DNA from: a virus
IMG/VR virus record: IMGVR_UViG_3300017971_000337
Coordinates: 1 to 54,448 of that record
DNA length: 54,448 nt
Strand: one strand, 5' to 3'
Under the pieces are notes generated by a model. The model saw only the letters and a program-made list of their open reading frames with translations. It did not search any database and had not been told where the DNA came from. Position numbers and translations under genes: made by a program. Each line of letters starts with the position of its first letter. Within the stretch, counting starts at the first letter, position 1. Positions 1-54,448 of this stretch are shown one piece after another.

Positions 1-14
1 AAGAGGTTTGCGGT
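1..14. repeat. terminal direct repeat, left copy (pairs with 54435-54448)
   Basis: The first 14 bases (AAGAGGTTTGCGGT) are identical to the last 14. An open reading frame that begins at 54339 continues in the same frame across the joined ends to 309. The simplest reading is a circular assembly with a short overlap. A genuine direct terminal repeat would usually be longer. Confidence 0.85.
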
Positions 15-309
15 TGTCGTCAATGGTAAGAACCATTATGTACCAAAGGGATACAATTTCAAACGGTCAGGACCGGAATTGTGGATGGGAGAAATACCGA
101 CACTCGGGCCGATAACACCCCCAATAATATTTCATGATTGGTGTTACGACAACGAGCTGTACGGCAGAAAGGAATGTGACGACATTATGAATAGCTTTAT
201 GTATATGTTGGACATCCCTGATTTTCAAAGAAGAAGGATCTACTTTGGAGTAAGGACAGGAGGTTACTTTCTATTTAAAGACCATTCCTGGGAATGGTTG
301 AGGAGCTGA
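1..309 (+). CDS. DUF1353-like phage protein, 3' part (gene wraps the window ends)
   Basis: This is the C-terminal 102 codons of a gene whose start is at 54339. Once the 14-bp overlap is removed the full product is 134 residues. It carries the DUF1353-style core: a His-Asp-Trp-x-Tyr segment (FHDWCYDN, His at about residue 77), followed by a CDDIM segment that matches the family's conserved Asp. DUF1353 proteins are common in phages, often near lysis or tail genes, and have no proven activity that I can cite; a hydrolase-like active site is suspected. The gene is followed after one base by the 311-664 gene, so the two form a pair. An internal ATG at 79 is not a credible start, because the conserved reading extends upstream through the junction. 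Confidence 0.6.
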   Translation, partial: KRFAVVVNGKNHYVPKGYNFKRSGPELWMGEIPTLGPITPPIIFHDWCYDNELYGRKECDDIMNSFMYMLDIPDFQRRRIYFGVRTGGYFLFKDHSWEWLRS

Positions 310-310
310 T

Positions 311-664
311 ATGTTTATACTTAAGAAAAGAGTTAAGCATTATGTGACAGCGAAAGAAAAGGTTATCAGAGAAAGGCTGGAAAAGAAATATGAAAAACGA
401 GTTGGAAGGTTGAAGAAGAAACACAAAGAAGAATTGGACAAGGTGTATAAGGAAATGGCTAACTACCATAAAGCGTATGAAATGTTCAAGGCTGACAAAG
501 AGTTTTTCAAATTCTTTAGAGAGTCAATGTCTCCACAGATAAAAGCATATATGGAAAAGCTTTCTATAGTTGCCGGACATCTAAACGAAGGCGAATCTCG
601 AACTTTTCTAAGCGACAATAGGGAGGGAAAGATAAAGAACCTTATGTCTTCGGAGTTAGAATAA
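311..664 (+). CDS. small basic coiled-coil protein of unknown function
   Basis: The product is 117 residues and I do not recognise a family. Residues about 12-70 are dense in Lys, Glu and Arg with heptad-like spacing, which indicates a long charged alpha helix or coiled coil. There is no signal peptide or membrane segment. A GAGGAG ribosome-binding site lies 5 bases before the ATG, and the gene begins one base after the DUF1353 stop, so the two are translationally linked. It is the last gene of the rightward transcription unit and faces the leftward lysis genes. A structural or regulatory scaffold role is possible but not shown. Confidence 0.65.
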   Translation: MFILKKRVKHYVTAKEKVIRERLEKKYEKRVGRLKKKHKEELDKVYKEMANYHKAYEMFKADKEFFKFFRESMSPQIKAYMEKLSIVAGHLNEGESRTFLSDNREGKIKNLMSSELE

Positions 665-695
665 CAAAAAAGGGGAGGGCTTTCAAACCCTCCCC
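665..695 (-). terminator. rho-independent terminator of the leftward late operon
   Basis: Read leftward, GGGGAGGG, an 8-base loop and CCCTCCCC are followed by TTTTTTG. The U-tract exists only on the minus strand, so it terminates the late transcript just after the 725 stop. The same hairpin may block the convergent rightward transcript, but there it has no U-tract. Confidence 0.85.
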
Positions 696-724
696 ACAAC
701 TCCCGGAGAACCACTCATGAAAAA

Positions 725-910
725 TCACTTAGAGTATTCAATCTCAACAAAGGGCTTCCATTCAATCTGGAAGCCTTCTTTTTCTGTACAGCTCCATCTA
801 ATACTGAGAGCGGTTATCAGTATCAGGCTGTATATAATCAACCTCCTGAACCTTATCTTCGGCTGTTTCCCAAAGAAAAATTCAAGTATCATCATTATCT
901 TATCTTTCAT
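725..910 (-). CDS. small membrane-anchored protein, possible spanin component
   Basis: The product is 61 residues: a basic N-terminus, one hydrophobic segment at about residues 25-38 (LIIYSLILITAL), then a short polar tail with a single Cys at about 41. Its ATG overlaps the stop of the preceding gene in an ATGA arrangement, with GGAG seven bases upstream. That supports it as the last gene of the lysis cassette (holin, lysin, membrane protein) and argues against the longer opposite-strand reading frame. The Cys context is not a good lipobox, so a classical Rz1 lipoprotein is not supported. A small inner-membrane spanin or accessory holin is inferred from position only. Confidence 0.5.
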   Translation of the reverse strand: MKDKIMMILEFFFGKQPKIRFRRLIIYSLILITALSIRWSCTEKEGFQIEWKPFVEIEYSK

Positions 911-1524
911 AACATCTCCGCTATTCGTCTCGCTATTGAACCTTCTTCAAATAAGTAATAAGAATATAAAGTATGCTTATTTGCCTTATATTCGTCAGAA
1001 ATCATTATATATCCCATGTATTGTTGAAATTCCTTTTCGTTTGCGATAACTTGACAACCGGCAGAATTCCTTCCTATGTAAGAGAAGTTATTGTCGAAAG
1101 CCGGATGTAAGTTACAAGCGAACCATCCACGATATATTTTCTTCTTGAACCTGTACTTTTTATCAAGTCTCTTTACGGTCTGTCTCTTCGTTCCGTGTCT
1201 GCCTCTCCAACCGTTTATAAGACCTATACACCTTCTTGCATGAGAACCGACCATCCATATTTTATGCTGTAATCCAGAGCACATAACAGCTGTTCCATTC
1301 GCATTCATAGGTTTCTTTTCAATGTAATAAGGGCTCGGGTCTGTCGTTCCTTTAAATAGATACATTTCATTTTCACAGAGCAGTCCTATTGTATCATTAT
1401 AAACACCTTTCTCGATACCGGAGTAATCCCTTATACCAAAGGGATTGCACTCATTGAACTCGTAACCTTCTTTGTCCAGGAATTCGTACATAGACTGTAT
1501 TTCTTCTTTGCTATCAACAATCAT
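907..1524 (-). CDS. putative endolysin-like protein with SxGCQV motif
   Basis: The product is about 205 residues. The C-terminal half contains NLHPAFDNN followed by GRNSAGCQVI, a His/Ser-x-Gly-Cys arrangement reminiscent of L,D-transpeptidase (YkuD-like) active sites, and it is seen in a family of phage proteins often placed beside holins. The start is placed at ATG 1524 because AAAGGAGG sits just upstream; the 14-codon N-terminal extension has no site of its own. It overlaps the holin-like gene by 11 bases and the next small membrane gene by 4. The position in a lysis cassette supports a cell-wall-active role. The exact chemistry is inferred and no substrate can be assigned. Confidence 0.5.
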   Translation of the reverse strand: MIVDSKEEIQSMYEFLDKEGYEFNECNPFGIRDYSGIEKGVYNDTIGLLCENEMYLFKGTTDPSPYYIEKKPMNANGTAVMCSGLQHKIWMVGSHARRCIGLINGWRGRHGTKRQTVKRLDKKYRFKKKIYRGWFACNLHPAFDNNFSYIGRNSAGCQVIANEKEFQQYMGYIMISDEYKANKHTLYSYYLFEEGSIARRIAEML

Positions 1525-1750
1525 CCTTCTTCCTCCTTTCTTTACAACTTTCTTTACAGTTTTCAAATGATGTTTGAAGAGTTGCTACATCCAAACAATT
1601 CTTAGCCACTTTTTTATTAGTCTCCTTAAGGTCTGACCTCAAAGAAGCCAATAGATAATTTCCAAGTGCTAAAAGAATAGCCGAAACAATAGCAATCCAA
1701 AAACTAGAATCATTATGATTTGCACTGTCCACAATTTTACTAACATCCAT
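1514..1750 (-). CDS. holin-like membrane protein
   Basis: The product is 78 residues with one strong transmembrane segment at about 18-35 (WIAIVSAILLALGNYLL). A charged, coiled-coil-prone C-terminus contains three Cys and ends KKDDC. The ribosome-binding site AGGAGG lies 4 bases before the ATG. Size, single membrane span, polar tail and position directly before the putative lysin fit a single-span (class III-type) holin, which would permeabilise the cytoplasmic membrane. An alternative is a membrane anchor for the lysin. The function comes from architecture and context, not from a recognised sequence family. Confidence 0.6.
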   Translation of the reverse strand: MDVSKIVDSANHNDSSFWIAIVSAILLALGNYLLASLRSDLKETNKKVAKNCLDVATLQTSFENCKESCKERRKKDDC

Positions 1751-1758
1751 TCGTCCTC

Positions 1759-4700
1759 CTACAATAAACTATTGAGCCTGACATTACTGCTCGCTGGTAC
1801 AGTTACAACATTGTCTATTCCCAATAACGGAATTGAAATTTGAACTACTGCGCCCTGAACAATATCCCAATAAGCATATCCTGTGGTAGAATTGTATGTA
1901 ACATCAACCGTATCTCCTATATGAGAGTAACTACCTGAGTCATATGGCAGCTCTATTATCTCCGCTGTCCCTTCTAATGTTGAAGGGAGTGTTCCTCCTG
2001 TACTTTGTGGTAGTATCCATTCGTAAACTTGACAATCGTCTGGATTCGCTGGGGTGTTCGGTTGTAAAGCTGTTCCTGTATATGTTTCACTTTCTGTCCC
2101 ATCTACGACCAGGGTCTGGTTAGAGAATGAATAACCGGCTTTTCGCATTTTCACTGTATATGTACCGTCGTCTAAATTAAAGACAGCTTGTCCGCTTGCG
2201 TTGGAAACCTTTCTTGCATAGATAACTGTTCCGGCATTGTCCCAAATCTCAACGAAAGCCTCTACAATATTGTTTGAATCACCGTCTTGTAGTGTTATGG
2301 TCACTTCATTTGAACCATCTATGTTGTCGCTAGTCCAAGCTTCATCCCCTCTATCCCTTATGGCTTCATTGGAATCTGTCGCAGGGTTGAATGTTCCTAC
2401 AGCAGTCGCAAGAGTGTATGCCTTAGACATCAATCCCTTCAGCTTATCAATAATGTCCGTTTGATTAGCGAGTGTTGCATCACTTCCTGCTCCTGTTATC
2501 CAGGCTGAGTCACCTCGGTCCCTAATAGCCTGTAATGAATCTGTTGCCTCATTGAACGCTGACCAGTCTCCACTCGCTGAAGCTAACATCGCGATGATAG
2601 AATTATCAACAGGGTCATCTCCATCGGCTACTGCTACAAGATGGTCAAGCTTTATGTCTGATAGAGCTGTAGTGACTTGAGCCTTGACCTGTGCTAAGGA
2701 ATGTTCATGGGCTGGGTATATTACATATCCAGTTGTCGTATCAGGTGTGACATCCCAATTAATTTCTACTGTCGCTATCTTTGTTGAACCGTCGTAAGCT
2801 GTTATCAGTCTTATCTGGTCTGCGCCAGTACCAGAACGGATAAATACAAGTTGTCCAACATACGCATTATTTGCGGAACTTCCAAGAGCATTCAATGTAA
2901 TCGTATTAGAGCTTCCGCCTTGAGCTAATCCTTCATTTACATGTTCTCGACCGGCATCAGCATAGACAATAAACTCACTTGTTGCATCTGGATTAACTTT
3001 CCAATCACGGTCAACGGTTGCAGTCTTTGTCGCGCCGTCATATTCTAAAATAATTCTTGACTGTCCTGCACCTGTTCCAGAAATAATTGCAATTAAAGAT
3101 GGGTCATAAGCTCCATCTGTTCCACTTGCTCCGGCATCTAGCTGTAATTGATTTGTTCCGGTTCCTGGTCCCTGAGCTGTTCCAGACCAGACAATAGTTC
3201 CTGCCAATTCTCTTAATCTTCGCCCTGCACTTGTTGATATATTATGTGTCGCTCCAGTTAGTATCTCATCCCATACTCCGTCGCTCGTATTTTCTACACT
3301 TGTCGTTTCATCATTAACGGTTGTCCCTGAACTTGTATCAGTCAGGGAAGAACTAACTCCGTAAAGATTAACGGTCGTTGTCGCTGTTCCGGAAATTGTT
3401 ATAGGACCAGTGACTCCAACCATTTGAACTGTTCCTGCTCCGCTTAAGACAAAGGTCGCGGATCTAAAGATTCCACGGAGTTCTACATTTGCTCCAGCTG
3501 TCGTAAAGGTTTGACCTCCTCCCGCTAGACATTCATGCGATACCGTACAATCTGAATCCAAGGTATAGCTCGCCCCACCTGTCCAGGCTCTGTTATTTAT
3601 ACCTGTCGCAGATCCTAGCCCTGAAAAGTCAAGGGTTGGTGTTCCGCTCCCAGGTACAATGGAAAAGCAGTTATGAAATACATATTGACCAGCTGACCCT
3701 CCTGTAAAGGTTCCAGAGTTATCGCCGAAACCGCACATGTGGAATTTTCCATACGGAACAGTGACTGCCCCGAACATACATTTCTCCCAGGATACAGACG
3801 CTCCTACACTTGTTCCTATCCCGGTAACATCCGCTCCATGGAAATGACAATCTCCGATATCTTGTCCGTTAAGGATTAAAGACCAGTCCTCTCCATGAAA
3901 TATGTAATTATTAAAGGTAGATGCAAGGGTTACAGAACTCTTTGGAGCGACCGTAACCCTCTTTAATCCGGTGCTAGCCGACAATGTAACAATCGCCGCA
4001 ATTGTTGATACAGGGTTATCTGCTGTTCCATCTACTCCAGGAACAGTATTGGTGTTAGAGACATTCGTGTCCAACCACAAAGAACCATTATCGTACCCAG
4101 AATTTCCAGAAGCAAAAGATAAGAATATCTGGTCTATGGCAAGAGTCGCAGATGTTAGAGTATAGGCTCCATCTGTAAAGCGAACACGAACCTTTCCCTT
4201 ATCAGCTCCTGTTCCAACCATATTAACAAACAGATTAAAGCTGAATACTGTATTAGAAGAAGCAACTTGTCCGTTTATCGTACCTATTTGAACCCAGCTT
4301 GTCGCAACCCAATCATATCCATAAACTTCTAGGTCATCATTTATACCGTTTAGATAACCGGTCATTACGCATGAGATAGGTATTCCGGAGCCGACATTGA
4401 ACTCATAGTACAAATCCATTTCTCCGCCGACATCAGTGTGCTCATGGTTCGTTCCATCCAAAGCTTCAGTGTCAGATACAGTTCCAGAAGATTGTGTTCC
4501 GGTCGTTAAGTTATAACTATCAGCAGGACGATTAGTCGCTGCTCCAACATTTGCTATGCTTGAAATCTGGTCTTCTATATCATCAAGGGTGTCTTCCGGG
4601 TCACGGTAGATTCCAGAAGGAACAACATATCTATCGCTCAATGTCGCGCCTCCATCGGCCACTGCAACATACTCTTCAGTGTTATCATAAGACCCTGAGA

Positions 4701-4851
4701 AATCATACTTATACACTCCCGAGGAACCTATCTCAGTCATTGCCGCTCCTGTGACAACCTGTACGCTATCACTAATTCGATAAATATCTATGGTCGGGCT
4801 CAGCCCAGTCACAAGTGCGTTGTTTTGTTTAAATCCTACAACGAAATACAT
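1759..4851 (-). CDS. large modular tail fibre / receptor-binding protein
   Basis: The product is 1030 residues and is rich in Gly, Ser, Thr and Asp, as in beta-structured fibres. The N-terminal roughly 90 residues form a compact module ending SDRYVVPSGIYRD, a likely baseplate-attachment domain. A beta-rich, probably beta-helical section follows to about 500. Two copies of a GTGAxQxRxI..YDG..K.ATV repeat lie at about 585-720, and two copies of an AIRDRGDxAW repeat later. A transthyretin/carboxypeptidase-regulatory-like beta-sandwich lies at about 855-935 (VTITLQDGD to GTYTVKMRKAGY). A GGAGG site is 6 bases before the ATG. It is the last structural gene before lysis, where adhesion proteins commonly lie. 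The receptor is unknown. Confidence 0.75.
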   Translation of the reverse strand: MYFVVGFKQNNALVTGLSPTIDIYRISDSVQVVTGAAMTEIGSSGVYKYDFSGSYDNTEEYVAVADGGATLSDRYVVPSGIYRDPEDTLDDIEDQISSIANVGAATNRPADSYNLTTGTQSSGTVSDTEALDGTNHEHTDVGGEMDLYYEFNVGSGIPISCVMTGYLNGINDDLEVYGYDWVATSWVQIGTINGQVASSNTVFSFNLFVNMVGTGADKGKVRVRFTDGAYTLTSATLAIDQIFLSFASGNSGYDNGSLWLDTNVSNTNTVPGVDGTADNPVSTIAAIVTLSASTGLKRVTVAPKSSVTLASTFNNYIFHGEDWSLILNGQDIGDCHFHGADVTGIGTSVGASVSWEKCMFGAVTVPYGKFHMCGFGDNSGTFTGGSAGQYVFHNCFSIVPGSGTPTLDFSGLGSATGINNRAWTGGASYTLDSDCTVSHECLAGGGQTFTTAGANVELRGIFRSATFVLSGAGTVQMVGVTGPITISGTATTTVNLYGVSSSLTDTSSGTTVNDETTSVENTSDGVWDEILTGATHNISTSAGRRLRELAGTIVWSGTAQGPGTGTNQLQLDAGASGTDGAYDPSLIAIISGTGAGQSRIILEYDGATKTATVDRDWKVNPDATSEFIVYADAGREHVNEGLAQGGSSNTITLNALGSSANNAYVGQLVFIRSGTGADQIRLITAYDGSTKIATVEINWDVTPDTTTGYVIYPAHEHSLAQVKAQVTTALSDIKLDHLVAVADGDDPVDNSIIAMLASASGDWSAFNEATDSLQAIRDRGDSAWITGAGSDATLANQTDIIDKLKGLMSKAYTLATAVGTFNPATDSNEAIRDRGDEAWTSDNIDGSNEVTITLQDGDSNNIVEAFVEIWDNAGTVIYARKVSNASGQAVFNLDDGTYTVKMRKAGYSFSNQTLVVDGTESETYTGTALQPNTPANPDDCQVYEWILPQSTGGTLPSTLEGTAEIIELPYDSGSYSHIGDTVDVTYNSTTGYAYWDIVQGAVVQISIPLLGIDNVVTVPASSNVRLNSLL

Positions 4852-4867
4852 GATATACCTCCAGTAA

Positions 4868-6199
4868 TCACCCCGTATAAGTTAATTTAAAAGTTAAAGT
4901 TTCTCCCATATAATTTGTTAATGTAACATTATTAGAATCATCAATTTCTATTTGACAATGCATTGCCCTCATCACAAAAAAGTATGGTTTATCATCTGCT
5001 AAATTTCTATATGTTATAAAGAAACACCCACCACTCGCTCCAGTAACACAACCGTATCCATCGAAGTCTCCGGCTGGCATCCCCAAAGTAAAGTTCCCTC
5101 CACCTTTTATCGGTTGCCCTTTTCCATACAGTATTCCGGTCGCACTCCATCCCGCAATATCTTGGAAAGTTAAGGCATGATTAAGGTCATTCCACGCCAT
5201 ACATCTAACTGTTCTATCGCCGACTCCACCATCTATTGACGACCTTCCACAATCATAAATAGAACTACCAGATATCTTATAATAGAAAATCACTAAGTCT
5301 CCTCCGCCTGACGCTCCTACAAAGACAAAACTATCAGAGTTAATCGGCAACATAGAGTACTTCGTACCAGCAGCCTGACTCGCTTCAATGCTGGTATCGC
5401 TAACTCCAGCAGACAACGACGACTTATTTGAAGCATCGTATGTCCTTACTTTAAAGGTTGATACATCATTATATCCAATGACTAAAGTCTCATCCTCAAG
5501 TATCGTACAACAAAGACCGGCAACAGTCGCGGCATTATTTGCCTCAGCCCAAGATTGTGATGAAAGGTTGGAATCAAAAACCTCATAATATAAATCCTGT
5601 GATGTTCCTTCATAAACTAAAATAAATCCTGAGTTGTCTGGATAAACTGCTATATCTAGTTCATCGCAAGCTGTATTGCCAGAGGTTGGAGTTGATGGTC
5701 CATGCTGTGATACACCGGCATTGGAGAATATTTCAATAGCAATAACACCTCCATCTTCCCAGGCAACAACAAACTCATCACCCATTGCTCTAACTGTCAT
5801 ATTACTTAAGTCTGTTCCTCCAGATGCAATAGTTGTCTCGGAGACTGCGGCTGTCCAATCACTCTGTTGATAGATTGTAAAAAACAAACTTGTCGATACA
5901 GAATAAACTACACAAATATTTCCATTACTCAATTCACAACAACATAATTTGTCTTCTCCATTAGCTCCTGTACTACCAAGAGCGGAATCTTTAATTATTG
6001 TAGGAATTTTTTCAACTATATAATCAGAAGAAATTGTTGGAGCATTTTTCACAAAACTATTTTCAATAGTTTGTGCTAAAATTCCTGGGGTAGAATTACT
6101 TTGTGCATGATTAAAAGACAAAGTCGATTTATTAGCAACAGACCCAGAAGTTTCAATAAAACTGACTTGTTCTCTGGTCTTAGCATATCCATGACTCAT
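4868..6199 (-). CDS. beta-propeller-like tail-tip protein, paralogue of 6210-7640
   Basis: The product is about 443 residues. The start at ATG 6199 is chosen because AGGAGG lies 6 bases upstream; a 7-codon extension lacks a site. The N-terminus (STPGILAQTIEN) and C-terminus (a xxIEI-D-x-NNV strand) match the neighbouring 6210-7640 product, so the two arose by duplication. In between are repeats built around a CCELSNGNIC-type strand followed by a Y/W and an acidic turn, as expected for blades of a beta-propeller. Related blade sequences occur in the 918-residue protein upstream. A carbohydrate- or host-binding decoration of the tail tip is likely but inferred. Confidence 0.65.
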   Translation of the reverse strand: MSHGYAKTREQVSFIETSGSVANKSTLSFNHAQSNSTPGILAQTIENSFVKNAPTISSDYIVEKIPTIIKDSALGSTGANGEDKLCCCELSNGNICVVYSVSTSLFFTIYQQSDWTAAVSETTIASGGTDLSNMTVRAMGDEFVVAWEDGGVIAIEIFSNAGVSQHGPSTPTSGNTACDELDIAVYPDNSGFILVYEGTSQDLYYEVFDSNLSSQSWAEANNAATVAGLCCTILEDETLVIGYNDVSTFKVRTYDASNKSSLSAGVSDTSIEASQAAGTKYSMLPINSDSFVFVGASGGGDLVIFYYKISGSSIYDCGRSSIDGGVGDRTVRCMAWNDLNHALTFQDIAGWSATGILYGKGQPIKGGGNFTLGMPAGDFDGYGCVTGASGGCFFITYRNLADDKPYFFVMRAMHCQIEIDDSNNVTLTNYMGETLTFKLTYTG

Positions 6200-6209
6200 T
6201 ATTTTCCTC

Positions 6210-7640
6210 CTATACTCCAACCACTGTGGCTTTTATAGTTCTAGTTTTGTTTGACCAGTTCCAAACCTTTACATTATTTGCATCAATAATTTCTATAACA
6301 AAATGTTCTTTTCTTATTAACGAATAATATAATTTATTACTATCAGAAGTATTTCTGCCTATTAAAGCAAAACCTCCTGTTATTGGAATCGCTCGACCAT
6401 ATTCATAAGCAACACCTCCAATAGAATAATCTCCGTTATTATAATAAAAACCATTCTTATCAAATAAATTTATCATCGGAACATTTGTTGGGTCTGGTCT
6501 TCCAGCTGATGCAGTAGTACAAACAATTAAAGAATCTCCATAACTATTTATACAACCTCCCCAATAAGGAAAACCATTTGCCTCTGTTGTCATTGTAGTT
6601 GAAATTTGAACTATAGTTCTATTTGCTCCAGTTCCTTGTAATTCCATTTGATGAATAGCAAGTTGGTCTTGTGGGTCAGTATAACATAACCAAGTAAATC
6701 TATTATTATCATCTGGATTAACTCCCATCCAAACATGAAATATATAATATTCTAGCCATGTTGGACTAAAATAACTTCCGCCAGAATAAGCATCAGTTGG
6801 AGTTGCAGGAGTTGAACAATCATAAACATAAAATCTTGGAACTGCTGAAGTGTCTTCTGCATAACCAACTACTAAAAGTTCTTCATCTGTAACATATCCA
6901 AAATTATTTGCACAACCCCATGTTCCAGTCGGACAAATTATACTTGATACAGCTGAACCTGAAGTTGAGTCATATATTCTAAAACAACCATTGTCAGCAT
7001 TAACATCTGCTGAATTTCCGCAAAAAATAAAAGCAAAATGGTCTTGGTCAGGAAACAATGCTAAAGAACAATATCCATCTGCATGTGCATAATTTCCTGA
7101 GGCAACTGTAACTGTAGAAACTGCAGTTGTTCCATCATTATTAAGTATAATAAATTTATAAGCATCTCCATCTATATCATAATATCCAACAATAAAAGTT
7201 TCATCTTCTGGGACAGAAATCATTTGAATAAATTTAACTGCATTAGTTTGAATTGCAGTTTCAGACTTTATTTCTACATCAGTAAAAGGATTTATAATTT
7301 TTATATATAAATCATTATCTGCATCTAATCTATAAGCGAATGCTATATTTCCATTTGATAATTCACAAGCACAAGCCATATCCCAAATATAAGCATGAGA
7401 ACCTGCTTCAACTCCTCCACTACTAACTGAAGTAAAAATTTTTTCTTGTTTAAAATCTCTACTTTCATTTCTATCTAAACATTTATAAACAATATCATTT
7501 TCAATATATTGTGCCATTATTAAAGGAGTAGAATGACTTCTGTTATGTTCATAGTCTAAAGAACTTCCATGGTCAACACTTCCAGAAACCGCATTTTTAA
7601 TATATTCTTTTTCTACTCCACCTGTTAATCCTTGAGCCAT
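6210..7640 (-). CDS. beta-propeller-like tail-tip protein, paralogue of 4868-6199
   Basis: The product is 476 residues. An N-terminal motif around STPLIMAQYIEN and a C-terminal strand FVIEIIDANNV are shared with the downstream gene. The central part has about seven repeats of roughly 45-50 residues around hydrophobic strands such as CACELSNGNIAFAY and TFIVGYYD, which suggests a propeller. AGGAGG lies 5 bases before the ATG. The coding DNA looks distinctly richer in A and T than neighbouring tail genes, with T/A-ending codons and many AAA/ATA/TTT triplets. That suggests more recent acquisition or diversification. A binding or adhesion role is inferred. Confidence 0.65.
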   Translation of the reverse strand: MAQGLTGGVEKEYIKNAVSGSVDHGSSLDYEHNRSHSTPLIMAQYIENDIVYKCLDRNESRDFKQEKIFTSVSSGGVEAGSHAYIWDMACACELSNGNIAFAYRLDADNDLYIKIINPFTDVEIKSETAIQTNAVKFIQMISVPEDETFIVGYYDIDGDAYKFIILNNDGTTAVSTVTVASGNYAHADGYCSLALFPDQDHFAFIFCGNSADVNADNGCFRIYDSTSGSAVSSIICPTGTWGCANNFGYVTDEELLVVGYAEDTSAVPRFYVYDCSTPATPTDAYSGGSYFSPTWLEYYIFHVWMGVNPDDNNRFTWLCYTDPQDQLAIHQMELQGTGANRTIVQISTTMTTEANGFPYWGGCINSYGDSLIVCTTASAGRPDPTNVPMINLFDKNGFYYNNGDYSIGGVAYEYGRAIPITGGFALIGRNTSDSNKLYYSLIRKEHFVIEIIDANNVKVWNWSNKTRTIKATVVGV

Positions 7641-7649
7641 AATATCCTC

Positions 7650-7982
7650 CTATGAATGCTCACTTCCAAAAGCTGAAAAAACAACATCAGCATGATTTGC
7701 CCTAACTAAAATAGAATGTGTTGCTTCCATAACTAATCCTGCTGTCACAATAAAAGTATCATTAGCCGGGATAGGTAAATCATAATAAATATAATCATCA
7801 TTACTAACTGTTCCAATTGCTCCAGGAACAAGAGCTACTCGGAAAAGTCTTTCTGAAGTCCCAATATTACAAACTACAATACTGGAAATAATAGTTTCTG
7901 TATCTGCTCCTACTGTATAAAGTGAAGTATCAGTATCAGCCACGACTACTGTGCTTCCAAGTCTTTTATAGTTTATTGACAT
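7650..7982 (-). CDS. small virion/tail accessory protein
   Basis: The product is 110 residues and mostly beta-strand: LYTVGADTETIISSIVVCN, then RLFRVALVPG, then DTFIVTAG. It has the look of the short beta-sandwich proteins found among phage fibre genes, with a conserved-looking IxSIVVxNxGxxxxxxRVA core. There is no membrane segment. It starts two bases after the stop of the beta-helix gene. It probably decorates a fibre or forms a head domain on one; no enzymatic residues are visible. Confidence 0.6.
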   Translation of the reverse strand: MSINYKRLGSTVVVADTDTSLYTVGADTETIISSIVVCNIGTSERLFRVALVPGAIGTVSNDDYIYYDLPIPANDTFIVTAGLVMEATHSILVRANHADVVFSAFGSEHS

Positions 7983-7983
7983 A

Positions 7984-8913
7984 CTATGCCCCCATTAATA
8001 AAAATATATCTACCCCACTTGGAGTAGCTGCTAGCTCATCAATCGCACTTTGTTCATCCGTTGCCGATAATCCGCTTGTTCTATTATCATACCGGTCTCC
8101 ATAGTTATTCCAAGTTCCTGCGGAGTAATTTATTGTTCCAGAACACCCATAAGAATTTAGTGTACCTCCATTGACTGTTAAGTTCCCTCCAAGAGTACAG
8201 TTCCTGGCAGTTAAAGTCATTCCGGCTGTAAGAGTTATCGGTCCTCCAAAGGTTACATCTTTACAGGTATAAGTCCCACTCCCGAAGACATTCACACTAA
8301 ATGATGTATTGTTAAAGTCCCCTCCGTTCAAGTTTATACTTACAAGAACTCCACTGAATTCTGAACCATAAATATTTGAAGAAGCAGGTAAAGATAAAGT
8401 AGTTCCAAGACCAAAATATGTGGCATTGAATGTCCATAAATCATTCAAAGAGGATAAATCTAATGTCCCCCTCATAATTCCATTCAATATCGCTATGTCT
8501 CCATCTGATGGAGTCCCGCCTCCAAGAATACATTTCCATAAGACTAGTGCCTGACTAGAACCCATCGTTAAATTGGTTATATAGCAATTTTCAACGATAT
8601 ATTCATACACATCAGCGACCCAGGCTCCTTCAGAAGTTATCTGTCCTGTCAGACGGGTTCCAGAATTGTGACCGACTATTCTTATATAGGACGGAACAGC
8701 AATGTTATCAGAATAAGTTCCTGCTGGCATATAGATAGCCCATGGATTTGTGCTCCCTGGACTTTGTGTCTTAGCATAAGTTATTGCGTTCGCTACAGAA
8801 GAATATCTTTTACCTGTTATCTCAGGCAAACTTGTATTCACAAGCAAAACATTTTCAACTTCCCAAGAGGAACTGGCCTCCTGGTTCATTGCTATTTGTG
8901 CTCCTGTATTCAT
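7984..8913 (-). CDS. right-handed beta-helix tail protein (pectate-lyase-like fold)
   Basis: The product is 309 residues. After an N-terminal leader there is a segment like the entry of pectate-lyase/tailspike helices (AIYMPAGTYSDNI at about 80-92, then VPSYIRIVGH). Many short strand-turn repeats follow, ending in N, G or T (for example LTARNCTLGG and LTVNGGTLNS). This is typical of a solenoid beta-helix used by phages to bind or cleave surface polysaccharide. No catalytic acid cluster can be identified by eye. The C-terminal ATDEQSAIDELA segment is a common phage trimerisation or linker motif. AGGAGG lies 5 bases before the ATG. Confidence 0.65.
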   Translation of the reverse strand: MNTGAQIAMNQEASSSWEVENVLLVNTSLPEITGKRYSSVANAITYAKTQSPGSTNPWAIYMPAGTYSDNIAVPSYIRIVGHNSGTRLTGQITSEGAWVADVYEYIVENCYITNLTMGSSQALVLWKCILGGGTPSDGDIAILNGIMRGTLDLSSLNDLWTFNATYFGLGTTLSLPASSNIYGSEFSGVLVSINLNGGDFNNTSFSVNVFGSGTYTCKDVTFGGPITLTAGMTLTARNCTLGGNLTVNGGTLNSYGCSGTINYSAGTWNNYGDRYDNRTSGLSATDEQSAIDELAATPSGVDIFLLMGA

Positions 8914-8922
8914 TTCTTCCTC

Positions 8923-10371
8923 CTAAGCCGATGGCGTTCCAGAAAGGGAATTAGAAAAAGCTGATTTATTAAATCTCGTATCGTAACTCTTAACTTTAAC
9001 ATGGTACTCCGTTCCATTGTTTAATTGTCTTAGATAAGTATACGCATATCCATCTACTGTAGATGGGTTCTTAACATCTATAGGGCTTCTTCCCAAATGA
9101 CAGAATTCATTTTTCCATTCCCCTTTCGTTGAAGTTATAAAAACTTCATACCCAACATGGTCTGCTTCTTGTGACTGTGTCCACTTAACAAGTACTCCTT
9201 CGTCTACTCCGTCTACTGAAATCAATTCCACTGGTTCTGGCGGAGTACTATCACGAACAGCTACATTTATTGGCAGGTTCAAGAAGTACGCACTCACAGT
9301 TATTGTTCTTTTATCCCTGTCCCTGGCTAGCTTTATTATTTTAACAGGTTCCCTTGAGAAATAAGCGAAGCTGAGGTCTAACTGTTCGAATAGTCTAAGC
9401 TCTTCCCATCGTCCTGAGCTGTTATCTAACTGAAAAGTTATCTTATATTTAATGTTTTTATTCTCGTCTAACATTAAATCCCCAGCCCAACCGGCTCCAG
9501 CTGAGTTTGCATACAATATCTTATAATCTGAGGAACTTGTTTCGTCCTTAGAATCCTTTGGAACAAGGAAAGTTCTTACCAAATCGTAAGTGGATTGCGA
9601 ACTAGCATCAGAACCTGTCGCGGTTGCGATTGTACCAGAATTGTCGTATTTTACGACATAATCGTTAATTAACTGGTCTTCTACTGTATCTATTTCAAAA
9701 TTCCTTTCTTGTATATCGTCATCATCTATCTCTGTACCTATCTGTCCATTCCAATCTTGGTACTGGATTAAATAAAATTTTTCATTCTCGCAATAGAAAG
9801 AACACCTGGACATCCTACAAAGTTCCTGGATAACAGCCTTGCATTTCTTCCCATCGTCCTTCGTGAATACTACATCCACCCAAGCTGTTTCTGTCGTTTG
9901 TATATCTATAGCTTCTTGAAAAGAACCGTCATCTATATAAGTTGCCTCATCCAAGCCCATCGCAGTCGTCAATATGTTCTTAACAGCTTCTGCTGGTGTT
10001 TCATTTCCCCCTGCTGTATTGTCATAGACACAAACAGTTTCAATCAAGTCTTGCATCACATTGGAACCTGTGACCTTGATAGCACTATTTCTATCACTGA
10101 CAGCTATCTTTTTTATCCTTCCACGAAAAGCATAACCTTCTATGTCGCTGTCGTAAACATCTAAGTCAGTGTTCCACCAGTCAACTCCATAGAACAAACT
10201 GCCGGAATAGAACGGATTGTAACTGTCCTTGTCAGTGTCGTCCAAAGTAACTTCGAACTTAGAAGCTACAGAAAAGGTTCCATTAAAATCCACAGACACA
10301 TCTTGCTTGTCGTAAGATAATACATCTTCGTCCGGAACAGCATATCCATTTAGAGTATACTCCCTGCTCAT
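8923..10371 (-). CDS. tail hub / tail-associated protein with C-terminal fibronectin type III domain
   Basis: The product is 482 residues. The N-terminal two thirds resembles phage tail-hub (Tal/gp27-type) proteins: beta-rich, with a GYAFRGRIKKI strand and an EAVKNILTTAMGLD helix, which in such proteins introduces the second hub domain. Residues about 380-480 form a fibronectin type III domain: PPEPVELISVDG at its start, GVLVKWTQS as strand B, GYEVFITS, and GTEYHVKVKSYD near the end. The ATG overlaps the upstream stop by 4 bases. It sits at the tail tip between the 918-residue protein and the fibres. FN3 domains on hubs are thought to aid surface adhesion. Confidence 0.65.
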   Translation of the reverse strand: MSREYTLNGYAVPDEDVLSYDKQDVSVDFNGTFSVASKFEVTLDDTDKDSYNPFYSGSLFYGVDWWNTDLDVYDSDIEGYAFRGRIKKIAVSDRNSAIKVTGSNVMQDLIETVCVYDNTAGGNETPAEAVKNILTTAMGLDEATYIDDGSFQEAIDIQTTETAWVDVVFTKDDGKKCKAVIQELCRMSRCSFYCENEKFYLIQYQDWNGQIGTEIDDDDIQERNFEIDTVEDQLINDYVVKYDNSGTIATATGSDASSQSTYDLVRTFLVPKDSKDETSSSDYKILYANSAGAGWAGDLMLDENKNIKYKITFQLDNSSGRWEELRLFEQLDLSFAYFSREPVKIIKLARDRDKRTITVSAYFLNLPINVAVRDSTPPEPVELISVDGVDEGVLVKWTQSQEADHVGYEVFITSTKGEWKNEFCHLGRSPIDVKNPSTVDGYAYTYLRQLNNGTEYHVKVKSYDTRFNKSAFSNSLSGTPSA

Positions 10372-13124
10372 AATTCAAACTTCCTTGCGAATACAAATTT
10401 TACCTTACTTCTTCCGTCTGCTGAGTGCATCCAATAGTCTGAGAACTCTGAGAAATCTGAATTCCAAAGAATGTAATAGGTGTTATATGTATTCGGGGAA
10501 GTTGTCGGCTGACAATATATCCTAACTTCCGCCTCGTTTTGACTCCATACAGTCAGTAAGTCATCGTAATATGTTTTGTCAATGTCCATCCATTCTAGTG
10601 GAAGGTACTCTGTCTGGGCTGTCTTCTTAGATGTTATAGAACCGTCCCTCTTAACCCTATTAGTCGCATCCACTGGCTTTAGATAAGGCTTCATGGATAT
10701 CGGCTTCGGTACAGTTATGGAACTCCATGTTGTCTGGGATCCTACATATCTTACATCGTATGCTCCAGCATTCCTTGTATCGTCTGCTAATCCGTATGCG
10801 GGGGAATTAGCGAAGTATCCCTCAACGGTTGTCTTTATATGTAAATCAATATCGCCCGGAGTAACCTGTCCTTCATTTATATACAATGGATTAGCCAGTA
10901 TCGTGGATGTACCGTTTGTCACTCCGCTTGTGGTGTCTGTGATTATAGTATAGGTGATAGTTATAGTTGTATCCGCATAGATACCGTAACCTGTATTGCC
11001 ATGGATATTATTATTCTTAACAACCTCGTTAGAACCATTGTTGTTCTGTAGTCGTAGACCTGCATTACAATCAAATATATCATTATGTTCTACTGTTATA
11101 TCTCCGCTACTAGCAGCTGCCCCATTGATATTGACTGCGTAATCTTCTGATATCCAATAGAAAATATTGTCTTGAACAATACAATCATTGACACCTGTTC
11201 CAAGGTATATTCCTGCATCGCTAGAATAGAATAGGTTATTGTAAAAATCACATTCGTTGTCTCCACTCACCAAGAAACAATCTGTACTAGATTCATAACA
11301 AGAACCATCATGCATGGAGCTCCATTTCAAAGTCAATTTAGCTGAGTTTATATTAAACAACTTTTCAAGAGTGAAAGAGTTTTCTAAATCAAATTCAATT
11401 CCGTTCACTGTACTTGCAACACTGACTTTCACAAAGGAAGTTGTTGGGGGTTCCGTTATAACAAACTCTCCTACATCGCTGGCATTATCATCCTGATAAC
11501 AGGTTACAAACTTATACCCGGAAAGCCAGGCGGAAGAACCATACTTGCACCAAGAAGAATCTTCATAGGTCAATGGACCAACAACCCCTTCCCCATCATC
11601 TGTATAGATGGCATACATTCCTCTTCTCGACGCAGATAGTTCCTGCCAAGTTACTCCGAAGTATCCATCTTGCATCTTAAAAGCATCTTGATATACAGTG
11701 ACATACAGACCTTCCACTTCCGTTCTAGCTACAACCTGTACTCCTGCGGGATTATAAATTTTAAAATTTGCAGAAGAACTATCGTTAGCATCCCGATAGA
11801 AAATTGCCCAGTTACCATTGCTTAATTCACAACATCCCATATCAGCGATAGCACTACTATCAAATACTGTCGGGGATACAATTTCCACTCCATCTTCGTC
11901 ATATATGACAAATTTCCCTTTATTACTGTCATCCGTATCGCTATAACAATTAACGACATTTCCATTGTTTATCTTGCAAGCTGTATTATAGTTCGGTCTG
12001 TTAGGTGTAAACTCTGTTGCGGAAACCACTGGAGTACCATCTTCTTCGTAAATAGCGTACATCCCATTGGTTAGGTTAGAATCCCTATAGAATACAATCC
12101 AATCTGTATTGTCTAGCACAGTTACGCTGAAATCAGAAGCACTGGCGTTCTGTATTTGTGTTTCGCCTACGACTGAAGAACCTGTATTAGTTCTTATTTG
12201 AAATTTTGGTCTGAGAGAATCATCATTATCTCTATAGCAACAGACCCAATTCCCATTGTCTAATGCGGCAACCTGTAGATAAGTAGTGTGGGCTCCAACA
12301 AAGACAGTCGGACCAGCGACATTGTTTCCATCTGCATCATAGATAACATAAGTGCCTTGATTAGAATTAGAAACATCCCTATAGACGCACACCCAATTCC
12401 CATTTCCAAGAACAGCCACATCTATATAATCTGTTGTCCCACCTTCAAACTGCGTTGGTCCAATCTTATGAGTACTCTCTATAAAACTTGAGCCAAATAC
12501 TCCAGAAGGTTTTATTGTTGGAGACTGTCCTACTGCCGCATAGACACCCTGGAAATTCCCCGTGAATTCAAAAGCGTCTTCTTCGTATGTTCCACTATCT
12601 AATATAACAACCTTCTGATGAGTAGCATCGCAAACTGAAATAGCACCGGAAGCCCCAGTCAAAGTTAATTTTGGAGCAGCTTGAGTGCCCGCATTAGAAT
12701 CATCACCAGTCTTAGAAACAAATATACTGTTCGCATCTGCCGGAGTGTACCCTAACAAGCGAGATTGAATCTTTGGTGTTTGTCCAGTCGCCGCATAGAC
12801 GCCTTCAAAATAAGCATTAGAATAACCGCTCAGGTCTTCATTATAAGTTACAGAGTCTAGCACCAGCACCTTTGTCTGTGTGATAGTACACTCATTAATC
12901 CCTTTTAGAATTGTTTTGTATGGATTGGACTGAGAACCATCACCGGTTGTATCATCACCGGTTGTATCGCTGACAAATATACTGTTCGCATCGGCGTAAA
13001 CATAAGAAGCTTCGTCTATAGTCGTGCCTGCGTCGGTTCCTATAGTATTTACAGGAAATGCGAACTTATTAACGACCGGACTATATTCTAGAGTTATAAA
13101 TTCATCGGATGCATATGCTTGCAT
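10368..13124 (-). CDS. composite distal-tail protein: duplicated module, seven-bladed propeller, beta-helix, Dit-like C-terminus
   Basis: The product is 918 residues. Two tandem copies of an ANSIFVS...SPxIK module lie at about 46-125 and 131-207. Seven blades of about 48 residues follow, each marked by a strand like LDNGNWVCCYRD, at about 240, 289, 338, 386, 434, 484 and 534. Next comes a parallel beta-helix at about 610-760 (VEHNDIFDCNAGLRLQNN type repeats). The C-terminal roughly 100 residues (EYLPLEWMDI to VKFVFARKFEL) look like a distal-tail or baseplate attachment domain. The position just after the tape measure is where Dit normally lies. The central domains probably present sugar-binding surfaces. 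The domain calls are by pattern, not alignment. Confidence 0.65.
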   Translation of the reverse strand: MQAYASDEFITLEYSPVVNKFAFPVNTIGTDAGTTIDEASYVYADANSIFVSDTTGDDTTGDGSQSNPYKTILKGINECTITQTKVLVLDSVTYNEDLSGYSNAYFEGVYAATGQTPKIQSRLLGYTPADANSIFVSKTGDDSNAGTQAAPKLTLTGASGAISVCDATHQKVVILDSGTYEEDAFEFTGNFQGVYAAVGQSPTIKPSGVFGSSFIESTHKIGPTQFEGGTTDYIDVAVLGNGNWVCVYRDVSNSNQGTYVIYDADGNNVAGPTVFVGAHTTYLQVAALDNGNWVCCYRDNDDSLRPKFQIRTNTGSSVVGETQIQNASASDFSVTVLDNTDWIVFYRDSNLTNGMYAIYEEDGTPVVSATEFTPNRPNYNTACKINNGNVVNCYSDTDDSNKGKFVIYDEDGVEIVSPTVFDSSAIADMGCCELSNGNWAIFYRDANDSSSANFKIYNPAGVQVVARTEVEGLYVTVYQDAFKMQDGYFGVTWQELSASRRGMYAIYTDDGEGVVGPLTYEDSSWCKYGSSAWLSGYKFVTCYQDDNASDVGEFVITEPPTTSFVKVSVASTVNGIEFDLENSFTLEKLFNINSAKLTLKWSSMHDGSCYESSTDCFLVSGDNECDFYNNLFYSSDAGIYLGTGVNDCIVQDNIFYWISEDYAVNINGAAASSGDITVEHNDIFDCNAGLRLQNNNGSNEVVKNNNIHGNTGYGIYADTTITITYTIITDTTSGVTNGTSTILANPLYINEGQVTPGDIDLHIKTTVEGYFANSPAYGLADDTRNAGAYDVRYVGSQTTWSSITVPKPISMKPYLKPVDATNRVKRDGSITSKKTAQTEYLPLEWMDIDKTYYDDLLTVWSQNEAEVRIYCQPTTSPNTYNTYYILWNSDFSEFSDYWMHSADGRSKVKFVFARKFEL

Positions 13125-13133
13125 GTCTTTCCT

Positions 13134-15395
13134 CTACTTTAATAAGGTATCTTCACTAAATAAGTCTGCTCCCATCCTTCTAGCTACATCATTGAGCCTG
13201 GGAACAACTGATTCAGCTACAAATTCATCGCTCATAACATTCCCAGAAATGTTTATATTGACATCTGGAGTCCTTTGTCCAGCTGTTGGGTCTTGATTGA
13301 GGGCACGAAGTAGCCCTGCATTCTGTCTTGTTGCTTCCGCTGTCATAACAGCTTCATTAGAACCTATATAGGCAAGACTATGGTCGTTAGGTACATATCC
13401 TGATTCAAACTTAGGAACATGTCCAGTCCTATATGTTGGAGGTTCAGGCTTCGGGGGAAGAGGCTGAGCCTTTATTAACTGTACTTGCTTAGCACCAAGC
13501 CCGCCGACTAGAGCCGCGAGCATAAAATTCAATGGAGGAAAGGCGGATGCCAATGCTTTCGTGACAGCTTGTGCTGTATTGATAAGAGCTGCAACGATAC
13601 TTATCTTCTTCCCTGATTTGGCTTGTTCATATTGGAGTAAAGCTGTACGATATGCCCTTTCAGCATCCAGCTTTTTCTTTTCTCGTTCGTATTTTTTATC
13701 AATGGCTTCTCTAGCAGCTGCTCTTTCTTCATCATTCATTTCAGAATTTTCAAGGTTCTCGACTTCTGCTTCGTACTGTTCATTTAGTGCATTCATCCTA
13801 GCGTTCAGTTCCAGATTCAGGTGCGCCATCCTATTCTGATATCCCATTGCATGTATATTTTGAATCTGACTTGCGAGGTCACTAGTGATAGCAAGAGTTT
13901 GACCGGCTATATTTGTAAAGTTTTTTATCTCGAGTTCTTCTTTCTTCTGTGCATAAGCCTTGTCTATAGCACTAAGTTCCTCCTGATGTCCCTTGTACAT
14001 CTCCTTCATCTTTTCATATTTTATTCTTTCCGCTTCGAGTTCAGCTCCAGACCTATCTCCTATATATGCTAGGTATTGACCGAGGTCAGGTTTTGGCGGA
14101 GCCGGTCCCTTTGGACCTTTGTCTGGTCCTCCACCAGGAGACTTTTTCCTTATTTTATCAAGGGTTTTATCATATTCTTTCGTCTTTCCATTGATACGGT
14201 CAAGTTCATTTTGATAATCTTCAAGAACCTTAGACACAGACATATATCCATCGGCGACACCCTGTTGGGCATCAGCAAGTTTCTGTGTTTCGTCTCTCCA
14301 TTTTCCAAAGATGTCAAGTTCTATACGACCAAATCCCATATTGATAAGGTCCTGCACCTTTTTGCCCTGTCTATGGAGTCTATATAGCCCTTGAGTGTAC
14401 TGTTCCAGAGAAACATTTCTTTCTTCCGCGTAACCTTTCACCTTCCAACGAAGTTCTTCGACCACCCTCATTTGCTTTTCTAAGTCTTGAACTTTGTTTT
14501 CTTTAGAAAGCCAGGTGTCTAATAGGCGGATAAGAGTCGCGACAGAAAGAATAGCTTTAGAAACTTGCCTTAAAAATCCTATCAGTATCCCGGAACCACC
14601 TGTATCAACACTCTGGAATGCTTTGACAAGTTGTCTTAAGGAAGGTATAAAAAGTTTTCCTACATCTTCATAGAAATCTCCAAGAGTGTTCTGAAGGGCT
14701 TGCCAGCCTGTTCCACTTTCTCTAAGAGCCCTTGCAACTCCACCGAATTGTGTTTGTAATTCTCCCAAGATAACTTTCTGAGCTGAAGCTACATCGCCGG
14801 TTGCAACGAAACCTTTAATCATGTCCACTTGCGTCTCAGATAGTTGAACCCCAACCCTGCTAAGAGCCGCGACACCTTTCACTGGGTCATTGAGAGCTTT
14901 TCCAAGTTGTATAGCTGAGCTCTTAAGGTCTGTTCCCATTGCCGCAGACATGTCCAACATGATTTCTGTGGCGGCGGGAAACACATCCTTACCAATTTTA
15001 GTAAAGGTCAATAGTAGGTTTTGACCCATTATAGTTGTTTCATCACCGAAATCTGTAACAGCCTGGAGGTCAGAAGCCATCTTCTTAACTTCTTTTGCGG
15101 TCAGCCCAGCTGCATTCTTTGTACTCTTAAGAACAGCATTCAATTGGGCTTCGGCTTTCACCTGTACCATCGTAACTTCAGCGACCTTCTTGAATATTTT
15201 TGTCAAAGCAAGAGCGCCGACGGCAACTGCCGCAAAACCTGCCTTTAGACCGCCCAGGGACGACCTCATACCTTTCGTAGATTTCTTGGCTGTTTTTTCA
15301 AGATGCTTAATCTTCTTTTCAGATTCCGTCATCTTAGCTTTGAGTTGTTTATTCTCAGCCTTTAGATGTAGTAGCAGTTCGTTTCCTTTTGCCAT
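13134..15395 (-). CDS. tail tape measure protein
   Basis: The product is 753 residues. The N-terminal coiled coil (residues 1-45, Lys/Glu-rich) is followed by hydrophobic segments (AGFAAVAVGALALT at about 52-65) and a TP901-type tape-measure core with GKALNDPVKGVAALSRVGV at about 150-170. A long coiled coil at about 480-580 follows, then a hydrophobic patch near 620-640. The protein sets tail length and helps DNA passage; at roughly 0.15 nm per residue it predicts a tail near 110 nm. Its ATG overlaps the stop of the frameshifted chaperone extension (TAATG), the canonical arrangement for this module. Confidence 0.9.
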   Translation of the reverse strand: MAKGNELLLHLKAENKQLKAKMTESEKKIKHLEKTAKKSTKGMRSSLGGLKAGFAAVAVGALALTKIFKKVAEVTMVQVKAEAQLNAVLKSTKNAAGLTAKEVKKMASDLQAVTDFGDETTIMGQNLLLTFTKIGKDVFPAATEIMLDMSAAMGTDLKSSAIQLGKALNDPVKGVAALSRVGVQLSETQVDMIKGFVATGDVASAQKVILGELQTQFGGVARALRESGTGWQALQNTLGDFYEDVGKLFIPSLRQLVKAFQSVDTGGSGILIGFLRQVSKAILSVATLIRLLDTWLSKENKVQDLEKQMRVVEELRWKVKGYAEERNVSLEQYTQGLYRLHRQGKKVQDLINMGFGRIELDIFGKWRDETQKLADAQQGVADGYMSVSKVLEDYQNELDRINGKTKEYDKTLDKIRKKSPGGGPDKGPKGPAPPKPDLGQYLAYIGDRSGAELEAERIKYEKMKEMYKGHQEELSAIDKAYAQKKEELEIKNFTNIAGQTLAITSDLASQIQNIHAMGYQNRMAHLNLELNARMNALNEQYEAEVENLENSEMNDEERAAAREAIDKKYEREKKKLDAERAYRTALLQYEQAKSGKKISIVAALINTAQAVTKALASAFPPLNFMLAALVGGLGAKQVQLIKAQPLPPKPEPPTYRTGHVPKFESGYVPNDHSLAYIGSNEAVMTAEATRQNAGLLRALNQDPTAGQRTPDVNINISGNVMSDEFVAESVVPRLNDVARRMGADLFSEDTLLK

Positions 15396-15649
15396 TACTT
15401 TTTTATCCTAAAATCCTTGGAATTTTTCTTAGCTTTGTTCTCACTCTCTTTGAGTTCTTTCTCTTTTATGACATTGTACTCTGTTCCGCGAATATGTCTA
15501 AGACTTCTTTGGGATATGGTTTCTCTGAGTACTTTGGCATAACCACCTTTTTCTTTACTGTCTTCGAAGATTGAGTAGGTGGCGAGGACTTGCTTTTCCT
15601 CGGTTGTTCTTCGCCTATGAAATTCTTCATTAGTGCCCCCAAGTTTTTT
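15395..15649 (-). CDS. frameshift extension of the tail assembly chaperone (gpT-like part of a gpG-T fusion)
   Basis: The -1 frame relative to the chaperone gene is open from the slippery site to TAA at 15397-15395, which overlaps the tape-measure ATG. It has no start codon context of its own. If ribosomes slip after codon 163, the fusion would be about 245 residues: 163 shared plus 82 new. The new part is protein-like and highly charged, beginning LGGTNEEFHRRRTTEEKQVL and ending in a Lys/Glu-rich helix. Lambda G and GT and many siphoviruses use exactly this arrangement to make the minor chaperone that binds the tape measure. The slippage itself is inferred. Confidence 0.75.
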   Translation of the reverse strand, partial: KKLGGTNEEFHRRRTTEEKQVLATYSIFEDSKEKGGYAKVLRETISQRSLRHIRGTEYNVIKEKELKESENKAKKNSKDFRIKK

Positions 15650-16131
15650 TTAACTACATCAAAGTTGAACACAAATAGTAGAAACAATAGGTGAACAACT
15701 TCATCGCCCTTCATAATCTTCAGGGCTTTCTTTGCTTTTTTCTTTGAATGTTTGAGCTTTACGGTTCCTCTTTTCTTTGTGGATACAAATACCCACTTGC
15801 TAACAAATTCAATTGTGTCCTTTTGAAACTTTCTAAAGTCTTCATTGGCTTCAAATATTTTTACATGAGCGACTATTTTTTCTATCGCGCCCGGATCTCT
15901 ATAGTTAAGTGCGGTCAAGAAATCTAAATCAATAAAGACTTTGTAATACTCTTGCAACATATAAGACATGTCGTGTAAGAACTTATCGTATTCACCAAAG
16001 TAGACGGGAGTTGTAATAAGCAAGTATTTATTGACCTTGAACACGAAAGGCTTTTCTCGGATTATATCAAGGTCAGTAAATTTATCTTGCAATAATTCTT
16101 TAAGGCTGTATTTATCTTTAGAATTAAACAT
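15466..16131 (-). CDS. tail assembly chaperone (gpG-like)
   Basis: The product is 221 residues. The start is placed at ATG 16131, four bases after the tube-protein stop; the longer frame would overlap the tube gene by 68 bases. Residues 1-165 are helical with an acidic/aromatic pattern (FEANEDFRKFQKD). The zero-frame tail after the slippery site is low complexity (KSKSSPPTQSSKTVKKK), as in other chaperones whose zero-frame ends matter little. The position between tube and tape measure, plus the -1 frameshift signal, identifies the role: holding the tape measure while tube subunits assemble. Confidence 0.8.
   Translation of the reverse strand: MFNSKDKYSLKELLQDKFTDLDIIREKPFVFKVNKYLLITTPVYFGEYDKFLHDMSYMLQEYYKVFIDLDFLTALNYRDPGAIEKIVAHVKIFEANEDFRKFQKDTIEFVSKWVFVSTKKRGTVKLKHSKKKAKKALKIMKGDEVVHLLFLLFVFNFDVVKKNLGALMKNFIGEEQPRKSKSSPPTQSSKTVKKKVVMPKYSEKPYPKEVLDIFAEQSTMS
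15643..15649 (-). promoter_or_regulatory. programmed -1 ribosomal frameshift site A AAA AAC
   Basis: In the chaperone frame the codons GTT AAA AAA AAC TTG contain the heptamer A AAA AAC, a standard X XXY YYZ slippery sequence. It sits within a run of eight A and is followed by a G-rich stretch (TTGGGGGC). Slippage by -1 leads into an 82-codon open frame ending exactly at the tape-measure start. Confidence 0.75.
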
Positions 16132-16135
16132 GAGC

Positions 16136-16735
16136 TTAACTTGAACTTGCAGCAGCTGGCCACGCCCAGAATGCAATGTTGTCCTGAGTAGCATATGCCG
16201 CATTGTAGTCCCAAGTTGGATTTGTTGTTAAGGGAGTAGAATCCTTTTGAGCTATTCCTTTGAAAGGAATGGACGCATGCTCTTCCCCGCCCAACATAAC
16301 TTCGAAAGCCTCAGCGGTGATCTGGAGCCTTCTTATGTAAAGCCGAAGTTCGTTACCGTCTACAGTTTGCCCGATTAAAATCATTGATGGAAATACCGGC
16401 GATGGAGCCGTAGATCCCATCATAACCCTGCGATATGTACCAGAAGTATCATATCTTCTTTGTGAAACAAGAGCAAGAGTTTCTGGTTGTAACTGTTTTA
16501 AAGAAGTTTCAATTTCAAATTCCTGATTGATAATGTCCCTTCTTATTTCAGTTCGTGGGATACCAGTCTTATAAATGGCATACTCCACAGTTTGGCGCCA
16601 CGCCTTTTCTGCATCCAAATAACCAATGCCAAGATCCCCATTTCCATCATGAAAATTGAGATAGACGGCAGGGTCATAGAGAAACATATAATTGTCGTCA
16701 TCGCCAAAATTAGTAGTTGTTATGTTTAGACTCAT
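16136..16735 (-). CDS. major tail (tube) protein
   Basis: The product is 199 residues and beta-rich with a compact acidic N-terminus (LYDPAVYLNFHDG) and a conserved-looking centre (FEIETSLKQLQPETLAL), typical of siphovirus tube proteins. A strand followed by EHASIPFKGIAQ near residue 160-175 resembles the final beta-sheet of tube subunits. AAGGAG lies 7 bases before the ATG. It directly precedes the chaperone pair and tape measure, and there is no sheath gene. It sits immediately downstream of the glycan cassette with only a 20-base gap, so the cassette separates it from the tail terminator, its usual neighbour. Confidence 0.8.
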   Translation of the reverse strand: MSLNITTTNFGDDDNYMFLYDPAVYLNFHDGNGDLGIGYLDAEKAWRQTVEYAIYKTGIPRTEIRRDIINQEFEIETSLKQLQPETLALVSQRRYDTSGTYRRVMMGSTAPSPVFPSMILIGQTVDGNELRLYIRRLQITAEAFEVMLGGEEHASIPFKGIAQKDSTPLTTNPTWDYNAAYATQDNIAFWAWPAAASSS

Positions 16736-16755
16736 TTTAGTCTCCTTAAAATGAT

Positions 16756-17076
16756 TTATATTGAGTTCTTAAGGCTTCCAGCCTTATGTAGCTCCAAAAA
16801 TTTTTCGGGTGTGACTCCTTTGTCATCGACATAATAATCACAAGGAGGTTTTCCCATCACTAGACTATGGTATGGAACATTGTATTCTTCCAGAAGGGCT
16901 TTCGTATCCATAAGATGCTTCCAATGTCTACCTGTTTGTACCACTATCGTATTCCCTTGATAGTACAATTCCCTAATGACTGCTATGATTTTCTCCCTCG
17001 CACCTATAAGAGTGTACTTATCCTCATGAAAAGAAGTGAAGAAAATAGTGTCATCCAAGTCAAAACATATATTCAC
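16756..17076 (-). CDS. small HAD-family phosphatase of the glycan cassette
   Basis: The product is 106 residues. HAD motifs are all present: DLDDT (catalytic Asp6 and Asp8) at the N-terminus, the Thr of VVQTGR at about 46-51, Lys in VMGKPPCD at about 73-80, and the acidic pair in YYVDDKG at about 81-87. It lacks a large cap domain, like capsule-locus and KdsC-type phosphatases. It overlaps the synthase gene by 4 bases. By context it could remove phosphate from a nonulosonic-acid phosphate or a precursor sugar phosphate; the substrate is inferred. It is the last gene of the cassette. Confidence 0.75.
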   Translation of the reverse strand: MNICFDLDDTIFFTSFHEDKYTLIGAREKIIAVIRELYYQGNTIVVQTGRHWKHLMDTKALLEEYNVPYHSLVMGKPPCDYYVDDKGVTPEKFLELHKAGSLKNSI

Positions 17077-17888
17077 TTTCTAAGCATCTCCCTCTTTTCC
17101 TTTTCACATTCAAGTATTACTCTACTACCATAAAACCCGAGGGCTTTTTCTGCATCTCTGACCTTTTCAACCATGGAAAACATTTCTGCAGGGTTCAAGG
17201 AACTCTTATGGTCGCTTCCCCAGAGATTCTTATCTAAGGTGATGTGCTTTTCTATCCAGGTTATCCCTGCATATATCGGTAAAATAGTATTGTATATCCC
17301 ATCGTCATGACCGGAATACCCTATCTGCTTCGTGGGATACTTGTTCTGTAGCCAATGAATATAATTCAAGTTCAAGTTTTCTATCTTAGTCGGGTACTCC
17401 GCGACCGAATGGAGTAGTACATCTGGATTCCCAACCTTTACAGCTTGTTCTATTTCCTCTTCAGAACTCATCCCAGTGCTCATAATCACCGTTTTATATT
17501 TTAATCTACAGAAAGCTAACAGGTCAATATCGGTTATAAGAGCGGAAGGTATCTTAACTGTATCACAGAATTCCGCCATAAACCCAGCGCTGTCCAAGTC
17601 CCAGACAGAGCTGAACCATTTTATCTTATGAAGTTTACAGATGGAATTTATCTTTTCGTACTCCCTGTAATTAAATTCTATCTTCTTCTTATACTTTAAA
17701 TATGTCATTTCGCCCCAAGGTGTCGCCCTTGGAAGATCCTTTTTATCATCGGGAACGCATATATCAGGGTTCCTCTTTTGAAACTTAACATAATTGAATC
17801 CAGCGATGGCTGACAAAGTTATTAACTTCCTTGCTACTTCTAAGTCTCCATTGTGATTGATGCCTATTTCTGCAACTAGATTTATCAT
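17073..17888 (-). CDS. neuB: N-acetylneuraminate (nonulosonic acid) synthase, NeuB-like
   Basis: The product is 271 residues. It condenses phosphoenolpyruvate with ManNAc or a related hexosamine to give a nine-carbon sialic-type acid. Signature segments: AEIGINHNGDL at residues 6-16, VKFQKRNPD, VIMSTGMSS near 145, GYSGHDDG near 195, WIEKHITLD near 213, and GSDHKSSLNP near 224. These cover the (beta/alpha)8 barrel active site. The C-terminal SAF/antifreeze-like domain of bacterial NeuB (usual length about 340-360) is missing, so this is a barrel-only form. Four-base overlaps on both sides place it within one translationally coupled set. Whether the product is Neu5Ac, legionaminic or another acid cannot be told. 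Confidence 0.88.
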   Translation of the reverse strand: MINLVAEIGINHNGDLEVARKLITLSAIAGFNYVKFQKRNPDICVPDDKKDLPRATPWGEMTYLKYKKKIEFNYREYEKINSICKLHKIKWFSSVWDLDSAGFMAEFCDTVKIPSALITDIDLLAFCRLKYKTVIMSTGMSSEEEIEQAVKVGNPDVLLHSVAEYPTKIENLNLNYIHWLQNKYPTKQIGYSGHDDGIYNTILPIYAGITWIEKHITLDKNLWGSDHKSSLNPAEMFSMVEKVRDAEKALGFYGSRVILECEKEKREMLRK

Positions 17889-19090
17889 TTTACATTCTCA
17901 TTTATTATGAATTTTATCTTGCCTGAGATGGACTTCTCTAGCCTGTCCACATAATTGAATTTTACTTTCAGCCCTTTGCATATCTCCAAGACTACTTCCA
18001 TCAACTTGTCTTCATCCGCGAAACCGTATGTATCCCCTTTAACAATATTAACTGTAATGAGGTTGTCCTTCTGCACTAGTTGAAAACATTTATAGTCTAT
18101 GAAAGTTCCATCAGACTTAGTTACATGAGACATGTGATGTAATAAGAATGATGGAGACACCAGCCCTTCTTTAGAAACTATAAAGTCGTTGTCCCTTCCC
18201 TGAACCTTTATAATTGGAAGCTCTCTCCCACAGGAACACTTCTTATCAGTTCTAAATAGCTTATCTCCATTCTTATACCTTATAAACGGTGAAGCTAAAT
18301 TCCATATATCAGTTACAATCATGTTATCTTCTTCGTCTGATTGTAGAATAGCCCTTTCCATTGTTTCATGCATCCCTTCTTGTCGTTCACAGTCCCATGC
18401 ACTGGAACCTCCGTCACAACAAACATATTCTTCGAACACCTTTCCGTGAAAAGCCAGCTCTATTGTCTTTCTTACTTCCGGGTAGAGCTGTTCTGCTATT
18501 AAGTTTATAGAAGGTATCTCTATTCTATAGTTGTTATCAATAATCCAATTCGCTAGGATGTATGCTGTTGATACATAAGACCGTAACTGTACAGGCTGAA
18601 AAGCCCTTATATCGTCTAATGTGCGCCTTATATTCCGCCTTTCTACATCACCCTGTATAGTTAATAAGAGCTTTCCTTTTCCTACACTCCCTCGGGCAGA
18701 ACAGACAACCGCTCTCTTGTCTTTTGACTGGTCATAACCGCTCCATATCCATCCACGATTATGCTTCTTAGCTCTCATATCCTTCGTCAAGTTGTCTTCA
18801 TGGTATATAAGAGGCTCGCCTGTACTACCTCCAGTCCTCATGTTAGTGCTTATATGCTTCTTATCAACCCAATCATTATATTGTTGAAGCTCCTTCTTTG
18901 TAATCACTGGAAGCTTTTCCAAGTCTTCAATCTCTTTTATACTGTTTATGTCAATTCCATGTTTATTATACAGCTTGTGATAGCCTCGCACATTAAAGTA
19001 TGCATGCTTTACAATCATACGCATCAATTCAGTCTGGAAGCTTCGAAGCTTTTCGTAACTCCAATATTGCGTTTCCAATAGGTCAATCAA
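17885..19090 (-). CDS. PaaK/CapK-like adenylate-forming enzyme
   Basis: The product is about 401 residues, starting at a TTG (19090) that has AGGAG 8-9 bases upstream; a farther TTG at 19129 lacks a site. The protein matches the phenylacetate-CoA ligase/CapK class: helical N-terminus with HAYFNVRGYHKLY, a Ser/Thr/Gly-rich ATP loop MRTGGSTGEPL near residue 85, and a later ELPIIKVQGRDND segment resembling the adenylation hinge. CapK-type genes are frequent in polysaccharide clusters. It may activate a carboxylic acid for acylation of an amino sugar, or act in another activation step. The substrate is unknown. It overlaps the GT2 stop by 8 bases. Confidence 0.75.
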   Translation of the reverse strand: MIDLLETQYWSYEKLRSFQTELMRMIVKHAYFNVRGYHKLYNKHGIDINSIKEIEDLEKLPVITKKELQQYNDWVDKKHISTNMRTGGSTGEPLIYHEDNLTKDMRAKKHNRGWIWSGYDQSKDKRAVVCSARGSVGKGKLLLTIQGDVERRNIRRTLDDIRAFQPVQLRSYVSTAYILANWIIDNNYRIEIPSINLIAEQLYPEVRKTIELAFHGKVFEEYVCCDGGSSAWDCERQEGMHETMERAILQSDEEDNMIVTDIWNLASPFIRYKNGDKLFRTDKKCSCGRELPIIKVQGRDNDFIVSKEGLVSPSFLLHHMSHVTKSDGTFIDYKCFQLVQKDNLITVNIVKGDTYGFADEDKLMEVVLEICKGLKVKFNYVDRLEKSISGKIKFIINENVK

Positions 19091-19790
19091 TTCCCCTTCT
19101 CCTCTTAGCTTCTCGAATAGCCATATCAAAATAATGTCTAGCCTCTATGTGATTGCCAGCTATTCGCGTGGAAATCCCTTTGTCTGTGTACCTGTAAAAA
19201 TACAACTCTTTGTCCAAGTGTGCAAGTCCACCGACCTCTTCCATCTTCAATGTTATGTCCCTGTCCGCTGCTCTTAATTGTTTTGGGTTAAATCTTGCGG
19301 ACTTATTATAGTAGTGCTTACTGAACACCTTGAAATGACTAATAGCATGTTCATCGTACAGTATTGAACCACCTTTAGGAATCCTATTCCTCTTAACCTT
19401 AAGAACTTCTAAGTTTTTATCGCAATGAAAATAGTTAGAAAACATCAGACCACACATAGAACATTTCTTTGCGAACGCAAACATTTCTGCCAGTGCATCA
19501 TTAGTAAGTACATCATCACTATCCAGGATACCTATTAACTTTCCCTTCGCCTTCTCGAAAGCTATAAGGTGTCCATTAGACACTCCCATATTAGTTGGCA
19601 TCTTTACCAGGGTTATCCTATCGTCCTTGAAACTGTTTACAACTTCCACGGAATTATCTGTGGAACCGTCATCTACAATTATCAACTGCCAATTTTCATG
19701 TGTCTGTTCTAATACAGACCTTATGGCTTGACCGATATATTCGCCCTTATTATAATTCGTCATAGAGATAGAAAACAGATTATCGTCCAT
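19083..19790 (-). CDS. family 2 glycosyltransferase (GT-A fold)
   Basis: The product is 235 residues. The N-terminal FSISMTNYNKGEYIGQAI, IIVDDGSTDNS at about 36-46 and GILDSDDVL at about 86-94 (the DxD-type metal/nucleotide site) are diagnostic of GT2 inverting glycosyltransferases. No transmembrane segment follows, so it is a soluble enzyme. It overlaps its neighbours by 11 and 8 bases. The donor and acceptor are not predictable. Within the cassette it probably adds a hexose or hexosamine to the glycan that carries the nonulosonic acid. Confidence 0.85.
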   Translation of the reverse strand: MDDNLFSISMTNYNKGEYIGQAIRSVLEQTHENWQLIIVDDGSTDNSVEVVNSFKDDRITLVKMPTNMGVSNGHLIAFEKAKGKLIGILDSDDVLTNDALAEMFAFAKKCSMCGLMFSNYFHCDKNLEVLKVKRNRIPKGGSILYDEHAISHFKVFSKHYYNKSARFNPKQLRAADRDITLKMEEVGGLAHLDKELYFYRYTDKGISTRIAGNHIEARHYFDMAIREAKRRRGID

Positions 19791-20697
19791 AAAACCTACT
19801 CAATTTTCCTTGATTTGAATGTATAACTTTACTTATCGTTCTTGGATATTCGCAGATACCGTGAAATATCGCCCATGAACATGGACATATTTCTGATTCG
19901 CACTTCCCTTTCCTATGTAACTGTATAGTTTCAAGGTCGTCTGGGAACACCCCAAACTCTATATTGCCTTTCCCACCACAACTTCTTATCTTCCAATTGC
20001 TGTCCACTACTAAAAAATCGACACCACTAGAACATTGTCTACCCTTAACTCCCCATCGTTTATAAGATTCATTCCAATGTTCCCAGGATATGTACTCACT
20101 GTTTTCTAGCTTATACATAATGTCCTTTGGAGGAAACACTAATCCATCTTCATAAGGGCTTAACTTCAAATCCCTGTAGTGCATCATCTTTATCTTAAGG
20201 TTGAATACCATTGCCATCCAAAGTATATGGTCTATGTGCTCATAGTAACTTGGATGTAGAACCATCATCGGCCAAACAGTTATGCCTTTATTCAAAAATC
20301 TTCGAGCCCTCTGGAATACCACCAGAACTTTGTCCAATCGCATGAGCTCCTTCCAATGAATTGAAAACCATATTGCCAGGTTGTTTGAATCTGGACACTC
20401 CAACATCTTGTCCCATTTATTAGCCAACAAGTTTGAATTCACTACGACTGGGTACTCTTCCATCAAGCCTGTGAAAATATTAAAAGCCCAGGGATAATTT
20501 ATTGGTTCCCCGATACTGCAAAAATGAAAACAAATATGTTCGTTCGGTACTACTTCAGCCAACTTCTTAAAGTCTTCGACCGTAACTTTTTTAAATGGAG
20601 CTTTTCTTCTTTTGTCAGTCTTCCGTACATAACAGTATTCGCATTTCATGTTACAAGGTGCAGGGAATTCAGTTAGAATTATTGACCTTGATTCCAT
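19780..20697 (-). CDS. radical SAM enzyme with SPASM-like C-terminal cysteines
   Basis: The product is 305 residues. The CX3CX2C cluster (Cys15, Cys19, Cys22; APCNMKCEYCYV) binds the 4Fe-4S cluster that cleaves S-adenosylmethionine. The region CFHFCSIGEPINYP fits the GGE-like SAM-binding segment. A second Cys group near the C-terminus (CSSGVDF, then SCGGKGN, CESEICPC and GIC) could bind an auxiliary cluster, as in SPASM/twitch enzymes. It overlaps the CapA-like gene by 29 bases. In this cassette it may modify a sugar or a virion protein side chain; the reaction is unknown. Only one in-frame ATG gives an intact motif. Confidence 0.8.
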   Translation of the reverse strand: MESRSIILTEFPAPCNMKCEYCYVRKTDKRRKAPFKKVTVEDFKKLAEVVPNEHICFHFCSIGEPINYPWAFNIFTGLMEEYPVVVNSNLLANKWDKMLECPDSNNLAIWFSIHWKELMRLDKVLVVFQRARRFLNKGITVWPMMVLHPSYYEHIDHILWMAMVFNLKIKMMHYRDLKLSPYEDGLVFPPKDIMYKLENSEYISWEHWNESYKRWGVKGRQCSSGVDFLVVDSNWKIRSCGGKGNIEFGVFPDDLETIQLHRKGKCESEICPCSWAIFHGICEYPRTISKVIHSNQGKLSRFYGR

Positions 20698-21619
20698 CGA
20701 TAATAAGCCTCCTATGTGATTCGCACTCGAAAAAGTTCAATAGGTCTATGTCCTTATCATTATTTATAAAGTCCTTGAGCCACTTTGTGTACTTAATAAA
20801 CATTTCTTTACTATAATGTGCCCACGAAATGTTCCAGCTCTTACTATTTAATGTGTCTAACATCGGCTGTAACTTATAAGGCTGTATATCATTATCAGTT
20901 ATTGTATACCCTGTATGTTCTGTATATTCCGCCTCAGTGTCCATTTTAACGAAATAACCGTAACTACTAAAATTATTTTTGAAAAGGAAATTCCCAAGAC
21001 CATAATAAATAGATTTTCCCTTATAAGTTTCGTATGCAGATGGAACATGGTTGTGATGCCACACTATAAGATCGACACCAAGGTCCACCAGATACCGGCT
21101 AACATATTGTTGATAAGGATTTGGATAAGGAAAACCTTCATTGCCTCCATGTAGAATTACAATTTTAGTTTCTGCTTTACACTCTAAGACCTGTTTGACA
21201 AGCTCTAGCATGTCCCAGGTGAATATAAAACCTTGTCCGCCCTCGTTTTCGCACATATTAAATAGTGCTACACCATCCACTATCAACGGTTCAGGTAGTA
21301 CTCCTAGACAAGCGAAGCCATAATACTCTAACAGGTTACAAGTTTTCGCTAATCCTATGTTACCAAAGTCAAAAGAATGATTGTTAGCAAGGCAACAGAC
21401 TATCCCAGCCTCCAATTTCAATAGGTCTAAATACTTTGGGTCGATGAACAGGTTCGGTCCTTGCTTTTGCCTTGGATATGTATTGTCCAGGCTCCCTTCA
21501 AAATTAGTTACAAACAAATCGCTATGATTAAATTGATTATAAAATTTTCCATACACTTCTTTCGGGTCTACACTATTCAAATGAACTGGATAAAAGTCCC
21601 CTGTAAAAATTATTTTCAT
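20669..21619 (-). CDS. CapA/PgsA-like metallophosphatase-fold protein
   Basis: The product is 316 residues. It matches the capsule-synthesis CapA family (calcineurin-like fold): FTGDFYP at 5-11, VTNFEGSL at about 37-44, CLANNHSFDFG near 75, KIVILHGGNEGFPYPN near 151, and VWHHNHVP then YGLGNFLF further on. These supply the usual Asp/Asn/His metal ligands. There is no N-terminal membrane anchor, unlike poly-gamma-glutamate CapA, so it is cytoplasmic. Overlaps of 4 and 29 bases place it in the coupled cassette. CapA-type proteins occur in polysaccharide and polyglutamate loci, but their chemistry is not settled, so no reaction is claimed. Confidence 0.8.
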   Translation of the reverse strand: MKIIFTGDFYPVHLNSVDPKEVYGKFYNQFNHSDLFVTNFEGSLDNTYPRQKQGPNLFIDPKYLDLLKLEAGIVCCLANNHSFDFGNIGLAKTCNLLEYYGFACLGVLPEPLIVDGVALFNMCENEGGQGFIFTWDMLELVKQVLECKAETKIVILHGGNEGFPYPNPYQQYVSRYLVDLGVDLIVWHHNHVPSAYETYKGKSIYYGLGNFLFKNNFSSYGYFVKMDTEAEYTEHTGYTITDNDIQPYKLQPMLDTLNSKSWNISWAHYSKEMFIKYTKWLKDFINNDKDIDLLNFFECESHRRLIIDGIKVNNSN

Positions 21620-22449
21620 AGCTCCTCATAGATATTTATAAATTCTTTAACGATTTGTTTTGGATGCCAATAGGTTTCCATCCATAGCCTATTAGACCTT
21701 CCTATCGCCTGTATATAATCCCTTCCGGCTCCAAGTATTTCCCGAAGACCCTGTTCCAAAGAAGAAATGTGGAGGTGAAAGAAAGGGCTCCCGTTAGAAC
21801 CGCTCACCCTTTTCAATACATCCTCGACCTCTGGACTCATATGGCATATAGTTAATTTCCCAAGAGCTAATCCCTCAAGCCCTGAACGATGAAAGCTCCC
21901 TGTTATACACTCATCGATTATTATGTCACATGTCTGTTTTCTTTTAAGGCATTCGTCCAAAGGAACCTTATTTATAATATCAACTTCTATCTTAAATTCG
22001 TTCTGTATCTTTGTCAGTATCTCCTTTGTTTTTTCGTACCCTTTATTGTTCCAGTTATTTTCATCGGCTATCTTTGACGGGGAATAGCCGATTTTAATCG
22101 GGGTATTTACATTATATAACAGGTTGTATTCTGCTGTTTCAAAATTCAAAACATTCCTAACGACTTTACAATCCTTGTACTCTGGCAATGTCGCGTGATA
22201 CTGAGAGATAACTGTCTTGTCATAAGGGTAGTCTAACATCACTCGTTCTGGTTCTGAATGATATTGTATCAGTTGCTTTCCCTTACAAGTAAAAAAATTA
22301 TTATGAAAATGAAGAATATCACAATCTCTACCATCTAATTCCTTCCCTTTTAATACCTCACTAGAGTGTTCACTATATGTATTTATTGCCTTGGACAATT
22401 CGTCCGGAGCCCACGCTATTGGCGTTTGCTTAACCTGTAAGATTTTCAT
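21616..22449 (-). CDS. GT-B-type glycosyltransferase (GT4-like)
   Basis: The product is 277 residues. The C-terminal half looks like the donor-binding domain of GT-B enzymes: IKIGYSPSK near residue 118, a CDIIIDEC segment, then GSFHRSGLEGLALGKLTICH with the EGLALGKP-type motif that contacts the nucleotide sugar. The N-terminal domain is short (ILHFHNNFF, QYHSEPERV). No membrane segment is present. It overlaps neighbours by 4 and 20 bases. It probably contributes one linkage of the cassette's glycan; donor and acceptor are unknown. Confidence 0.75.
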   Translation of the reverse strand: MKILQVKQTPIAWAPDELSKAINTYSEHSSEVLKGKELDGRDCDILHFHNNFFTCKGKQLIQYHSEPERVMLDYPYDKTVISQYHATLPEYKDCKVVRNVLNFETAEYNLLYNVNTPIKIGYSPSKIADENNWNNKGYEKTKEILTKIQNEFKIEVDIINKVPLDECLKRKQTCDIIIDECITGSFHRSGLEGLALGKLTICHMSPEVEDVLKRVSGSNGSPFFHLHISSLEQGLREILGAGRDYIQAIGRSNRLWMETYWHPKQIVKEFINIYEEL

Positions 22450-23767
22450 TCCTATAAACTACCTCGTCGTGTCCATTTGGTTTAAAGGTACACTTAACCC
22501 AATCCGCTTCATAGTTATAATTGTGGGCGGTTGATATCCCAGGTGTCTGTCTATACGGATCTTTGTTCTTAAAGAAATCAAATCCCATCAAGTGAAGACT
22601 GTTGAAAGTTCCAGCCCAGTATAGTAACCTTATAATTGAAAACCCTGTCGTTGGGATTATCCTATTGATATGGCTGTACTCTCTGAATATTTTATGATCA
22701 TAGAACCATTTTCTTCTCAAGATATATTCTTGCTTTCCTGGTTCAACCTTCTCTTTTATAAAGTGTCTCCAGTATGGATACTTCTTATTACAACATATTA
22801 TTCTTAAGTCGCATGGAACATCCATATTATAGTCTTGTAAATAAGTTGTGGCATGGATATTCGTCTTTTCCCCAGTGTTTTCCGGGTCTATTATGAAAGA
22901 ATTAAATCGTACAACTATATCATAACTGTCTATGTACTCACCCTCACCGCTATCCCTGACCATTCCTGAATTTGCTACACAGATTATATCCTTCTTTCTA
23001 ATGTATTCCCGGAATTCGTTTAGCTCCATAAACTTGAATTGCTTTTCGCGCATTGAATCCACATCCCTTATTTGAATGTTCGGGTCTAACGGTTTTATCT
23101 GTTCTTTGTAGGAACCCTTTATTTCTACTGGAGGTTCCAGCTGTTTCAATTCTTTCGGTGTATCTACATCCAATACATTTCTTATGGGGTAAAAAATTGT
23201 ATCCTTATTGTACAGATTCTTCTTTAAATTCGGTAATTCAAAGACATAAGAAACAAAAATGAAATGACTAATCTCGAACACCTTTGGATAATCTTGTCTA
23301 CGATACAGGTTGTGCTTTACAAGTTGTCTACCTTTTCCGCCTTCTTCTTCATACATATATAAATATGGATGAGTTCCCTCTATGTTCTTTTTACATAGCA
23401 AACTCTTACACTTATTCTGTTCAAAGAACCTTAGAGCGCCTCGTATATCTTCTATCGTACGTTCTGGATATGTTAAGTACAGTAAAACGATTATATCATC
23501 AGGCTTGAGTTTCTTCATTTTGACAACATCCAATAAGACATCCTTTGGATTGGAATCATCTTGATGAACCTTTTTGGTATTCCTATACAATACAGAATAT
23601 CCAACATTCCTAACAAGTTTCAGGATTTCCATGTCATTAGTTGTGATTATGACATTACTCTTGGTCAATCCCTTGACCGATTCCAAAGTGTAATGGATAA
23701 GCTTCCTGTTCTTGAAAGGAATTCCCTTGGAACCTTGTCTAGCCGGTATAACATAATAGACCATCAC
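22430..23767 (-). CDS. fusion of CMP-sialic acid synthetase (NeuA-like) and GT29-like sialyltransferase
   Basis: The product is 445 residues. Residues 1-215 are a cytidylyltransferase of the NeuA family: IPARQGSKGIPFKN at 7-20 binds CTP, LLYLTYPERT lies near 95, and LDVDTPKEL at 199-207 matches the metal-binding end. Residues about 255-445 show animal-type sialyltransferase motifs: motif L (CVANSGMVRDSGEGEYIDS then VVRFNS, about 263-290), motif S (PTTGFSIIRLLYW then LMGFDFF, 372-399) and motif VS (HNYNYE, His415-x4-Glu420). One chain would thus activate the nonulosonic acid with CTP and transfer it. It overlaps neighbours by 4 and 20 bases. The acceptor is unknown. Confidence 0.85.
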   Translation of the reverse strand: MMVYYVIPARQGSKGIPFKNRKLIHYTLESVKGLTKSNVIITTNDMEILKLVRNVGYSVLYRNTKKVHQDDSNPKDVLLDVVKMKKLKPDDIIVLLYLTYPERTIEDIRGALRFFEQNKCKSLLCKKNIEGTHPYLYMYEEEGGKGRQLVKHNLYRRQDYPKVFEISHFIFVSYVFELPNLKKNLYNKDTIFYPIRNVLDVDTPKELKQLEPPVEIKGSYKEQIKPLDPNIQIRDVDSMREKQFKFMELNEFREYIRKKDIICVANSGMVRDSGEGEYIDSYDIVVRFNSFIIDPENTGEKTNIHATTYLQDYNMDVPCDLRIICCNKKYPYWRHFIKEKVEPGKQEYILRRKWFYDHKIFREYSHINRIIPTTGFSIIRLLYWAGTFNSLHLMGFDFFKNKDPYRQTPGISTAHNYNYEADWVKCTFKPNGHDEVVYRNENLTG

Positions 23768-24597
23768 ACCACCTCTTCCATCGGAATGTACTCAAAAAAA
23801 TCTAGTCCACTATCTGGAGTACAACAAATTATTCTGTCCTTCCACGGAAGAAACTTCTTAAACATTTCAATCTTTGCATCACACCATTCTTGATTCAAAT
23901 AATTTTTTCTATTGTTCAGCCCTTCATCATTATAAGAATGAACATTCCCATCATTCGCTTCCAGGTATTCCTTTGTTGGAGGCTTCATGTCAAATCCAAA
24001 TAGGTATATTTTGCTAGCATCCATTATGATTGCAAGGTTTAGAGCGGCGAGCCCGGAAAGGCTTCCGCTGTACAGACCTAGATTATAGTCTGTTTGTGGT
24101 TCTCCTTTATTTATTGCAAATTCAAATGTACTAGAACGGAAATCCTTATGCTTCCACCCTGTTCTATACGCACAGAATATCATGCCTCTATAGTTTTTAA
24201 TTTCCGTCTGAGCTTGTTTCCACATCACCTCGTCTATAAAAAGCATCGCGTCAGCATCAGGGCAATCTTTGACGGAATGATTGAGGACGATTGTAAATTC
24301 TTTCTTAAACCTGTTATGGTCGAAGCCCTTTAAACTTCGTCCACTCCCCACTATAAAGACTTTTTTACCGGTCAATAGCCCTGAAACTTTTTCGGCTGTT
24401 TCCAATTCACCCTGTTCCATCAACCTGTTTACAGTTTCCTTGTCAGGAATGAAGTGTCCTTTCTTAATTAACTTATAACACTCCTCCAAGGGGAGTTGTC
24501 TAAACTCTTTACAGGTCTCGAAGGTTACACTCCTATCGTTATAGAAGTGCGTATAGTATTTCCCTGGTCCGTTATATTGTACTTTCCCAAATATCAT
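23764..24597 (-). CDS. DUF115/GT42-like glycosyltransferase candidate
   Basis: The product is 277 residues. FIVGSGRSLKGFD at 81-93 resembles the GxGPSL nucleotide-binding loop of DUF115/MAF proteins and of the CstI (GT42) sialyltransferases. AMLFIDEVMWKQ follows, then SGSLSGLAALNLAI and KIYLFGFDM near 175-202, in the same order as in those families. MAF proteins move nonulosonic acids onto flagellin Ser/Thr, and GT42 enzymes move sialic acid onto glycans. A second nonulosonic-acid transferase is therefore attractive here, but the family call is by motif only. Its start overlaps the tail-terminator stop by 4 bases, which couples the cassette to virion genes. Confidence 0.65.
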   Translation of the reverse strand: MIFGKVQYNGPGKYYTHFYNDRSVTFETCKEFRQLPLEECYKLIKKGHFIPDKETVNRLMEQGELETAEKVSGLLTGKKVFIVGSGRSLKGFDHNRFKKEFTIVLNHSVKDCPDADAMLFIDEVMWKQAQTEIKNYRGMIFCAYRTGWKHKDFRSSTFEFAINKGEPQTDYNLGLYSGSLSGLAALNLAIIMDASKIYLFGFDMKPPTKEYLEANDGNVHSYNDEGLNNRKNYLNQEWCDAKIEMFKKFLPWKDRIICCTPDSGLDFFEYIPMEEVV

Positions 24598-25067
24598 ACT
24601 GGACCTTCGGAGAAAAATTCTATGGTAGTTTCGGCAGCTGCCACAAAAAATTTATCCTGGTCACCAGTCGCATCAAGTATTTCAATGTTGATTGTAAATT
24701 CTGGAAGGACTCCACGCACTACACCTCCGAGAGTCCTGTCTGATTTAATCGCTTCCCAAAGGTCATCAGAAAAGTCTAAGATACCTTTCTTACCTGTCGC
24801 TGTATGTCCCATGACTGCCCTGTTCATTTCCATAGACCTTGTCGCGAACTGAATAACGATGGGATAGATTTTTCTTTCCATCTGTGTGAAAGGTACATTG
24901 TCCACTTTTTCATAGCGAACACCATCTGGAACCAAGTTCCAAAACGGAAAACGATTTAGCTGAATAAGTTCAATTACATTTTCAGCCGTATGACCGGAAT
25001 CATAAGCATAGTCCAGTCCAGAATAACTGAGTAGTTGCCCGGATAAAGCATTTATCACATCTTTCAT
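24594..25067 (-). CDS. tail terminator / tail completion protein
   Basis: The product is 157 residues. Its size, alpha/beta pattern and position between the gpS-type adaptor and the tail genes fit tail terminators, which cap the tube and join it to the head. The central segment RKIYPIVIQFATRSMEMNRA, then FSDDLWEAIKSD, with a long C-terminal beta-meander, resembles this family. It overlaps genes on both sides by 4 bases. The next gene is a glycosyltransferase-like gene rather than the tube gene, so the cassette was inserted at this boundary without breaking translational coupling. Confidence 0.7.
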   Translation of the reverse strand: MKDVINALSGQLLSYSGLDYAYDSGHTAENVIELIQLNRFPFWNLVPDGVRYEKVDNVPFTQMERKIYPIVIQFATRSMEMNRAVMGHTATGKKGILDFSDDLWEAIKSDRTLGGVVRGVLPEFTINIEILDATGDQDKFFVAAAETTIEFFSEGPV

Positions 25068-25618
25068 TTTTTATATGACTCCAATGATTTTCTTAACCAC
25101 TTATATGTAAAGTTGGCGTGGGTTGTTCCATCATTAAATTTCCTTACATCCATCTTTAAAAAGCTGTTAAGCCTTAACATCGTATATCTAAACAGAGGCC
25201 TCGCAGGTTGGCTTCCGTCCTTTTTCCCATAATGAAATACCATCGCATAAGGATAACCCTTCTTAGAACGAACAACATTCTGGTTCAGTTCCCATGTCAG
25301 GCTCTTAGAGGTTACTTTCTTTTTAGCCTGTTCCATGGAGCCCTTCTTCATAAGACCTGTTCTAACTCCTATGCCCGATGGATAGCCCTTCTTTATTTTC
25401 GCGTCCAAGTATTTCTCGGAAAGCTTCTGCCATTTCTTATGGCTATCTTGTATCTCATCTAGCTCATAGTCAATAAATTCCTTAATTTTTGGGATAACTG
25501 CCAGCCAGAGCGGTTTCGCATCGCCTGTCCCTCGCTGAACTTCTTCCAACCATTTTATAACAGCCTCTTTGCTATCTATGTCTAAGTCTATACTTATCCC
25601 GTCTTTCTTTTCAGCCAT
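25064..25618 (-). CDS. virion morphogenesis / tail completion protein (gpS or Mu gpG-like)
   Basis: The product is 184 residues. The segment KKWQKLSEKYLDAKIKKGYP followed by VRTGLMKKG and, later, YAMVFHYGKKDGSQPARPLF is the hallmark of the phage virion-morphogenesis (P2 gpS/Mu gpG) family: a W..LS..Y...K..G motif, a TG turn, then YA..H..G....ARPF. These proteins act at the head-tail joint. It shares a single base with the upstream DUF1320-like stop and overlaps the tail-terminator gene by 4 bases. The C-terminal basic helix is typical. Confidence 0.8.
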   Translation of the reverse strand: MAEKKDGISIDLDIDSKEAVIKWLEEVQRGTGDAKPLWLAVIPKIKEFIDYELDEIQDSHKKWQKLSEKYLDAKIKKGYPSGIGVRTGLMKKGSMEQAKKKVTSKSLTWELNQNVVRSKKGYPYAMVFHYGKKDGSQPARPLFRYTMLRLNSFLKMDVRKFNDGTTHANFTYKWLRKSLESYKK

Positions 25619-26097
25619 CAGTTTTCAAACCTGTCATCCTTAACATCTTCGTCCGCTCCATCAGGTATAAATCCTTCAACACCTTTCCTTCTATAGAACT
25701 TCTGATTGTAAAGGGTGCTCGTCTTCTTTGGATAAGATTTAACTGTATAGTCGGTTGTCCCATCTGAGATCTTAACCTTTCCTGTCAATACTTTCTCAAG
25801 AAGGGAATTATACATGTCGCTATAATACTGTACATCATCAACATCCTTAACCCTTCTGGAAGCTCCAAAGTAATAGACAAGACTCAGTTCTACTGCCTTG
25901 TATAGAGTCAACATATTCAAAACAGTAGAACTATTTCCTATCGTTGTTATCTGTGCCGAGGTTAGAACATCACTCAAGTCAACTTCTACTGTTTGCTCCG
26001 CTTCTTTTATCCGGTGCCTAAGGTCTGTGTCCAATACCTCAGTGGAATCATCGAATTTCTTATTTGATTTTCTTATGTCGTTAACTGTGCAAGTCAT
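25618..26097 (-). CDS. head-tail adaptor (DUF1320 / Mu gp36-like)
   Basis: The product is 159 residues. An alpha-helical N-terminus (DLRHRIKEAEQTVEVDLSDVL) and a following LTLYKAVELSLVYYFG helix fit the DUF1320/HK97 gp6-type connector fold. The C-terminal 40 residues are Lys-rich and probably disordered. An AGAGGTG site lies 6 bases before the ATG. The gene follows the major capsid gene after a hairpin terminator, so it is likely made at a lower level than the capsid protein. Its role is to link the portal to the tail. Confidence 0.7.
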   Translation of the reverse strand: MTCTVNDIRKSNKKFDDSTEVLDTDLRHRIKEAEQTVEVDLSDVLTSAQITTIGNSSTVLNMLTLYKAVELSLVYYFGASRRVKDVDDVQYYSDMYNSLLEKVLTGKVKISDGTTDYTVKSYPKKTSTLYNQKFYRRKGVEGFIPDGADEDVKDDRFEN

Positions 26098-26110
26098 GTT
26101 TCACCTCTTT

Positions 26111-26139
26111 AAAATAAAGGACTGGCGGTTTCCCGCCAG
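26111..26139 (-). terminator. attenuating terminator just after the major capsid gene
   Basis: Read leftward, CTGGCGG, a GAAA tetraloop and CCGCCAG precede TCCTTTATTTT. The GNRA tetraloop on a GC-rich 7-bp stem and the U-rich tail make a good intrinsic terminator. It lies 12 bases past the capsid stop, inside the late operon. It probably terminates part of the transcripts so that capsid protein exceeds connector and tail proteins, and the stem may also stabilise the capsid mRNA 3' end. Confidence 0.7.
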
Positions 26140-26150
26140 CCCAATAGTGA

Positions 26151-27104
26151 TTAGCCGATAACATTTTGGAGTAAGTACCAGCAGCTCAGGTCAGCTTCAA
26201 GTATATCATAATCCCATTCGGTTATGATTTTCTTTCCCCTCGGGTTAGTGAGTATTTCTTTGGATACCTTCATGCCGTCGTACTGCATGGTCAGTATTCC
26301 AAATACATCCTCTGCCTGAGGTCTTGGAGGTACATAACCTATAAGAATATCTTTGCCCCAAGTTGCAGACAAGCTTCTTGTCTGTCCTTTTTCCGCAGTG
26401 TTATACCTGCCATCGGATATAACTACCCGAAGACCTTTAATAACAGGCGGAAGCCCAACGAGTTGCATTATCTGTCCCTGGAATTGTGATTTCATGTACG
26501 CCATTGGATCGGTGTACTTGATATCCTGTATCCAAGACAGCTTCGCGAAATACAGAGCAGCCTCAAACGGTATAACGATAGTATTCGCCTTGGCTCCTGT
26601 ATTGTCGTATATAGAAGTGACGGCTGTAATAATATCGTCTTCCATTGTTGGAGAGCTCTCATCCAGTCTTCCATTCGCGACAGAATCCACATCCGTGGTA
26701 TTTGTTACCTTAGATGTGTCCGTTAAAATCGCGGCAACCCTTGTCTCATGCTTAAGCTTGAGGCGATGGGTGAGCTTGTTAGTTTCCCTCTGCTCCAGCT
26801 TAATAACTCCTTTCTTGCTCGCGTTCCGGAGTTCCTTTTCTGTTAAGGTGCTTGAGAGGGCTTTCCTGGTTGTTCTATAAGAATAAGGTGTTCCCAGCGC
26901 AAAGTCAACTTCATTTGCAGGGGATCCTTCCGCTTCGTCTGATACCTGGTCCATTGCTCCCTGGTCGTCAACAAAAACATAATCGCTGAAATATTCAACG
27001 CCGACTATTGGAGCTACTACACTTCCAATCAAATTTCCGTTTGGATAAGCGAGTGCTAGATTAGTCAGGTAATCATCGTATCTTACTGTTCCTTTTGTAC
27101 TCAT
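26151..27104 (-). CDS. major capsid protein
   Basis: The product is 317 residues. N-terminal MSTKGTVRYDDYLTNLALAY, the VVAPIVGVEYFSDYVFVDD strand pair, YSYRTTRKALSSTLTEKELRNA, and the C-terminal DILEADLSCWYLLQNVIG fit HK97-fold major capsid proteins of the Mu gpT/encapsulin-like branch (about 300-350 residues, no cleaved delta domain). IVIPFEAALYFAKL and the long E-loop region are also consistent. An AGGAGG site is 12 bases before the ATG. It follows decoration and protease-scaffold genes in the usual order and is trailed by a hairpin. Confidence 0.85.
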   Translation of the reverse strand: MSTKGTVRYDDYLTNLALAYPNGNLIGSVVAPIVGVEYFSDYVFVDDQGAMDQVSDEAEGSPANEVDFALGTPYSYRTTRKALSSTLTEKELRNASKKGVIKLEQRETNKLTHRLKLKHETRVAAILTDTSKVTNTTDVDSVANGRLDESSPTMEDDIITAVTSIYDNTGAKANTIVIPFEAALYFAKLSWIQDIKYTDPMAYMKSQFQGQIMQLVGLPPVIKGLRVVISDGRYNTAEKGQTRSLSATWGKDILIGYVPPRPQAEDVFGILTMQYDGMKVSKEILTNPRGKKIITEWDYDILEADLSCWYLLQNVIG

Positions 27105-27137
27105 AACTTATTTTATCCTCCTTAGATTATGATTGGT

Positions 27138-27563
27138 TTACGACTGGTTAAAGTCGCCGATGTAGTATCGCTGTATTAAAACGGGAATGATGTCACCGGA
27201 CACCCCAGCCTTCATTGCATGACCGAAAATGTAAACACCATCAGAAGTCGTATGCTTGACGCCTACTCCTCCGGTAGATGCAATTATCCTGTCATCCTGT
27301 GCGACTGTCCCACCAAGTTCAACATATGCTACTCCCTCATAGACTAACTGAATCGGGTCGTTCTCAGCATAAGTTGTTTTTCCGTTCTCAGATGCATCAC
27401 CGGTTACGCCGACTGGAAACTGACTTCCAGCTGTCGCGGCAATAACTTCAGTAGCATCACCTGAATCCTTTTGACAAATTCTATAAGGGCTAATAGCAGC
27501 TCCTGCGTTGCAGGGCATCATCTTCTTATCCCTTTCTTCTGTTCTTCCTTCGGCAAATGCCAT
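27138..27563 (-). CDS. capsid decoration / stabilisation protein (DUF2190-like)
   Basis: The product is 141 residues of Gly/Ala/Val-rich beta strands: GSQFPVGVTGDASENGKTTY, IQLVYEGVAYVELGGTVAQDDRI, and a C-terminal IFGHAMKAGVSGDIIPVLIQ. This matches the DUF2190-type beta-barrel proteins encoded just before the major capsid gene, which form trimers or spikes on the shell. An AGGAGG site lies about 9 bases before the ATG. There is no signal or membrane segment. The assignment rests on pattern and position. Confidence 0.7.
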   Translation of the reverse strand: MAFAEGRTEERDKKMMPCNAGAAISPYRICQKDSGDATEVIAATAGSQFPVGVTGDASENGKTTYAENDPIQLVYEGVAYVELGGTVAQDDRIIASTGGVGVKHTTSDGVYIFGHAMKAGVSGDIIPVLIQRYYIGDFNQS

Positions 27564-27587
27564 AAAAAATTTCCTCCTGTCTTAGAT

Positions 27588-29069
27588 TTACGCCAGCTCT
27601 TCGCCAGCTTTCATAAGGGCTTCATGCCTGTCTAGCCCTTCAGCTTTTTGAATTTCAGCTGCTCTTTCATCGATTTTGCTTTTCCTGTCATTTTCCCGAC
27701 TGAAGTGCTCTACATCGGTACTTGTCAGGTCGCTAAAATCTACCTTTCCAGGACATATCTCAAAGAATTTTTCAATGTACTCAGAAATCGGTCGCTTAAT
27801 CTCGACTTCCTCTTCGTCCACTTTCTTTGTTAGAAGAATTACTTCTTCAGACGCCTTGGACATAAGGACAGGCTTCCAGTATTCAACAACATTCTTTGGA
27901 ACTCCGCTGTTGATAGCCTTCGAGCAAATGGCTTCTGCCGTTTTCTTCTTTGTGTCTGCCTTCAAGGTTTCAAGGTCAGAAAAGAATTTCTTCTGCTCTT
28001 CGTCCTTGTCAACAAGCTGTTTCTTCAAATCATTGATTTGGTTTTCGAAGCTTGTCTTAAGTTCAACTACCTGGGACAAAGGAACAACCTGATTCTTGTC
28101 TTCCTTTTTGTCCTCAACGGGTGTGATGTCTATGCTCTTGTCTTCCTTTTCTTTCTTAGAAAAGAATTCTGTAATTCCAGTGACAATCTTCTGAGCAAAG
28201 CTTTCATCCATTGCGGGTACATCTTTTGACTTGTCGTCATTTTGCTTGGACATGTTGTCCTCCTCTATTATTAAATTTCCACCATACTCCAGAGCCTTGC
28301 TCATATGCACATCAGAAATATGCATCAATGATGGTTTATTAGTTAAGACAATTCGTTTAATAAATTTTTTACCTGTATCCCTCCAATTCATAACAACTTC
28401 CGGAGAGATAGAACGAAAGTATTTCCCACTGAATAGAAACTCCTTAAGTTTCTTAGGGACATCCGTGATGTCACAAAAAATAGCCTTCCCTTCTTTTCTT
28501 AGATTAGACAACAATCCAAGGTTTGGAAGTTCTTCATAGGGACTTGTTTTCTTTCCTAGTAGTTCCTTCAGCATGAGCTGTTCATCAGAATGACTAACTC
28601 CTACATTCGGTACCACCTTCTTAGAAAGTATATTCTTATTTCCAAGCTCCACGATATCCTCAAGGTCACGCTCCGTGAACTTAAGATTGTGTGAATTCTT
28701 GAACAGGTTAAAAATTTCTATGTTCTTTACTGTCGTCGTGTCGCCGTTAAAAACATCGGTCACCGTTGACATGTCCTTTTTTGTCTCCTTATCTGGAGCA
28801 TCGTCCTTTTTACCGTCGCCTGCTTTTTTATCATCACTCGCAGGTTCAAACAAAGACGGCTTCTTGCCTTGCTTAGACAACCATTCCTTGGACAGCTCCA
28901 CAGAAAACTTGTCTTTGGGAAATCTAAAGGACTGTATCTTAACTATGTCCTCATCCTTTAAGCTTCCTCCGTAAATCTGTATGCCATTTTCAAGTTCTTT
29001 CAACATTCGCAGTTCCGCGAACTTATCTGGCTCTTCCATTCTAGCTGTATGGAAATTTGGGTACGGCAT
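27588..29069 (-). CDS. prohead protease-scaffold (Mu gpI-like)
   Basis: The product is 493 residues. The N-terminal PYPNFHTARMEEPDKFAE and SFRFPKDKFSVELSKEWL resemble the leader of phage protease/scaffold proteins. After an acidic linker (about 80-110), residues about 150-260 contain VGVSHSDEQ, AIFCDITDVPKKLKEFL and YFRSISPEVV, the gpI-type peptidase core with candidate catalytic Ser and His. The C-terminal 220 residues are a Lys/Glu coiled coil (DLKKQLVDKDEEQKKFFSDL), as in scaffolding proteins. It would guide assembly of the prohead and then be removed by its own protease. An AGGAGG site lies 6 bases upstream. Confidence 0.75.
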   Translation of the reverse strand: MPYPNFHTARMEEPDKFAELRMLKELENGIQIYGGSLKDEDIVKIQSFRFPKDKFSVELSKEWLSKQGKKPSLFEPASDDKKAGDGKKDDAPDKETKKDMSTVTDVFNGDTTTVKNIEIFNLFKNSHNLKFTERDLEDIVELGNKNILSKKVVPNVGVSHSDEQLMLKELLGKKTSPYEELPNLGLLSNLRKEGKAIFCDITDVPKKLKEFLFSGKYFRSISPEVVMNWRDTGKKFIKRIVLTNKPSLMHISDVHMSKALEYGGNLIIEEDNMSKQNDDKSKDVPAMDESFAQKIVTGITEFFSKKEKEDKSIDITPVEDKKEDKNQVVPLSQVVELKTSFENQINDLKKQLVDKDEEQKKFFSDLETLKADTKKKTAEAICSKAINSGVPKNVVEYWKPVLMSKASEEVILLTKKVDEEEVEIKRPISEYIEKFFEICPGKVDFSDLTSTDVEHFSRENDRKSKIDERAAEIQKAEGLDRHEALMKAGEELA

Positions 29070-29079
29070 AATTAACCTC

Positions 29080-31350
29080 CTAGCATTCTAAGCAACAGAA
29101 TGTTTTTAAATCAATTTTATCACCGACCTTCGCGGTTACATTATCGACGGTCATAGGTTTTCCTTTCTTATTAGTTGTTAAGTCCGTGTCTTCTATAGCT
29201 GGATTGTCTATATCTTCTTTTGTGATTGGCAACCAGAAGCATCTACAATTATAGTGTATCGGTGTTTGATACTTCTCAACGACTGGTGAGTTTTCAGGTA
29301 CAATCAATCCATCAAGTTCAGCGCACAATTCACAAACCTTGTCATCCATGATAGCGGAAAACTGTACTCGCTGAATTTCTTTTTCCTTTGGAATAAGTCC
29401 CTTCGCTACCAGTTTTTTATTTGCCTTTCTGTAATCGTAGTTCGCTTTGTCCAAAGTAAATCCAGTTTCAACTTCTCCAAGAAGCGGAACCTTCTTCTCT
29501 ACATAATCTTCCCCGACCTTTCCAAGCCTTTCTAACATTTCGGCTTTTGCCAGACCGGATGATATGTCAGTACTCACTTGATATTTTATTGCATTACTTA
29601 AATCGTCAATAAACTTGGAACCTGTTATATCTGTCCTAAATCCAAGGAAGGCTGTCTTCGTGTCGGTGTTCGCAAGATTAGCCCTCCCTTCTACGGAACC
29701 CTTTACGCTGGTATGGGTATGGTCATAAACCTGTTCTAAGAACTCTCTTATATGTTTTCTAAACTTGCCTTTCTTAACAACTATATTCTTAACTAACGAC
29801 GCGACCTTTTCCGTTCCGTAGTTTTTATCCAGATACCTGGAAATCCTCTCTATCTGGAACTCAACCTCGGCTTTCATCTTTTCTTGAAATTCTTTGTTAA
29901 GCTGGTCAAGGGTAGAACTCAGTTCCGCGAGTTTACATTGTTCTTCTCTAGCTGTAAGAGGCCTCCATCTGAGGGCGGACAGTTTTCCTTCTTTAATCTT
30001 GATATCTTTTGCTATGATATCTTTTATTTCATCGGACTCTTCTCCCTTTTTGTCCTCGCCATTTTCTTTGGCTTCTATTTCTTTTATCTCATCTATGTCT
30101 TCTTCGACCGGCTCTTCAGAAATTTCCTCAGGTGTTTCTTCTGGTATTTCTTCTTCCTCTTCTTCAGGTTCTTCCAGCGGGATACCTGTTTTATCAATTA
30201 GCCATTGTTGTTCTACACCGAACACTCCCTTATCTACTAATTTCTCAGCAATCTTTTCAGCTAGCTCTTTACTGTCATCATCAATTTTCCCTGGCTTAAT
30301 CTTCAGGGTAATTTCCGGGTCGAAGTTAAGTTCCTTCCAATGAGGGACAACATATCTATCGATACTATCAACAATATCATCTAGAACAGCTTGTCTCCTA
30401 AGCACAAACATATTCTGGAAGCTTTCAACGGAAGCCCTTGAACCTATCTCTCCCTGGGTTAGAGCCTTTTCTGGAATAACGAGGCCTCGTAAAATCATTT
30501 GGTCTAAGTAGTTCGCCCTTTCTATGAAAGGATTTGTTTTATCATTCATGTCCAGGTATTCAATTTCCCAGAGCTTGTTTCCCTTTTCATCAGTCGCCGA
30601 AGGTATAGCGACAACCGTCCCTTCCATGATTCCGTCCAGTAAATTAAGCATTACATCCTGGTTGTCCGTCTCAGAATCTGATACTGTCGTTTTCCCATCC
30701 GGATAATAACCTTTTAAGATACCTGTTCCCTTCCTTTCTAAGTACCTCATGTGAAACTGTCTGTTAAGATTCGCGTCGTACCAATAAGGGTAGATGGATT
30801 CCTGGGCTGATATCCCATAATAATTGCCGGATTCAAAATCGTTTACAAAGACCAGAGGCTTTCTGTCCTTAACAAGTACATCCACCTCGTTTCCGTTTAT
30901 GTTCTGCTGAAATCCCTTGAAACTGCCGTTTGGCTCGGTTAGGATCTTAATAGTTTCCCCGTCCAATCCTTTCGGCTCCTTTAATAAAATCCCTTCAAAG
31001 GTTTTCATTTTATCTTCTTCGTAGTATTTCAGTTTCCCTGGCTTGTACCGTAACTCCATCGCCTTAAATCCAAAGTCCAAGCATTCACTCCCTTCTACAA
31101 ACATCCTTTTCCATATCTGCTTAAACATAGCTTCTGTGACCATTTTAGCTTCTTCGTCTTCTTCGCATTCCACTACGAAAGGGATATCTGACAAGCCGAG
31201 CTTGATAAATTTTAATCCCATCCAGCACATAGGATACACTCGCATCTTTTTATACTGGTCTACTGTACGGTCACTGCAGTATTGGAGTTCATCTCCCAAT
31301 CCCCATGACCCGTCGCCATAATGAGTTATTTCTTTTAATAGATTTGCCAT
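29080..31350 (-). CDS. portal protein (DUF935-like) fused to a MuF-type minor head protein
   Basis: The product is 756 residues. Residues 1-400 fit DUF935-type portals: YPMCWMGLKFIKLGL, ECLDFGFKAMELRYK, then IVPHWKELNFDPEI at the stem/wing end. A hyperacidic linker at about 400-460 follows (EEPEEEEEEIPEETPEEIS). The C-terminal 250 residues are a MuF/SPP1 gp7 head-morphogenesis domain ending MDDKVCELCAELDG and PIHYNCRCFWLPI, with its diagnostic CxxC and HxNCRC cysteines. Portal and MuF are usually separate genes, so this is a single-chain fusion. The ATG has only a weak A/G-rich site. It follows the large terminase gene after 12 bases. Confidence 0.85.
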   Translation of the reverse strand: MANLLKEITHYGDGSWGLGDELQYCSDRTVDQYKKMRVYPMCWMGLKFIKLGLSDIPFVVECEEDEEAKMVTEAMFKQIWKRMFVEGSECLDFGFKAMELRYKPGKLKYYEEDKMKTFEGILLKEPKGLDGETIKILTEPNGSFKGFQQNINGNEVDVLVKDRKPLVFVNDFESGNYYGISAQESIYPYWYDANLNRQFHMRYLERKGTGILKGYYPDGKTTVSDSETDNQDVMLNLLDGIMEGTVVAIPSATDEKGNKLWEIEYLDMNDKTNPFIERANYLDQMILRGLVIPEKALTQGEIGSRASVESFQNMFVLRRQAVLDDIVDSIDRYVVPHWKELNFDPEITLKIKPGKIDDDSKELAEKIAEKLVDKGVFGVEQQWLIDKTGIPLEEPEEEEEEIPEETPEEISEEPVEEDIDEIKEIEAKENGEDKKGEESDEIKDIIAKDIKIKEGKLSALRWRPLTAREEQCKLAELSSTLDQLNKEFQEKMKAEVEFQIERISRYLDKNYGTEKVASLVKNIVVKKGKFRKHIREFLEQVYDHTHTSVKGSVEGRANLANTDTKTAFLGFRTDITGSKFIDDLSNAIKYQVSTDISSGLAKAEMLERLGKVGEDYVEKKVPLLGEVETGFTLDKANYDYRKANKKLVAKGLIPKEKEIQRVQFSAIMDDKVCELCAELDGLIVPENSPVVEKYQTPIHYNCRCFWLPITKEDIDNPAIEDTDLTTNKKGKPMTVDNVTAKVGDKIDLKTFCCLEC

Positions 31351-31362
31351 ATTTGTTTTCTT

Positions 31363-32643
31363 TTATGTTGGTAGATTTGAAACCTTAGACCTTCGCCGGT
31401 CATTGAACTGACTAGTCTTTGGAGCCACTACTCTCTGACGGCTTTTCCAAAGATGTTCCGTCGCGTATCTTACTCCTGCTATTGTGTCGTCATCTATTTC
31501 AACAAATTCATTTTCTACTATTGTTCCGTCTTTCAATTCTCTTCTTTTATACTTAGGAAATTCCCGAACGGCATTTGGACAGTTAGTTTTATGGATATTG
31601 ATTTCGTAGTTCTTTATAAAATCTATTCCGTCCTTCAAAGAACCTTTTCCCTTCTTGGAACCAACAATGTTGAATCCAGCTTGTTTGAATTCCTTTATCC
31701 TATCCGGCTCAGCACTATCAGCTACAATTAACAGGTTCTTATCGAATCCCGCCGACTCGACCTTTTCCACAAACTCGCTGTTCGTTAGTCCTTTAAAATA
31801 TAATTCGTAATATATAAACAGCTTGTCTTCCCGGAATCCCACTCGCATTAAAGTCGCGGCATGGACGAAACCGAAATCCATTCCGTTACAAAGTGATTCC
31901 AGGGATGTGTCATCGTAATTAAAATCCCATGCTTTAATGTTATTGAATACCCGAGCCGTTGATATGATTCCCCATTCACCGAGAGCGTATACAGTATAAT
32001 AGTAATTATCAACGGTTTCGTAGCTTTCTATGAGTAGTCTGTCTTCTTCGGTTAAGAATTTATTGTCTTTATAGGTTGTCTTTAAAATGAAAACATTATC
32101 ATGCTGTATATCAAAGAATCTCTTCTTAATCCAATGGTCAGCGTCGATGGGATTGAACGATAGGATTATAAACTTAAGAAGCTTGGATTGTCCCCGGAGC
32201 CTTAATCGTAATTGATTAAAATCTTTTTCTTTTATTTCACTGGCCTCTTCCACCCAGATAACGGTCAACGGTCCTGTCTTAAAGGTCGTGGACTTGAGCT
32301 TCTCTACATTGTCCAGCCCTTTAAAAATAATCTGGTTCCCATTGATACAGGTTATTTTCTCACCGCCATGTGAACGGTTTATTTTGAACAGGTCTTGTAT
32401 CTCCCAGTCGTTGATTACTTTACAAAGTTCCGCGAAGGTGGAATCATTATTTGTCGCCGCAATGTACCGGACAACCATAACATTAAATCCAATGAATGTC
32501 ATTAGTCCGGTGATAAGTTTCTGCGCAACGAAGACGGACTTTCCGCTGGAAGCTCCTCCATAATATATTTGTATAGGGTCGTCCAGGTATAGATGCGGAA
32601 AGTACACATCATTAAAAACTTCACGATGGATATTAACTTGCAT
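31363..32643 (-). CDS. terL: terminase large subunit
   Basis: The product is 426 residues of the PBSX/Terminase_3 type. Walker A is GGASSGKS at 29-36, Walker B LTVIWVEEAS at 126-135 with the catalytic Glu, and the coupling motif is FIILSFNPI. The C-terminal RuvC-like nuclease shows GMDFGFVHAA (first Asp), LIVADSAEPDRI (second) and a final EIDDDTIAGVRYATE acidic patch. It translocates and cuts DNA into the prohead through the portal encoded next. The ATG overlaps the small-subunit stop by one base (TGATG). Motifs are intact and length is standard. Confidence 0.93.
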   Translation of the reverse strand: MQVNIHREVFNDVYFPHLYLDDPIQIYYGGASSGKSVFVAQKLITGLMTFIGFNVMVVRYIAATNNDSTFAELCKVINDWEIQDLFKINRSHGGEKITCINGNQIIFKGLDNVEKLKSTTFKTGPLTVIWVEEASEIKEKDFNQLRLRLRGQSKLLKFIILSFNPIDADHWIKKRFFDIQHDNVFILKTTYKDNKFLTEEDRLLIESYETVDNYYYTVYALGEWGIISTARVFNNIKAWDFNYDDTSLESLCNGMDFGFVHAATLMRVGFREDKLFIYYELYFKGLTNSEFVEKVESAGFDKNLLIVADSAEPDRIKEFKQAGFNIVGSKKGKGSLKDGIDFIKNYEINIHKTNCPNAVREFPKYKRRELKDGTIVENEFVEIDDDTIAGVRYATEHLWKSRQRVVAPKTSQFNDRRRSKVSNLPT

Positions 32644-32972
32644 CAGTCCTTAACTACTCTGACTGTGATTATGCTGTCCTTCTTTTTCGCTTCGAAGAAA
32701 TCCGGGTAGAGTACTTCTGCCATATCCATGGTGGCTTTATAGCTCAGCCCTTCATTATCAGAATCCATAAATGTCCTAAGGTTCTGTATCACCCTTTCCC
32801 TCTCCTCGATTAAAAACAATTCAAGCCGGGACTGAAATTCTTTGTCCGTATCAAGTACAGCCCTTTCGTCTTCGGTTACACCAGCCTTCTTGTAGGACAT
32901 ATCTTTGTCGAATGTTTTCTTATAGCTGTTAACGACCAGCTCTTTCTTTTCAGTTAGTTCCCGGTTTTCCAT
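32643..32972 (-). CDS. terS: terminase small subunit
   Basis: The product is about 109 residues. The start is set at ATG 32972 (MENRELTEKK). A longer frame to 33053 would add a hydrophobic, Cys/Tyr-rich leader unlike any small terminase, and it overlaps the promoter-like region. MSYKKAGVTEDERAVLDTD reads as a helix-turn-helix, followed by an oligomerisation helix (LIEERERVIQNLRTFM). It recognises phage DNA and recruits the large subunit. An AGGA site is about 14 bases upstream, so the start is the least certain part. Confidence 0.75.
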   Translation of the reverse strand: MENRELTEKKELVVNSYKKTFDKDMSYKKAGVTEDERAVLDTDKEFQSRLELFLIEERERVIQNLRTFMDSDNEGLSYKATMDMAEVLYPDFFEAKKKDSIITVRVVKD

Positions 32973-33009
32973 CGTGTTATCAAATCTTCCTATATAACTA
33001 CCTATACAT

Positions 33010-33039
33010 AATATACAATAAATGTAAATGATTAAACAA
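33010..33039 (-). promoter_or_regulatory. candidate leftward (late) promoter
   Basis: Read leftward, TTGTTT (33039-33034) and TATATT (33015-33010) are separated by 18 bases, about 40 bases before the small-terminase start. The match to a vegetative sigma promoter is fair, but other A/T-rich hexamers are nearby. Confidence 0.3.
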
Positions 33040-33461
33040 GAAAAAGTTATCATCTTTAATTTTATGTATAGTATTAAAGTAACTACCGAAATGCACGCGA
33101 CTGAACATTATTCTGTGACGCCTGGAAACAAGATAAGGCTGTCGCCGGGATAAGGGTTTTATATACAAGTATAGATTAGATTCCGTCACATCCGCTTATA
33201 TCCATCGTAATTTATTCCAAAAAGCCGGTATAGACAAAAAATGTACTCAATGTACTCATAATGTACTCATCTAAAAACAGGTAAAATTTGGTAACCGTCA
33301 ATATATAAGGAAACAAATAATTATTTTTGTATAGTTTGAGTACAATGAGTACAATAGTACAGACAAAAATATGGAGAGTTGAAATTTTCCAGATTTCTGG
33401 AGGGCTGAAATTAGCGATATAGTGTACTCATTGTACTCACTACACTATACAAATATTTAGT

Positions 33462-33498
33462 GTGATAACCGTAACTACTGGACTGTCCAGGGTTTACA
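33462..33498 (+). repeat. 37-bp direct repeat, copy 1
   Basis: Copy 1 matches 33595-33631 with a single difference (GTGATAACC versus GTGACAACC). Both carry the internal dyad CTGGAC-T-GTCCAG followed by GGTTTACA. In copy 1 the repeat runs directly into the 33502-33517 palindrome. Confidence 0.9.
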
Positions 33499-33501
33499 TT
33501 C

Positions 33502-33517
33502 CCAACCAGCTGGTTGG
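33502..33517. repeat. 16-bp perfect palindrome
   Basis: CCAACCAGCTGGTTGG reads identically on both strands and lies between repeat copy 1 and the 33522 iteron group. It is a good candidate for a dimeric repressor or initiator site. Confidence 0.85.
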
Positions 33518-33585
33518 ACATTGAGTACAACCTGAGTACAATGAGTACAAAATCCTATTCAAAAGTTGACCGTCAAAAATTATTA

Positions 33586-33642
33586 TTTGTTAGGGTGACA
33601 ACCGTAACTACTGGACTGTCCAGGGTTTACAGCCCTAACAAA
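33586..33642. repeat. 10-bp inverted repeat flanking the second 37-bp copy
   Basis: TTTGTTAGGG (33586-33595) and CCCTAACAAA (33633-33642) can pair to enclose repeat copy 2. The enclosed part contains the CTGGAC/GTCCAG dyad, so a cruciform or a branched RNA could form. Copy 1 lacks these flanks. Confidence 0.75.
33595..33631 (+). repeat. 37-bp direct repeat, copy 2
   Basis: This is the second copy of the 33462-33498 element, 133 bases downstream, with the same CTGGAC-T-GTCCAG dyad. It is enclosed by the TTTGTTAGGG/CCCTAACAAA arms. Confidence 0.9.
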
Positions 33643-33758
33643 AAACGGGTGATAGGGCGAAATTTCAGCCCTTTATAGATGTACTCACAACATCACTATT
33701 GACAAAATGACTATCAATAATTACTACTCATTTCCACAAAACTGCTCACTCGTCTAAG

Positions 33759-33793
33759 TACCACTTTTTCGTCGCGAAGCGAAAAAAGTGGTA
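33759..33793. promoter_or_regulatory. CACTTTTT/AAAAAAGTG hairpin before the first early gene
   Basis: TACCACTTTTTCG and CGAAAAAAGTGGTA pair with one bulged A across a short loop. Similar CACTTTTTT...AAAAAAGTG hairpins precede the 34779 and 36096 genes, so this looks like a recurring leader element rather than a lone terminator. Confidence 0.6.
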
Positions 33794-33854
33794 TCAATAT
33801 AATTAGATTATGATAGAGTGATATCATAACAAATTTAAGAAAAAGGAGAACAAA

Positions 33855-34157
33855 ATGAACGATTTTAAGAGAGAAAAATTTAATAAACAATTTAAGGAAA
33901 ATGACGAGTTAGTAGCAGTTATTTGGGAAGGCGGAAGACGGCTATTAGTATGCGATAAGGTTACCGGCTACAAAGTAACCGTAAACCGCGACTACGATGA
34001 AATGGAAGAGTACGATAACAATAACTTTTATTTTTTTGGACAGCTTTTATTGATAGCCGTTGAACAGCACCAGAGGCGCGAACATAACCGTAAAGTTAGA
34101 AATTACAGAGAATTAAAGAGACTTATGAAAGTAATTAAAAACGAACTTAATAAGTAG
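33855..34157 (+). CDS. small early protein of unknown function
   Basis: The product is 100 residues and I do not recognise it. It has a short basic N-terminus (MNDFKREKFNKQF), a beta-rich part (LVAVIWEGGRRLLVCDKVTGYKVTV), a hydrophobic stretch FYFFGQLLLIAVEQ near residues 58-71, and a strongly basic C-terminal helix (RRLMKVIKNELNK type). AAAGGAG lies 7 bases before the ATG. It is the first gene rightward of the control region, where phages often encode host-takeover or regulatory proteins. No function is assigned. Confidence 0.65.
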   Translation: MNDFKREKFNKQFKENDELVAVIWEGGRRLLVCDKVTGYKVTVNRDYDEMEEYDNNNFYFFGQLLLIAVEQHQRREHNRKVRNYRELKRLMKVIKNELNK

Positions 34158-34191
34158 TAAAAATTTAATAACAAAAAAGGAGAAATGAACA

Positions 34192-34362
34192 ATGAAAACT
34201 AACAAACAAATTAACAATTTAACCGCTCACGATTTAATAACCATTGAGATGGCACTTGAAAAGTATTTAGACAATACTACCAGCGAGAAATTGAGGGATG
34301 CCATACAGGGTACACTTAACAGAGTAACCGACATAGCAAACATAGAGATAGTAAATAAGTAG
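34192..34362 (+). CDS. 56-residue early protein of unknown function
   Basis: This is a short gene not usually called by length filters. AAGGAG lies 10 bases before ATG 34192; an ATG seven bases earlier hits a stop after five codons. The product starts MKTNKQINNLTAHDLITIEM and is helical and mildly amphipathic, ending IEIVNK. There is no Cys and no membrane span. It follows the 33855 gene after 34 bases and is closed by an excellent terminator, so both are likely one transcript. Function unknown. Confidence 0.7.
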   Translation: MKTNKQINNLTAHDLITIEMALEKYLDNTTSEKLRDAIQGTLNRVTDIANIEIVNK

Positions 34363-34387
34363 TAACCATTTTAATTTTTTTGAGGCG

Positions 34388-34419
34388 AATACCCTGTACC
34401 GAGTACAGGGTATTTTTTT
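34388..34419 (+). terminator. rho-independent terminator
   Basis: AATACCCTGTAC and GTACAGGGTATT form a 12-bp perfect stem around a CGA loop, followed directly by a run of T to 34419. It ends the first early transcript. Confidence 0.9.
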
Positions 34420-34547
34420 GCACCGATTTACCTGTAAACCGACGAAAACCACCGAAATTAGCGTATTTTACCTTATATAACCGGATATAAGGGCTTTTAT
34501 TTACGGGGTAACCCTATTATACCTGGTAACCTTTTAAAAGCCCTCAG

Positions 34548-34566
34548 ATCCGCTGTATTCCAGCCT
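34548..34566 (-). repeat. 19-base match, inverted, to the ligase gene 3' end
   Basis: Positions 34548-34566 are the exact reverse complement of 54193-54211 (AGGCTGGAATACAGCGGAT), the last codons of the DNA ligase gene. A shared binding site or a copied fragment could explain it. Confidence 0.6.
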
Positions 34567-34660
34567 AATTTACTGAAAATTAGCAATTTTAACCAAATAT
34601 GTACCCTATACCCGAAATACCGGAAAATTTCGGTATTTATACCGGCTCCCGGCTGTACCT

Positions 34661-34699
34661 GTAAAAAAGCCACTTTTTTACCGGTCAGGGAAAAAAGTG
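34661..34699 (+). promoter_or_regulatory. overlapping alternative hairpins (possible attenuator)
   Basis: GTAAAAAAG (34661-34669) can pair with CTTTTTTAC (34673-34681). CACTTTTTT (34671-34679) can instead pair with AAAAAAGTG (34691-34699). The two structures share the central T-run, so only one can form at a time. The arrangement resembles an antiterminator/terminator switch 80 bases before the winged-helix gene. Confidence 0.45.
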
Positions 34700-34778
34700 C
34701 TAGCCGAACTTTCTTTTTATGAGTATATTGATTATAGAGTTAAGAAACAAAAACCAAAGAACAAAGGAGACAAGAACC

Positions 34779-35069
34779 ATGACAACAATAACCTACAAAA
34801 AAGCTACTACTAACGATAACAGAAGCTGGAAGAAAATTACGAAGAGGGCACGAATTATAAGATGGGCATACTATAACAAGTATAAAACCATTAAAAAGGG
34901 CGCACAGGAGCTGGGACAGAGCGAAAGCCGTTTTATGGGAATGTTGAACGGACTACAGAGAGCCGGTTACATAACCTTTACAAAGACCGAGAGCGGGAAA
35001 GCTGTAAACCTGCGATTAACCCAAAGCGCATACTACGCACGGTATTATATAACCAGCGGGATAGCGTAA
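34779..35069 (+). CDS. small winged-helix DNA-binding protein
   Basis: The product is 96 residues, starting at ATG 34779 with AAAGGAG 9 bases upstream; the upstream ATG at 34719 lies in the leader without a site. Residues about 30-60 (IIRWAYYNKYKTIKKGAQEL to ESRFMGMLNGLQRAG) form helix-turn-helix-like helices. YITFTKTESGKAVNLRLT follows as the beta wing. The protein is strongly basic. It is a plausible regulator of the repeated sites in the control region, but that link is inference. A 20-bp perfect hairpin follows it. Confidence 0.7.
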   Translation: MTTITYKKATTNDNRSWKKITKRARIIRWAYYNKYKTIKKGAQELGQSESRFMGMLNGLQRAGYITFTKTESGKAVNLRLTQSAYYARYYITSGIA

Positions 35070-35101
35070 ATTTTACCCGAACCGCCCAGCCCGAGCTGGG
35101 A

Positions 35102-35145
35102 GGTTTATAAGGGTTTTTTAACCTGTTAAAAAACCCTTATAAACC
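35102..35145 (+). terminator. 20-bp perfect hairpin after the winged-helix gene
   Basis: Arms 35102-35121 and 35126-35145 are perfectly complementary over 20 bases with a CCTG loop. The stem contains runs of T and A, but no T-tract follows the right arm, so termination is possible yet unconventional. It lies 33 bases past the stop. Confidence 0.6.
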
Positions 35146-35204
35146 GTTGACTTAAGGACGGTAAAAATTACTTAACAAAAAAATTTATTTAAAGGAGGCC
35201 ACTG

Positions 35205-35678
35205 ATGGCTGATAACAACAAAAAAGACGTAAAGGTAGACCCCAAAGAGGCAGCGAAAAAAGCGAAGAAGGAAGCACGCAAAAAAGCGAAGAAAGAGGCG
35301 TACGACCTGATTAAGCAGACTATTGAGGGGATTAAGGACCCACAGGTTAAGGAAAAGGCGATTAACGCACTTAAGGTTGTGAGGCCGAGCCTTTACGGTA
35401 TAGTAAGAGCCGGGAGCGCCACAGCTGACTTTATAGCCCACGTTGTAGAGGCTGGAAAGCCGGTGAGCGAAGTGGACATTTTTAACACCTTTAAAATGGG
35501 ACGCAAGGAATGCGCAGGGCACATACGGAAGAGCCTGAGAAAAGCCGAACCCAAAGACAGAACCTGGATAGCCTTTAATAAGGATAAGGGCGAATATACG
35601 GTTATGGGAACAGGCGAAAAGGCACCCGAAGGGTGGACAGGTTATGTACCGGCTGAAGAGGAAATTGACCTGAAGTAA
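35205..35678 (+). CDS. basic protein of unknown function with Lys/Ala-rich N-terminus
   Basis: The product is 157 residues. Residues 5-32 are an extreme Lys/Ala/Glu helix (EAAKKAKKEARKKAKKEA), like nucleic-acid-binding tails. Residues about 45-110 form a helical domain (AINALKVVRPSLYGIVRAG, then VSEVDIFNTFKMGRKECAGHI). The C-terminus is a small beta part (RTWIAFNKDKGEYTVMG). Two Cys are absent as pairs, so no zinc site is suggested. AAAGGAGG lies 5-6 bases before the ATG. The GC content looks higher and the codon choice more regular than in the tail genes. A DNA-binding role is plausible only. Confidence 0.7.
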   Translation: MADNNKKDVKVDPKEAAKKAKKEARKKAKKEAYDLIKQTIEGIKDPQVKEKAINALKVVRPSLYGIVRAGSATADFIAHVVEAGKPVSEVDIFNTFKMGRKECAGHIRKSLRKAEPKDRTWIAFNKDKGEYTVMGTGEKAPEGWTGYVPAEEEIDLK

Positions 35679-35700
35679 GATACCCTAACATTTATTGCGA

Positions 35701-35732
35701 AATAGCCGGTTATTTTAACCGGCTATTTTTTT
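35701..35732 (+). terminator. rho-independent terminator
   Basis: AATAGCCGGTTA and TAACCGGCTATT pair over 12 bp around a TTT loop and run into a T-tract to 35732. It ends the 35205-35678 transcript. Confidence 0.92.
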
Positions 35733-35770
35733 GCATATTTTTACCTGTACCACCAGCCCTTCCTACCTGT

Positions 35771-35791
35771 TCCCCTGTTCGGGGATTTTTT
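35771..35791 (+). terminator. second terminator hairpin
   Basis: TCCCC-TGTTC-GGGGA is followed by six T. It probably backs up the stronger terminator 40 bases upstream. Confidence 0.65.
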
Positions 35792-35972
35792 ACGACCCAT
35801 ATTAGCGGACCTGACGGAACCGAAATTAAAGAGGGTGTAATTACCTATTGCGCCTCCCTGGGAGGCCTCACATCCGCTGTGAGGGACGAGTTTTTAGAGA
35901 GCTGTTCCCAGGCGACCGGCTGAAATAATACCTATTCATATTTTTGTATTTGACTATGAAAATAAAACGGTG

Positions 35973-36000
35973 ACTTTTTTACTATATATAGTAAAAAAGT
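35973..36000. repeat. 28-bp perfect palindrome
   Basis: ACTTTTTTACTATA and its complement meet at 35986/35987 without any loop. It abuts the -35 element of the next promoter, so a dimeric regulator bound here would control the SprT-like operon. It shares the ACTTTTTT/AAAAAAGT arms with the hairpins at 33759 and 34671. Confidence 0.8.
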
Positions 36001-36002
36001 TC

Positions 36003-36031
36003 TTTACAGATTTAAGGCTATATGCGATAAT
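36003..36031 (+). promoter_or_regulatory. sigma-70-type promoter TTTACA-17-GATAAT
   Basis: TTTACA (36003-36008) and GATAAT (36026-36031) match the vegetative consensus at 5/6 each with ideal 17-base spacing. The predicted start is near 36038, just inside a CTCGGG/CCCGAG hairpin and about 58 bases before the SprT-like ATG. Confidence 0.65.
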
Positions 36032-36095
36032 TGGACTCGGGGACTATACCCGAGGAACTAACGAACAATAAAATTTGAACAACGAAGGAGGAAAA

Positions 36096-36623
36096 ATGAA
36101 CAGTAACGATTTAACCCATACAGGTGACCCAGCTGAGCTGTACGAGATAGCTGAGAATAGCCTGAGGGAATGGATGGCGAAAGCCAAAGAGGAATACCCT
36201 CAGCTTGACCTGTCTTTGCCAACCTTAGACTTTACAATAAAGGGCAAGACAGCCGGACAGGCGAGGCCGAGGGAAAATAGGATAAGGCTTAACTTTATAT
36301 TATTCAAAGAGAACCTTAAAGACTTTGTAGAGAACACTATACCACACGAGCTAGCACACCTTATATCGTATGCACTGTACGGAAGAGCCGGTAACGGACA
36401 TGGCAACTACTGGAAACTTGTTATGATAAATTTGGGACTGGAGCCGGACAGATGCCATAACTACGACGTAACCAATGCCACTGTAAGAACAGTTAAGCGG
36501 ATGTACGAGTATACCTGTAATTGCAGTGAGCCCCATATGTTAACCAAAATAAAACATAACCGGATACAACGAGGCGGAGTATATGTTTGCAGAAGGTGTA
36601 ACGAAAGATTAAAGGAGGCGTAA
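36096..36623 (+). CDS. SprT-like zinc metalloprotease-fold protein
   Basis: The product is about 175 residues. HELAH at 84-88 with GNGHGNYWK 14 residues later is the SprT/Spartan zinc site. The C-terminus has a zinc ribbon (YTCNC near 146 and VYVCRRCNE near 165). The family cleaves DNA-protein crosslinks in eukaryotes and is often carried by phages, where its target is unknown. The start is ATG 36096 with AAGGAGG 5 bases upstream; a TTG 21 bases earlier precedes that site and is rejected. It is driven by the promoter at 36003. The stop overlaps nothing; the next gene starts after one base. Confidence 0.85.
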   Translation: MNSNDLTHTGDPAELYEIAENSLREWMAKAKEEYPQLDLSLPTLDFTIKGKTAGQARPRENRIRLNFILFKENLKDFVENTIPHELAHLISYALYGRAGNGHGNYWKLVMINLGLEPDRCHNYDVTNATVRTVKRMYEYTCNCSEPHMLTKIKHNRIQRGGVYVCRRCNERLKEA

Positions 36624-36624
36624 A

Positions 36625-36804
36625 ATGGAGAATAAGAAACTATTAGTTACGGCTATTAACAGGCAAAACTGGACAGCTGTCGCGATACTTAACAGACAGC
36701 CGTCCTGGGACGAGAGGCAAGAACTTACGAAGTTAGTCTTTGAGCTGTTCTGCTTAAAATACGGACAGGAGCCTGACAGTTACAAATATTATGTAGAAGC
36801 TTAA
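36625..36804 (+). CDS. 59-residue protein of unknown function
   Basis: A short gene starting at ATG 36625 one base after the SprT-like stop, with GGAGG 6 bases upstream, so it is translationally coupled. The product (MENKKLLVTAINRQNWTAVA start, KYYVEA end) is one alpha helix plus a WDERQELTKLVFELFCLKYG helix. It may form a compact helical accessory protein. No family is recognised. It is closed by a hairpin terminator. Confidence 0.7.
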   Translation: MENKKLLVTAINRQNWTAVAILNRQPSWDERQELTKLVFELFCLKYGQEPDSYKYYVEA

Positions 36805-36811
36805 TAGCCCG

Positions 36812-36844
36812 ATATACCCTGTATACTGTATACAGGGTATATTT
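36812..36844 (+). terminator. hairpin terminator
   Basis: ATATACCCTGTATA and TATACAGGGTATAT form a 14-bp perfect stem around CTG, followed by only a short TTTA tail. The core CCCTGTA/TACAGGG is the same as in the 34388 terminator. Confidence 0.65.
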
Positions 36845-36877
36845 AGAGGCACGATTTCAAAAAGGAGAAAATGAACA

Positions 36878-37153
36878 ATGAAAAAAGAACAACGAAAACA
36901 GCCTCGTGACATGGACGGGGATTATATTTACGGACTAGACCCGGACGATGTACAACCTGACCCGATGGCTGGACTATACAATTATGTAAACCGGAGGGGA
37001 GTGAGACACCTTGTAGAAATAGGACAACCGAGAGCCCTCTGCGGGAGTTTTATAGGCAAGAACAACCACGAGGCTATTATAAAGCCAACCGAGTGGGAAT
37101 ACTGTGAAGCCTGTACGATTAAGATGGAGGTGAGGGCGGATGGAAACTGTTAG
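36878..37153 (+). CDS. small protein with possible zinc-binding cysteines, unknown function
   Basis: The product is 91 residues. It begins with an acidic/polar part (DYIYGLDPDDVQPDPMAG). The C-terminal half has ALCGSFIG and, 27 residues later, YCEACTIKM, giving C...CxxC plus His residues, which could bind a metal. An AAGGAG site is 11 bases upstream. The stop overlaps the next gene's start by 14 bases. No known family is recognised; it is part of a four-gene chain of small proteins leading to the primase. Confidence 0.65.
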   Translation: MKKEQRKQPRDMDGDYIYGLDPDDVQPDPMAGLYNYVNRRGVRHLVEIGQPRALCGSFIGKNNHEAIIKPTEWEYCEACTIKMEVRADGNC

Positions 37154-37610
37154 AATAGAAACCTTGGAGTTCGCCGGTAACGAATACCCGAAATACCACT
37201 ACAAGACAAAGGAGTTTGGACAGGCGACCTATATACTCGGTCGCTGTGCAGACGAAGGTATCCGGGCGGATTTCTTTAATGAAGGAGTAGGATTGTACGC
37301 GAAAACAAAAATAGATTATTTTACTGACATCGTTGTGGAAAGCCTGAAGTACATAGACAAGAAGGCTGAAGAGCCCAAAGGGAATTCGGTTAAGTACAAG
37401 ATGGACAAGGCAATAGCCGGTTACATGCAGTTAGAATATATCCGGCGGAATGTTGGACACCAATGGGTGATGTACACGACGGAAAGTAAGATAGAACAAA
37501 TAATTTTGAATATATTTTTAAAGAAAATATATAGACCTTTTCGTTACAGGGTATTCCGTACTCTTAAGGAGATGGTCGAACATCTTGAAGAAAAAGGAGT
37601 AGTGATATGA
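37140..37610 (+). CDS. conserved-looking phage protein of unknown function
   Basis: The product is 156 residues and mixed alpha/beta, with an acidic body and a basic C-terminus (KKIYRPFRYRVFRTLKEMVEHLEEKG). The last segment resembles the strand-helix end of STAS/SpoIIAA-like folds, but that is weak evidence. The ATG sits inside the 3' end of the preceding gene with GGAGG 10-11 bases upstream. It overlaps the following gene by 4 bases. Function unknown. Confidence 0.65.
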   Translation: METVRIETLEFAGNEYPKYHYKTKEFGQATYILGRCADEGIRADFFNEGVGLYAKTKIDYFTDIVVESLKYIDKKAEEPKGNSVKYKMDKAIAGYMQLEYIRRNVGHQWVMYTTESKIEQIILNIFLKKIYRPFRYRVFRTLKEMVEHLEEKGVVI

Positions 37611-37864
37611 CAGAACAATTACAGCCGGAGTATGAGGCGGAAGACAATTCCTTATGCCCGTTTATAAAGACGACTTTAATCGTCTACGGTCCATTACAGG
37701 AATCTAGTCCGCTTCAAACACAAAAAATTCCAATCGTTCCAGTCGCACACGAACAGCATTTATTGACTTGTAAAGAAGTGAAGTGCAAATCGTGGAACAG
37801 GTTAACGAAGGAATGTAAATTAATCGAAGGGAGGAAAATAACTGAAGTCACTCCAGTTATGTAA
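37607..37864 (+). CDS. small Cys-containing protein of unknown function
   Basis: The product is 85 residues. A first Cys lies in SLCPFIK near residue 17, and a C-terminal group TCKEVKCKSW then KECKLIEG gives CxxxxC and a further Cys. These could bind zinc with the nearby His (AHEQH). The ATG overlaps the upstream stop by 4 bases. It belongs to the small-gene chain before the primase. No family is recognised. Confidence 0.6.
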   Translation: MTEQLQPEYEAEDNSLCPFIKTTLIVYGPLQESSPLQTQKIPIVPVAHEQHLLTCKEVKCKSWNRLTKECKLIEGRKITEVTPVM

Positions 37865-37873
37865 AAAGGAACC

Positions 37874-38212
37874 ATGGGAACAGAAGCGATTGATGAGTAC
37901 ATAAACAACAAAGGAAGAATAACAGCAAACGACTTAATGGATTTTTTTGGATGTGAAAGATTAATCAATAAGAAATGGGCGAAGGTATTCAAAGAAAAAG
38001 GAGTACCGAGCCAGGGAAAGAAAAGAGAAATAAGGTTTGACGGAATAAAAGAAATGAACGAACTACTGAGCAAAGGAATTACGATTAAGCAAATAGCAGA
38101 GACTATAATTCTTTTGGAGGTAGAAAATTTTGAAAATATTGGAAGAAGAAACCATATCCGTAAACGGAAAGGAATGGTGGTTCGTTCATCAATTCGCAAA
38201 AATAACAGGTAG
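37874..38212 (+). CDS. MerR/HTH-like small protein
   Basis: The product is 112 residues. ITANDLMDFFGCERLINKKWAKVFKEKG reads as a helix-turn-helix with a following basic helix, and VPSQGKKREIRFDGIKEMNELL continues as in MerR or excisionase-like domains. The last 27 codons (NIGRRNHIRKRKG onwards) overlap the next gene by 83 bases in another frame and are basic. That overlap is unusually long for this genome. The stop is real in the sequence given, but a frameshift linking the two frames is an alternative. Confidence 0.55.
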   Translation: MGTEAIDEYINNKGRITANDLMDFFGCERLINKKWAKVFKEKGVPSQGKKREIRFDGIKEMNELLSKGITIKQIAETIILLEVENFENIGRRNHIRKRKGMVVRSSIRKNNR

Positions 38213-38438
38213 AAAGGAGCAAGCGATAAGGGTTTTGATATCCAAAGGAAACTTGATAAGGAAACTGAAAACCTTAGACTTTGGAGGAAAGCCCTTAATC
38301 GCTGCGGAAGAATTGTTTGAATTCCCGTTCGTTATGTCGGGTAGACAACCGGACGGGATGATTTGTTACGAGCAGTATGTTTTGGAAAACGGACAATTAA
38401 AAATCAGGGAGAAATGTGTGAATAGACAATGTCAATAA
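38130..38438 (+). CDS. small HTH-like protein starting at TTG
   Basis: The product is 102 residues. GGAGG (38116-38120) lies 9 bases before TTG 38130, and no ATG fits better, so a TTG start is chosen. WWFVHQFAKITGRKEQAIRVLISKG looks like a helix-turn-helix of the excisionase/HTH_17 kind, followed by a beta hairpin (KTLDFGGKPLIAAEEL). Its C-terminus has KCVNRQC. The stop overlaps the primase start by 10 bases. It may load or regulate the primase, but this is only by position. Confidence 0.55.
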   Translation: MKILEEETISVNGKEWWFVHQFAKITGRKEQAIRVLISKGNLIRKLKTLDFGGKPLIAAEELFEFPFVMSGRQPDGMICYEQYVLENGQLKIREKCVNRQCQ

Positions 38439-40036
38439 ACCAACTGCAGGTACAAGAATTCATGAGTTTCTTTACCGGCTCCCAGCATAACTTCGGCGAA
38501 TACATTTATGGTTCAAAGAAGGGAAAAGGGAATAAGTTGGAAGGACAAGCACGGTCCGTCACAAATAAGTTAATAACCATAGAGGAATACAAGAATCATT
38601 TGGAAGGCAAGAAAGGACTCGGTATCATACCGATAATGGAAAACAGCAAATGCAAATTCGCGGTGATAGATGTAGATATATATGACAGGGATTTAACAAT
38701 GTATCTAGATGCTATACAGCGAGGCGATTTTCCACTCGTACCCTTCCGTAGTAAGAGCGGTGGTTTACATATCTATATGTTCCTTGACAAGGAAGTATCG
38801 GCAAAAAAGGTCGTTGAAATTATGCGACGGTTTTCTTTTTTATTATCCATAGAAGCACTGGTACGGGATGAAAAAAATTCATCGGTAGAAGTGTTCCCTA
38901 AGCAAACGAAACTTAAGAAAGGCGATGTTGGGAACTGGATTAATCTACCTTATTATAACAGTGGGGAGTCGACACAGAAAGCGTTGAAGGACGGAAAAGA
39001 ATTATCGCTCAATGAAGCCCTTCTCTATATTAAAGAGAAACAAACATCCTTAACAGAAGCACAAGAGTTTTTAAAGGACATTGCTTATAGTGATGCACCA
39101 CCCTGTCTACAAACACTATATTTCTTGAATCCGTTTGACAAGGGAGCAGGAAGAAATAATTTCCTCTTTTCTTTTGGGGTATACCTTAAGAAAAAGGACG
39201 AGGACTTTTTCGAACAAAATCTACAGGAGGTCAACCAGAGCATAAGATATTCTTTGAAAGAGGGCGAGGTCGAGAAAACAATTTTGTCTTCGCTCAGAAA
39301 GAAGGATTATATTTACAGGTGCAAGGAATCACCTTGCGTAGATTTTTGTCACAAGAAAGAGTGCAAGAAGAGGGAGTACGGTATTGGTAAGAACGAAGGA
39401 TATTTTTCTTCTGTAGAAGTTGGACAGCTGTACCAGTACAAAACTCAACAACCATACTATGAATGGGAGGTTAGACTACAAGGACAAGACGACTTTAAGA
39501 TGTTACGGTTTAAGACAGAAGATGAGATAATAAAACAGGATGCTTTTTTACGGTTATGTATGCGGGAGCTCCATGAGATACCTTCCAAGCTCAAACAGAT
39601 GGAATGGTTCAACAAAGTTAATCAGGCTCTGAAGGAAATTAAAACAATAGATGTCAGTGCCGAGGACGATACATCACCGCTCATGCTGTTAAAGAATTTT
39701 GTCTTGGAATTTTTAACCCAGAGGGCGATGGCAGAAACTAAAGACCAGATACTAGCGAAGCGAGTGTTCTATGATGAAGTTTCAGGCGTCTACCTGTTCA
39801 GGGTGAAGGACTTAACCGAATATCTTTATGTACAGAAACAGTTCAAGTATTTCTCTCCGGGCGAATTACACGGAATTCTTCGGGAATTTCACTGTATTTA
39901 CAAGAAAATAAATACTGAATCGCGGAGACAGATTCGCGTCGCAGGTTTCCACAGAAAGGATTTGAATTTTGAGGATACAACCGGAGTAGGAAAATTTGAG
40001 CCAGACTTTTCAGAATATTCAAAGGAGGATTTCTAG
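38429..40036 (+). CDS. archaeo-eukaryotic-type (AEP) DNA primase
   Basis: The product is 535 residues. The AEP catalytic core is visible: FAVIDVDIYDRD near 72-83 (metal-binding Asp-x-Asp), SKSGGLHIYMFLD near 107-120 (sxH nucleotide site), VEVFPKQTKLKKGDVG near 153-168 and WINLPYYN. This matches the primase domain of TOTE-type and phage AEPs. Cys-rich CKESPCVDFCHKKECKKRE near 295-312 is a probable zinc site. The C-terminal 200 residues have no visible Walker motif, so no helicase is fused. It would prime DNA synthesis for the family A polymerase encoded downstream. No DnaG or DnaB is seen. Confidence 0.85.
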   Translation: MSINQLQVQEFMSFFTGSQHNFGEYIYGSKKGKGNKLEGQARSVTNKLITIEEYKNHLEGKKGLGIIPIMENSKCKFAVIDVDIYDRDLTMYLDAIQRGDFPLVPFRSKSGGLHIYMFLDKEVSAKKVVEIMRRFSFLLSIEALVRDEKNSSVEVFPKQTKLKKGDVGNWINLPYYNSGESTQKALKDGKELSLNEALLYIKEKQTSLTEAQEFLKDIAYSDAPPCLQTLYFLNPFDKGAGRNNFLFSFGVYLKKKDEDFFEQNLQEVNQSIRYSLKEGEVEKTILSSLRKKDYIYRCKESPCVDFCHKKECKKREYGIGKNEGYFSSVEVGQLYQYKTQQPYYEWEVRLQGQDDFKMLRFKTEDEIIKQDAFLRLCMRELHEIPSKLKQMEWFNKVNQALKEIKTIDVSAEDDTSPLMLLKNFVLEFLTQRAMAETKDQILAKRVFYDEVSGVYLFRVKDLTEYLYVQKQFKYFSPGELHGILREFHCIYKKINTESRRQIRVAGFHRKDLNFEDTTGVGKFEPDFSEYSKEDF

Positions 40037-40171
40037 ATGGATTATACAGGGTTTATATGGCTCGGTGTTATCGTTGCGATCATAGTCTTTCTTTGTATTC
40101 AAAGAAGGAGATATCACAAGCGATATCTAAAAACAAGGGACGTAAAGAATGCCAAGTATCTTGGATTCTAA
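40037..40171 (+). CDS. 44-residue single-pass membrane protein
   Basis: A short gene with ATG 40037 immediately after the primase stop and GGAGG 9 bases upstream. Residues 6-21 are hydrophobic (FIWLGVIVAIIVFLC), followed by a basic RRRYHKRYLK cytoplasmic tail. The design is a small inner-membrane peptide. Such early phage peptides can alter host membranes or superinfection, but no function is shown here. Confidence 0.65.
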   Translation: MDYTGFIWLGVIVAIIVFLCIQRRRYHKRYLKTRDVKNAKYLGF

Positions 40172-40192
40172 TAATAAATTAAGGAGAACACT

Positions 40193-40603
40193 ATGAACAA
40201 AGAACTAGAAGCAATGGGATTAACAGCAAAAGATCTAGCCGATTTCTTAATCGGATGTGAAAGGGAAATGTCAGTAAGGATTCCACAGAAAATGACAGCG
40301 GATGAAGCGATGGAAAACCCTGAACTGATTTCAGTTGTGCTTGCAGAAGTAGTCTATGAAAGGGTTATGACAAATGAGAAAACATTCAAACTTGTTTGTC
40401 TGCTCGCTACTTATCGCATGATTGATATTATTTCAAAGGGCATAATCCGTTCTATGAAGCAAGCTCCATTCGTTTGTACCGTAAAGGATGTTCCGGAAGA
40501 ACTTAAAAAAGATCTACTCAAGGCACTGGATGAAAGCGACATGCCAATGGAAGTTAAGCAAGACCTTATCAACCAGTTGGAGCCTGTTAATGAACAATCT
40601 TAA
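40193..40603 (+). CDS. helical early protein of unknown function
   Basis: The product is 136 residues, almost entirely alpha-helical and acidic: LTAKDLADFLIGCEREMSV, ELISVVLAEVVYERVM, and a C-terminal PEELKKDLLKALDESDMP. AAGGAG lies 8-9 bases before the ATG. Its end overlaps the helicase start by 14 bases, so the two are translationally coupled and may act together. No family is recognised. Confidence 0.65.
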   Translation: MNKELEAMGLTAKDLADFLIGCEREMSVRIPQKMTADEAMENPELISVVLAEVVYERVMTNEKTFKLVCLLATYRMIDIISKGIIRSMKQAPFVCTVKDVPEELKKDLLKALDESDMPMEVKQDLINQLEPVNEQS

Positions 40604-41990
40604 AATGATATTCGGCGCTCCAGGTTGCGGGAAAACAACCTATCTAATAACACTACTGGAAAGCCTCTTGCAAGAGTATGAACCGAATGAAATTGCGTTC
40701 GTTTCGTTTACTCGTAAAGGTAGTTATGAAGGTAGAGACAGGGCGATAGAACAGTTTGGATTTAAAGAAGAAGACTTTCCTTACTTCAGAACAATCCATT
40801 CTATTGCCTTCCGCGAACTTGGTGTCAGTAAGTACGAAATGATTTCTAAGAGACACTACAGAGATTTTTCCAAGGCGATGGGAATGAATTTTCTTGGATA
40901 CTATACAGAGGACTTGATAAATAACGACGATAAATATCTCTTTTTTTGCTCGTTATACCGAAATAATCCTCACATGGCGGACAGGCTCGCATTGGAAATA
41001 AACTGGGAAACATTTCGTATGGTTAACAGGAACTATCAAAGATACAAAAAGGAGTTAGGAATTTTGGACTTTGATGATTTACTGGTGGAGTTTGTACAGT
41101 CGCGTCAATCGTTACCAGTTAAGGTCGCTATTATAGATGAAGCCCAGGATTTAACTTCTTTGCAATGGCAGTTTTGTGAGTTGGCATTCAAAGGATGTGA
41201 AAAGGTTTACGTCGCAGGTGATGACGACCAGGCTATCTACGAATGGAGTGGAGCCGATATAAAAAGGTTTCTAAGCATGACAGATAGTAGTTATGTTCAT
41301 ATCTTGGACAAGTCTTGGAGACTAAGAAGTAACATCCTTCAGTTTTCTAAGAAAGTTGCAAAGAAGATTAGCCATAGGGTACAGAAAGACTTCTGGCCAA
41401 GGGATGAAGGCGGAACGATACAATTTTATAATCGTTTGGAGGATGTCACTTTCAATAGTGAAGAATCCTACTACCTGTTATCCCGGAACAACTATTTCCT
41501 AAGAGGGTACACGGAACACCTTATGAAGAAGGGACTCGTGTTCCATCACAAGAATAAGTTGTCGGTGGACAAGGACAAGTACGAGGCTGTCAAACGGTTT
41601 GAATACTTAAGGAAAACAAATGTTGGAGCTATAAAGAGCGATAAATCTTTGAAGCCGTATCTACGAAAAGATAGGTCATACAATGCACCGTGGTATGAGG
41701 TGTTTGACATGGACATTAAGGAAAGCAATTATTTCCGAGACCTGTTCAGAGATAAGACCGATGTTAATCAGAGTAAGATAATGGTCAACACTATCCACGG
41801 AGTAAAGGGTGGCGAAGCCGATAATGTAGTTCTAAAGCTGGACATCACAAGGAATGTTTCCAAGGCTGTAGAACAAAACATGGACGCCGAGCTGAGATGT
41901 TTATATGTCGCGCTGACTCGGGCGAAACGACATCTACACATTGTTCACAGTAATTCTAAATTTAGTTGCAGAGGCCTCCTAGACGAGTAA
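40590..41990 (+). CDS. superfamily 1 (UvrD/Rep-like) DNA helicase
   Basis: The product is 467 residues. The start is ATG 40590; a longer frame would overlap the previous gene by 116 bases with non-helicase sequence. Motifs: Walker A GAPGCGKTT at 8-16, FVSFTRKGS (Ia), DFDDLLVEF, IIDEAQDL (II, DEAQ), VAGDDDQAIYEWSGA (III), SWRLRSNI (IV), NTIHGVKGGEAD (V) and LYVALTRAKRHL (VI). This is a compact UvrD/PcrA-type 3'-5' helicase. It probably serves as a replication or recombination motor, as no DnaB-like enzyme is found. Confidence 0.9.
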   Translation: MNNLKMIFGAPGCGKTTYLITLLESLLQEYEPNEIAFVSFTRKGSYEGRDRAIEQFGFKEEDFPYFRTIHSIAFRELGVSKYEMISKRHYRDFSKAMGMNFLGYYTEDLINNDDKYLFFCSLYRNNPHMADRLALEINWETFRMVNRNYQRYKKELGILDFDDLLVEFVQSRQSLPVKVAIIDEAQDLTSLQWQFCELAFKGCEKVYVAGDDDQAIYEWSGADIKRFLSMTDSSYVHILDKSWRLRSNILQFSKKVAKKISHRVQKDFWPRDEGGTIQFYNRLEDVTFNSEESYYLLSRNNYFLRGYTEHLMKKGLVFHHKNKLSVDKDKYEAVKRFEYLRKTNVGAIKSDKSLKPYLRKDRSYNAPWYEVFDMDIKESNYFRDLFRDKTDVNQSKIMVNTIHGVKGGEADNVVLKLDITRNVSKAVEQNMDAELRCLYVALTRAKRHLHIVHSNSKFSCRGLLDE

Positions 41991-42029
41991 AACCGAGGTT
42001 TTATATGCATCTAGAAAAAGGAGAAATTC

Positions 42030-42947
42030 ATGGACGCATACAGTTTATTGAAAGACGAAAACTATATGATAGGTATTCCCACCAGGGCACGAACACATCT
42101 TATAGACAAGAAAGTTGGTGTATGGAAATACTTTTTAAGAGAACCTTTCAACAAGAAAGAATTCCCAGTCGTTGCATTCGTAAGGGAATCGGAAAGGGAA
42201 ATGTACAGGGAAGCATTGAAGGGAACTTATGTAGAAATAGTCGTTGTAAGTGATGAAATAAATATAGCGACTAAAAGGAACTTGATTTACAAGCACGCTA
42301 GAACTTGTGGAAAGGAACACGTCTTTATAGTTAATGATGACGTTGATTTTTATTTTCGCAAGGAAGAACTGAGTTCTAAGTACACAAACAAGTACGATGA
42401 ACTGATGGAAAAGAAAGTCGTGGAAAAGATATTCTTGGAATGCATCTACCTGTGCAATAGTAAATTCCCAATCAGTGGATTGCCGTTGAAACAAGGTAGT
42501 CAGGACGCGAAGTATTGGTTCGAAAAGAACAGGCAGATTATACATCTACAATGCTATCATGTTCCGACATTGGAAAAGGAAGAAATAGAACATGACGGAA
42601 TGGGTGTATGTGGTATGTCAGACAGATGGGTTCAACTTTCTTTACATGAAAGAGGGTATAGAACAGTATCTAACTTTCGTTACGCAGTGGGCGACATGGG
42701 AACAGGTAGACCGGGAGGCTGTACAGAGTTTAGGACGCCTGAACTTGTCACAGAAGCAGCTCGTGCGGTTAAGGAAAGATTCCCAGAAGTTACTCAACTT
42801 AAAAGAAAGGCGAATGGTGTTTGGGACACTCCCAGGATTGATTGCACTATAAGGTTAAAGAAGTATCTGGAGGAAGGGGAACAGCCGTTTATTCCTTCCG
42901 TACCTTTATTAGACAAGTGGAAAAGGGAGAAGAGCTACAATGGATAA
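42030..42947 (+). CDS. TET-associated-type glycosyltransferase (DNA modification candidate)
   Basis: The product is 305 residues. The GT-A start IGIPTRARTHLID, the VVVSDEINIATKRNLIY segment and VFIVNDDVDFYF near 105-116 (DxD-type metal site) fit a nucleotide-sugar transferase. GMGVCGMSDRWVQLSLHERG, then YAVGDMGTGRPGGCTEF near 230, match the pattern of the TET-associated glycosyltransferase family, thought to sugar-coat hydroxymethylated bases in phage DNA. The call is by motif. AAAGGAG lies 7 bases before the ATG, and the end overlaps the next gene by 8 bases. It heads the modification block 42.0-46.9 kb. Confidence 0.65.
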   Translation: MDAYSLLKDENYMIGIPTRARTHLIDKKVGVWKYFLREPFNKKEFPVVAFVRESEREMYREALKGTYVEIVVVSDEINIATKRNLIYKHARTCGKEHVFIVNDDVDFYFRKEELSSKYTNKYDELMEKKVVEKIFLECIYLCNSKFPISGLPLKQGSQDAKYWFEKNRQIIHLQCYHVPTLEKEEIEHDGMGVCGMSDRWVQLSLHERGYRTVSNFRYAVGDMGTGRPGGCTEFRTPELVTEAARAVKERFPEVTQLKRKANGVWDTPRIDCTIRLKKYLEEGEQPFIPSVPLLDKWKREKSYNG

Positions 42948-44226
42948 GGAAGTGATATTTATAAATATGCCGAAACCGTTTTTGAAACAGCCCGATGCTC
43001 AGGCTCCGTTAGGTATCCTTTATTTAGCCTCTATTATGGAAAATATTGGGGTTTCAGTACAGGTTAAAAACTACGCTGGATATACAGACGCTGACGCCCT
43101 CACAGATTTACCAAGGGCTAATATGTACGGGATAACGGTTGTCAGTATGGAGATCCCTCGTGCGAACATGTTCGCCCGTCTGATTAAGATAAAGTATCCA
43201 GACGCGAAGGTAATCCTCGGTGGTCCTGGAATATTTTCTTTGGAAGCTTTAGACTGGATTGAAGGCAGTATAGATGGAGTTTGCGCAGGCGAAGGGGAAC
43301 GGATAGTTGGTAAAATATACAAGGATTGTTTGAAAGGGGAAGTGGAGCGGTTCTACCGAGGTGAAAAGGTCGGTAACTTAGACACGATACCTTTCCCAGC
43401 AAGACACTTGATGGAAGGGAAACAGGGTGGAAACATCTTTGCGAATAACAAACAATACATGGACGGGGAGAGCGCTGTCATTACTTCATCTCGTGGTTGC
43501 AATCACAGGTGTTCATTCTGTTCTGCCCCATCGCTTAATCCAAAGATTCGTTTCCGTAGCGAGGACAATGTTGTATCGGAAATAGCACATGTCATGGCTG
43601 AGTACGGCATTAAACAGTTCAGGTTCTCAGATGATTCCTTTACAGCTAGCAAGCGTAGAGTGTTATCGTTATGTGAAAAGCTCGGGCCACTGAATATCGC
43701 GTGGAGAATTTCCTGTAGAGTTAAACCATTGGACGAGGACATGTTAAGAGCGATGAAGGACGCTGGATGTAAGGAGCTGTCATTTGGGATAGAGTCGTTT
43801 GACGATGATGTCCTTAACGGTTTAAACAAGGGTACGACCGGTTTTGAAAACGCTGAGGCTCTGCATCTTGCAGACAAGGTTGGGTTCGATGTCCGTGTTC
43901 TGTTTATGATACGAACACCTTTCCAGACAAGGAATACAGTAGAAAAGAATCAATGGTGGATTAGACGAGTGCCCTTTACTGTCATAGCCTGTACGAGCTA
44001 TGTTCCTATTCCTGGAAGCGATGTATGGAATAACCCAGACAAGTATGGCGTGGAAATACTGAGCCGTGACTTGAACGATTACAACTTTTATATGTTCGGT
44101 CCGGAAGGGAAACACGATTTGAAACCGTTGATAAAACTTGTAGATAGACCTCTAGACGAGTTCATGGCCGAATCTGAGGACTTTAGAAATTGGCTAATAA
44201 ATATTCAAAATGTAAACAGGGGATAA
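42940..44226 (+). CDS. B12-binding radical SAM protein
   Basis: The product is 428 residues. An N-terminal cobalamin-type Rossmann domain (FINMPKPF, then YGITVVSMEIPRA and VILGGPGIF) precedes the radical SAM core with CX3CX2C at Cys187, Cys191, Cys194 (SRGCNHRCSFCS). It is followed by FSDDSFTA and ELSFGIESFDDDVLNGLNKG. No DxHxxG motif is evident, so base-off binding is likely. Cobalamin radical SAM enzymes methylate unreactive carbons, and phages carry them near TET-type or hydroxymethylase genes for DNA base modification. Here it overlaps the glycosyltransferase gene by 8 bases, so a role on DNA bases is inferred. Confidence 0.8.
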   Translation: MDKEVIFINMPKPFLKQPDAQAPLGILYLASIMENIGVSVQVKNYAGYTDADALTDLPRANMYGITVVSMEIPRANMFARLIKIKYPDAKVILGGPGIFSLEALDWIEGSIDGVCAGEGERIVGKIYKDCLKGEVERFYRGEKVGNLDTIPFPARHLMEGKQGGNIFANNKQYMDGESAVITSSRGCNHRCSFCSAPSLNPKIRFRSEDNVVSEIAHVMAEYGIKQFRFSDDSFTASKRRVLSLCEKLGPLNIAWRISCRVKPLDEDMLRAMKDAGCKELSFGIESFDDDVLNGLNKGTTGFENAEALHLADKVGFDVRVLFMIRTPFQTRNTVEKNQWWIRRVPFTVIACTSYVPIPGSDVWNNPDKYGVEILSRDLNDYNFYMFGPEGKHDLKPLIKLVDRPLDEFMAESEDFRNWLINIQNVNRG

Positions 44227-44229
44227 CAG

Positions 44230-45081
44230 ATGGAACCAAGAGAGAAAATGCTTCACGCTTTTTTAGAGTCCGCTCTGGAAAGGCACAGGACATACAAAAA
44301 TAAAGAGGCGGGAAAGCCTCTCCCATGGAGTTCATGGGAAATTTACCAAAACTATTTTTTCTGCAATGTCTTTAGACAGTACGATAAATGTTCTAAATGG
44401 ATAATTGAAAAGATAGTTCCATTCAAACGATGGGATTTGCTTATCCTTTACAGGTTTATTTCTACCTGGAATACCTTTATGGAAATAGAAGAGACCTGTA
44501 AACTGGACGATATACAGGGGATTCATGATTTACTGGAAGAGAAGTATCACACAAAGGAAAAGATATTTTCTTCTTGCTTCATTCGCAATCCCCGTATCCC
44601 AGGCGGATGGACACAGACTTGGAGAGTACCCTTCGTTCTAATTGAAGAACTGAAAAGGGACAAGTTTGACCCGAGTGACTTTTCAACATTGAAAGAGCTA
44701 ACAGAGTACCTTAAAATGTACCCTGGCGTAGGAGGGTTTATGGGTTATGAATATGCTTGCGACCTGGAGTACACTGACATGTTCAATCCAATGGATAAGC
44801 ACACTTGGGCTAACAGAGGTCCAGGTGCCAATCGTGGAATGAGCTTAGTCTTTCTTGGACACTCTCGTAAAAAGTTTCCAAAGAAAGCATGGATAGAAGG
44901 GCTAGAAAGGCTGTTCTTTGAAATGCAACAAGCATTTGGAGAAGAATTCCCTGAAGAAGAAATAACTATGAGGGAAGTTGAACACTGGCTTTGTGAGTTT
45001 CAAAAGTTCGTTAAGTACATGAACCTTATGAATACAGGGACAAAGTGCAAGCATAGAAAATATTATGGGAGGGGAGAATGA
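44230..45081 (+). CDS. HhH protein resembling alpha-glutamyl/putrescinyl thymine pyrophosphorylase (HMUDK helical domain)
   Basis: The product is 283 residues. The N-terminal YFFCNVFRQYDKCSKWI matches the NvFR..D..t pattern. The centre contains an HhH-like loop YPGVGGFMGYEYACDLEY followed by RGPGANRGMSLVF, as in alpha-GPT-pyrophosphorylase and 5-hmdU kinase helical-domain proteins, which hypermodify hydroxymethyl-uracil in phage DNA. The lid and C-terminal helices (EVEHWLCEFQKFVKY) are also typical. No kinase P-loop is seen nearby, so whether it acts on uracil or another base is open. It starts 3 bases after the radical SAM stop and overlaps the next gene by 4. Confidence 0.7.
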   Translation: MEPREKMLHAFLESALERHRTYKNKEAGKPLPWSSWEIYQNYFFCNVFRQYDKCSKWIIEKIVPFKRWDLLILYRFISTWNTFMEIEETCKLDDIQGIHDLLEEKYHTKEKIFSSCFIRNPRIPGGWTQTWRVPFVLIEELKRDKFDPSDFSTLKELTEYLKMYPGVGGFMGYEYACDLEYTDMFNPMDKHTWANRGPGANRGMSLVFLGHSRKKFPKKAWIEGLERLFFEMQQAFGEEFPEEEITMREVEHWLCEFQKFVKYMNLMNTGTKCKHRKYYGRGE

Positions 45082-45629
45082 AATTTGAGGATTACCTTGT
45101 AAAGTACAATACTCTTAAGAGCATTAAGAGATTCAACATGGAAACAGTCTCAGACCCACAGGATTTGTGTGGTCATGGATATAGTGTAGGAACCCTGTTC
45201 TATCTTCTATGTAAAGAATACAATGTTGAAATTTCTGCTTCGGTTCTATTTTTGGTAATGAACCATGATTTCGCCGAAACTTATACAGGTGATTTAAACA
45301 AACAAATCAAAGACAAGAACAAGCATACGAAAACTGCCTGGGAAATAATTGAAAACAGTTCCCTTCCTGGGCATCTCTTAGGGTATACAGACACTCAGAT
45401 AAGACAATCATTGAACGATTGTCAGTTCTTGATGTTCCAACTTGCGGATGCCTTGGACGCTTTCCTTTATTGTCACAGGGAAGTAGCAAAAGGCAATTCG
45501 TTGTTGATAAATGCAAAGAACTACTATCATCAAAAAGTAGGAAAGCTGTTTTGTGAAGTGGGCAATCCAGCTGAGCAAGTAGAATTGCTAACAAAATTCA
45601 TAAAAGGAGAACTAAAATGTACCTGGTAG
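45078..45629 (+). CDS. HD-domain 5'-deoxynucleotidase (YfbR-like)
   Basis: The product is 183 residues. HD-superfamily metal ligands are visible: HGYSVGTLFYLL near 33 (first His), MNHDFAETYTGDL near 62 (His-Asp) and LADALDAFLY near 122 (second Asp). The order and spacing match YfbR-type deoxynucleoside monophosphatases, which convert dNMPs to nucleosides. In this block it may clear dTMP or another unwanted nucleotide so that modified nucleotides dominate the pool. It overlaps its neighbours by 4 and 13 bases. It is soluble. Confidence 0.75.
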   Translation: MKFEDYLVKYNTLKSIKRFNMETVSDPQDLCGHGYSVGTLFYLLCKEYNVEISASVLFLVMNHDFAETYTGDLNKQIKDKNKHTKTAWEIIENSSLPGHLLGYTDTQIRQSLNDCQFLMFQLADALDAFLYCHREVAKGNSLLINAKNYYHQKVGKLFCEVGNPAEQVELLTKFIKGELKCTW

Positions 45630-46405
45630 AAGACAATTTTAATGAAGCCTATTTGGCATTGGCTGATACACTTGTTAACCACCCGGACTATCGTACAGTG
45701 AACAGGAAGGGTGAACGAGTGTATGAAATCTTAAATGCCTCTTTCCAAGTATTGGATCCGAGAAATTGCTTTGCAACTTGTCGGGAAATGTCTTTAAAGT
45801 ATTTGGAAGGCGAGCTGTATTTCTATGGGAGCGGGAGCCCGAGGCTCTATGACATAGCACAACATGCACCCTTCTGGGAAAACTGCACAGATGATGGATG
45901 GAGTGTTAATAGTAATTATGGAAAGCTGTTATTGCATGATGTTAACGCAAGGAACTGGACTCAATATGAGTATGTCTTAAGGACCTTGGCGAAGAACCCT
46001 AACAGTAAAAAAGCTGTCGCGGTTATCTATAGGGATTTCCATGCGTATCCAAGTAATGATAACCCTTGCACGATGTACTTACAATTCTTTATCCGTGAAA
46101 ATAGGTTGCATATCTTTGTTAAGATGCGGTCATCAGACATCTGGTTCGGTCTGCCTTATGATGTGCCTTTCTTTACGCTAATCTTATGCAAGCTTCATAA
46201 GGATTTACAGGCTCTTGGACATAAAGACTTGGAGCTTGGTACTTACAACCATCAGTCAGGGAGCCAACATCTATACGAAAGAAACCTTGGAAAGATACAG
46301 GACATGTTGGACGAGGATTTCCGGGAAGAACCGAGTGTTCAAAAAGGGTTATTTGACCGGTTTATTTTACCCTATATCAGCGAAACTATAGACGAGAGGG
46401 AATAA
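45617..46405 (+). CDS. thymidylate-synthase-fold (hydroxy)methyltransferase, probably dCMP-specific
   Basis: The product is 262 residues. Catalytic Cys151 is in NPCTMYLQFF. RSSDIWFGLPYDVPFF near 172-187 and LGTYNHQSGSQHLYERNL near 211-229 complete the active site. The Asp182 in GLPYD replaces the Asn that holds dUMP in thymidylate synthases. T4 dCMP hydroxymethylase has Asp here, so dCMP is the likely substrate and 5-hydroxymethyl- or methyl-dCMP the product. The N-terminus is typical of the family, and the length matches. AAGGAG lies 9 bases before ATG 45617. The product choice between methyl and hydroxymethyl cannot be read from sequence. Confidence 0.85.
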   Translation: MYLVEDNFNEAYLALADTLVNHPDYRTVNRKGERVYEILNASFQVLDPRNCFATCREMSLKYLEGELYFYGSGSPRLYDIAQHAPFWENCTDDGWSVNSNYGKLLLHDVNARNWTQYEYVLRTLAKNPNSKKAVAVIYRDFHAYPSNDNPCTMYLQFFIRENRLHIFVKMRSSDIWFGLPYDVPFFTLILCKLHKDLQALGHKDLELGTYNHQSGSQHLYERNLGKIQDMLDEDFREEPSVQKGLFDRFILPYISETIDERE

Positions 46406-46406
46406 C

Positions 46407-46898
46407 ATGGAAAACTATATTGACTTAGAACTTGTTGACCAATTTTTTGAAAGGGCTCATTATCAAGCATCTCTCGCTGTTTGCATGAAGAAAAAAGTTG
46501 GCGCTGTCATGGTGAACAATATGTCCGGCGAAATAGTTGGAAAGGGCTTCGGCGGAGCGAAAGAACCCTGTAAAGAATGTGTCCGTAAAAAGTTGGACTG
46601 GCAACAGGACGGATGTTGGGCTGTTCACTCTGAGCTCAGGGCTATATTTAATTTCTTTGAGCGAAACGGATTTCACACTTCACTTCCATTTGCGATGATG
46701 TTTGTAACTCATGGTCCCTGCGACCAATGTATTAAATATATGCACTATTTTGGAATACCCATAATAGCATACGACATTGAATACCACAATGACTACTCTA
46801 AATGGGACGGAAAAGTGCGTATATTTCAGAAGGAAGAATTGAAAAAAGAAATAAAGGAGGCAAGAGAAGATGCAAAAACTTACTTACCACCAGTTTAA
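46407..46898 (+). CDS. dCMP/deoxycytidylate deaminase
   Basis: The product is 163 residues. Zinc ligands and catalytic Glu are intact: AVHSELRAI near 72-80 (His-x-Glu) and THGPCDQCIKYM near 101-112 (PCxxC). KKVGAVMVNN and a CKECVRKK insertion are typical of deoxycytidylate deaminases, which turn dCMP to dUMP. The start is 2 bases after the synthase stop. The end overlaps the polymerase start by 29 bases. It balances dCMP and dUMP supply for the modification block. Confidence 0.88.
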   Translation: MENYIDLELVDQFFERAHYQASLAVCMKKKVGAVMVNNMSGEIVGKGFGGAKEPCKECVRKKLDWQQDGCWAVHSELRAIFNFFERNGFHTSLPFAMMFVTHGPCDQCIKYMHYFGIPIIAYDIEYHNDYSKWDGKVRIFQKEELKKEIKEAREDAKTYLPPV

Positions 46899-48714
46899 AG
46901 ATGACAAGTTGATAGCTGTAGATATTGAAACGAAAGACCCAGACCTTATCAAAAAGGGTCCTTCCGTGTATAGAGGCGGAGGTTACATCGTTGGCGTTTC
47001 TTTTGCGAACGCTGATATCTCGGAGTACTATCCACTCAGGCACCCGGACACGGACGACGATACAAGGGTTAAGAATCTCAAGTACATAGAAGAACAACTT
47101 TCTTCAGATAACAGGAAGGTGTTTGCTAATGGAATGTACGACCTGGATTGGCTGGAGAATTGGGAAAAGATACCTGTGAAGGGTACGATTGACGATGTAC
47201 AGTGGGCGGAACCGCTCTTAGATGAATATCGTTCAAGTTACTCCTTAAATTCACTGGCTGAAAAGTATTTAGAAAGGGAAAAGATACCGGACGGTATAGC
47301 CGAATATTGCGTACAGCAGGGTTGGATAAAACAGGGTGCAAAGGGAGCTATCAACCATCTATGGAGGGTTCCTTATAATGTTGTTAGACCTTATGCTGAG
47401 ATGGATACAAGATTGACATACGATGTGTTCGTAAAGCAACTACCTATATTGGAACAGCAGAACCTGACAGACCTGTATAGTTTGGAAACTAGTCTATACC
47501 CTTTATTGCTAAATATGCGCAGGGTCGGTGTACGGCTTGATTCAAGCAATCTTATGGATACAGGTATGAAACTGTCAGATATCGCATACGACATGGGACA
47601 GGAACTGGAAAAGATTCTTGGAAGGGAAGTGAATGTAAACAGTAAACATGACATGACAGACCTGTTTAATGCTGTTAAGATTCCTATCCGTTATCATCCA
47701 CCAACAGAAAAAATGATGATGGACGGGGAGACAAGAGGCAATCCCAGGTTCGATAAAGAAACACTCGGGCGAATAGACCATCCAGTTTGTAAACAGGTTC
47801 TTGAGCTGAGGCACATAACAACCTTACTGAATATGTTCATACATCCTTACACTGAACAGATTGTCGATAACAGGTTACATGGACAATTTCATCCGTTAAG
47901 GAATGATGATTATGGAACGGTCAGTGGACGGTTTTCAAGTTCCAATCCTAACTTGCAACAAGTTAGTGGACGTAACGAAGAAGAACATGTCCACGGAGGA
48001 AGTGAAATCTTAAGTGGACAAGTCATAAGGAAATTGTTCTTGCCCGAAGAAGGGTGTGACTGGTTGAAAGTAGATTGGAATCAAATTGAATACAGGTTGA
48101 TAGCACACTACGCACAGGGTGAAGGAGCTGATACAATTCGCAAAAGATACAGGGACAATCCAGAAACGGATTACCACGCTGAGCTCATGGAAATGACTGG
48201 AATCGAAAGCAGGAAAACAATTAAGACGCTGAACTTTGGAGCTGCGTATGGAATGGGAGTCGCAACAATGGCTAAGAAGTATGGTTGGAATGAAAGGGAA
48301 GCGAATGCGGTCTACAAGATGTATCATAGTAAAGTCCCGTTTGTTAAGGAAACGAGTAAACGAGTATCATTGAGGGCTAAAAAGCTCGGGTATATAAGGA
48401 CGATACTTGACCGGCGAGCGAGGCTTTCTAACCCGAATAAAGCATATGTTATGTTTAATCGGCTGATACAGGGTGGAGCTGCAGACCTTATGAAAAAGGC
48501 GATGTCTGATGCCTGGAAGGAAGGCGTCTTTAATGTCTTAATCCCGCACATAACAGTCCATGATGAGCTGGATTGTAGTGTTCCTAAGACAAAGGAGGGA
48601 AAGGAAGCTGTTCAGCATCTAAAATATGTGATGGAAAATTGCGTGGAATTACGAGTACCTGTTATCGCCGATTGCGAAATGGGACCAAATTGGGGCGAAC
48701 TGGAGGCGATATGA
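46870..48714 (+). CDS. polA: DNA polymerase I-like (family A) with 3'-5' exonuclease
   Basis: The product is 614 residues. Exonuclease motifs are AVDIETKDPD (16-25), NGMYDLDWL and YAEMDTRLTYDV, so proofreading looks intact. Polymerase motifs are KVDWNQIEYRL (motif A, near 398), RKTIKTLNFGAAYG (motif B, near 447) and VHDELD (motif C, near 562). There is no 5' nuclease domain, as in phage replicases. GGAGG is about 9 bases before ATG 46870, inside the deaminase gene. It ends in an ATGA overlap with the nuclease gene. It is the only DNA polymerase seen, so it is probably the replicase. Confidence 0.92.
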   Translation: MQKLTYHQFKDDKLIAVDIETKDPDLIKKGPSVYRGGGYIVGVSFANADISEYYPLRHPDTDDDTRVKNLKYIEEQLSSDNRKVFANGMYDLDWLENWEKIPVKGTIDDVQWAEPLLDEYRSSYSLNSLAEKYLEREKIPDGIAEYCVQQGWIKQGAKGAINHLWRVPYNVVRPYAEMDTRLTYDVFVKQLPILEQQNLTDLYSLETSLYPLLLNMRRVGVRLDSSNLMDTGMKLSDIAYDMGQELEKILGREVNVNSKHDMTDLFNAVKIPIRYHPPTEKMMMDGETRGNPRFDKETLGRIDHPVCKQVLELRHITTLLNMFIHPYTEQIVDNRLHGQFHPLRNDDYGTVSGRFSSSNPNLQQVSGRNEEEHVHGGSEILSGQVIRKLFLPEEGCDWLKVDWNQIEYRLIAHYAQGEGADTIRKRYRDNPETDYHAELMEMTGIESRKTIKTLNFGAAYGMGVATMAKKYGWNEREANAVYKMYHSKVPFVKETSKRVSLRAKKLGYIRTILDRRARLSNPNKAYVMFNRLIQGGAADLMKKAMSDAWKEGVFNVLIPHITVHDELDCSVPKTKEGKEAVQHLKYVMENCVELRVPVIADCEMGPNWGELEAI

Positions 48715-49388
48715 CGGAATCTAAAAAAGAGAAAAGCTGTTTGGTTACTCAGAATTTGATAAGCTCTATCAATTGGTGTATGTCTGCTCCCAATAGTGTT
48801 ATCAAACCTGAGAAGGGTGGCGATGGACAAATGACATGGAAACAAAAAGCATACGATGACCTGCATAATATTGTAAACAGGGTTAAGACGCCTTTCCCTG
48901 AGCCAGCCAGACAGGGAGTAGAGTTTGAGAAACAGGTATACAAGTGCGCGAGCTCAGTTACAATGAAGGGTTCTAAGAACTTTCAGGAAGTTGTGAATGC
49001 TGTTAAAGGTTATGAGTTCTATCAAAAAGGTGGACTGACTAAACTTATAGGTGGACACCAGTGTTACCTGTACGCGAAGTATGATGCGATAAGAAAGGGC
49101 GATAAGCTGATAGACATTAAGACGACAGCTTCTTACAAGCCTGGGAAGTATCTAAATGGATTTCAGCATAAACTCTATTGCTACATCGCGGACATAGACT
49201 GGTTCAAATATGTTATAGCTGAGTGGGACAAGTATCCAAAGATAAAGGATGTCTATGAGGAAGTGTTTGAAGTCACTGACAAAGAGATGTTGGAGAAGGA
49301 AATTGAGTACACGATTATGGACGCCTTTGAGTTACTGAAAGACCTTAATCTTTGGGATGCATATCGTGAAACCTATTGTCTATACTAA
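48711..49388 (+). CDS. PD-(D/E)XK nuclease (RecB/Cas4-like)
   Basis: The product is about 225 residues; ATG 48711 overlaps the polymerase stop (ATGA), and a longer frame is rejected as overlap. RQGVEFEKQVYK gives the family's N-terminal helix, and HQCYLYAKYDAIRKGDKLIDIKTTA near 118-142 supplies the D...(D)xK catalytic core with the following FQHKLYCYIADI helix. This matches phage RecB/Cas4-type exonucleases used in recombination or end processing. It neighbours polymerase and SNF2 helicase genes, which fits a replication-recombination role. Confidence 0.8.
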   Translation: MTESKKEKSCLVTQNLISSINWCMSAPNSVIKPEKGGDGQMTWKQKAYDDLHNIVNRVKTPFPEPARQGVEFEKQVYKCASSVTMKGSKNFQEVVNAVKGYEFYQKGGLTKLIGGHQCYLYAKYDAIRKGDKLIDIKTTASYKPGKYLNGFQHKLYCYIADIDWFKYVIAEWDKYPKIKDVYEEVFEVTDKEMLEKEIEYTIMDAFELLKDLNLWDAYRETYCLY

Positions 49389-49536
49389 AGAACGAAAGTG
49401 TCCTAGGAAATGTAGGAACCAGGGTCGTCTAATAGACGGCTCTTGGTTCTGCTTTTATGAAAATGAAAAGAACTATAAGACTTGTAAATTTTACTGGAGG
49501 AAAGATGGGAAAGAAGAAAAGGAAGAGAAAGGTTAA
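49357..49536 (+). CDS. overlooked 59-residue Cys-rich (zinc-finger-like) protein
   Basis: This short frame overlaps the nuclease 3' end by 32 bases and the next gene by 32 bases in a third frame, and fills what would otherwise be a 116-base gap. It reads MHIVKPIVYTKERKC, then CPRKC and RLIDGSWFCFYE and KTCKFYWR, giving CxxxC-x17-C-x10-C with aromatic spacing like small zinc ribbons. The stop is TAA 49534-49536. There is no good ribosome-binding site at ATG 49357, and a GTG at 49366 is the alternative start. The coding appearance and Cys pattern favour a real gene. Confidence 0.5.
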   Translation: MHIVKPIVYTKERKCPRKCRNQGRLIDGSWFCFYENEKNYKTCKFYWRKDGKEEKEEKG

Positions 49537-49873
49537 GAGGCAGGAAACTGAGGGCATTATGCTCCGTAAAAAGTTCCGCTATACCCCGCCAACTCATGTC
49601 TTAAAGGGTGTAGAACTGGATAAGTTCGTAGAGTTCTTGCGAAAAGAAATCGTTGGGAGCTACGGAGTAATGAATCTTGGACAGGTCTTGAGAAGGTTAA
49701 TCACAAGGCATAACTACATGGACAAGGACAATGCTATGAACTACTTACACTATCTCGCAGAGAGAAAGGCTCTAAACCCGATCAAACAGGTGAATACAGG
49801 TAAAAAGAAGGACTTGTACTTTTTAATGGGATTTAAGCCTGAAAATTTTTACGAAGGAGAAAAGGAAAAATGA
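49505..49873 (+). CDS. basic protein with possible winged-helix fold, unknown function
   Basis: The product is about 122 residues. The start is ATG 49505 with GGAGG 4 bases upstream, preferred to ATG 49457. The N-terminus is extremely basic (MGKKKRKRKVKRQ). Residues 25-110 are helical, with YGVMNLGQVLRRLITRHNY and NAMNYLHYLAERKALNPIKQ, then a strand (KKDLYFLMGF). That order resembles a winged helix. DNA or RNA binding is likely from charge. It overlaps the SNF2 gene by 4 bases, so the two may work together. Confidence 0.6.
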   Translation: MGKKKRKRKVKRQETEGIMLRKKFRYTPPTHVLKGVELDKFVEFLRKEIVGSYGVMNLGQVLRRLITRHNYMDKDNAMNYLHYLAERKALNPIKQVNTGKKKDLYFLMGFKPENFYEGEKEK

Positions 49874-51516
49874 ACTTAGAAAAAACGAAAGAAGTACCAA
49901 AGATGTATAATCACCAGGAAGAAGCACTACAGTTTATACTACCAAAGAACTATTTCGCATTATTTATGGAACAGGGGACAGGGAAAAGTAAAGTTGTTAT
50001 CGAGAAAGCGTACAGTCTGTGGAATGCACAGGAAATTGATTGTGTGATAATAATCAGTCCAAATGCGGTCAAAGAACAATGGGTTACAGAACAATTCCCA
50101 GAACATTATCCTTCTGAAAAGTGGTACGGAATAGTTTGGCAAGGAAAAGAACCAAAGGCGTTCCAACAAGAATTTGTAAGAGCAGGGCGCGACAAGAAGA
50201 ACCTCTTTGTTTTTTCAATCAATGTGGAGGCGTTCCAGGCGAAAAGAATAGACAAATATGTAGAAGCGTTGATTGAAGATAGAAAATTGATGGTTATTGT
50301 TGACGAAAGCACTAGGATAAAAAACGGAAGAAGAAAGCCGAGACGAGGGAAACGAAAAGGTGCTAAGAGAACAAATAAGATTCTGGATTACTTTAAAGAT
50401 GTGACTCATAAGTGTATCTTAACAGGTACACCGACACCGAACAGTCCTTTCGACCTATGGAGTCAGTTTGAATTTTTACGAAGGGATTATTTTGAAAAGG
50501 ATTTCTTTTATTTCAAGCATCATTATGGGATACTAATACAAAAAGCAACCCAGGAAGGGCGGAGATATACAACAGTCTTAGATGAAAAGTCGTACGCAAT
50601 TATAAAGCACAAGCTGAAACAATTTCCAAAGTTATCACATTCTATACTGGAAGACTTAGCAGCTGCTAATAGGATGAAAGTATCTGACATCATAACAATA
50701 AACAAGATGGAGAAATATACAGGGTATAAGAATCTTAAAGAATTGAAGGATAGGATTAGTCGTGTCACATTTTTTGTTAAGAAACAAGATTGTCTCGACC
50801 TTCCGGACAAGGTTTATGAAAAGTTATATTGCGAAATGAAAGGTACACAGAAGAAGCTGTATAACGACCTAAAAAAGCAGATGTACGCTGAATTTTCGGG
50901 GAAAGAAATAACCGTCGTTAATAAAGTAGTGATGGTTCTACGGCTCCAGATGATAGCCGGAGGCCTCTTCCCCTGTACGGATACGGATATAAAATTGGAC
51001 AAGGATGGAAATGAGTACTTTGATTCTGTATACACCTATGAACCACTGGAAGATAACTGTAAGATGTCTGTACTACTCGGTGACCTGGAAGAAGTTTCTA
51101 AAGATACTCAGATTATAATCTGGGCGAGGTTTAGAGGGGAAATAGACCTCATTGTTAATAACCTGAGGGAAAATGGTTACTCCTGTAGAAGGTATTATGG
51201 CGGGAGTAAGTATGAAGTTATAGACCAGTTCAAGCGGAATGAGTTTAGGATACTTGTAGGAAACCCACAGAAGGGTGGAGAAGGACTCAACCTCCAGAAT
51301 GCAACCCTTCATTACTACTACAGTAATTCATTCAAGGCTGATTCTCGACTACAATCCGAAGACCGAAGCCATCGCATTGGTCAAACAAATAAGGTGACCT
51401 ATAAAGACCTCATTTGTAAGAAGACTGTAGATGAAAGAATATATCAAATCTTAAAGAACAAGGAGGATTTAATAAACTATTTTAGAACAAAGGGTATAGG
51501 AGAGTTTTTAAAATGA
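49870..51516 (+). CDS. SNF2-type DEAD-like helicase/translocase
   Basis: The product is 548 residues. LFMEQGTGKSK at 31-41 is Walker A. IIISPNAVKEQW, MVIVDEST near 140-147 (motif II, DEST) and CILTGTPTPNSPFDLWSQ (III) follow in lobe one. Lobe two has IIWARFRGEI, GNPQKGGEGLNLQNAT (V) and RLQSEDRSHRIGQTNKV (VI). This is the phage SNF2 class often next to a VRR-NUC gene. It would move along duplex DNA in replication, recombination or packaging preparation. It is flanked by coupled genes on both sides. Confidence 0.9.
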   Translation: MNLEKTKEVPKMYNHQEEALQFILPKNYFALFMEQGTGKSKVVIEKAYSLWNAQEIDCVIIISPNAVKEQWVTEQFPEHYPSEKWYGIVWQGKEPKAFQQEFVRAGRDKKNLFVFSINVEAFQAKRIDKYVEALIEDRKLMVIVDESTRIKNGRRKPRRGKRKGAKRTNKILDYFKDVTHKCILTGTPTPNSPFDLWSQFEFLRRDYFEKDFFYFKHHYGILIQKATQEGRRYTTVLDEKSYAIIKHKLKQFPKLSHSILEDLAAANRMKVSDIITINKMEKYTGYKNLKELKDRISRVTFFVKKQDCLDLPDKVYEKLYCEMKGTQKKLYNDLKKQMYAEFSGKEITVVNKVVMVLRLQMIAGGLFPCTDTDIKLDKDGNEYFDSVYTYEPLEDNCKMSVLLGDLEEVSKDTQIIIWARFRGEIDLIVNNLRENGYSCRRYYGGSKYEVIDQFKRNEFRILVGNPQKGGEGLNLQNATLHYYYSNSFKADSRLQSEDRSHRIGQTNKVTYKDLICKKTVDERIYQILKNKEDLINYFRTKGIGEFLK

Positions 51517-51866
51517 CAGAAAGTCAAGTGTATCAAAGATTTGTACGACCCGACCTTCAAAGGCGAGACTGTTTCTTTCAAAGGATTGAACAACCACATA
51601 CTCCAGATATTTATATATCAAGGGACGGAAAGGTTCTGTGGGCGGAGTTAAAGGTTATCAATCGTTTACAAAGAGGTACAGTTAAGCCGGACTGGAGAAT
51701 CGGTCAACTACAATGGATAAAAGTGCATGAAGGCTATAACGAAGGACATGTTTGTTTGATCCTTTACTATGATGGCGAAGTTATGTACTTAGAACCAAAA
51801 GAACAATATCAACCGGAGGAACTACAATGTCAGAAGAATCATTATTTCCTGAAACTGGGTCTTTAG
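51513..51866 (+). CDS. VRR-NUC-type nuclease
   Basis: The product is 117 residues. RIEQPHTPDIYIS near 25-37 and LWAELKVINR near 43-52 match the PD-(E)xK core of VRR-NUC domains (PDiyi...wiElK). RIGQLQWIKVHEGY follows with the conserved Gln. The family includes structure-specific and Holliday-junction-type nucleases. It overlaps the SNF2 stop by 4 bases and the following gene by 40 bases. In phages this pair, SNF2 and VRR-NUC, is recurrent, so a joint role is likely. Confidence 0.8.
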   Translation: MTESQVYQRFVRPDLQRRDCFFQRIEQPHTPDIYISRDGKVLWAELKVINRLQRGTVKPDWRIGQLQWIKVHEGYNEGHVCLILYYDGEVMYLEPKEQYQPEELQCQKNHYFLKLGL

Positions 51867-52369
51867 TAGATGAAGACATGATGGCGAAGCTATCAAAGGA
51901 ATGTACAAGATTAAACAATTTGGAAAAGGAGGTGATGGAAAAGGAAGAACAGTTAAAAAACCTTAAAAAACAGGTTGAAATCGTCTCTAGGGAGACAATT
52001 CCAGCTATCTTTAATGAGCTGAACCTGTCGTCCTTACAATTATCGACCGGCGAAAAGGTTGAGATTAAGGATGAGCTGAAAGCATCTATAGCACAAAAGA
52101 ACTACCTGGAAGCGTACAAAAATATGGTGGACGCTGAAGGAGGGGATGAAGAAAAAATAGACTCCCTCTTTAAGACTCAAACGGTTATAGATGGGCTGGA
52201 TGATGAGTTACTTGACTTTTTACTGGAAGAAGAAATTACTTACGATGTAAAAAGGTCAATACACCATCAAACACTAAAGAAGTACTGCAAGGAAAGACTT
52301 GAGAAAGGTCTTACGATACCAGATGGTATCTCAACATTTCAGTATCAAGAAACTAAAATAACAAGATAA
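51827..52369 (+). CDS. coiled-coil phage protein of unknown function
   Basis: The product is 180 residues. A GGAGG site 8 bases before ATG 51827 inside the nuclease gene fixes the start. Residues 20-55 are a coiled coil (LEKEVMEKEEQLKNLKKQVE). The middle contains IPAIFNELNLSSLQLSTGEKVEI then ASIAQKNYLEAYKNM, a pattern I associate with a recurring uncharacterised phage replication-module family. The protein is acidic. It precedes the putative ssDNA-binding gene by 13 bases, so a replication role is likely but unproven. Confidence 0.6.
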   Translation: MSEESLFPETGSLVDEDMMAKLSKECTRLNNLEKEVMEKEEQLKNLKKQVEIVSRETIPAIFNELNLSSLQLSTGEKVEIKDELKASIAQKNYLEAYKNMVDAEGGDEEKIDSLFKTQTVIDGLDDELLDFLLEEEITYDVKRSIHHQTLKKYCKERLEKGLTIPDGISTFQYQETKITR

Positions 52370-52382
52370 GGAGAAATTAATC

Positions 52383-53132
52383 ATGGCACAAAAGAAAAAT
52401 GGAGCAGTAGCAACAACAGAAACAACAGACGTAGCAATGTTTGATACAGGGATGGGTACAGGTTTTGAAAAGACAGATGCGCAAACATTCAAAACACCAT
52501 TCATAAAAATCCTACAAGCAATGAGCCCGGAGCTCAAGAAAAGTGACGCCAAATATATTCCAGGAGCAGAGCAGGGAATGTTTTGCAACAGCGCAACACA
52601 GGAATTGTATGAAACAATTGATGTCGTGGTACTCAAGGTGGAACACTCCCTTGTAGTTTGGAGACCGGATAGAGGCGGATTTGTTGGACGACACCATAAG
52701 AGCGAAGAAAACAATATTGTTTCTACTCGGGAAGGTGTTAAGAAATGGGATGCGGAAGGAAATGAAGTTGTGGATACAATTGAATTTTTCTGTCTGAACA
52801 TAGACGACCCATCTGACATCTTTATACTGCCAATGTCAACAGCATCTATCAAACATGGAAAAGGATTCGCGACAAGGTTAAGAATGCTGAAAGCAGATGG
52901 AAAACCTGTCAATGTTTCCTGGGCTGGTGTTTGGAAACTTGGAACGGTCGAAGAATCCAATGATAAGGGTTCATGGTTTACAGTCGGGGCGACGCCCAAT
53001 TTTGAAAGGTTTATTACAATGGACGAACGGGACAGCTTTATAAAACCGGCGATAGACCTGTTAAAAACGGCTGAAACCGACTATTCAGCCATGAGCGATG
53101 AAGAAGAAAAAGCGGAGGATGTAGAGTATTAA
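52383..53132 (+). CDS. putative single-stranded-DNA-binding protein
   Basis: The product is 249 residues. It has FIKILQAMSPELKKSDAKYIPGAEQGMF, a beta core with VVVLKVEHSLVVWRPDRGGFVG, and a C-terminus that is strongly acidic and ends DVEY. This is similar to phage gp2.5-type or recombination-module ssDNA-binding proteins, whose acidic tails contact the polymerase and helicase. AAGGAG lies 10 bases before the ATG. A hairpin terminator follows. The assignment is by pattern and context rather than a diagnostic motif. Confidence 0.6.
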   Translation: MAQKKNGAVATTETTDVAMFDTGMGTGFEKTDAQTFKTPFIKILQAMSPELKKSDAKYIPGAEQGMFCNSATQELYETIDVVVLKVEHSLVVWRPDRGGFVGRHHKSEENNIVSTREGVKKWDAEGNEVVDTIEFFCLNIDDPSDIFILPMSTASIKHGKGFATRLRMLKADGKPVNVSWAGVWKLGTVEESNDKGSWFTVGATPNFERFITMDERDSFIKPAIDLLKTAETDYSAMSDEEEKAEDVEY

Positions 53133-53149
53133 GCTTGAGCCAAATTCTA

Positions 53150-53184
53150 ACTTCCCCTCGCCATCACGGGAGGGGAAGTACTTT
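53150..53184 (+). terminator. hairpin terminator before the ligase gene
   Basis: ACTTCCCCTC and GAGGGGAAGT form a 10-bp stem, followed by ACTTTTTATGG. It lies between the ssDNA-binding gene and the ligase gene, and the ligase is thus likely expressed partly by read-through. Confidence 0.75.
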
Positions 53185-53198
53185 TTATGGAGAAAATT

Positions 53199-54215
53199 AT
53201 GGGACAAGAAATGAAAATAAGAGGGAAGTTTCCAGTAGAACTTCCTACAGAATATAATCCTGAAATAGGACCAGTCACAGGTTTAGACATAATAAGGGAC
53301 GCAATGCACAGGTTTGAATACTGGGACAGGGCACTTCTATGTCAAGAAAAGATGGATGGCTGGTTTGGTATTTTGATAAAAGAAAACAATAAATGCCGAT
53401 GGGTGCGAGGCTGGAAAGAGTACGGAATGTTGCAAGAAGCACTTAAACAAGTAGAGGAATACCTTCCGGATGATTCTATAGTTGTTTGTGAAGTTATGTA
53501 TGGAACACCATACGGTTCCGCGATGGCTGAACGACTAGGTTACGTTCGTGTATACATCACAGATGTATTGAAGTGGAATGGAAAAGTTGTAGCCGAAGAA
53601 CCAACAGGAAAACGGTTCTTACTTCTATCTGAGTATTTCCGTGGAAGTAACTTTAAAACCAATGGACATCTTTGTCTGGTCAGGACACTTCCATTGAAGG
53701 CAGGTAATCCAGAAGAAAGTAAACGAAAGGCATGGGTCATGTTCAATGATATCTATCGAGAAGGCGGAGAAGGGCTTATCCTTAAGGATATATCGATACC
53801 GTACGTCCTTCGAAGTAAGACAAAGTATATGTGGAAGGTAAAGAAATACGAAGTCAAAAGTTATGTTGTCATGGGGTTTCAGGATTCATCGGCTGTAACT
53901 TATCACGCAAAAGGGATGGAAGTTTCTTCGCTAATAGGAGGTCTCTATGTAGATGGAAAGTTGAAAGAGGCTACAAAGACAAGCGGATTTGACTTTGACT
54001 GGAGAAAGAAGTTTACAGATAACCCTGAAGAGTATATAGGGAAAGTTGTAGATATAGCTGGAAATGAAATCTTTAAAGATGGAGCCATGAGGCATTCCAC
54101 GATGTTGTATTTCCGTCCAGATATATCGCCGAAGGGCTGTACCCTGCACCCAAATGAAGGACAGCCGAAAGAGGGGAAATTTAAGAAACCTCAGGCTGGA
54201 ATACAGCGGATATAA
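53199..54215 (+). CDS. ATP-dependent DNA ligase
   Basis: The product is about 338 residues. Nucleotidyltransferase motifs: EKMDGWFG with active Lys51 (K-x-D-G), WVRGWKE, VVCEVMYGT (III), GEGLILKD (IV) near 198-205 and MWKVKKYE (V). A C-terminal OB fold continues (SYVVMGFQDS, VVDIAGNEI). ATG 53199 has GGAG at 53190-53193; ATG 53187 just after the terminator has no site, so the downstream start is chosen. It joins Okazaki fragments and nicks in phage replication. The last codons contain the 19-base segment shared with 34548-34566. Confidence 0.9.
   Translation: MGQEMKIRGKFPVELPTEYNPEIGPVTGLDIIRDAMHRFEYWDRALLCQEKMDGWFGILIKENNKCRWVRGWKEYGMLQEALKQVEEYLPDDSIVVCEVMYGTPYGSAMAERLGYVRVYITDVLKWNGKVVAEEPTGKRFLLLSEYFRGSNFKTNGHLCLVRTLPLKAGNPEESKRKAWVMFNDIYREGGEGLILKDISIPYVLRSKTKYMWKVKKYEVKSYVVMGFQDSSAVTYHAKGMEVSSLIGGLYVDGKLKEATKTSGFDFDWRKKFTDNPEEYIGKVVDIAGNEIFKDGAMRHSTMLYFRPDISPKGCTLHPNEGQPKEGKFKKPQAGIQRI
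54193..54211 (+). repeat. 19-base segment shared, inverted, with 34548-34566
   Basis: AGGCTGGAATACAGCGGAT, in the last codons of the ligase gene, is the exact reverse complement of a segment in the 34.5 kb leader. Confidence 0.6.
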
Positions 54216-54264
54216 TGGAATATAATTATATACAGGGTATAAAACCCTTATCTATGGATTTTAG

Positions 54265-54284
54265 AGACCTGTACGGTCTTTATA
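54265..54284 (+). terminator. weak hairpin terminator after the ligase gene
   Basis: AGACC-TGTAC-GGTCT is followed by TTATATT. The 5-bp stem is short and the T-tract is poor, so it may be partial. Confidence 0.4.
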
Positions 54285-54313
54285 TTGCGCTCAAAAACTA
54301 ATATATGTATAGT
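54285..54313 (+). promoter_or_regulatory. candidate promoter TTGCGC-17-TATAGT
   Basis: TTGCGC (54285-54290) and TATAGT (54308-54313) lie 17 bases apart, about 25 bases before the DUF1353-like ATG. The -10 is close to consensus and the -35 is weak. It would drive the last two rightward genes. Confidence 0.45.
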
Positions 54314-54338
54314 AAAAATTAACTAACAGGAGGCACAG

Positions 54339-54448
54339 ATGTATTTATCGTCAGTAGGAACTCACGCTATCCAGATGCCGGCTGAGCCGGTATTCACAAG
54401 ACATCCAAAGAAAAGGAATGTCGGTGTACTTTACAAGAGGTTTGCGGT
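54339..54448 (+). CDS. DUF1353-like phage protein, 5' part (continues at position 1)
   Basis: ATG 54339 with GGAGG 5 bases upstream opens a frame that runs off the window end in phase. Its final 14 bases equal the first 14 of the window, and the frame then continues to the stop at 309. The N-terminal 32 residues before the junction (MYLSSVGTHAIQMPAEPVFT start) are followed by the DUF1353-type domain. The in-frame continuation is the strongest evidence that the molecule is circular. The same gene is described at 1-309. Confidence 0.6.
   Translation, partial: MYLSSVGTHAIQMPAEPVFTRHPKKRNVGVLYKRFA
54435..54448. repeat. terminal direct repeat, right copy (pairs with 1-14)
   Basis: The last 14 bases equal the first 14 of the window and continue the same reading frame. 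See the left copy at 1-14. Confidence 0.85.

What the first reader, a model, noticed from the sequence alone, without database searches (positions are those of the whole stretch)
16756..24597. Nine-gene sialic/nonulosonic-acid glycan cassette inside the tail operon of a phage
NeuB, a NeuA-sialyltransferase fusion, a DUF115/GT42-like protein, GT2, GT-B, a CapA-like protein, radical SAM, PaaK/CapK-like and HAD genes lie between tail terminator and tail tube. Most overlap by 4-29 bases, and the first overlaps the tail-terminator stop. Co-translation with structural genes suggests the product goes on the virion, on progeny-coated material or on the lysing host surface. I know of no described phage system with this composition. 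The glycan's target and sugar identity are inference.
Basis: partly seen in the sequence, partly recalled or inferred. Interest (0 to 1): 0.95.

Follow-up and report, generated by a model that had tools for sequence, protein, structure and literature searches.

The report
Sialic-acid-type glycan cassette among phage tail genes
An uncultured phage carries, tightly packed between two of its tail genes, nine genes for making a sialic-acid-like sugar and attaching it to something, and related phages keep a similar but reshuffled set at the same place, which suggests that these viruses coat their own particles with such sugars.

Summary
Nine minus-strand ORFs (16756-24597) lie between the tail terminator and tail tube genes of a siphophage-type genome, and every internal junction overlaps. 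NeuB, GT2, CapA and the NeuA-GT29 sialyltransferase fusion are confirmed by HMMs. The first gene (DUF115/GT42-like) matches Campylobacter GT42 sialyltransferases by profile (4.7e-6); its predicted fold (pLDDT 90) significantly matches only sialyltransferases in the PDB. CapK and radical SAM are supported; 'GT-B' is not.

The cassette is not a one-off. Eight related contigs carry one at the same site, with a conserved frame (GT42, NeuA ... NeuB, HAD) and exchanged middle genes. A ninth relative has an empty site. Unrelated siphophage-type contigs carry the same frame between head-tail connector genes. Viral NeuBs separate from their nearest sampled cellular relatives by one well-supported branch. 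Among 50,697 GenBank phage records, NeuB matches three.

Best explanation: a late-expressed, cytosolic CMP-nonulosonate pathway plus soluble transferases that O-glycosylate a virion protein, possibly the tail tube C-terminus. That tail bears Ser/Thr in all eight cassette phages with a readable tube and none in the empty-site phage (suggestive only). Sugar identity, acceptor and benefit remain inferred.

The parts
24594..25067 (-). tail terminator (left boundary of the cassette), 157 aa
   Evidence: gene order after neck phrog_26; conserved in the related contigs; no HMM name
23764..24597 (-). first cassette gene: GT42/GT29-type sialyltransferase-fold protein (DUF115/Maf superfamily), with a ~75 aa N-terminal domain of unknown role
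   Evidence: phrog_4603 9.4e-19; alignment profile hits GT42 Cst enzymes 4.7e-6 over 75-256; model pLDDT 90, the significant PDB matches all sialyltransferases, best E 7.6e-5; 4-base overlap with the terminator
22430..23767 (-). fusion of CMP-nonulosonate synthetase (NeuA, ~1-210) and GT29-like sialyltransferase (~232-445) with L-like motif and HX4E
   Evidence: PF02348 5.6e-7 and PF00777 2.6e-7; PDB CMP-Neu5Ac synthetase 6.9e-13; separate genes in relatives
21616..22449 (-). unassigned protein, 277 aa (reader: GT-B, not supported); distant homologues in other viral nonulosonate clusters
   Evidence: no Pfam, PHROG, NCBIfam or PDB match; blastp relatives in L038, L054, L068
20669..21619 (-). 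CapA/PGA_cap-like protein without a clear membrane segment
   Evidence: PF09587 8.7e-35; hydropathy
19780..20697 (-). radical SAM protein (CX3CX2C near the N-terminus)
   Evidence: PF04055 2.7e-5, below cut-off; NCBIfam STM4011-like 1.8e-8; motif read from sequence
19083..19790 (-). GT2 glycosyltransferase
   Evidence: PF00535 5.4e-29
17885..19129 (-). PaaK/CapK-like adenylate-forming ligase
   Evidence: PDB phenylacetate-CoA ligase 1.2e-10; NCBIfam
17073..17888 (-). NeuB-type nonulosonate synthase, TIM barrel only, no SAF domain
   Evidence: PF03102 8.5e-61; NCBIfam NeuB 200 bits, PseI 148; H194 and H215 invariant among 8 phage NeuBs
16756..17076 (-). small HAD phosphatase, candidate nonulosonate-9-phosphatase, last cassette gene
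   Evidence: phrog_1238 3.8e-21; EcbF-BcbF-like 6.5e-9; DxDxT and other HAD residues invariant in 10 copies
16136..16735 (-). tail tube (right boundary), C-terminus ...FWAWPAAASSS, candidate acceptor
   Evidence: position before TAC and TMP; homologues in further contigs; Ser/Thr tails
15466..16203 (-). tail assembly chaperone (ORF as listed overlaps the tube by 68 nt; the start may be further in)
   Evidence: position between tube and TMP; conserved
13134..15395 (-). tape measure protein
   Evidence: phrog_27166 6.8e-39

Best explanation
The cassette is a late-expressed, soluble glycan pathway that decorates a virion protein. NeuB condenses phosphoenolpyruvate with a host six-carbon sugar (ManNAc-type, possibly phosphorylated) into a nonulosonic acid; HAD removes a phosphate; NeuA makes the CMP-sugar; the GT42-type protein puts the first nonulosonate onto Ser/Thr of a phage structural protein in the cytosol, as Maf does for flagellin; the GT29-type domain and GT2 extend it; CapK, radical SAM and CapA make a modified or acylated version that varies between phages. 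Shown: the genes, their families, their place, the conserved frame with exchanged middle, an empty site. Inferred: activity, sugar identity, virion as target. The C-terminal tail of the tail tube is the most specific candidate acceptor (weak). Probable benefit: hiding or changing the particle surface, or stopping progeny binding to debris.
For: Family and fold assignments. Same-site cassettes in eight relatives, with an empty site in L008 and a four-gene minimal set in L009: GT42, NeuA, NeuB, HAD. The same frame sits between head-tail adaptor (phrog_1161) and head closure (phrog_1059/25) in L010, L011, L019 and L086, and before head closure phrog_82 in L049. GT42-like genes or multi-domain fusions follow the major-capsid position in L190, L192, L223 and L248, and a GT42-methyltransferase-sulfotransferase set lies between head closure and neck in L200. 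Cassette proteins show no clear transmembrane segment (maximum KD19 1.74). GC3 equals that of the flanks, 0.392 against 0.387. Tube tails: Ser/Thr-bearing in 8 of 8 cassette phages with a readable tube (W, L003, L005, L006, L009, G001, G008, L260), none in empty-site L008; in the pair L008/L009 the tube (77% identical) shows the largest C-terminal change of the nine structural proteins compared, 0 against 4 S/T in the last 12 residues. Precedents: Maf O-links Neu5Ac or Kdo to flagellin Ser/Thr (cited in PMC7591256); mycobacteriophage glycans at C-termini of capsid and tail tube (Freeman 2023 as cited in PMC12619734).
Against: No biochemical data. The tube-tail correlation rests on a single empty-site phage (Fisher p about 0.11), and lineage-2 tubes end without Ser/Thr-rich tails. 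Enzyme function is by homology; the histidine of the HFY-type motif in the GT42 group is not conserved in all members. Many NeuB loci lie in larger viral contigs whose neighbours were not identified, so the link to structural genes may hold only for part of the family. The tube and terminator labels are positional.
Confidence: 0.64

Rival explanations
1. Late host-surface remodelling: the enzymes put nonulosonates on the host's capsule, LPS or teichoic polymers just before lysis, so that progeny do not stick to debris or superinfecting phages are excluded.
For: CapA, GT2 and an EcbF-like HAD are typical of capsule loci; phages are known to alter host polysaccharide (phage-encoded O-acetyltransferases acting on nonulosonate capsules, PMC6586298).
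Against: No membrane protein, lipid-carrier transferase, flippase, polymerase or ligase in the cassette; placement inside structural operons in several unrelated lineages; no promoter excess over shuffles.
Confidence: 0.2
2. The glycan is attached to phage DNA as a hypermodification.
For: The phage has a TET-associated-glycosyltransferase-like gene (42030-42947) beside a B12-binding radical SAM gene.
Against: That pair lies in the divergently transcribed replication half; no homologue was detected in 12 related or cassette-type records, some of them fragments; GT42/GT29 enzymes are not known DNA transferases (own knowledge).
Confidence: 0.04
3. A metabolic or decoy cassette: CMP-nonulosonate is used to scavenge host sugar or counter a nucleotide-based defence, unrelated to virion structure.
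For: NeuB occurs in at least 489 viral contigs, many large, where neighbours are unknown.
Against: The structurally placed sets whose start is visible include a GT42-type transferase, often with a second one, which needs an acceptor.
Confidence: 0.07
4. A mobile or decaying insert without a phage function.
For: Variable middle; HNH and GIY-YIG genes near some copies.
Against: All nine window frames are open and overlapping; conserved frame across 50-60% protein identity; GC3 like the flanks.
Confidence: 0.03

Closest known systems
Maf/FlmG cytosolic flagellin O-glycosylation with pseudaminic, legionaminic or neuraminic acid
   Same: soluble CMP-nonulosonate pathway (NeuB, NeuA-type enzymes) plus cytosolic transferase acting on a self-assembling tubular protein; transferase with an N-terminal extra domain (FlmG's binds flagellin, PMC7591256)
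   Different: phage-encoded; no flagellin; NeuB lacks SAF and is of a viral clade; transferase nearer GT42 than curated Maf (PF01973 below cut-off in the window protein)
Mycobacteriophage virion glycosylation (Freeman et al. 2023, via PMC12619734)
   Same: phage-encoded glycosyltransferases; reported glycans at C-termini of capsid and tail tube
   Different: no nonulosonate synthesis reported there as far as I know; here the sugar donor pathway itself is encoded inside the structural operon
Campylobacter GT42 sialyltransferases Cst-I/Cst-II
   Same: profile match 4.7e-6 over the catalytic region
   Different: those act on lipooligosaccharide; low identity; extra N-terminal domain here
Eukaryotic-type GT29 sialyltransferases
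   Same: sialylmotif-L-like stretch and HX4E in the NeuA-fused domain; fold match of the first gene to ST8SiaIII
   Different: soluble, phage-encoded, fused to NeuA
Phage O-antigen conversion (gtrABC)
   Same: phage-encoded glycosyltransferase of GT2 type
   Different: no flippase or membrane transferase; lies in the structural module

Membership tests
NeuB family nonulosonate synthases | NeuB TIM-barrel domain PF03102 | tested here: met
   8.5e-61, residues 22-251; PDB NeuB/PseI/SpsE hits
NeuB family nonulosonate synthases | metal-ligand histidines of the barrel (two His) | tested here: met
   H194 and H215 invariant among 8 phage NeuBs; role from own knowledge of the N. meningitidis enzyme
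NeuB family nonulosonate synthases | C-terminal SAF domain of canonical sialic acid synthases | tested here: not met
   271 aa, PF03102 only; a solved 290-aa 'sialic acid synthetase' 6ncs is also short
N-acetylneuraminate synthase (equivalog) | NCBIfam TIGR03569 cut-off 399.65 bits | tested here: not met
   200 bits; sugar identity unresolved
CMP-nonulosonate synthetase (NeuA) | PF02348 and alignment to solved CMP-Neu5Ac synthetases | tested here: met
   30.0 bits, cut-off 22.6; 6.9e-13 to 6ifd
GT29 sialyltransferases | PF00777 above cut-off, L-like motif | tested here: met
   30.8 bits, cut-off 23; 32.8 for the domain alone
GT42 sialyltransferases | sequence-profile match to Cst enzymes | tested here: met
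   4.7e-6, positions 75-256
GT42 sialyltransferases | sialyl transfer from CMP-Neu5Ac | not testable with these tools
   needs an assay
Maf/DUF115 flagellin glycosyltransferases | PF01973 above cut-off | tested here: inconclusive
   window protein 20.2 bits, below 34.6; L009 homologue 38.9, above
Phage virion glycosylation | glycan present on virion proteins | not testable with these tools
   needs mass spectrometry of particles
Phage virion glycosylation | glycosyltransferase genes inside the structural module, recurrent | tested here: met
   lineage 1 nine contigs counting the window, lineage 2 four with both flanks seen, L049, L200
gtr-type O-antigen conversion | membrane flippase and membrane transferase | tested here: not met
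   no clear transmembrane segment in the nine proteins
Phage DNA glycosylation | linked DNA-base modification genes | tested here: inconclusive
   TAGT-like gene elsewhere in the window; no match in 12 related or cassette-type records, several of them fragments

The most novel reading that the evidence does not exclude
A widespread group of uncultured tailed phages makes its own nonulosonic acids with a virus-specific NeuB-NeuA-HAD set and sialylates its head-tail or tail proteins through GT42/GT29-type enzymes encoded inside the structural operon. The middle of the cassette is exchanged, including sulfation and methylation, giving different virion glycan types at a fixed locus.
Probability: 0.5. 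Interest if true: 0.88.

Novelty: new variant of a known kind. Interest (0 to 1): 0.78.

Why it matters
Glycosylated virions are documented in few phages, and I found no report of a phage that makes nonulosonic acid for its own particle (negative text searches in an open-access subset only). A fixed structural-operon locus with exchangeable glycan genes would be a virion counterpart of O-antigen or flagellar glycosylation islands. It would bear on what protects or hides phage particles outside the cell, and on how particle glycans tune adsorption. It also gives a specific, testable acceptor site and a four-gene minimal set that can be tested in laboratory E. coli. Phage collections would have missed it: only three of 50,697 GenBank phage records hold a NeuB match.

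Tried and rejected
Tail-tube scan of genome contigs (84,980 species): no relative, so host and prophage state stay unknown. Tail tube structure: pLDDT 41, not used for fold search. Profile comparison of terminator and tube with lineage 2: no similarity, so the two lineages are not shown to share these genes. N-terminal ~75 aa domain of the first gene against Pfam: nothing. GT-B label: no support. DNA as acceptor: TAGT gene not found in 12 related or cassette-type records. Text searches for phage nonulosonate synthesis found nothing on phage-made nonulosonates; only phage acetylation of host nonulosonates surfaced. The Ser/Thr-tail correlation was considered as proof and rejected as such: one empty-site phage only.
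Full report
Observation. The nine ORFs are present exactly as reported and are arranged as one overlapping minus-strand run between the terminator and tube genes. An independent contig repeats the left part at 99.99% identity. The record has a 14-base direct repeat at its ends, which fits a complete circular assembly. GC3 of the cassette equals that of the neighbouring structural genes (0.392 and 0.387), so the cassette is not a recent foreign insert by this measure. No promoter or terminator excess is seen across the region. The strongest terminator-like site on the coding strand lies between the major capsid gene and the connectors (26142-26119), not at the cassette borders.

What the genes are. 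NeuB is clear (8.5e-61) but short, without the SAF domain, and its two barrel histidines are invariant in phage copies. The HAD keeps its DxDxT and other catalytic residues in ten copies. The 445-aa protein is a NeuA-GT29 fusion; its C-terminal part reads ICVANSGMVRDSGEGEYIDSYDIVVRFN, like sialylmotif L, and HNYNYE, an HX4E. In the relatives read here NeuA and the GT29-like protein are separate genes, so the fusion links the two functionally. The first gene is the key: its profile hits GT42 Cst enzymes, the PHROG name is alpha-2,3-sialyltransferase, and its model (pLDDT 90) has only sialyltransferases as significant PDB fold matches, at modest TM-scores near 0.4. GT2, CapA-like, CapK/PaaK-like and radical SAM genes complete the set; the 277-aa protein at 21616 stays unassigned.

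Comparison. Scans with the tail tube and the capsid protein led to nine further phages of the same group. Eight besides the window (G001/L171, G002/L005, G003/L003, G004/L009, G006/L006, G007/L173, G008/L179, L260) have the cassette at the same site; for L173 the contig ends inside it and no tube is seen. L008 has terminator and tube with nothing between, so an empty site exists. L009 has the minimal set GT42-NeuA-NeuB-HAD. The others share the frame GT42 first, NeuA soon after, NeuB and HAD last, with a changing middle: GT8, methyltransferases, a beta-propeller-like protein, a NeuB-cupin protein, a separate GT29. G003 also has APS kinase (8.1e-43), an ATP-sulfurylase-like fragment and two sulfotransferases, one tested by HMM at 1.8e-15. 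L006 has no NeuA and no HAD called.

In a second siphophage-type group (L010, L011, L019, L086) the same frame lies between head-tail adaptor and head closure genes. In L049 it lies before head closure phrog_82, and in L200 a GT42-led set without NeuB lies between head closure and neck. Solo GT42-like genes, or fusions with further transferases, follow capsid-position genes in L248, L190, L192 and L223. Placement in structural modules has therefore arisen or spread repeatedly.

NeuB of this short type is in at least 489 viral contigs. In a tree of NeuBs from the closest viral and cellular loci (83 and 63 rows), viral and cellular rows are separated by one branch with 99% local support (FastTree, sampling limited to best hits). 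The small HAD is not seen near the cellular NeuBs by blastp. GenBank phage records are nearly blank: NeuB in three of 50,697, none a cultured isolate with this cassette; the tube in none.

Mechanism. The cassette proteins are soluble by hydropathy. With no lipid carrier, flippase or membrane transferase, the product is most simply built on a cytosolic acceptor. Late co-translation with tail genes makes a virion protein the likeliest acceptor. Flagellin O-glycosylation by Maf, which links Neu5Ac or Kdo to Ser/Thr, is the closest working model (PMC7591256); mycobacteriophages carry glycans on the C-termini of capsid and tail tube (Freeman 2023, read only as cited in PMC12619734). Here the tube C-terminus is the one part of this otherwise well conserved protein that goes with the cassette: AAASSS, KTGTSSGDLTF, KEGTSSGDLSF, KESASS, KETATSGT, KIGYTPNT, KTGYTPNT and KLGYTPNT with the cassette; AVEQQ without it. 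This is a lead, not a proof: one empty-site phage, and the second lineage does not show it, where another protein would have to be the acceptor.

Verdict. Observation confirmed; interpretation as a nonulosonate-type glycan cassette supported; virion targeting favoured but unproven; sugar identity open. It is a new variant of phage virion (protein) glycosylation by position, donor pathway and modular exchange, and one member of a widespread kind rather than a unique case.

Noticed in passing
42030-44226 (+): TET-associated-glycosyltransferase-like gene (PF20691) beside a B12-binding radical SAM gene: a possible DNA hypermodification pair; no homologue of the first found in 12 related records.
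   Followed up: partly
35102-35145, 35973-36000, 36812-36842: Near-perfect palindromes of 44, 28 and 31 bases at the start of the rightward half, and a 42-base direct repeat at 33457/33590; possible origin or regulatory sites.
   Followed up: no
26119-26142 (-): Strong terminator-like hairpin (10 pairs, 8 G-C, T tail) just after the major capsid gene, likely lowering expression of everything downstream including the cassette.
   Followed up: no
L192:9878-12943, L190:7704-10409, L223:9953-12568: Single 870-1020 aa proteins that join a GT42-like domain to further transferases (in L192 also a methyltransferase and a GT29 domain), encoded directly after (L223: shortly after) the capsid-position gene.
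   Followed up: partly
L180:13738-14886: APS kinase and ATP-sulfurylase-like genes inside the G003 cassette, followed downstream by two sulfotransferases: sulfate activation and transfer encoded in a tail operon.
   Followed up: partly
L171:13374-13808 and L260:1758-2192: A peptidase M23 gene sits second in two same-site cassettes; its role with glycan genes is unexplained.
   Followed up: no
23764-24597 (-), residues 1-75: N-terminal domain of the GT42-type protein present in lineage 1 and in L049/L052 but absent from lineage 2; matches nothing in Pfam; may bind the acceptor, as the N-terminal domain of FlmG does.
   Followed up: partly
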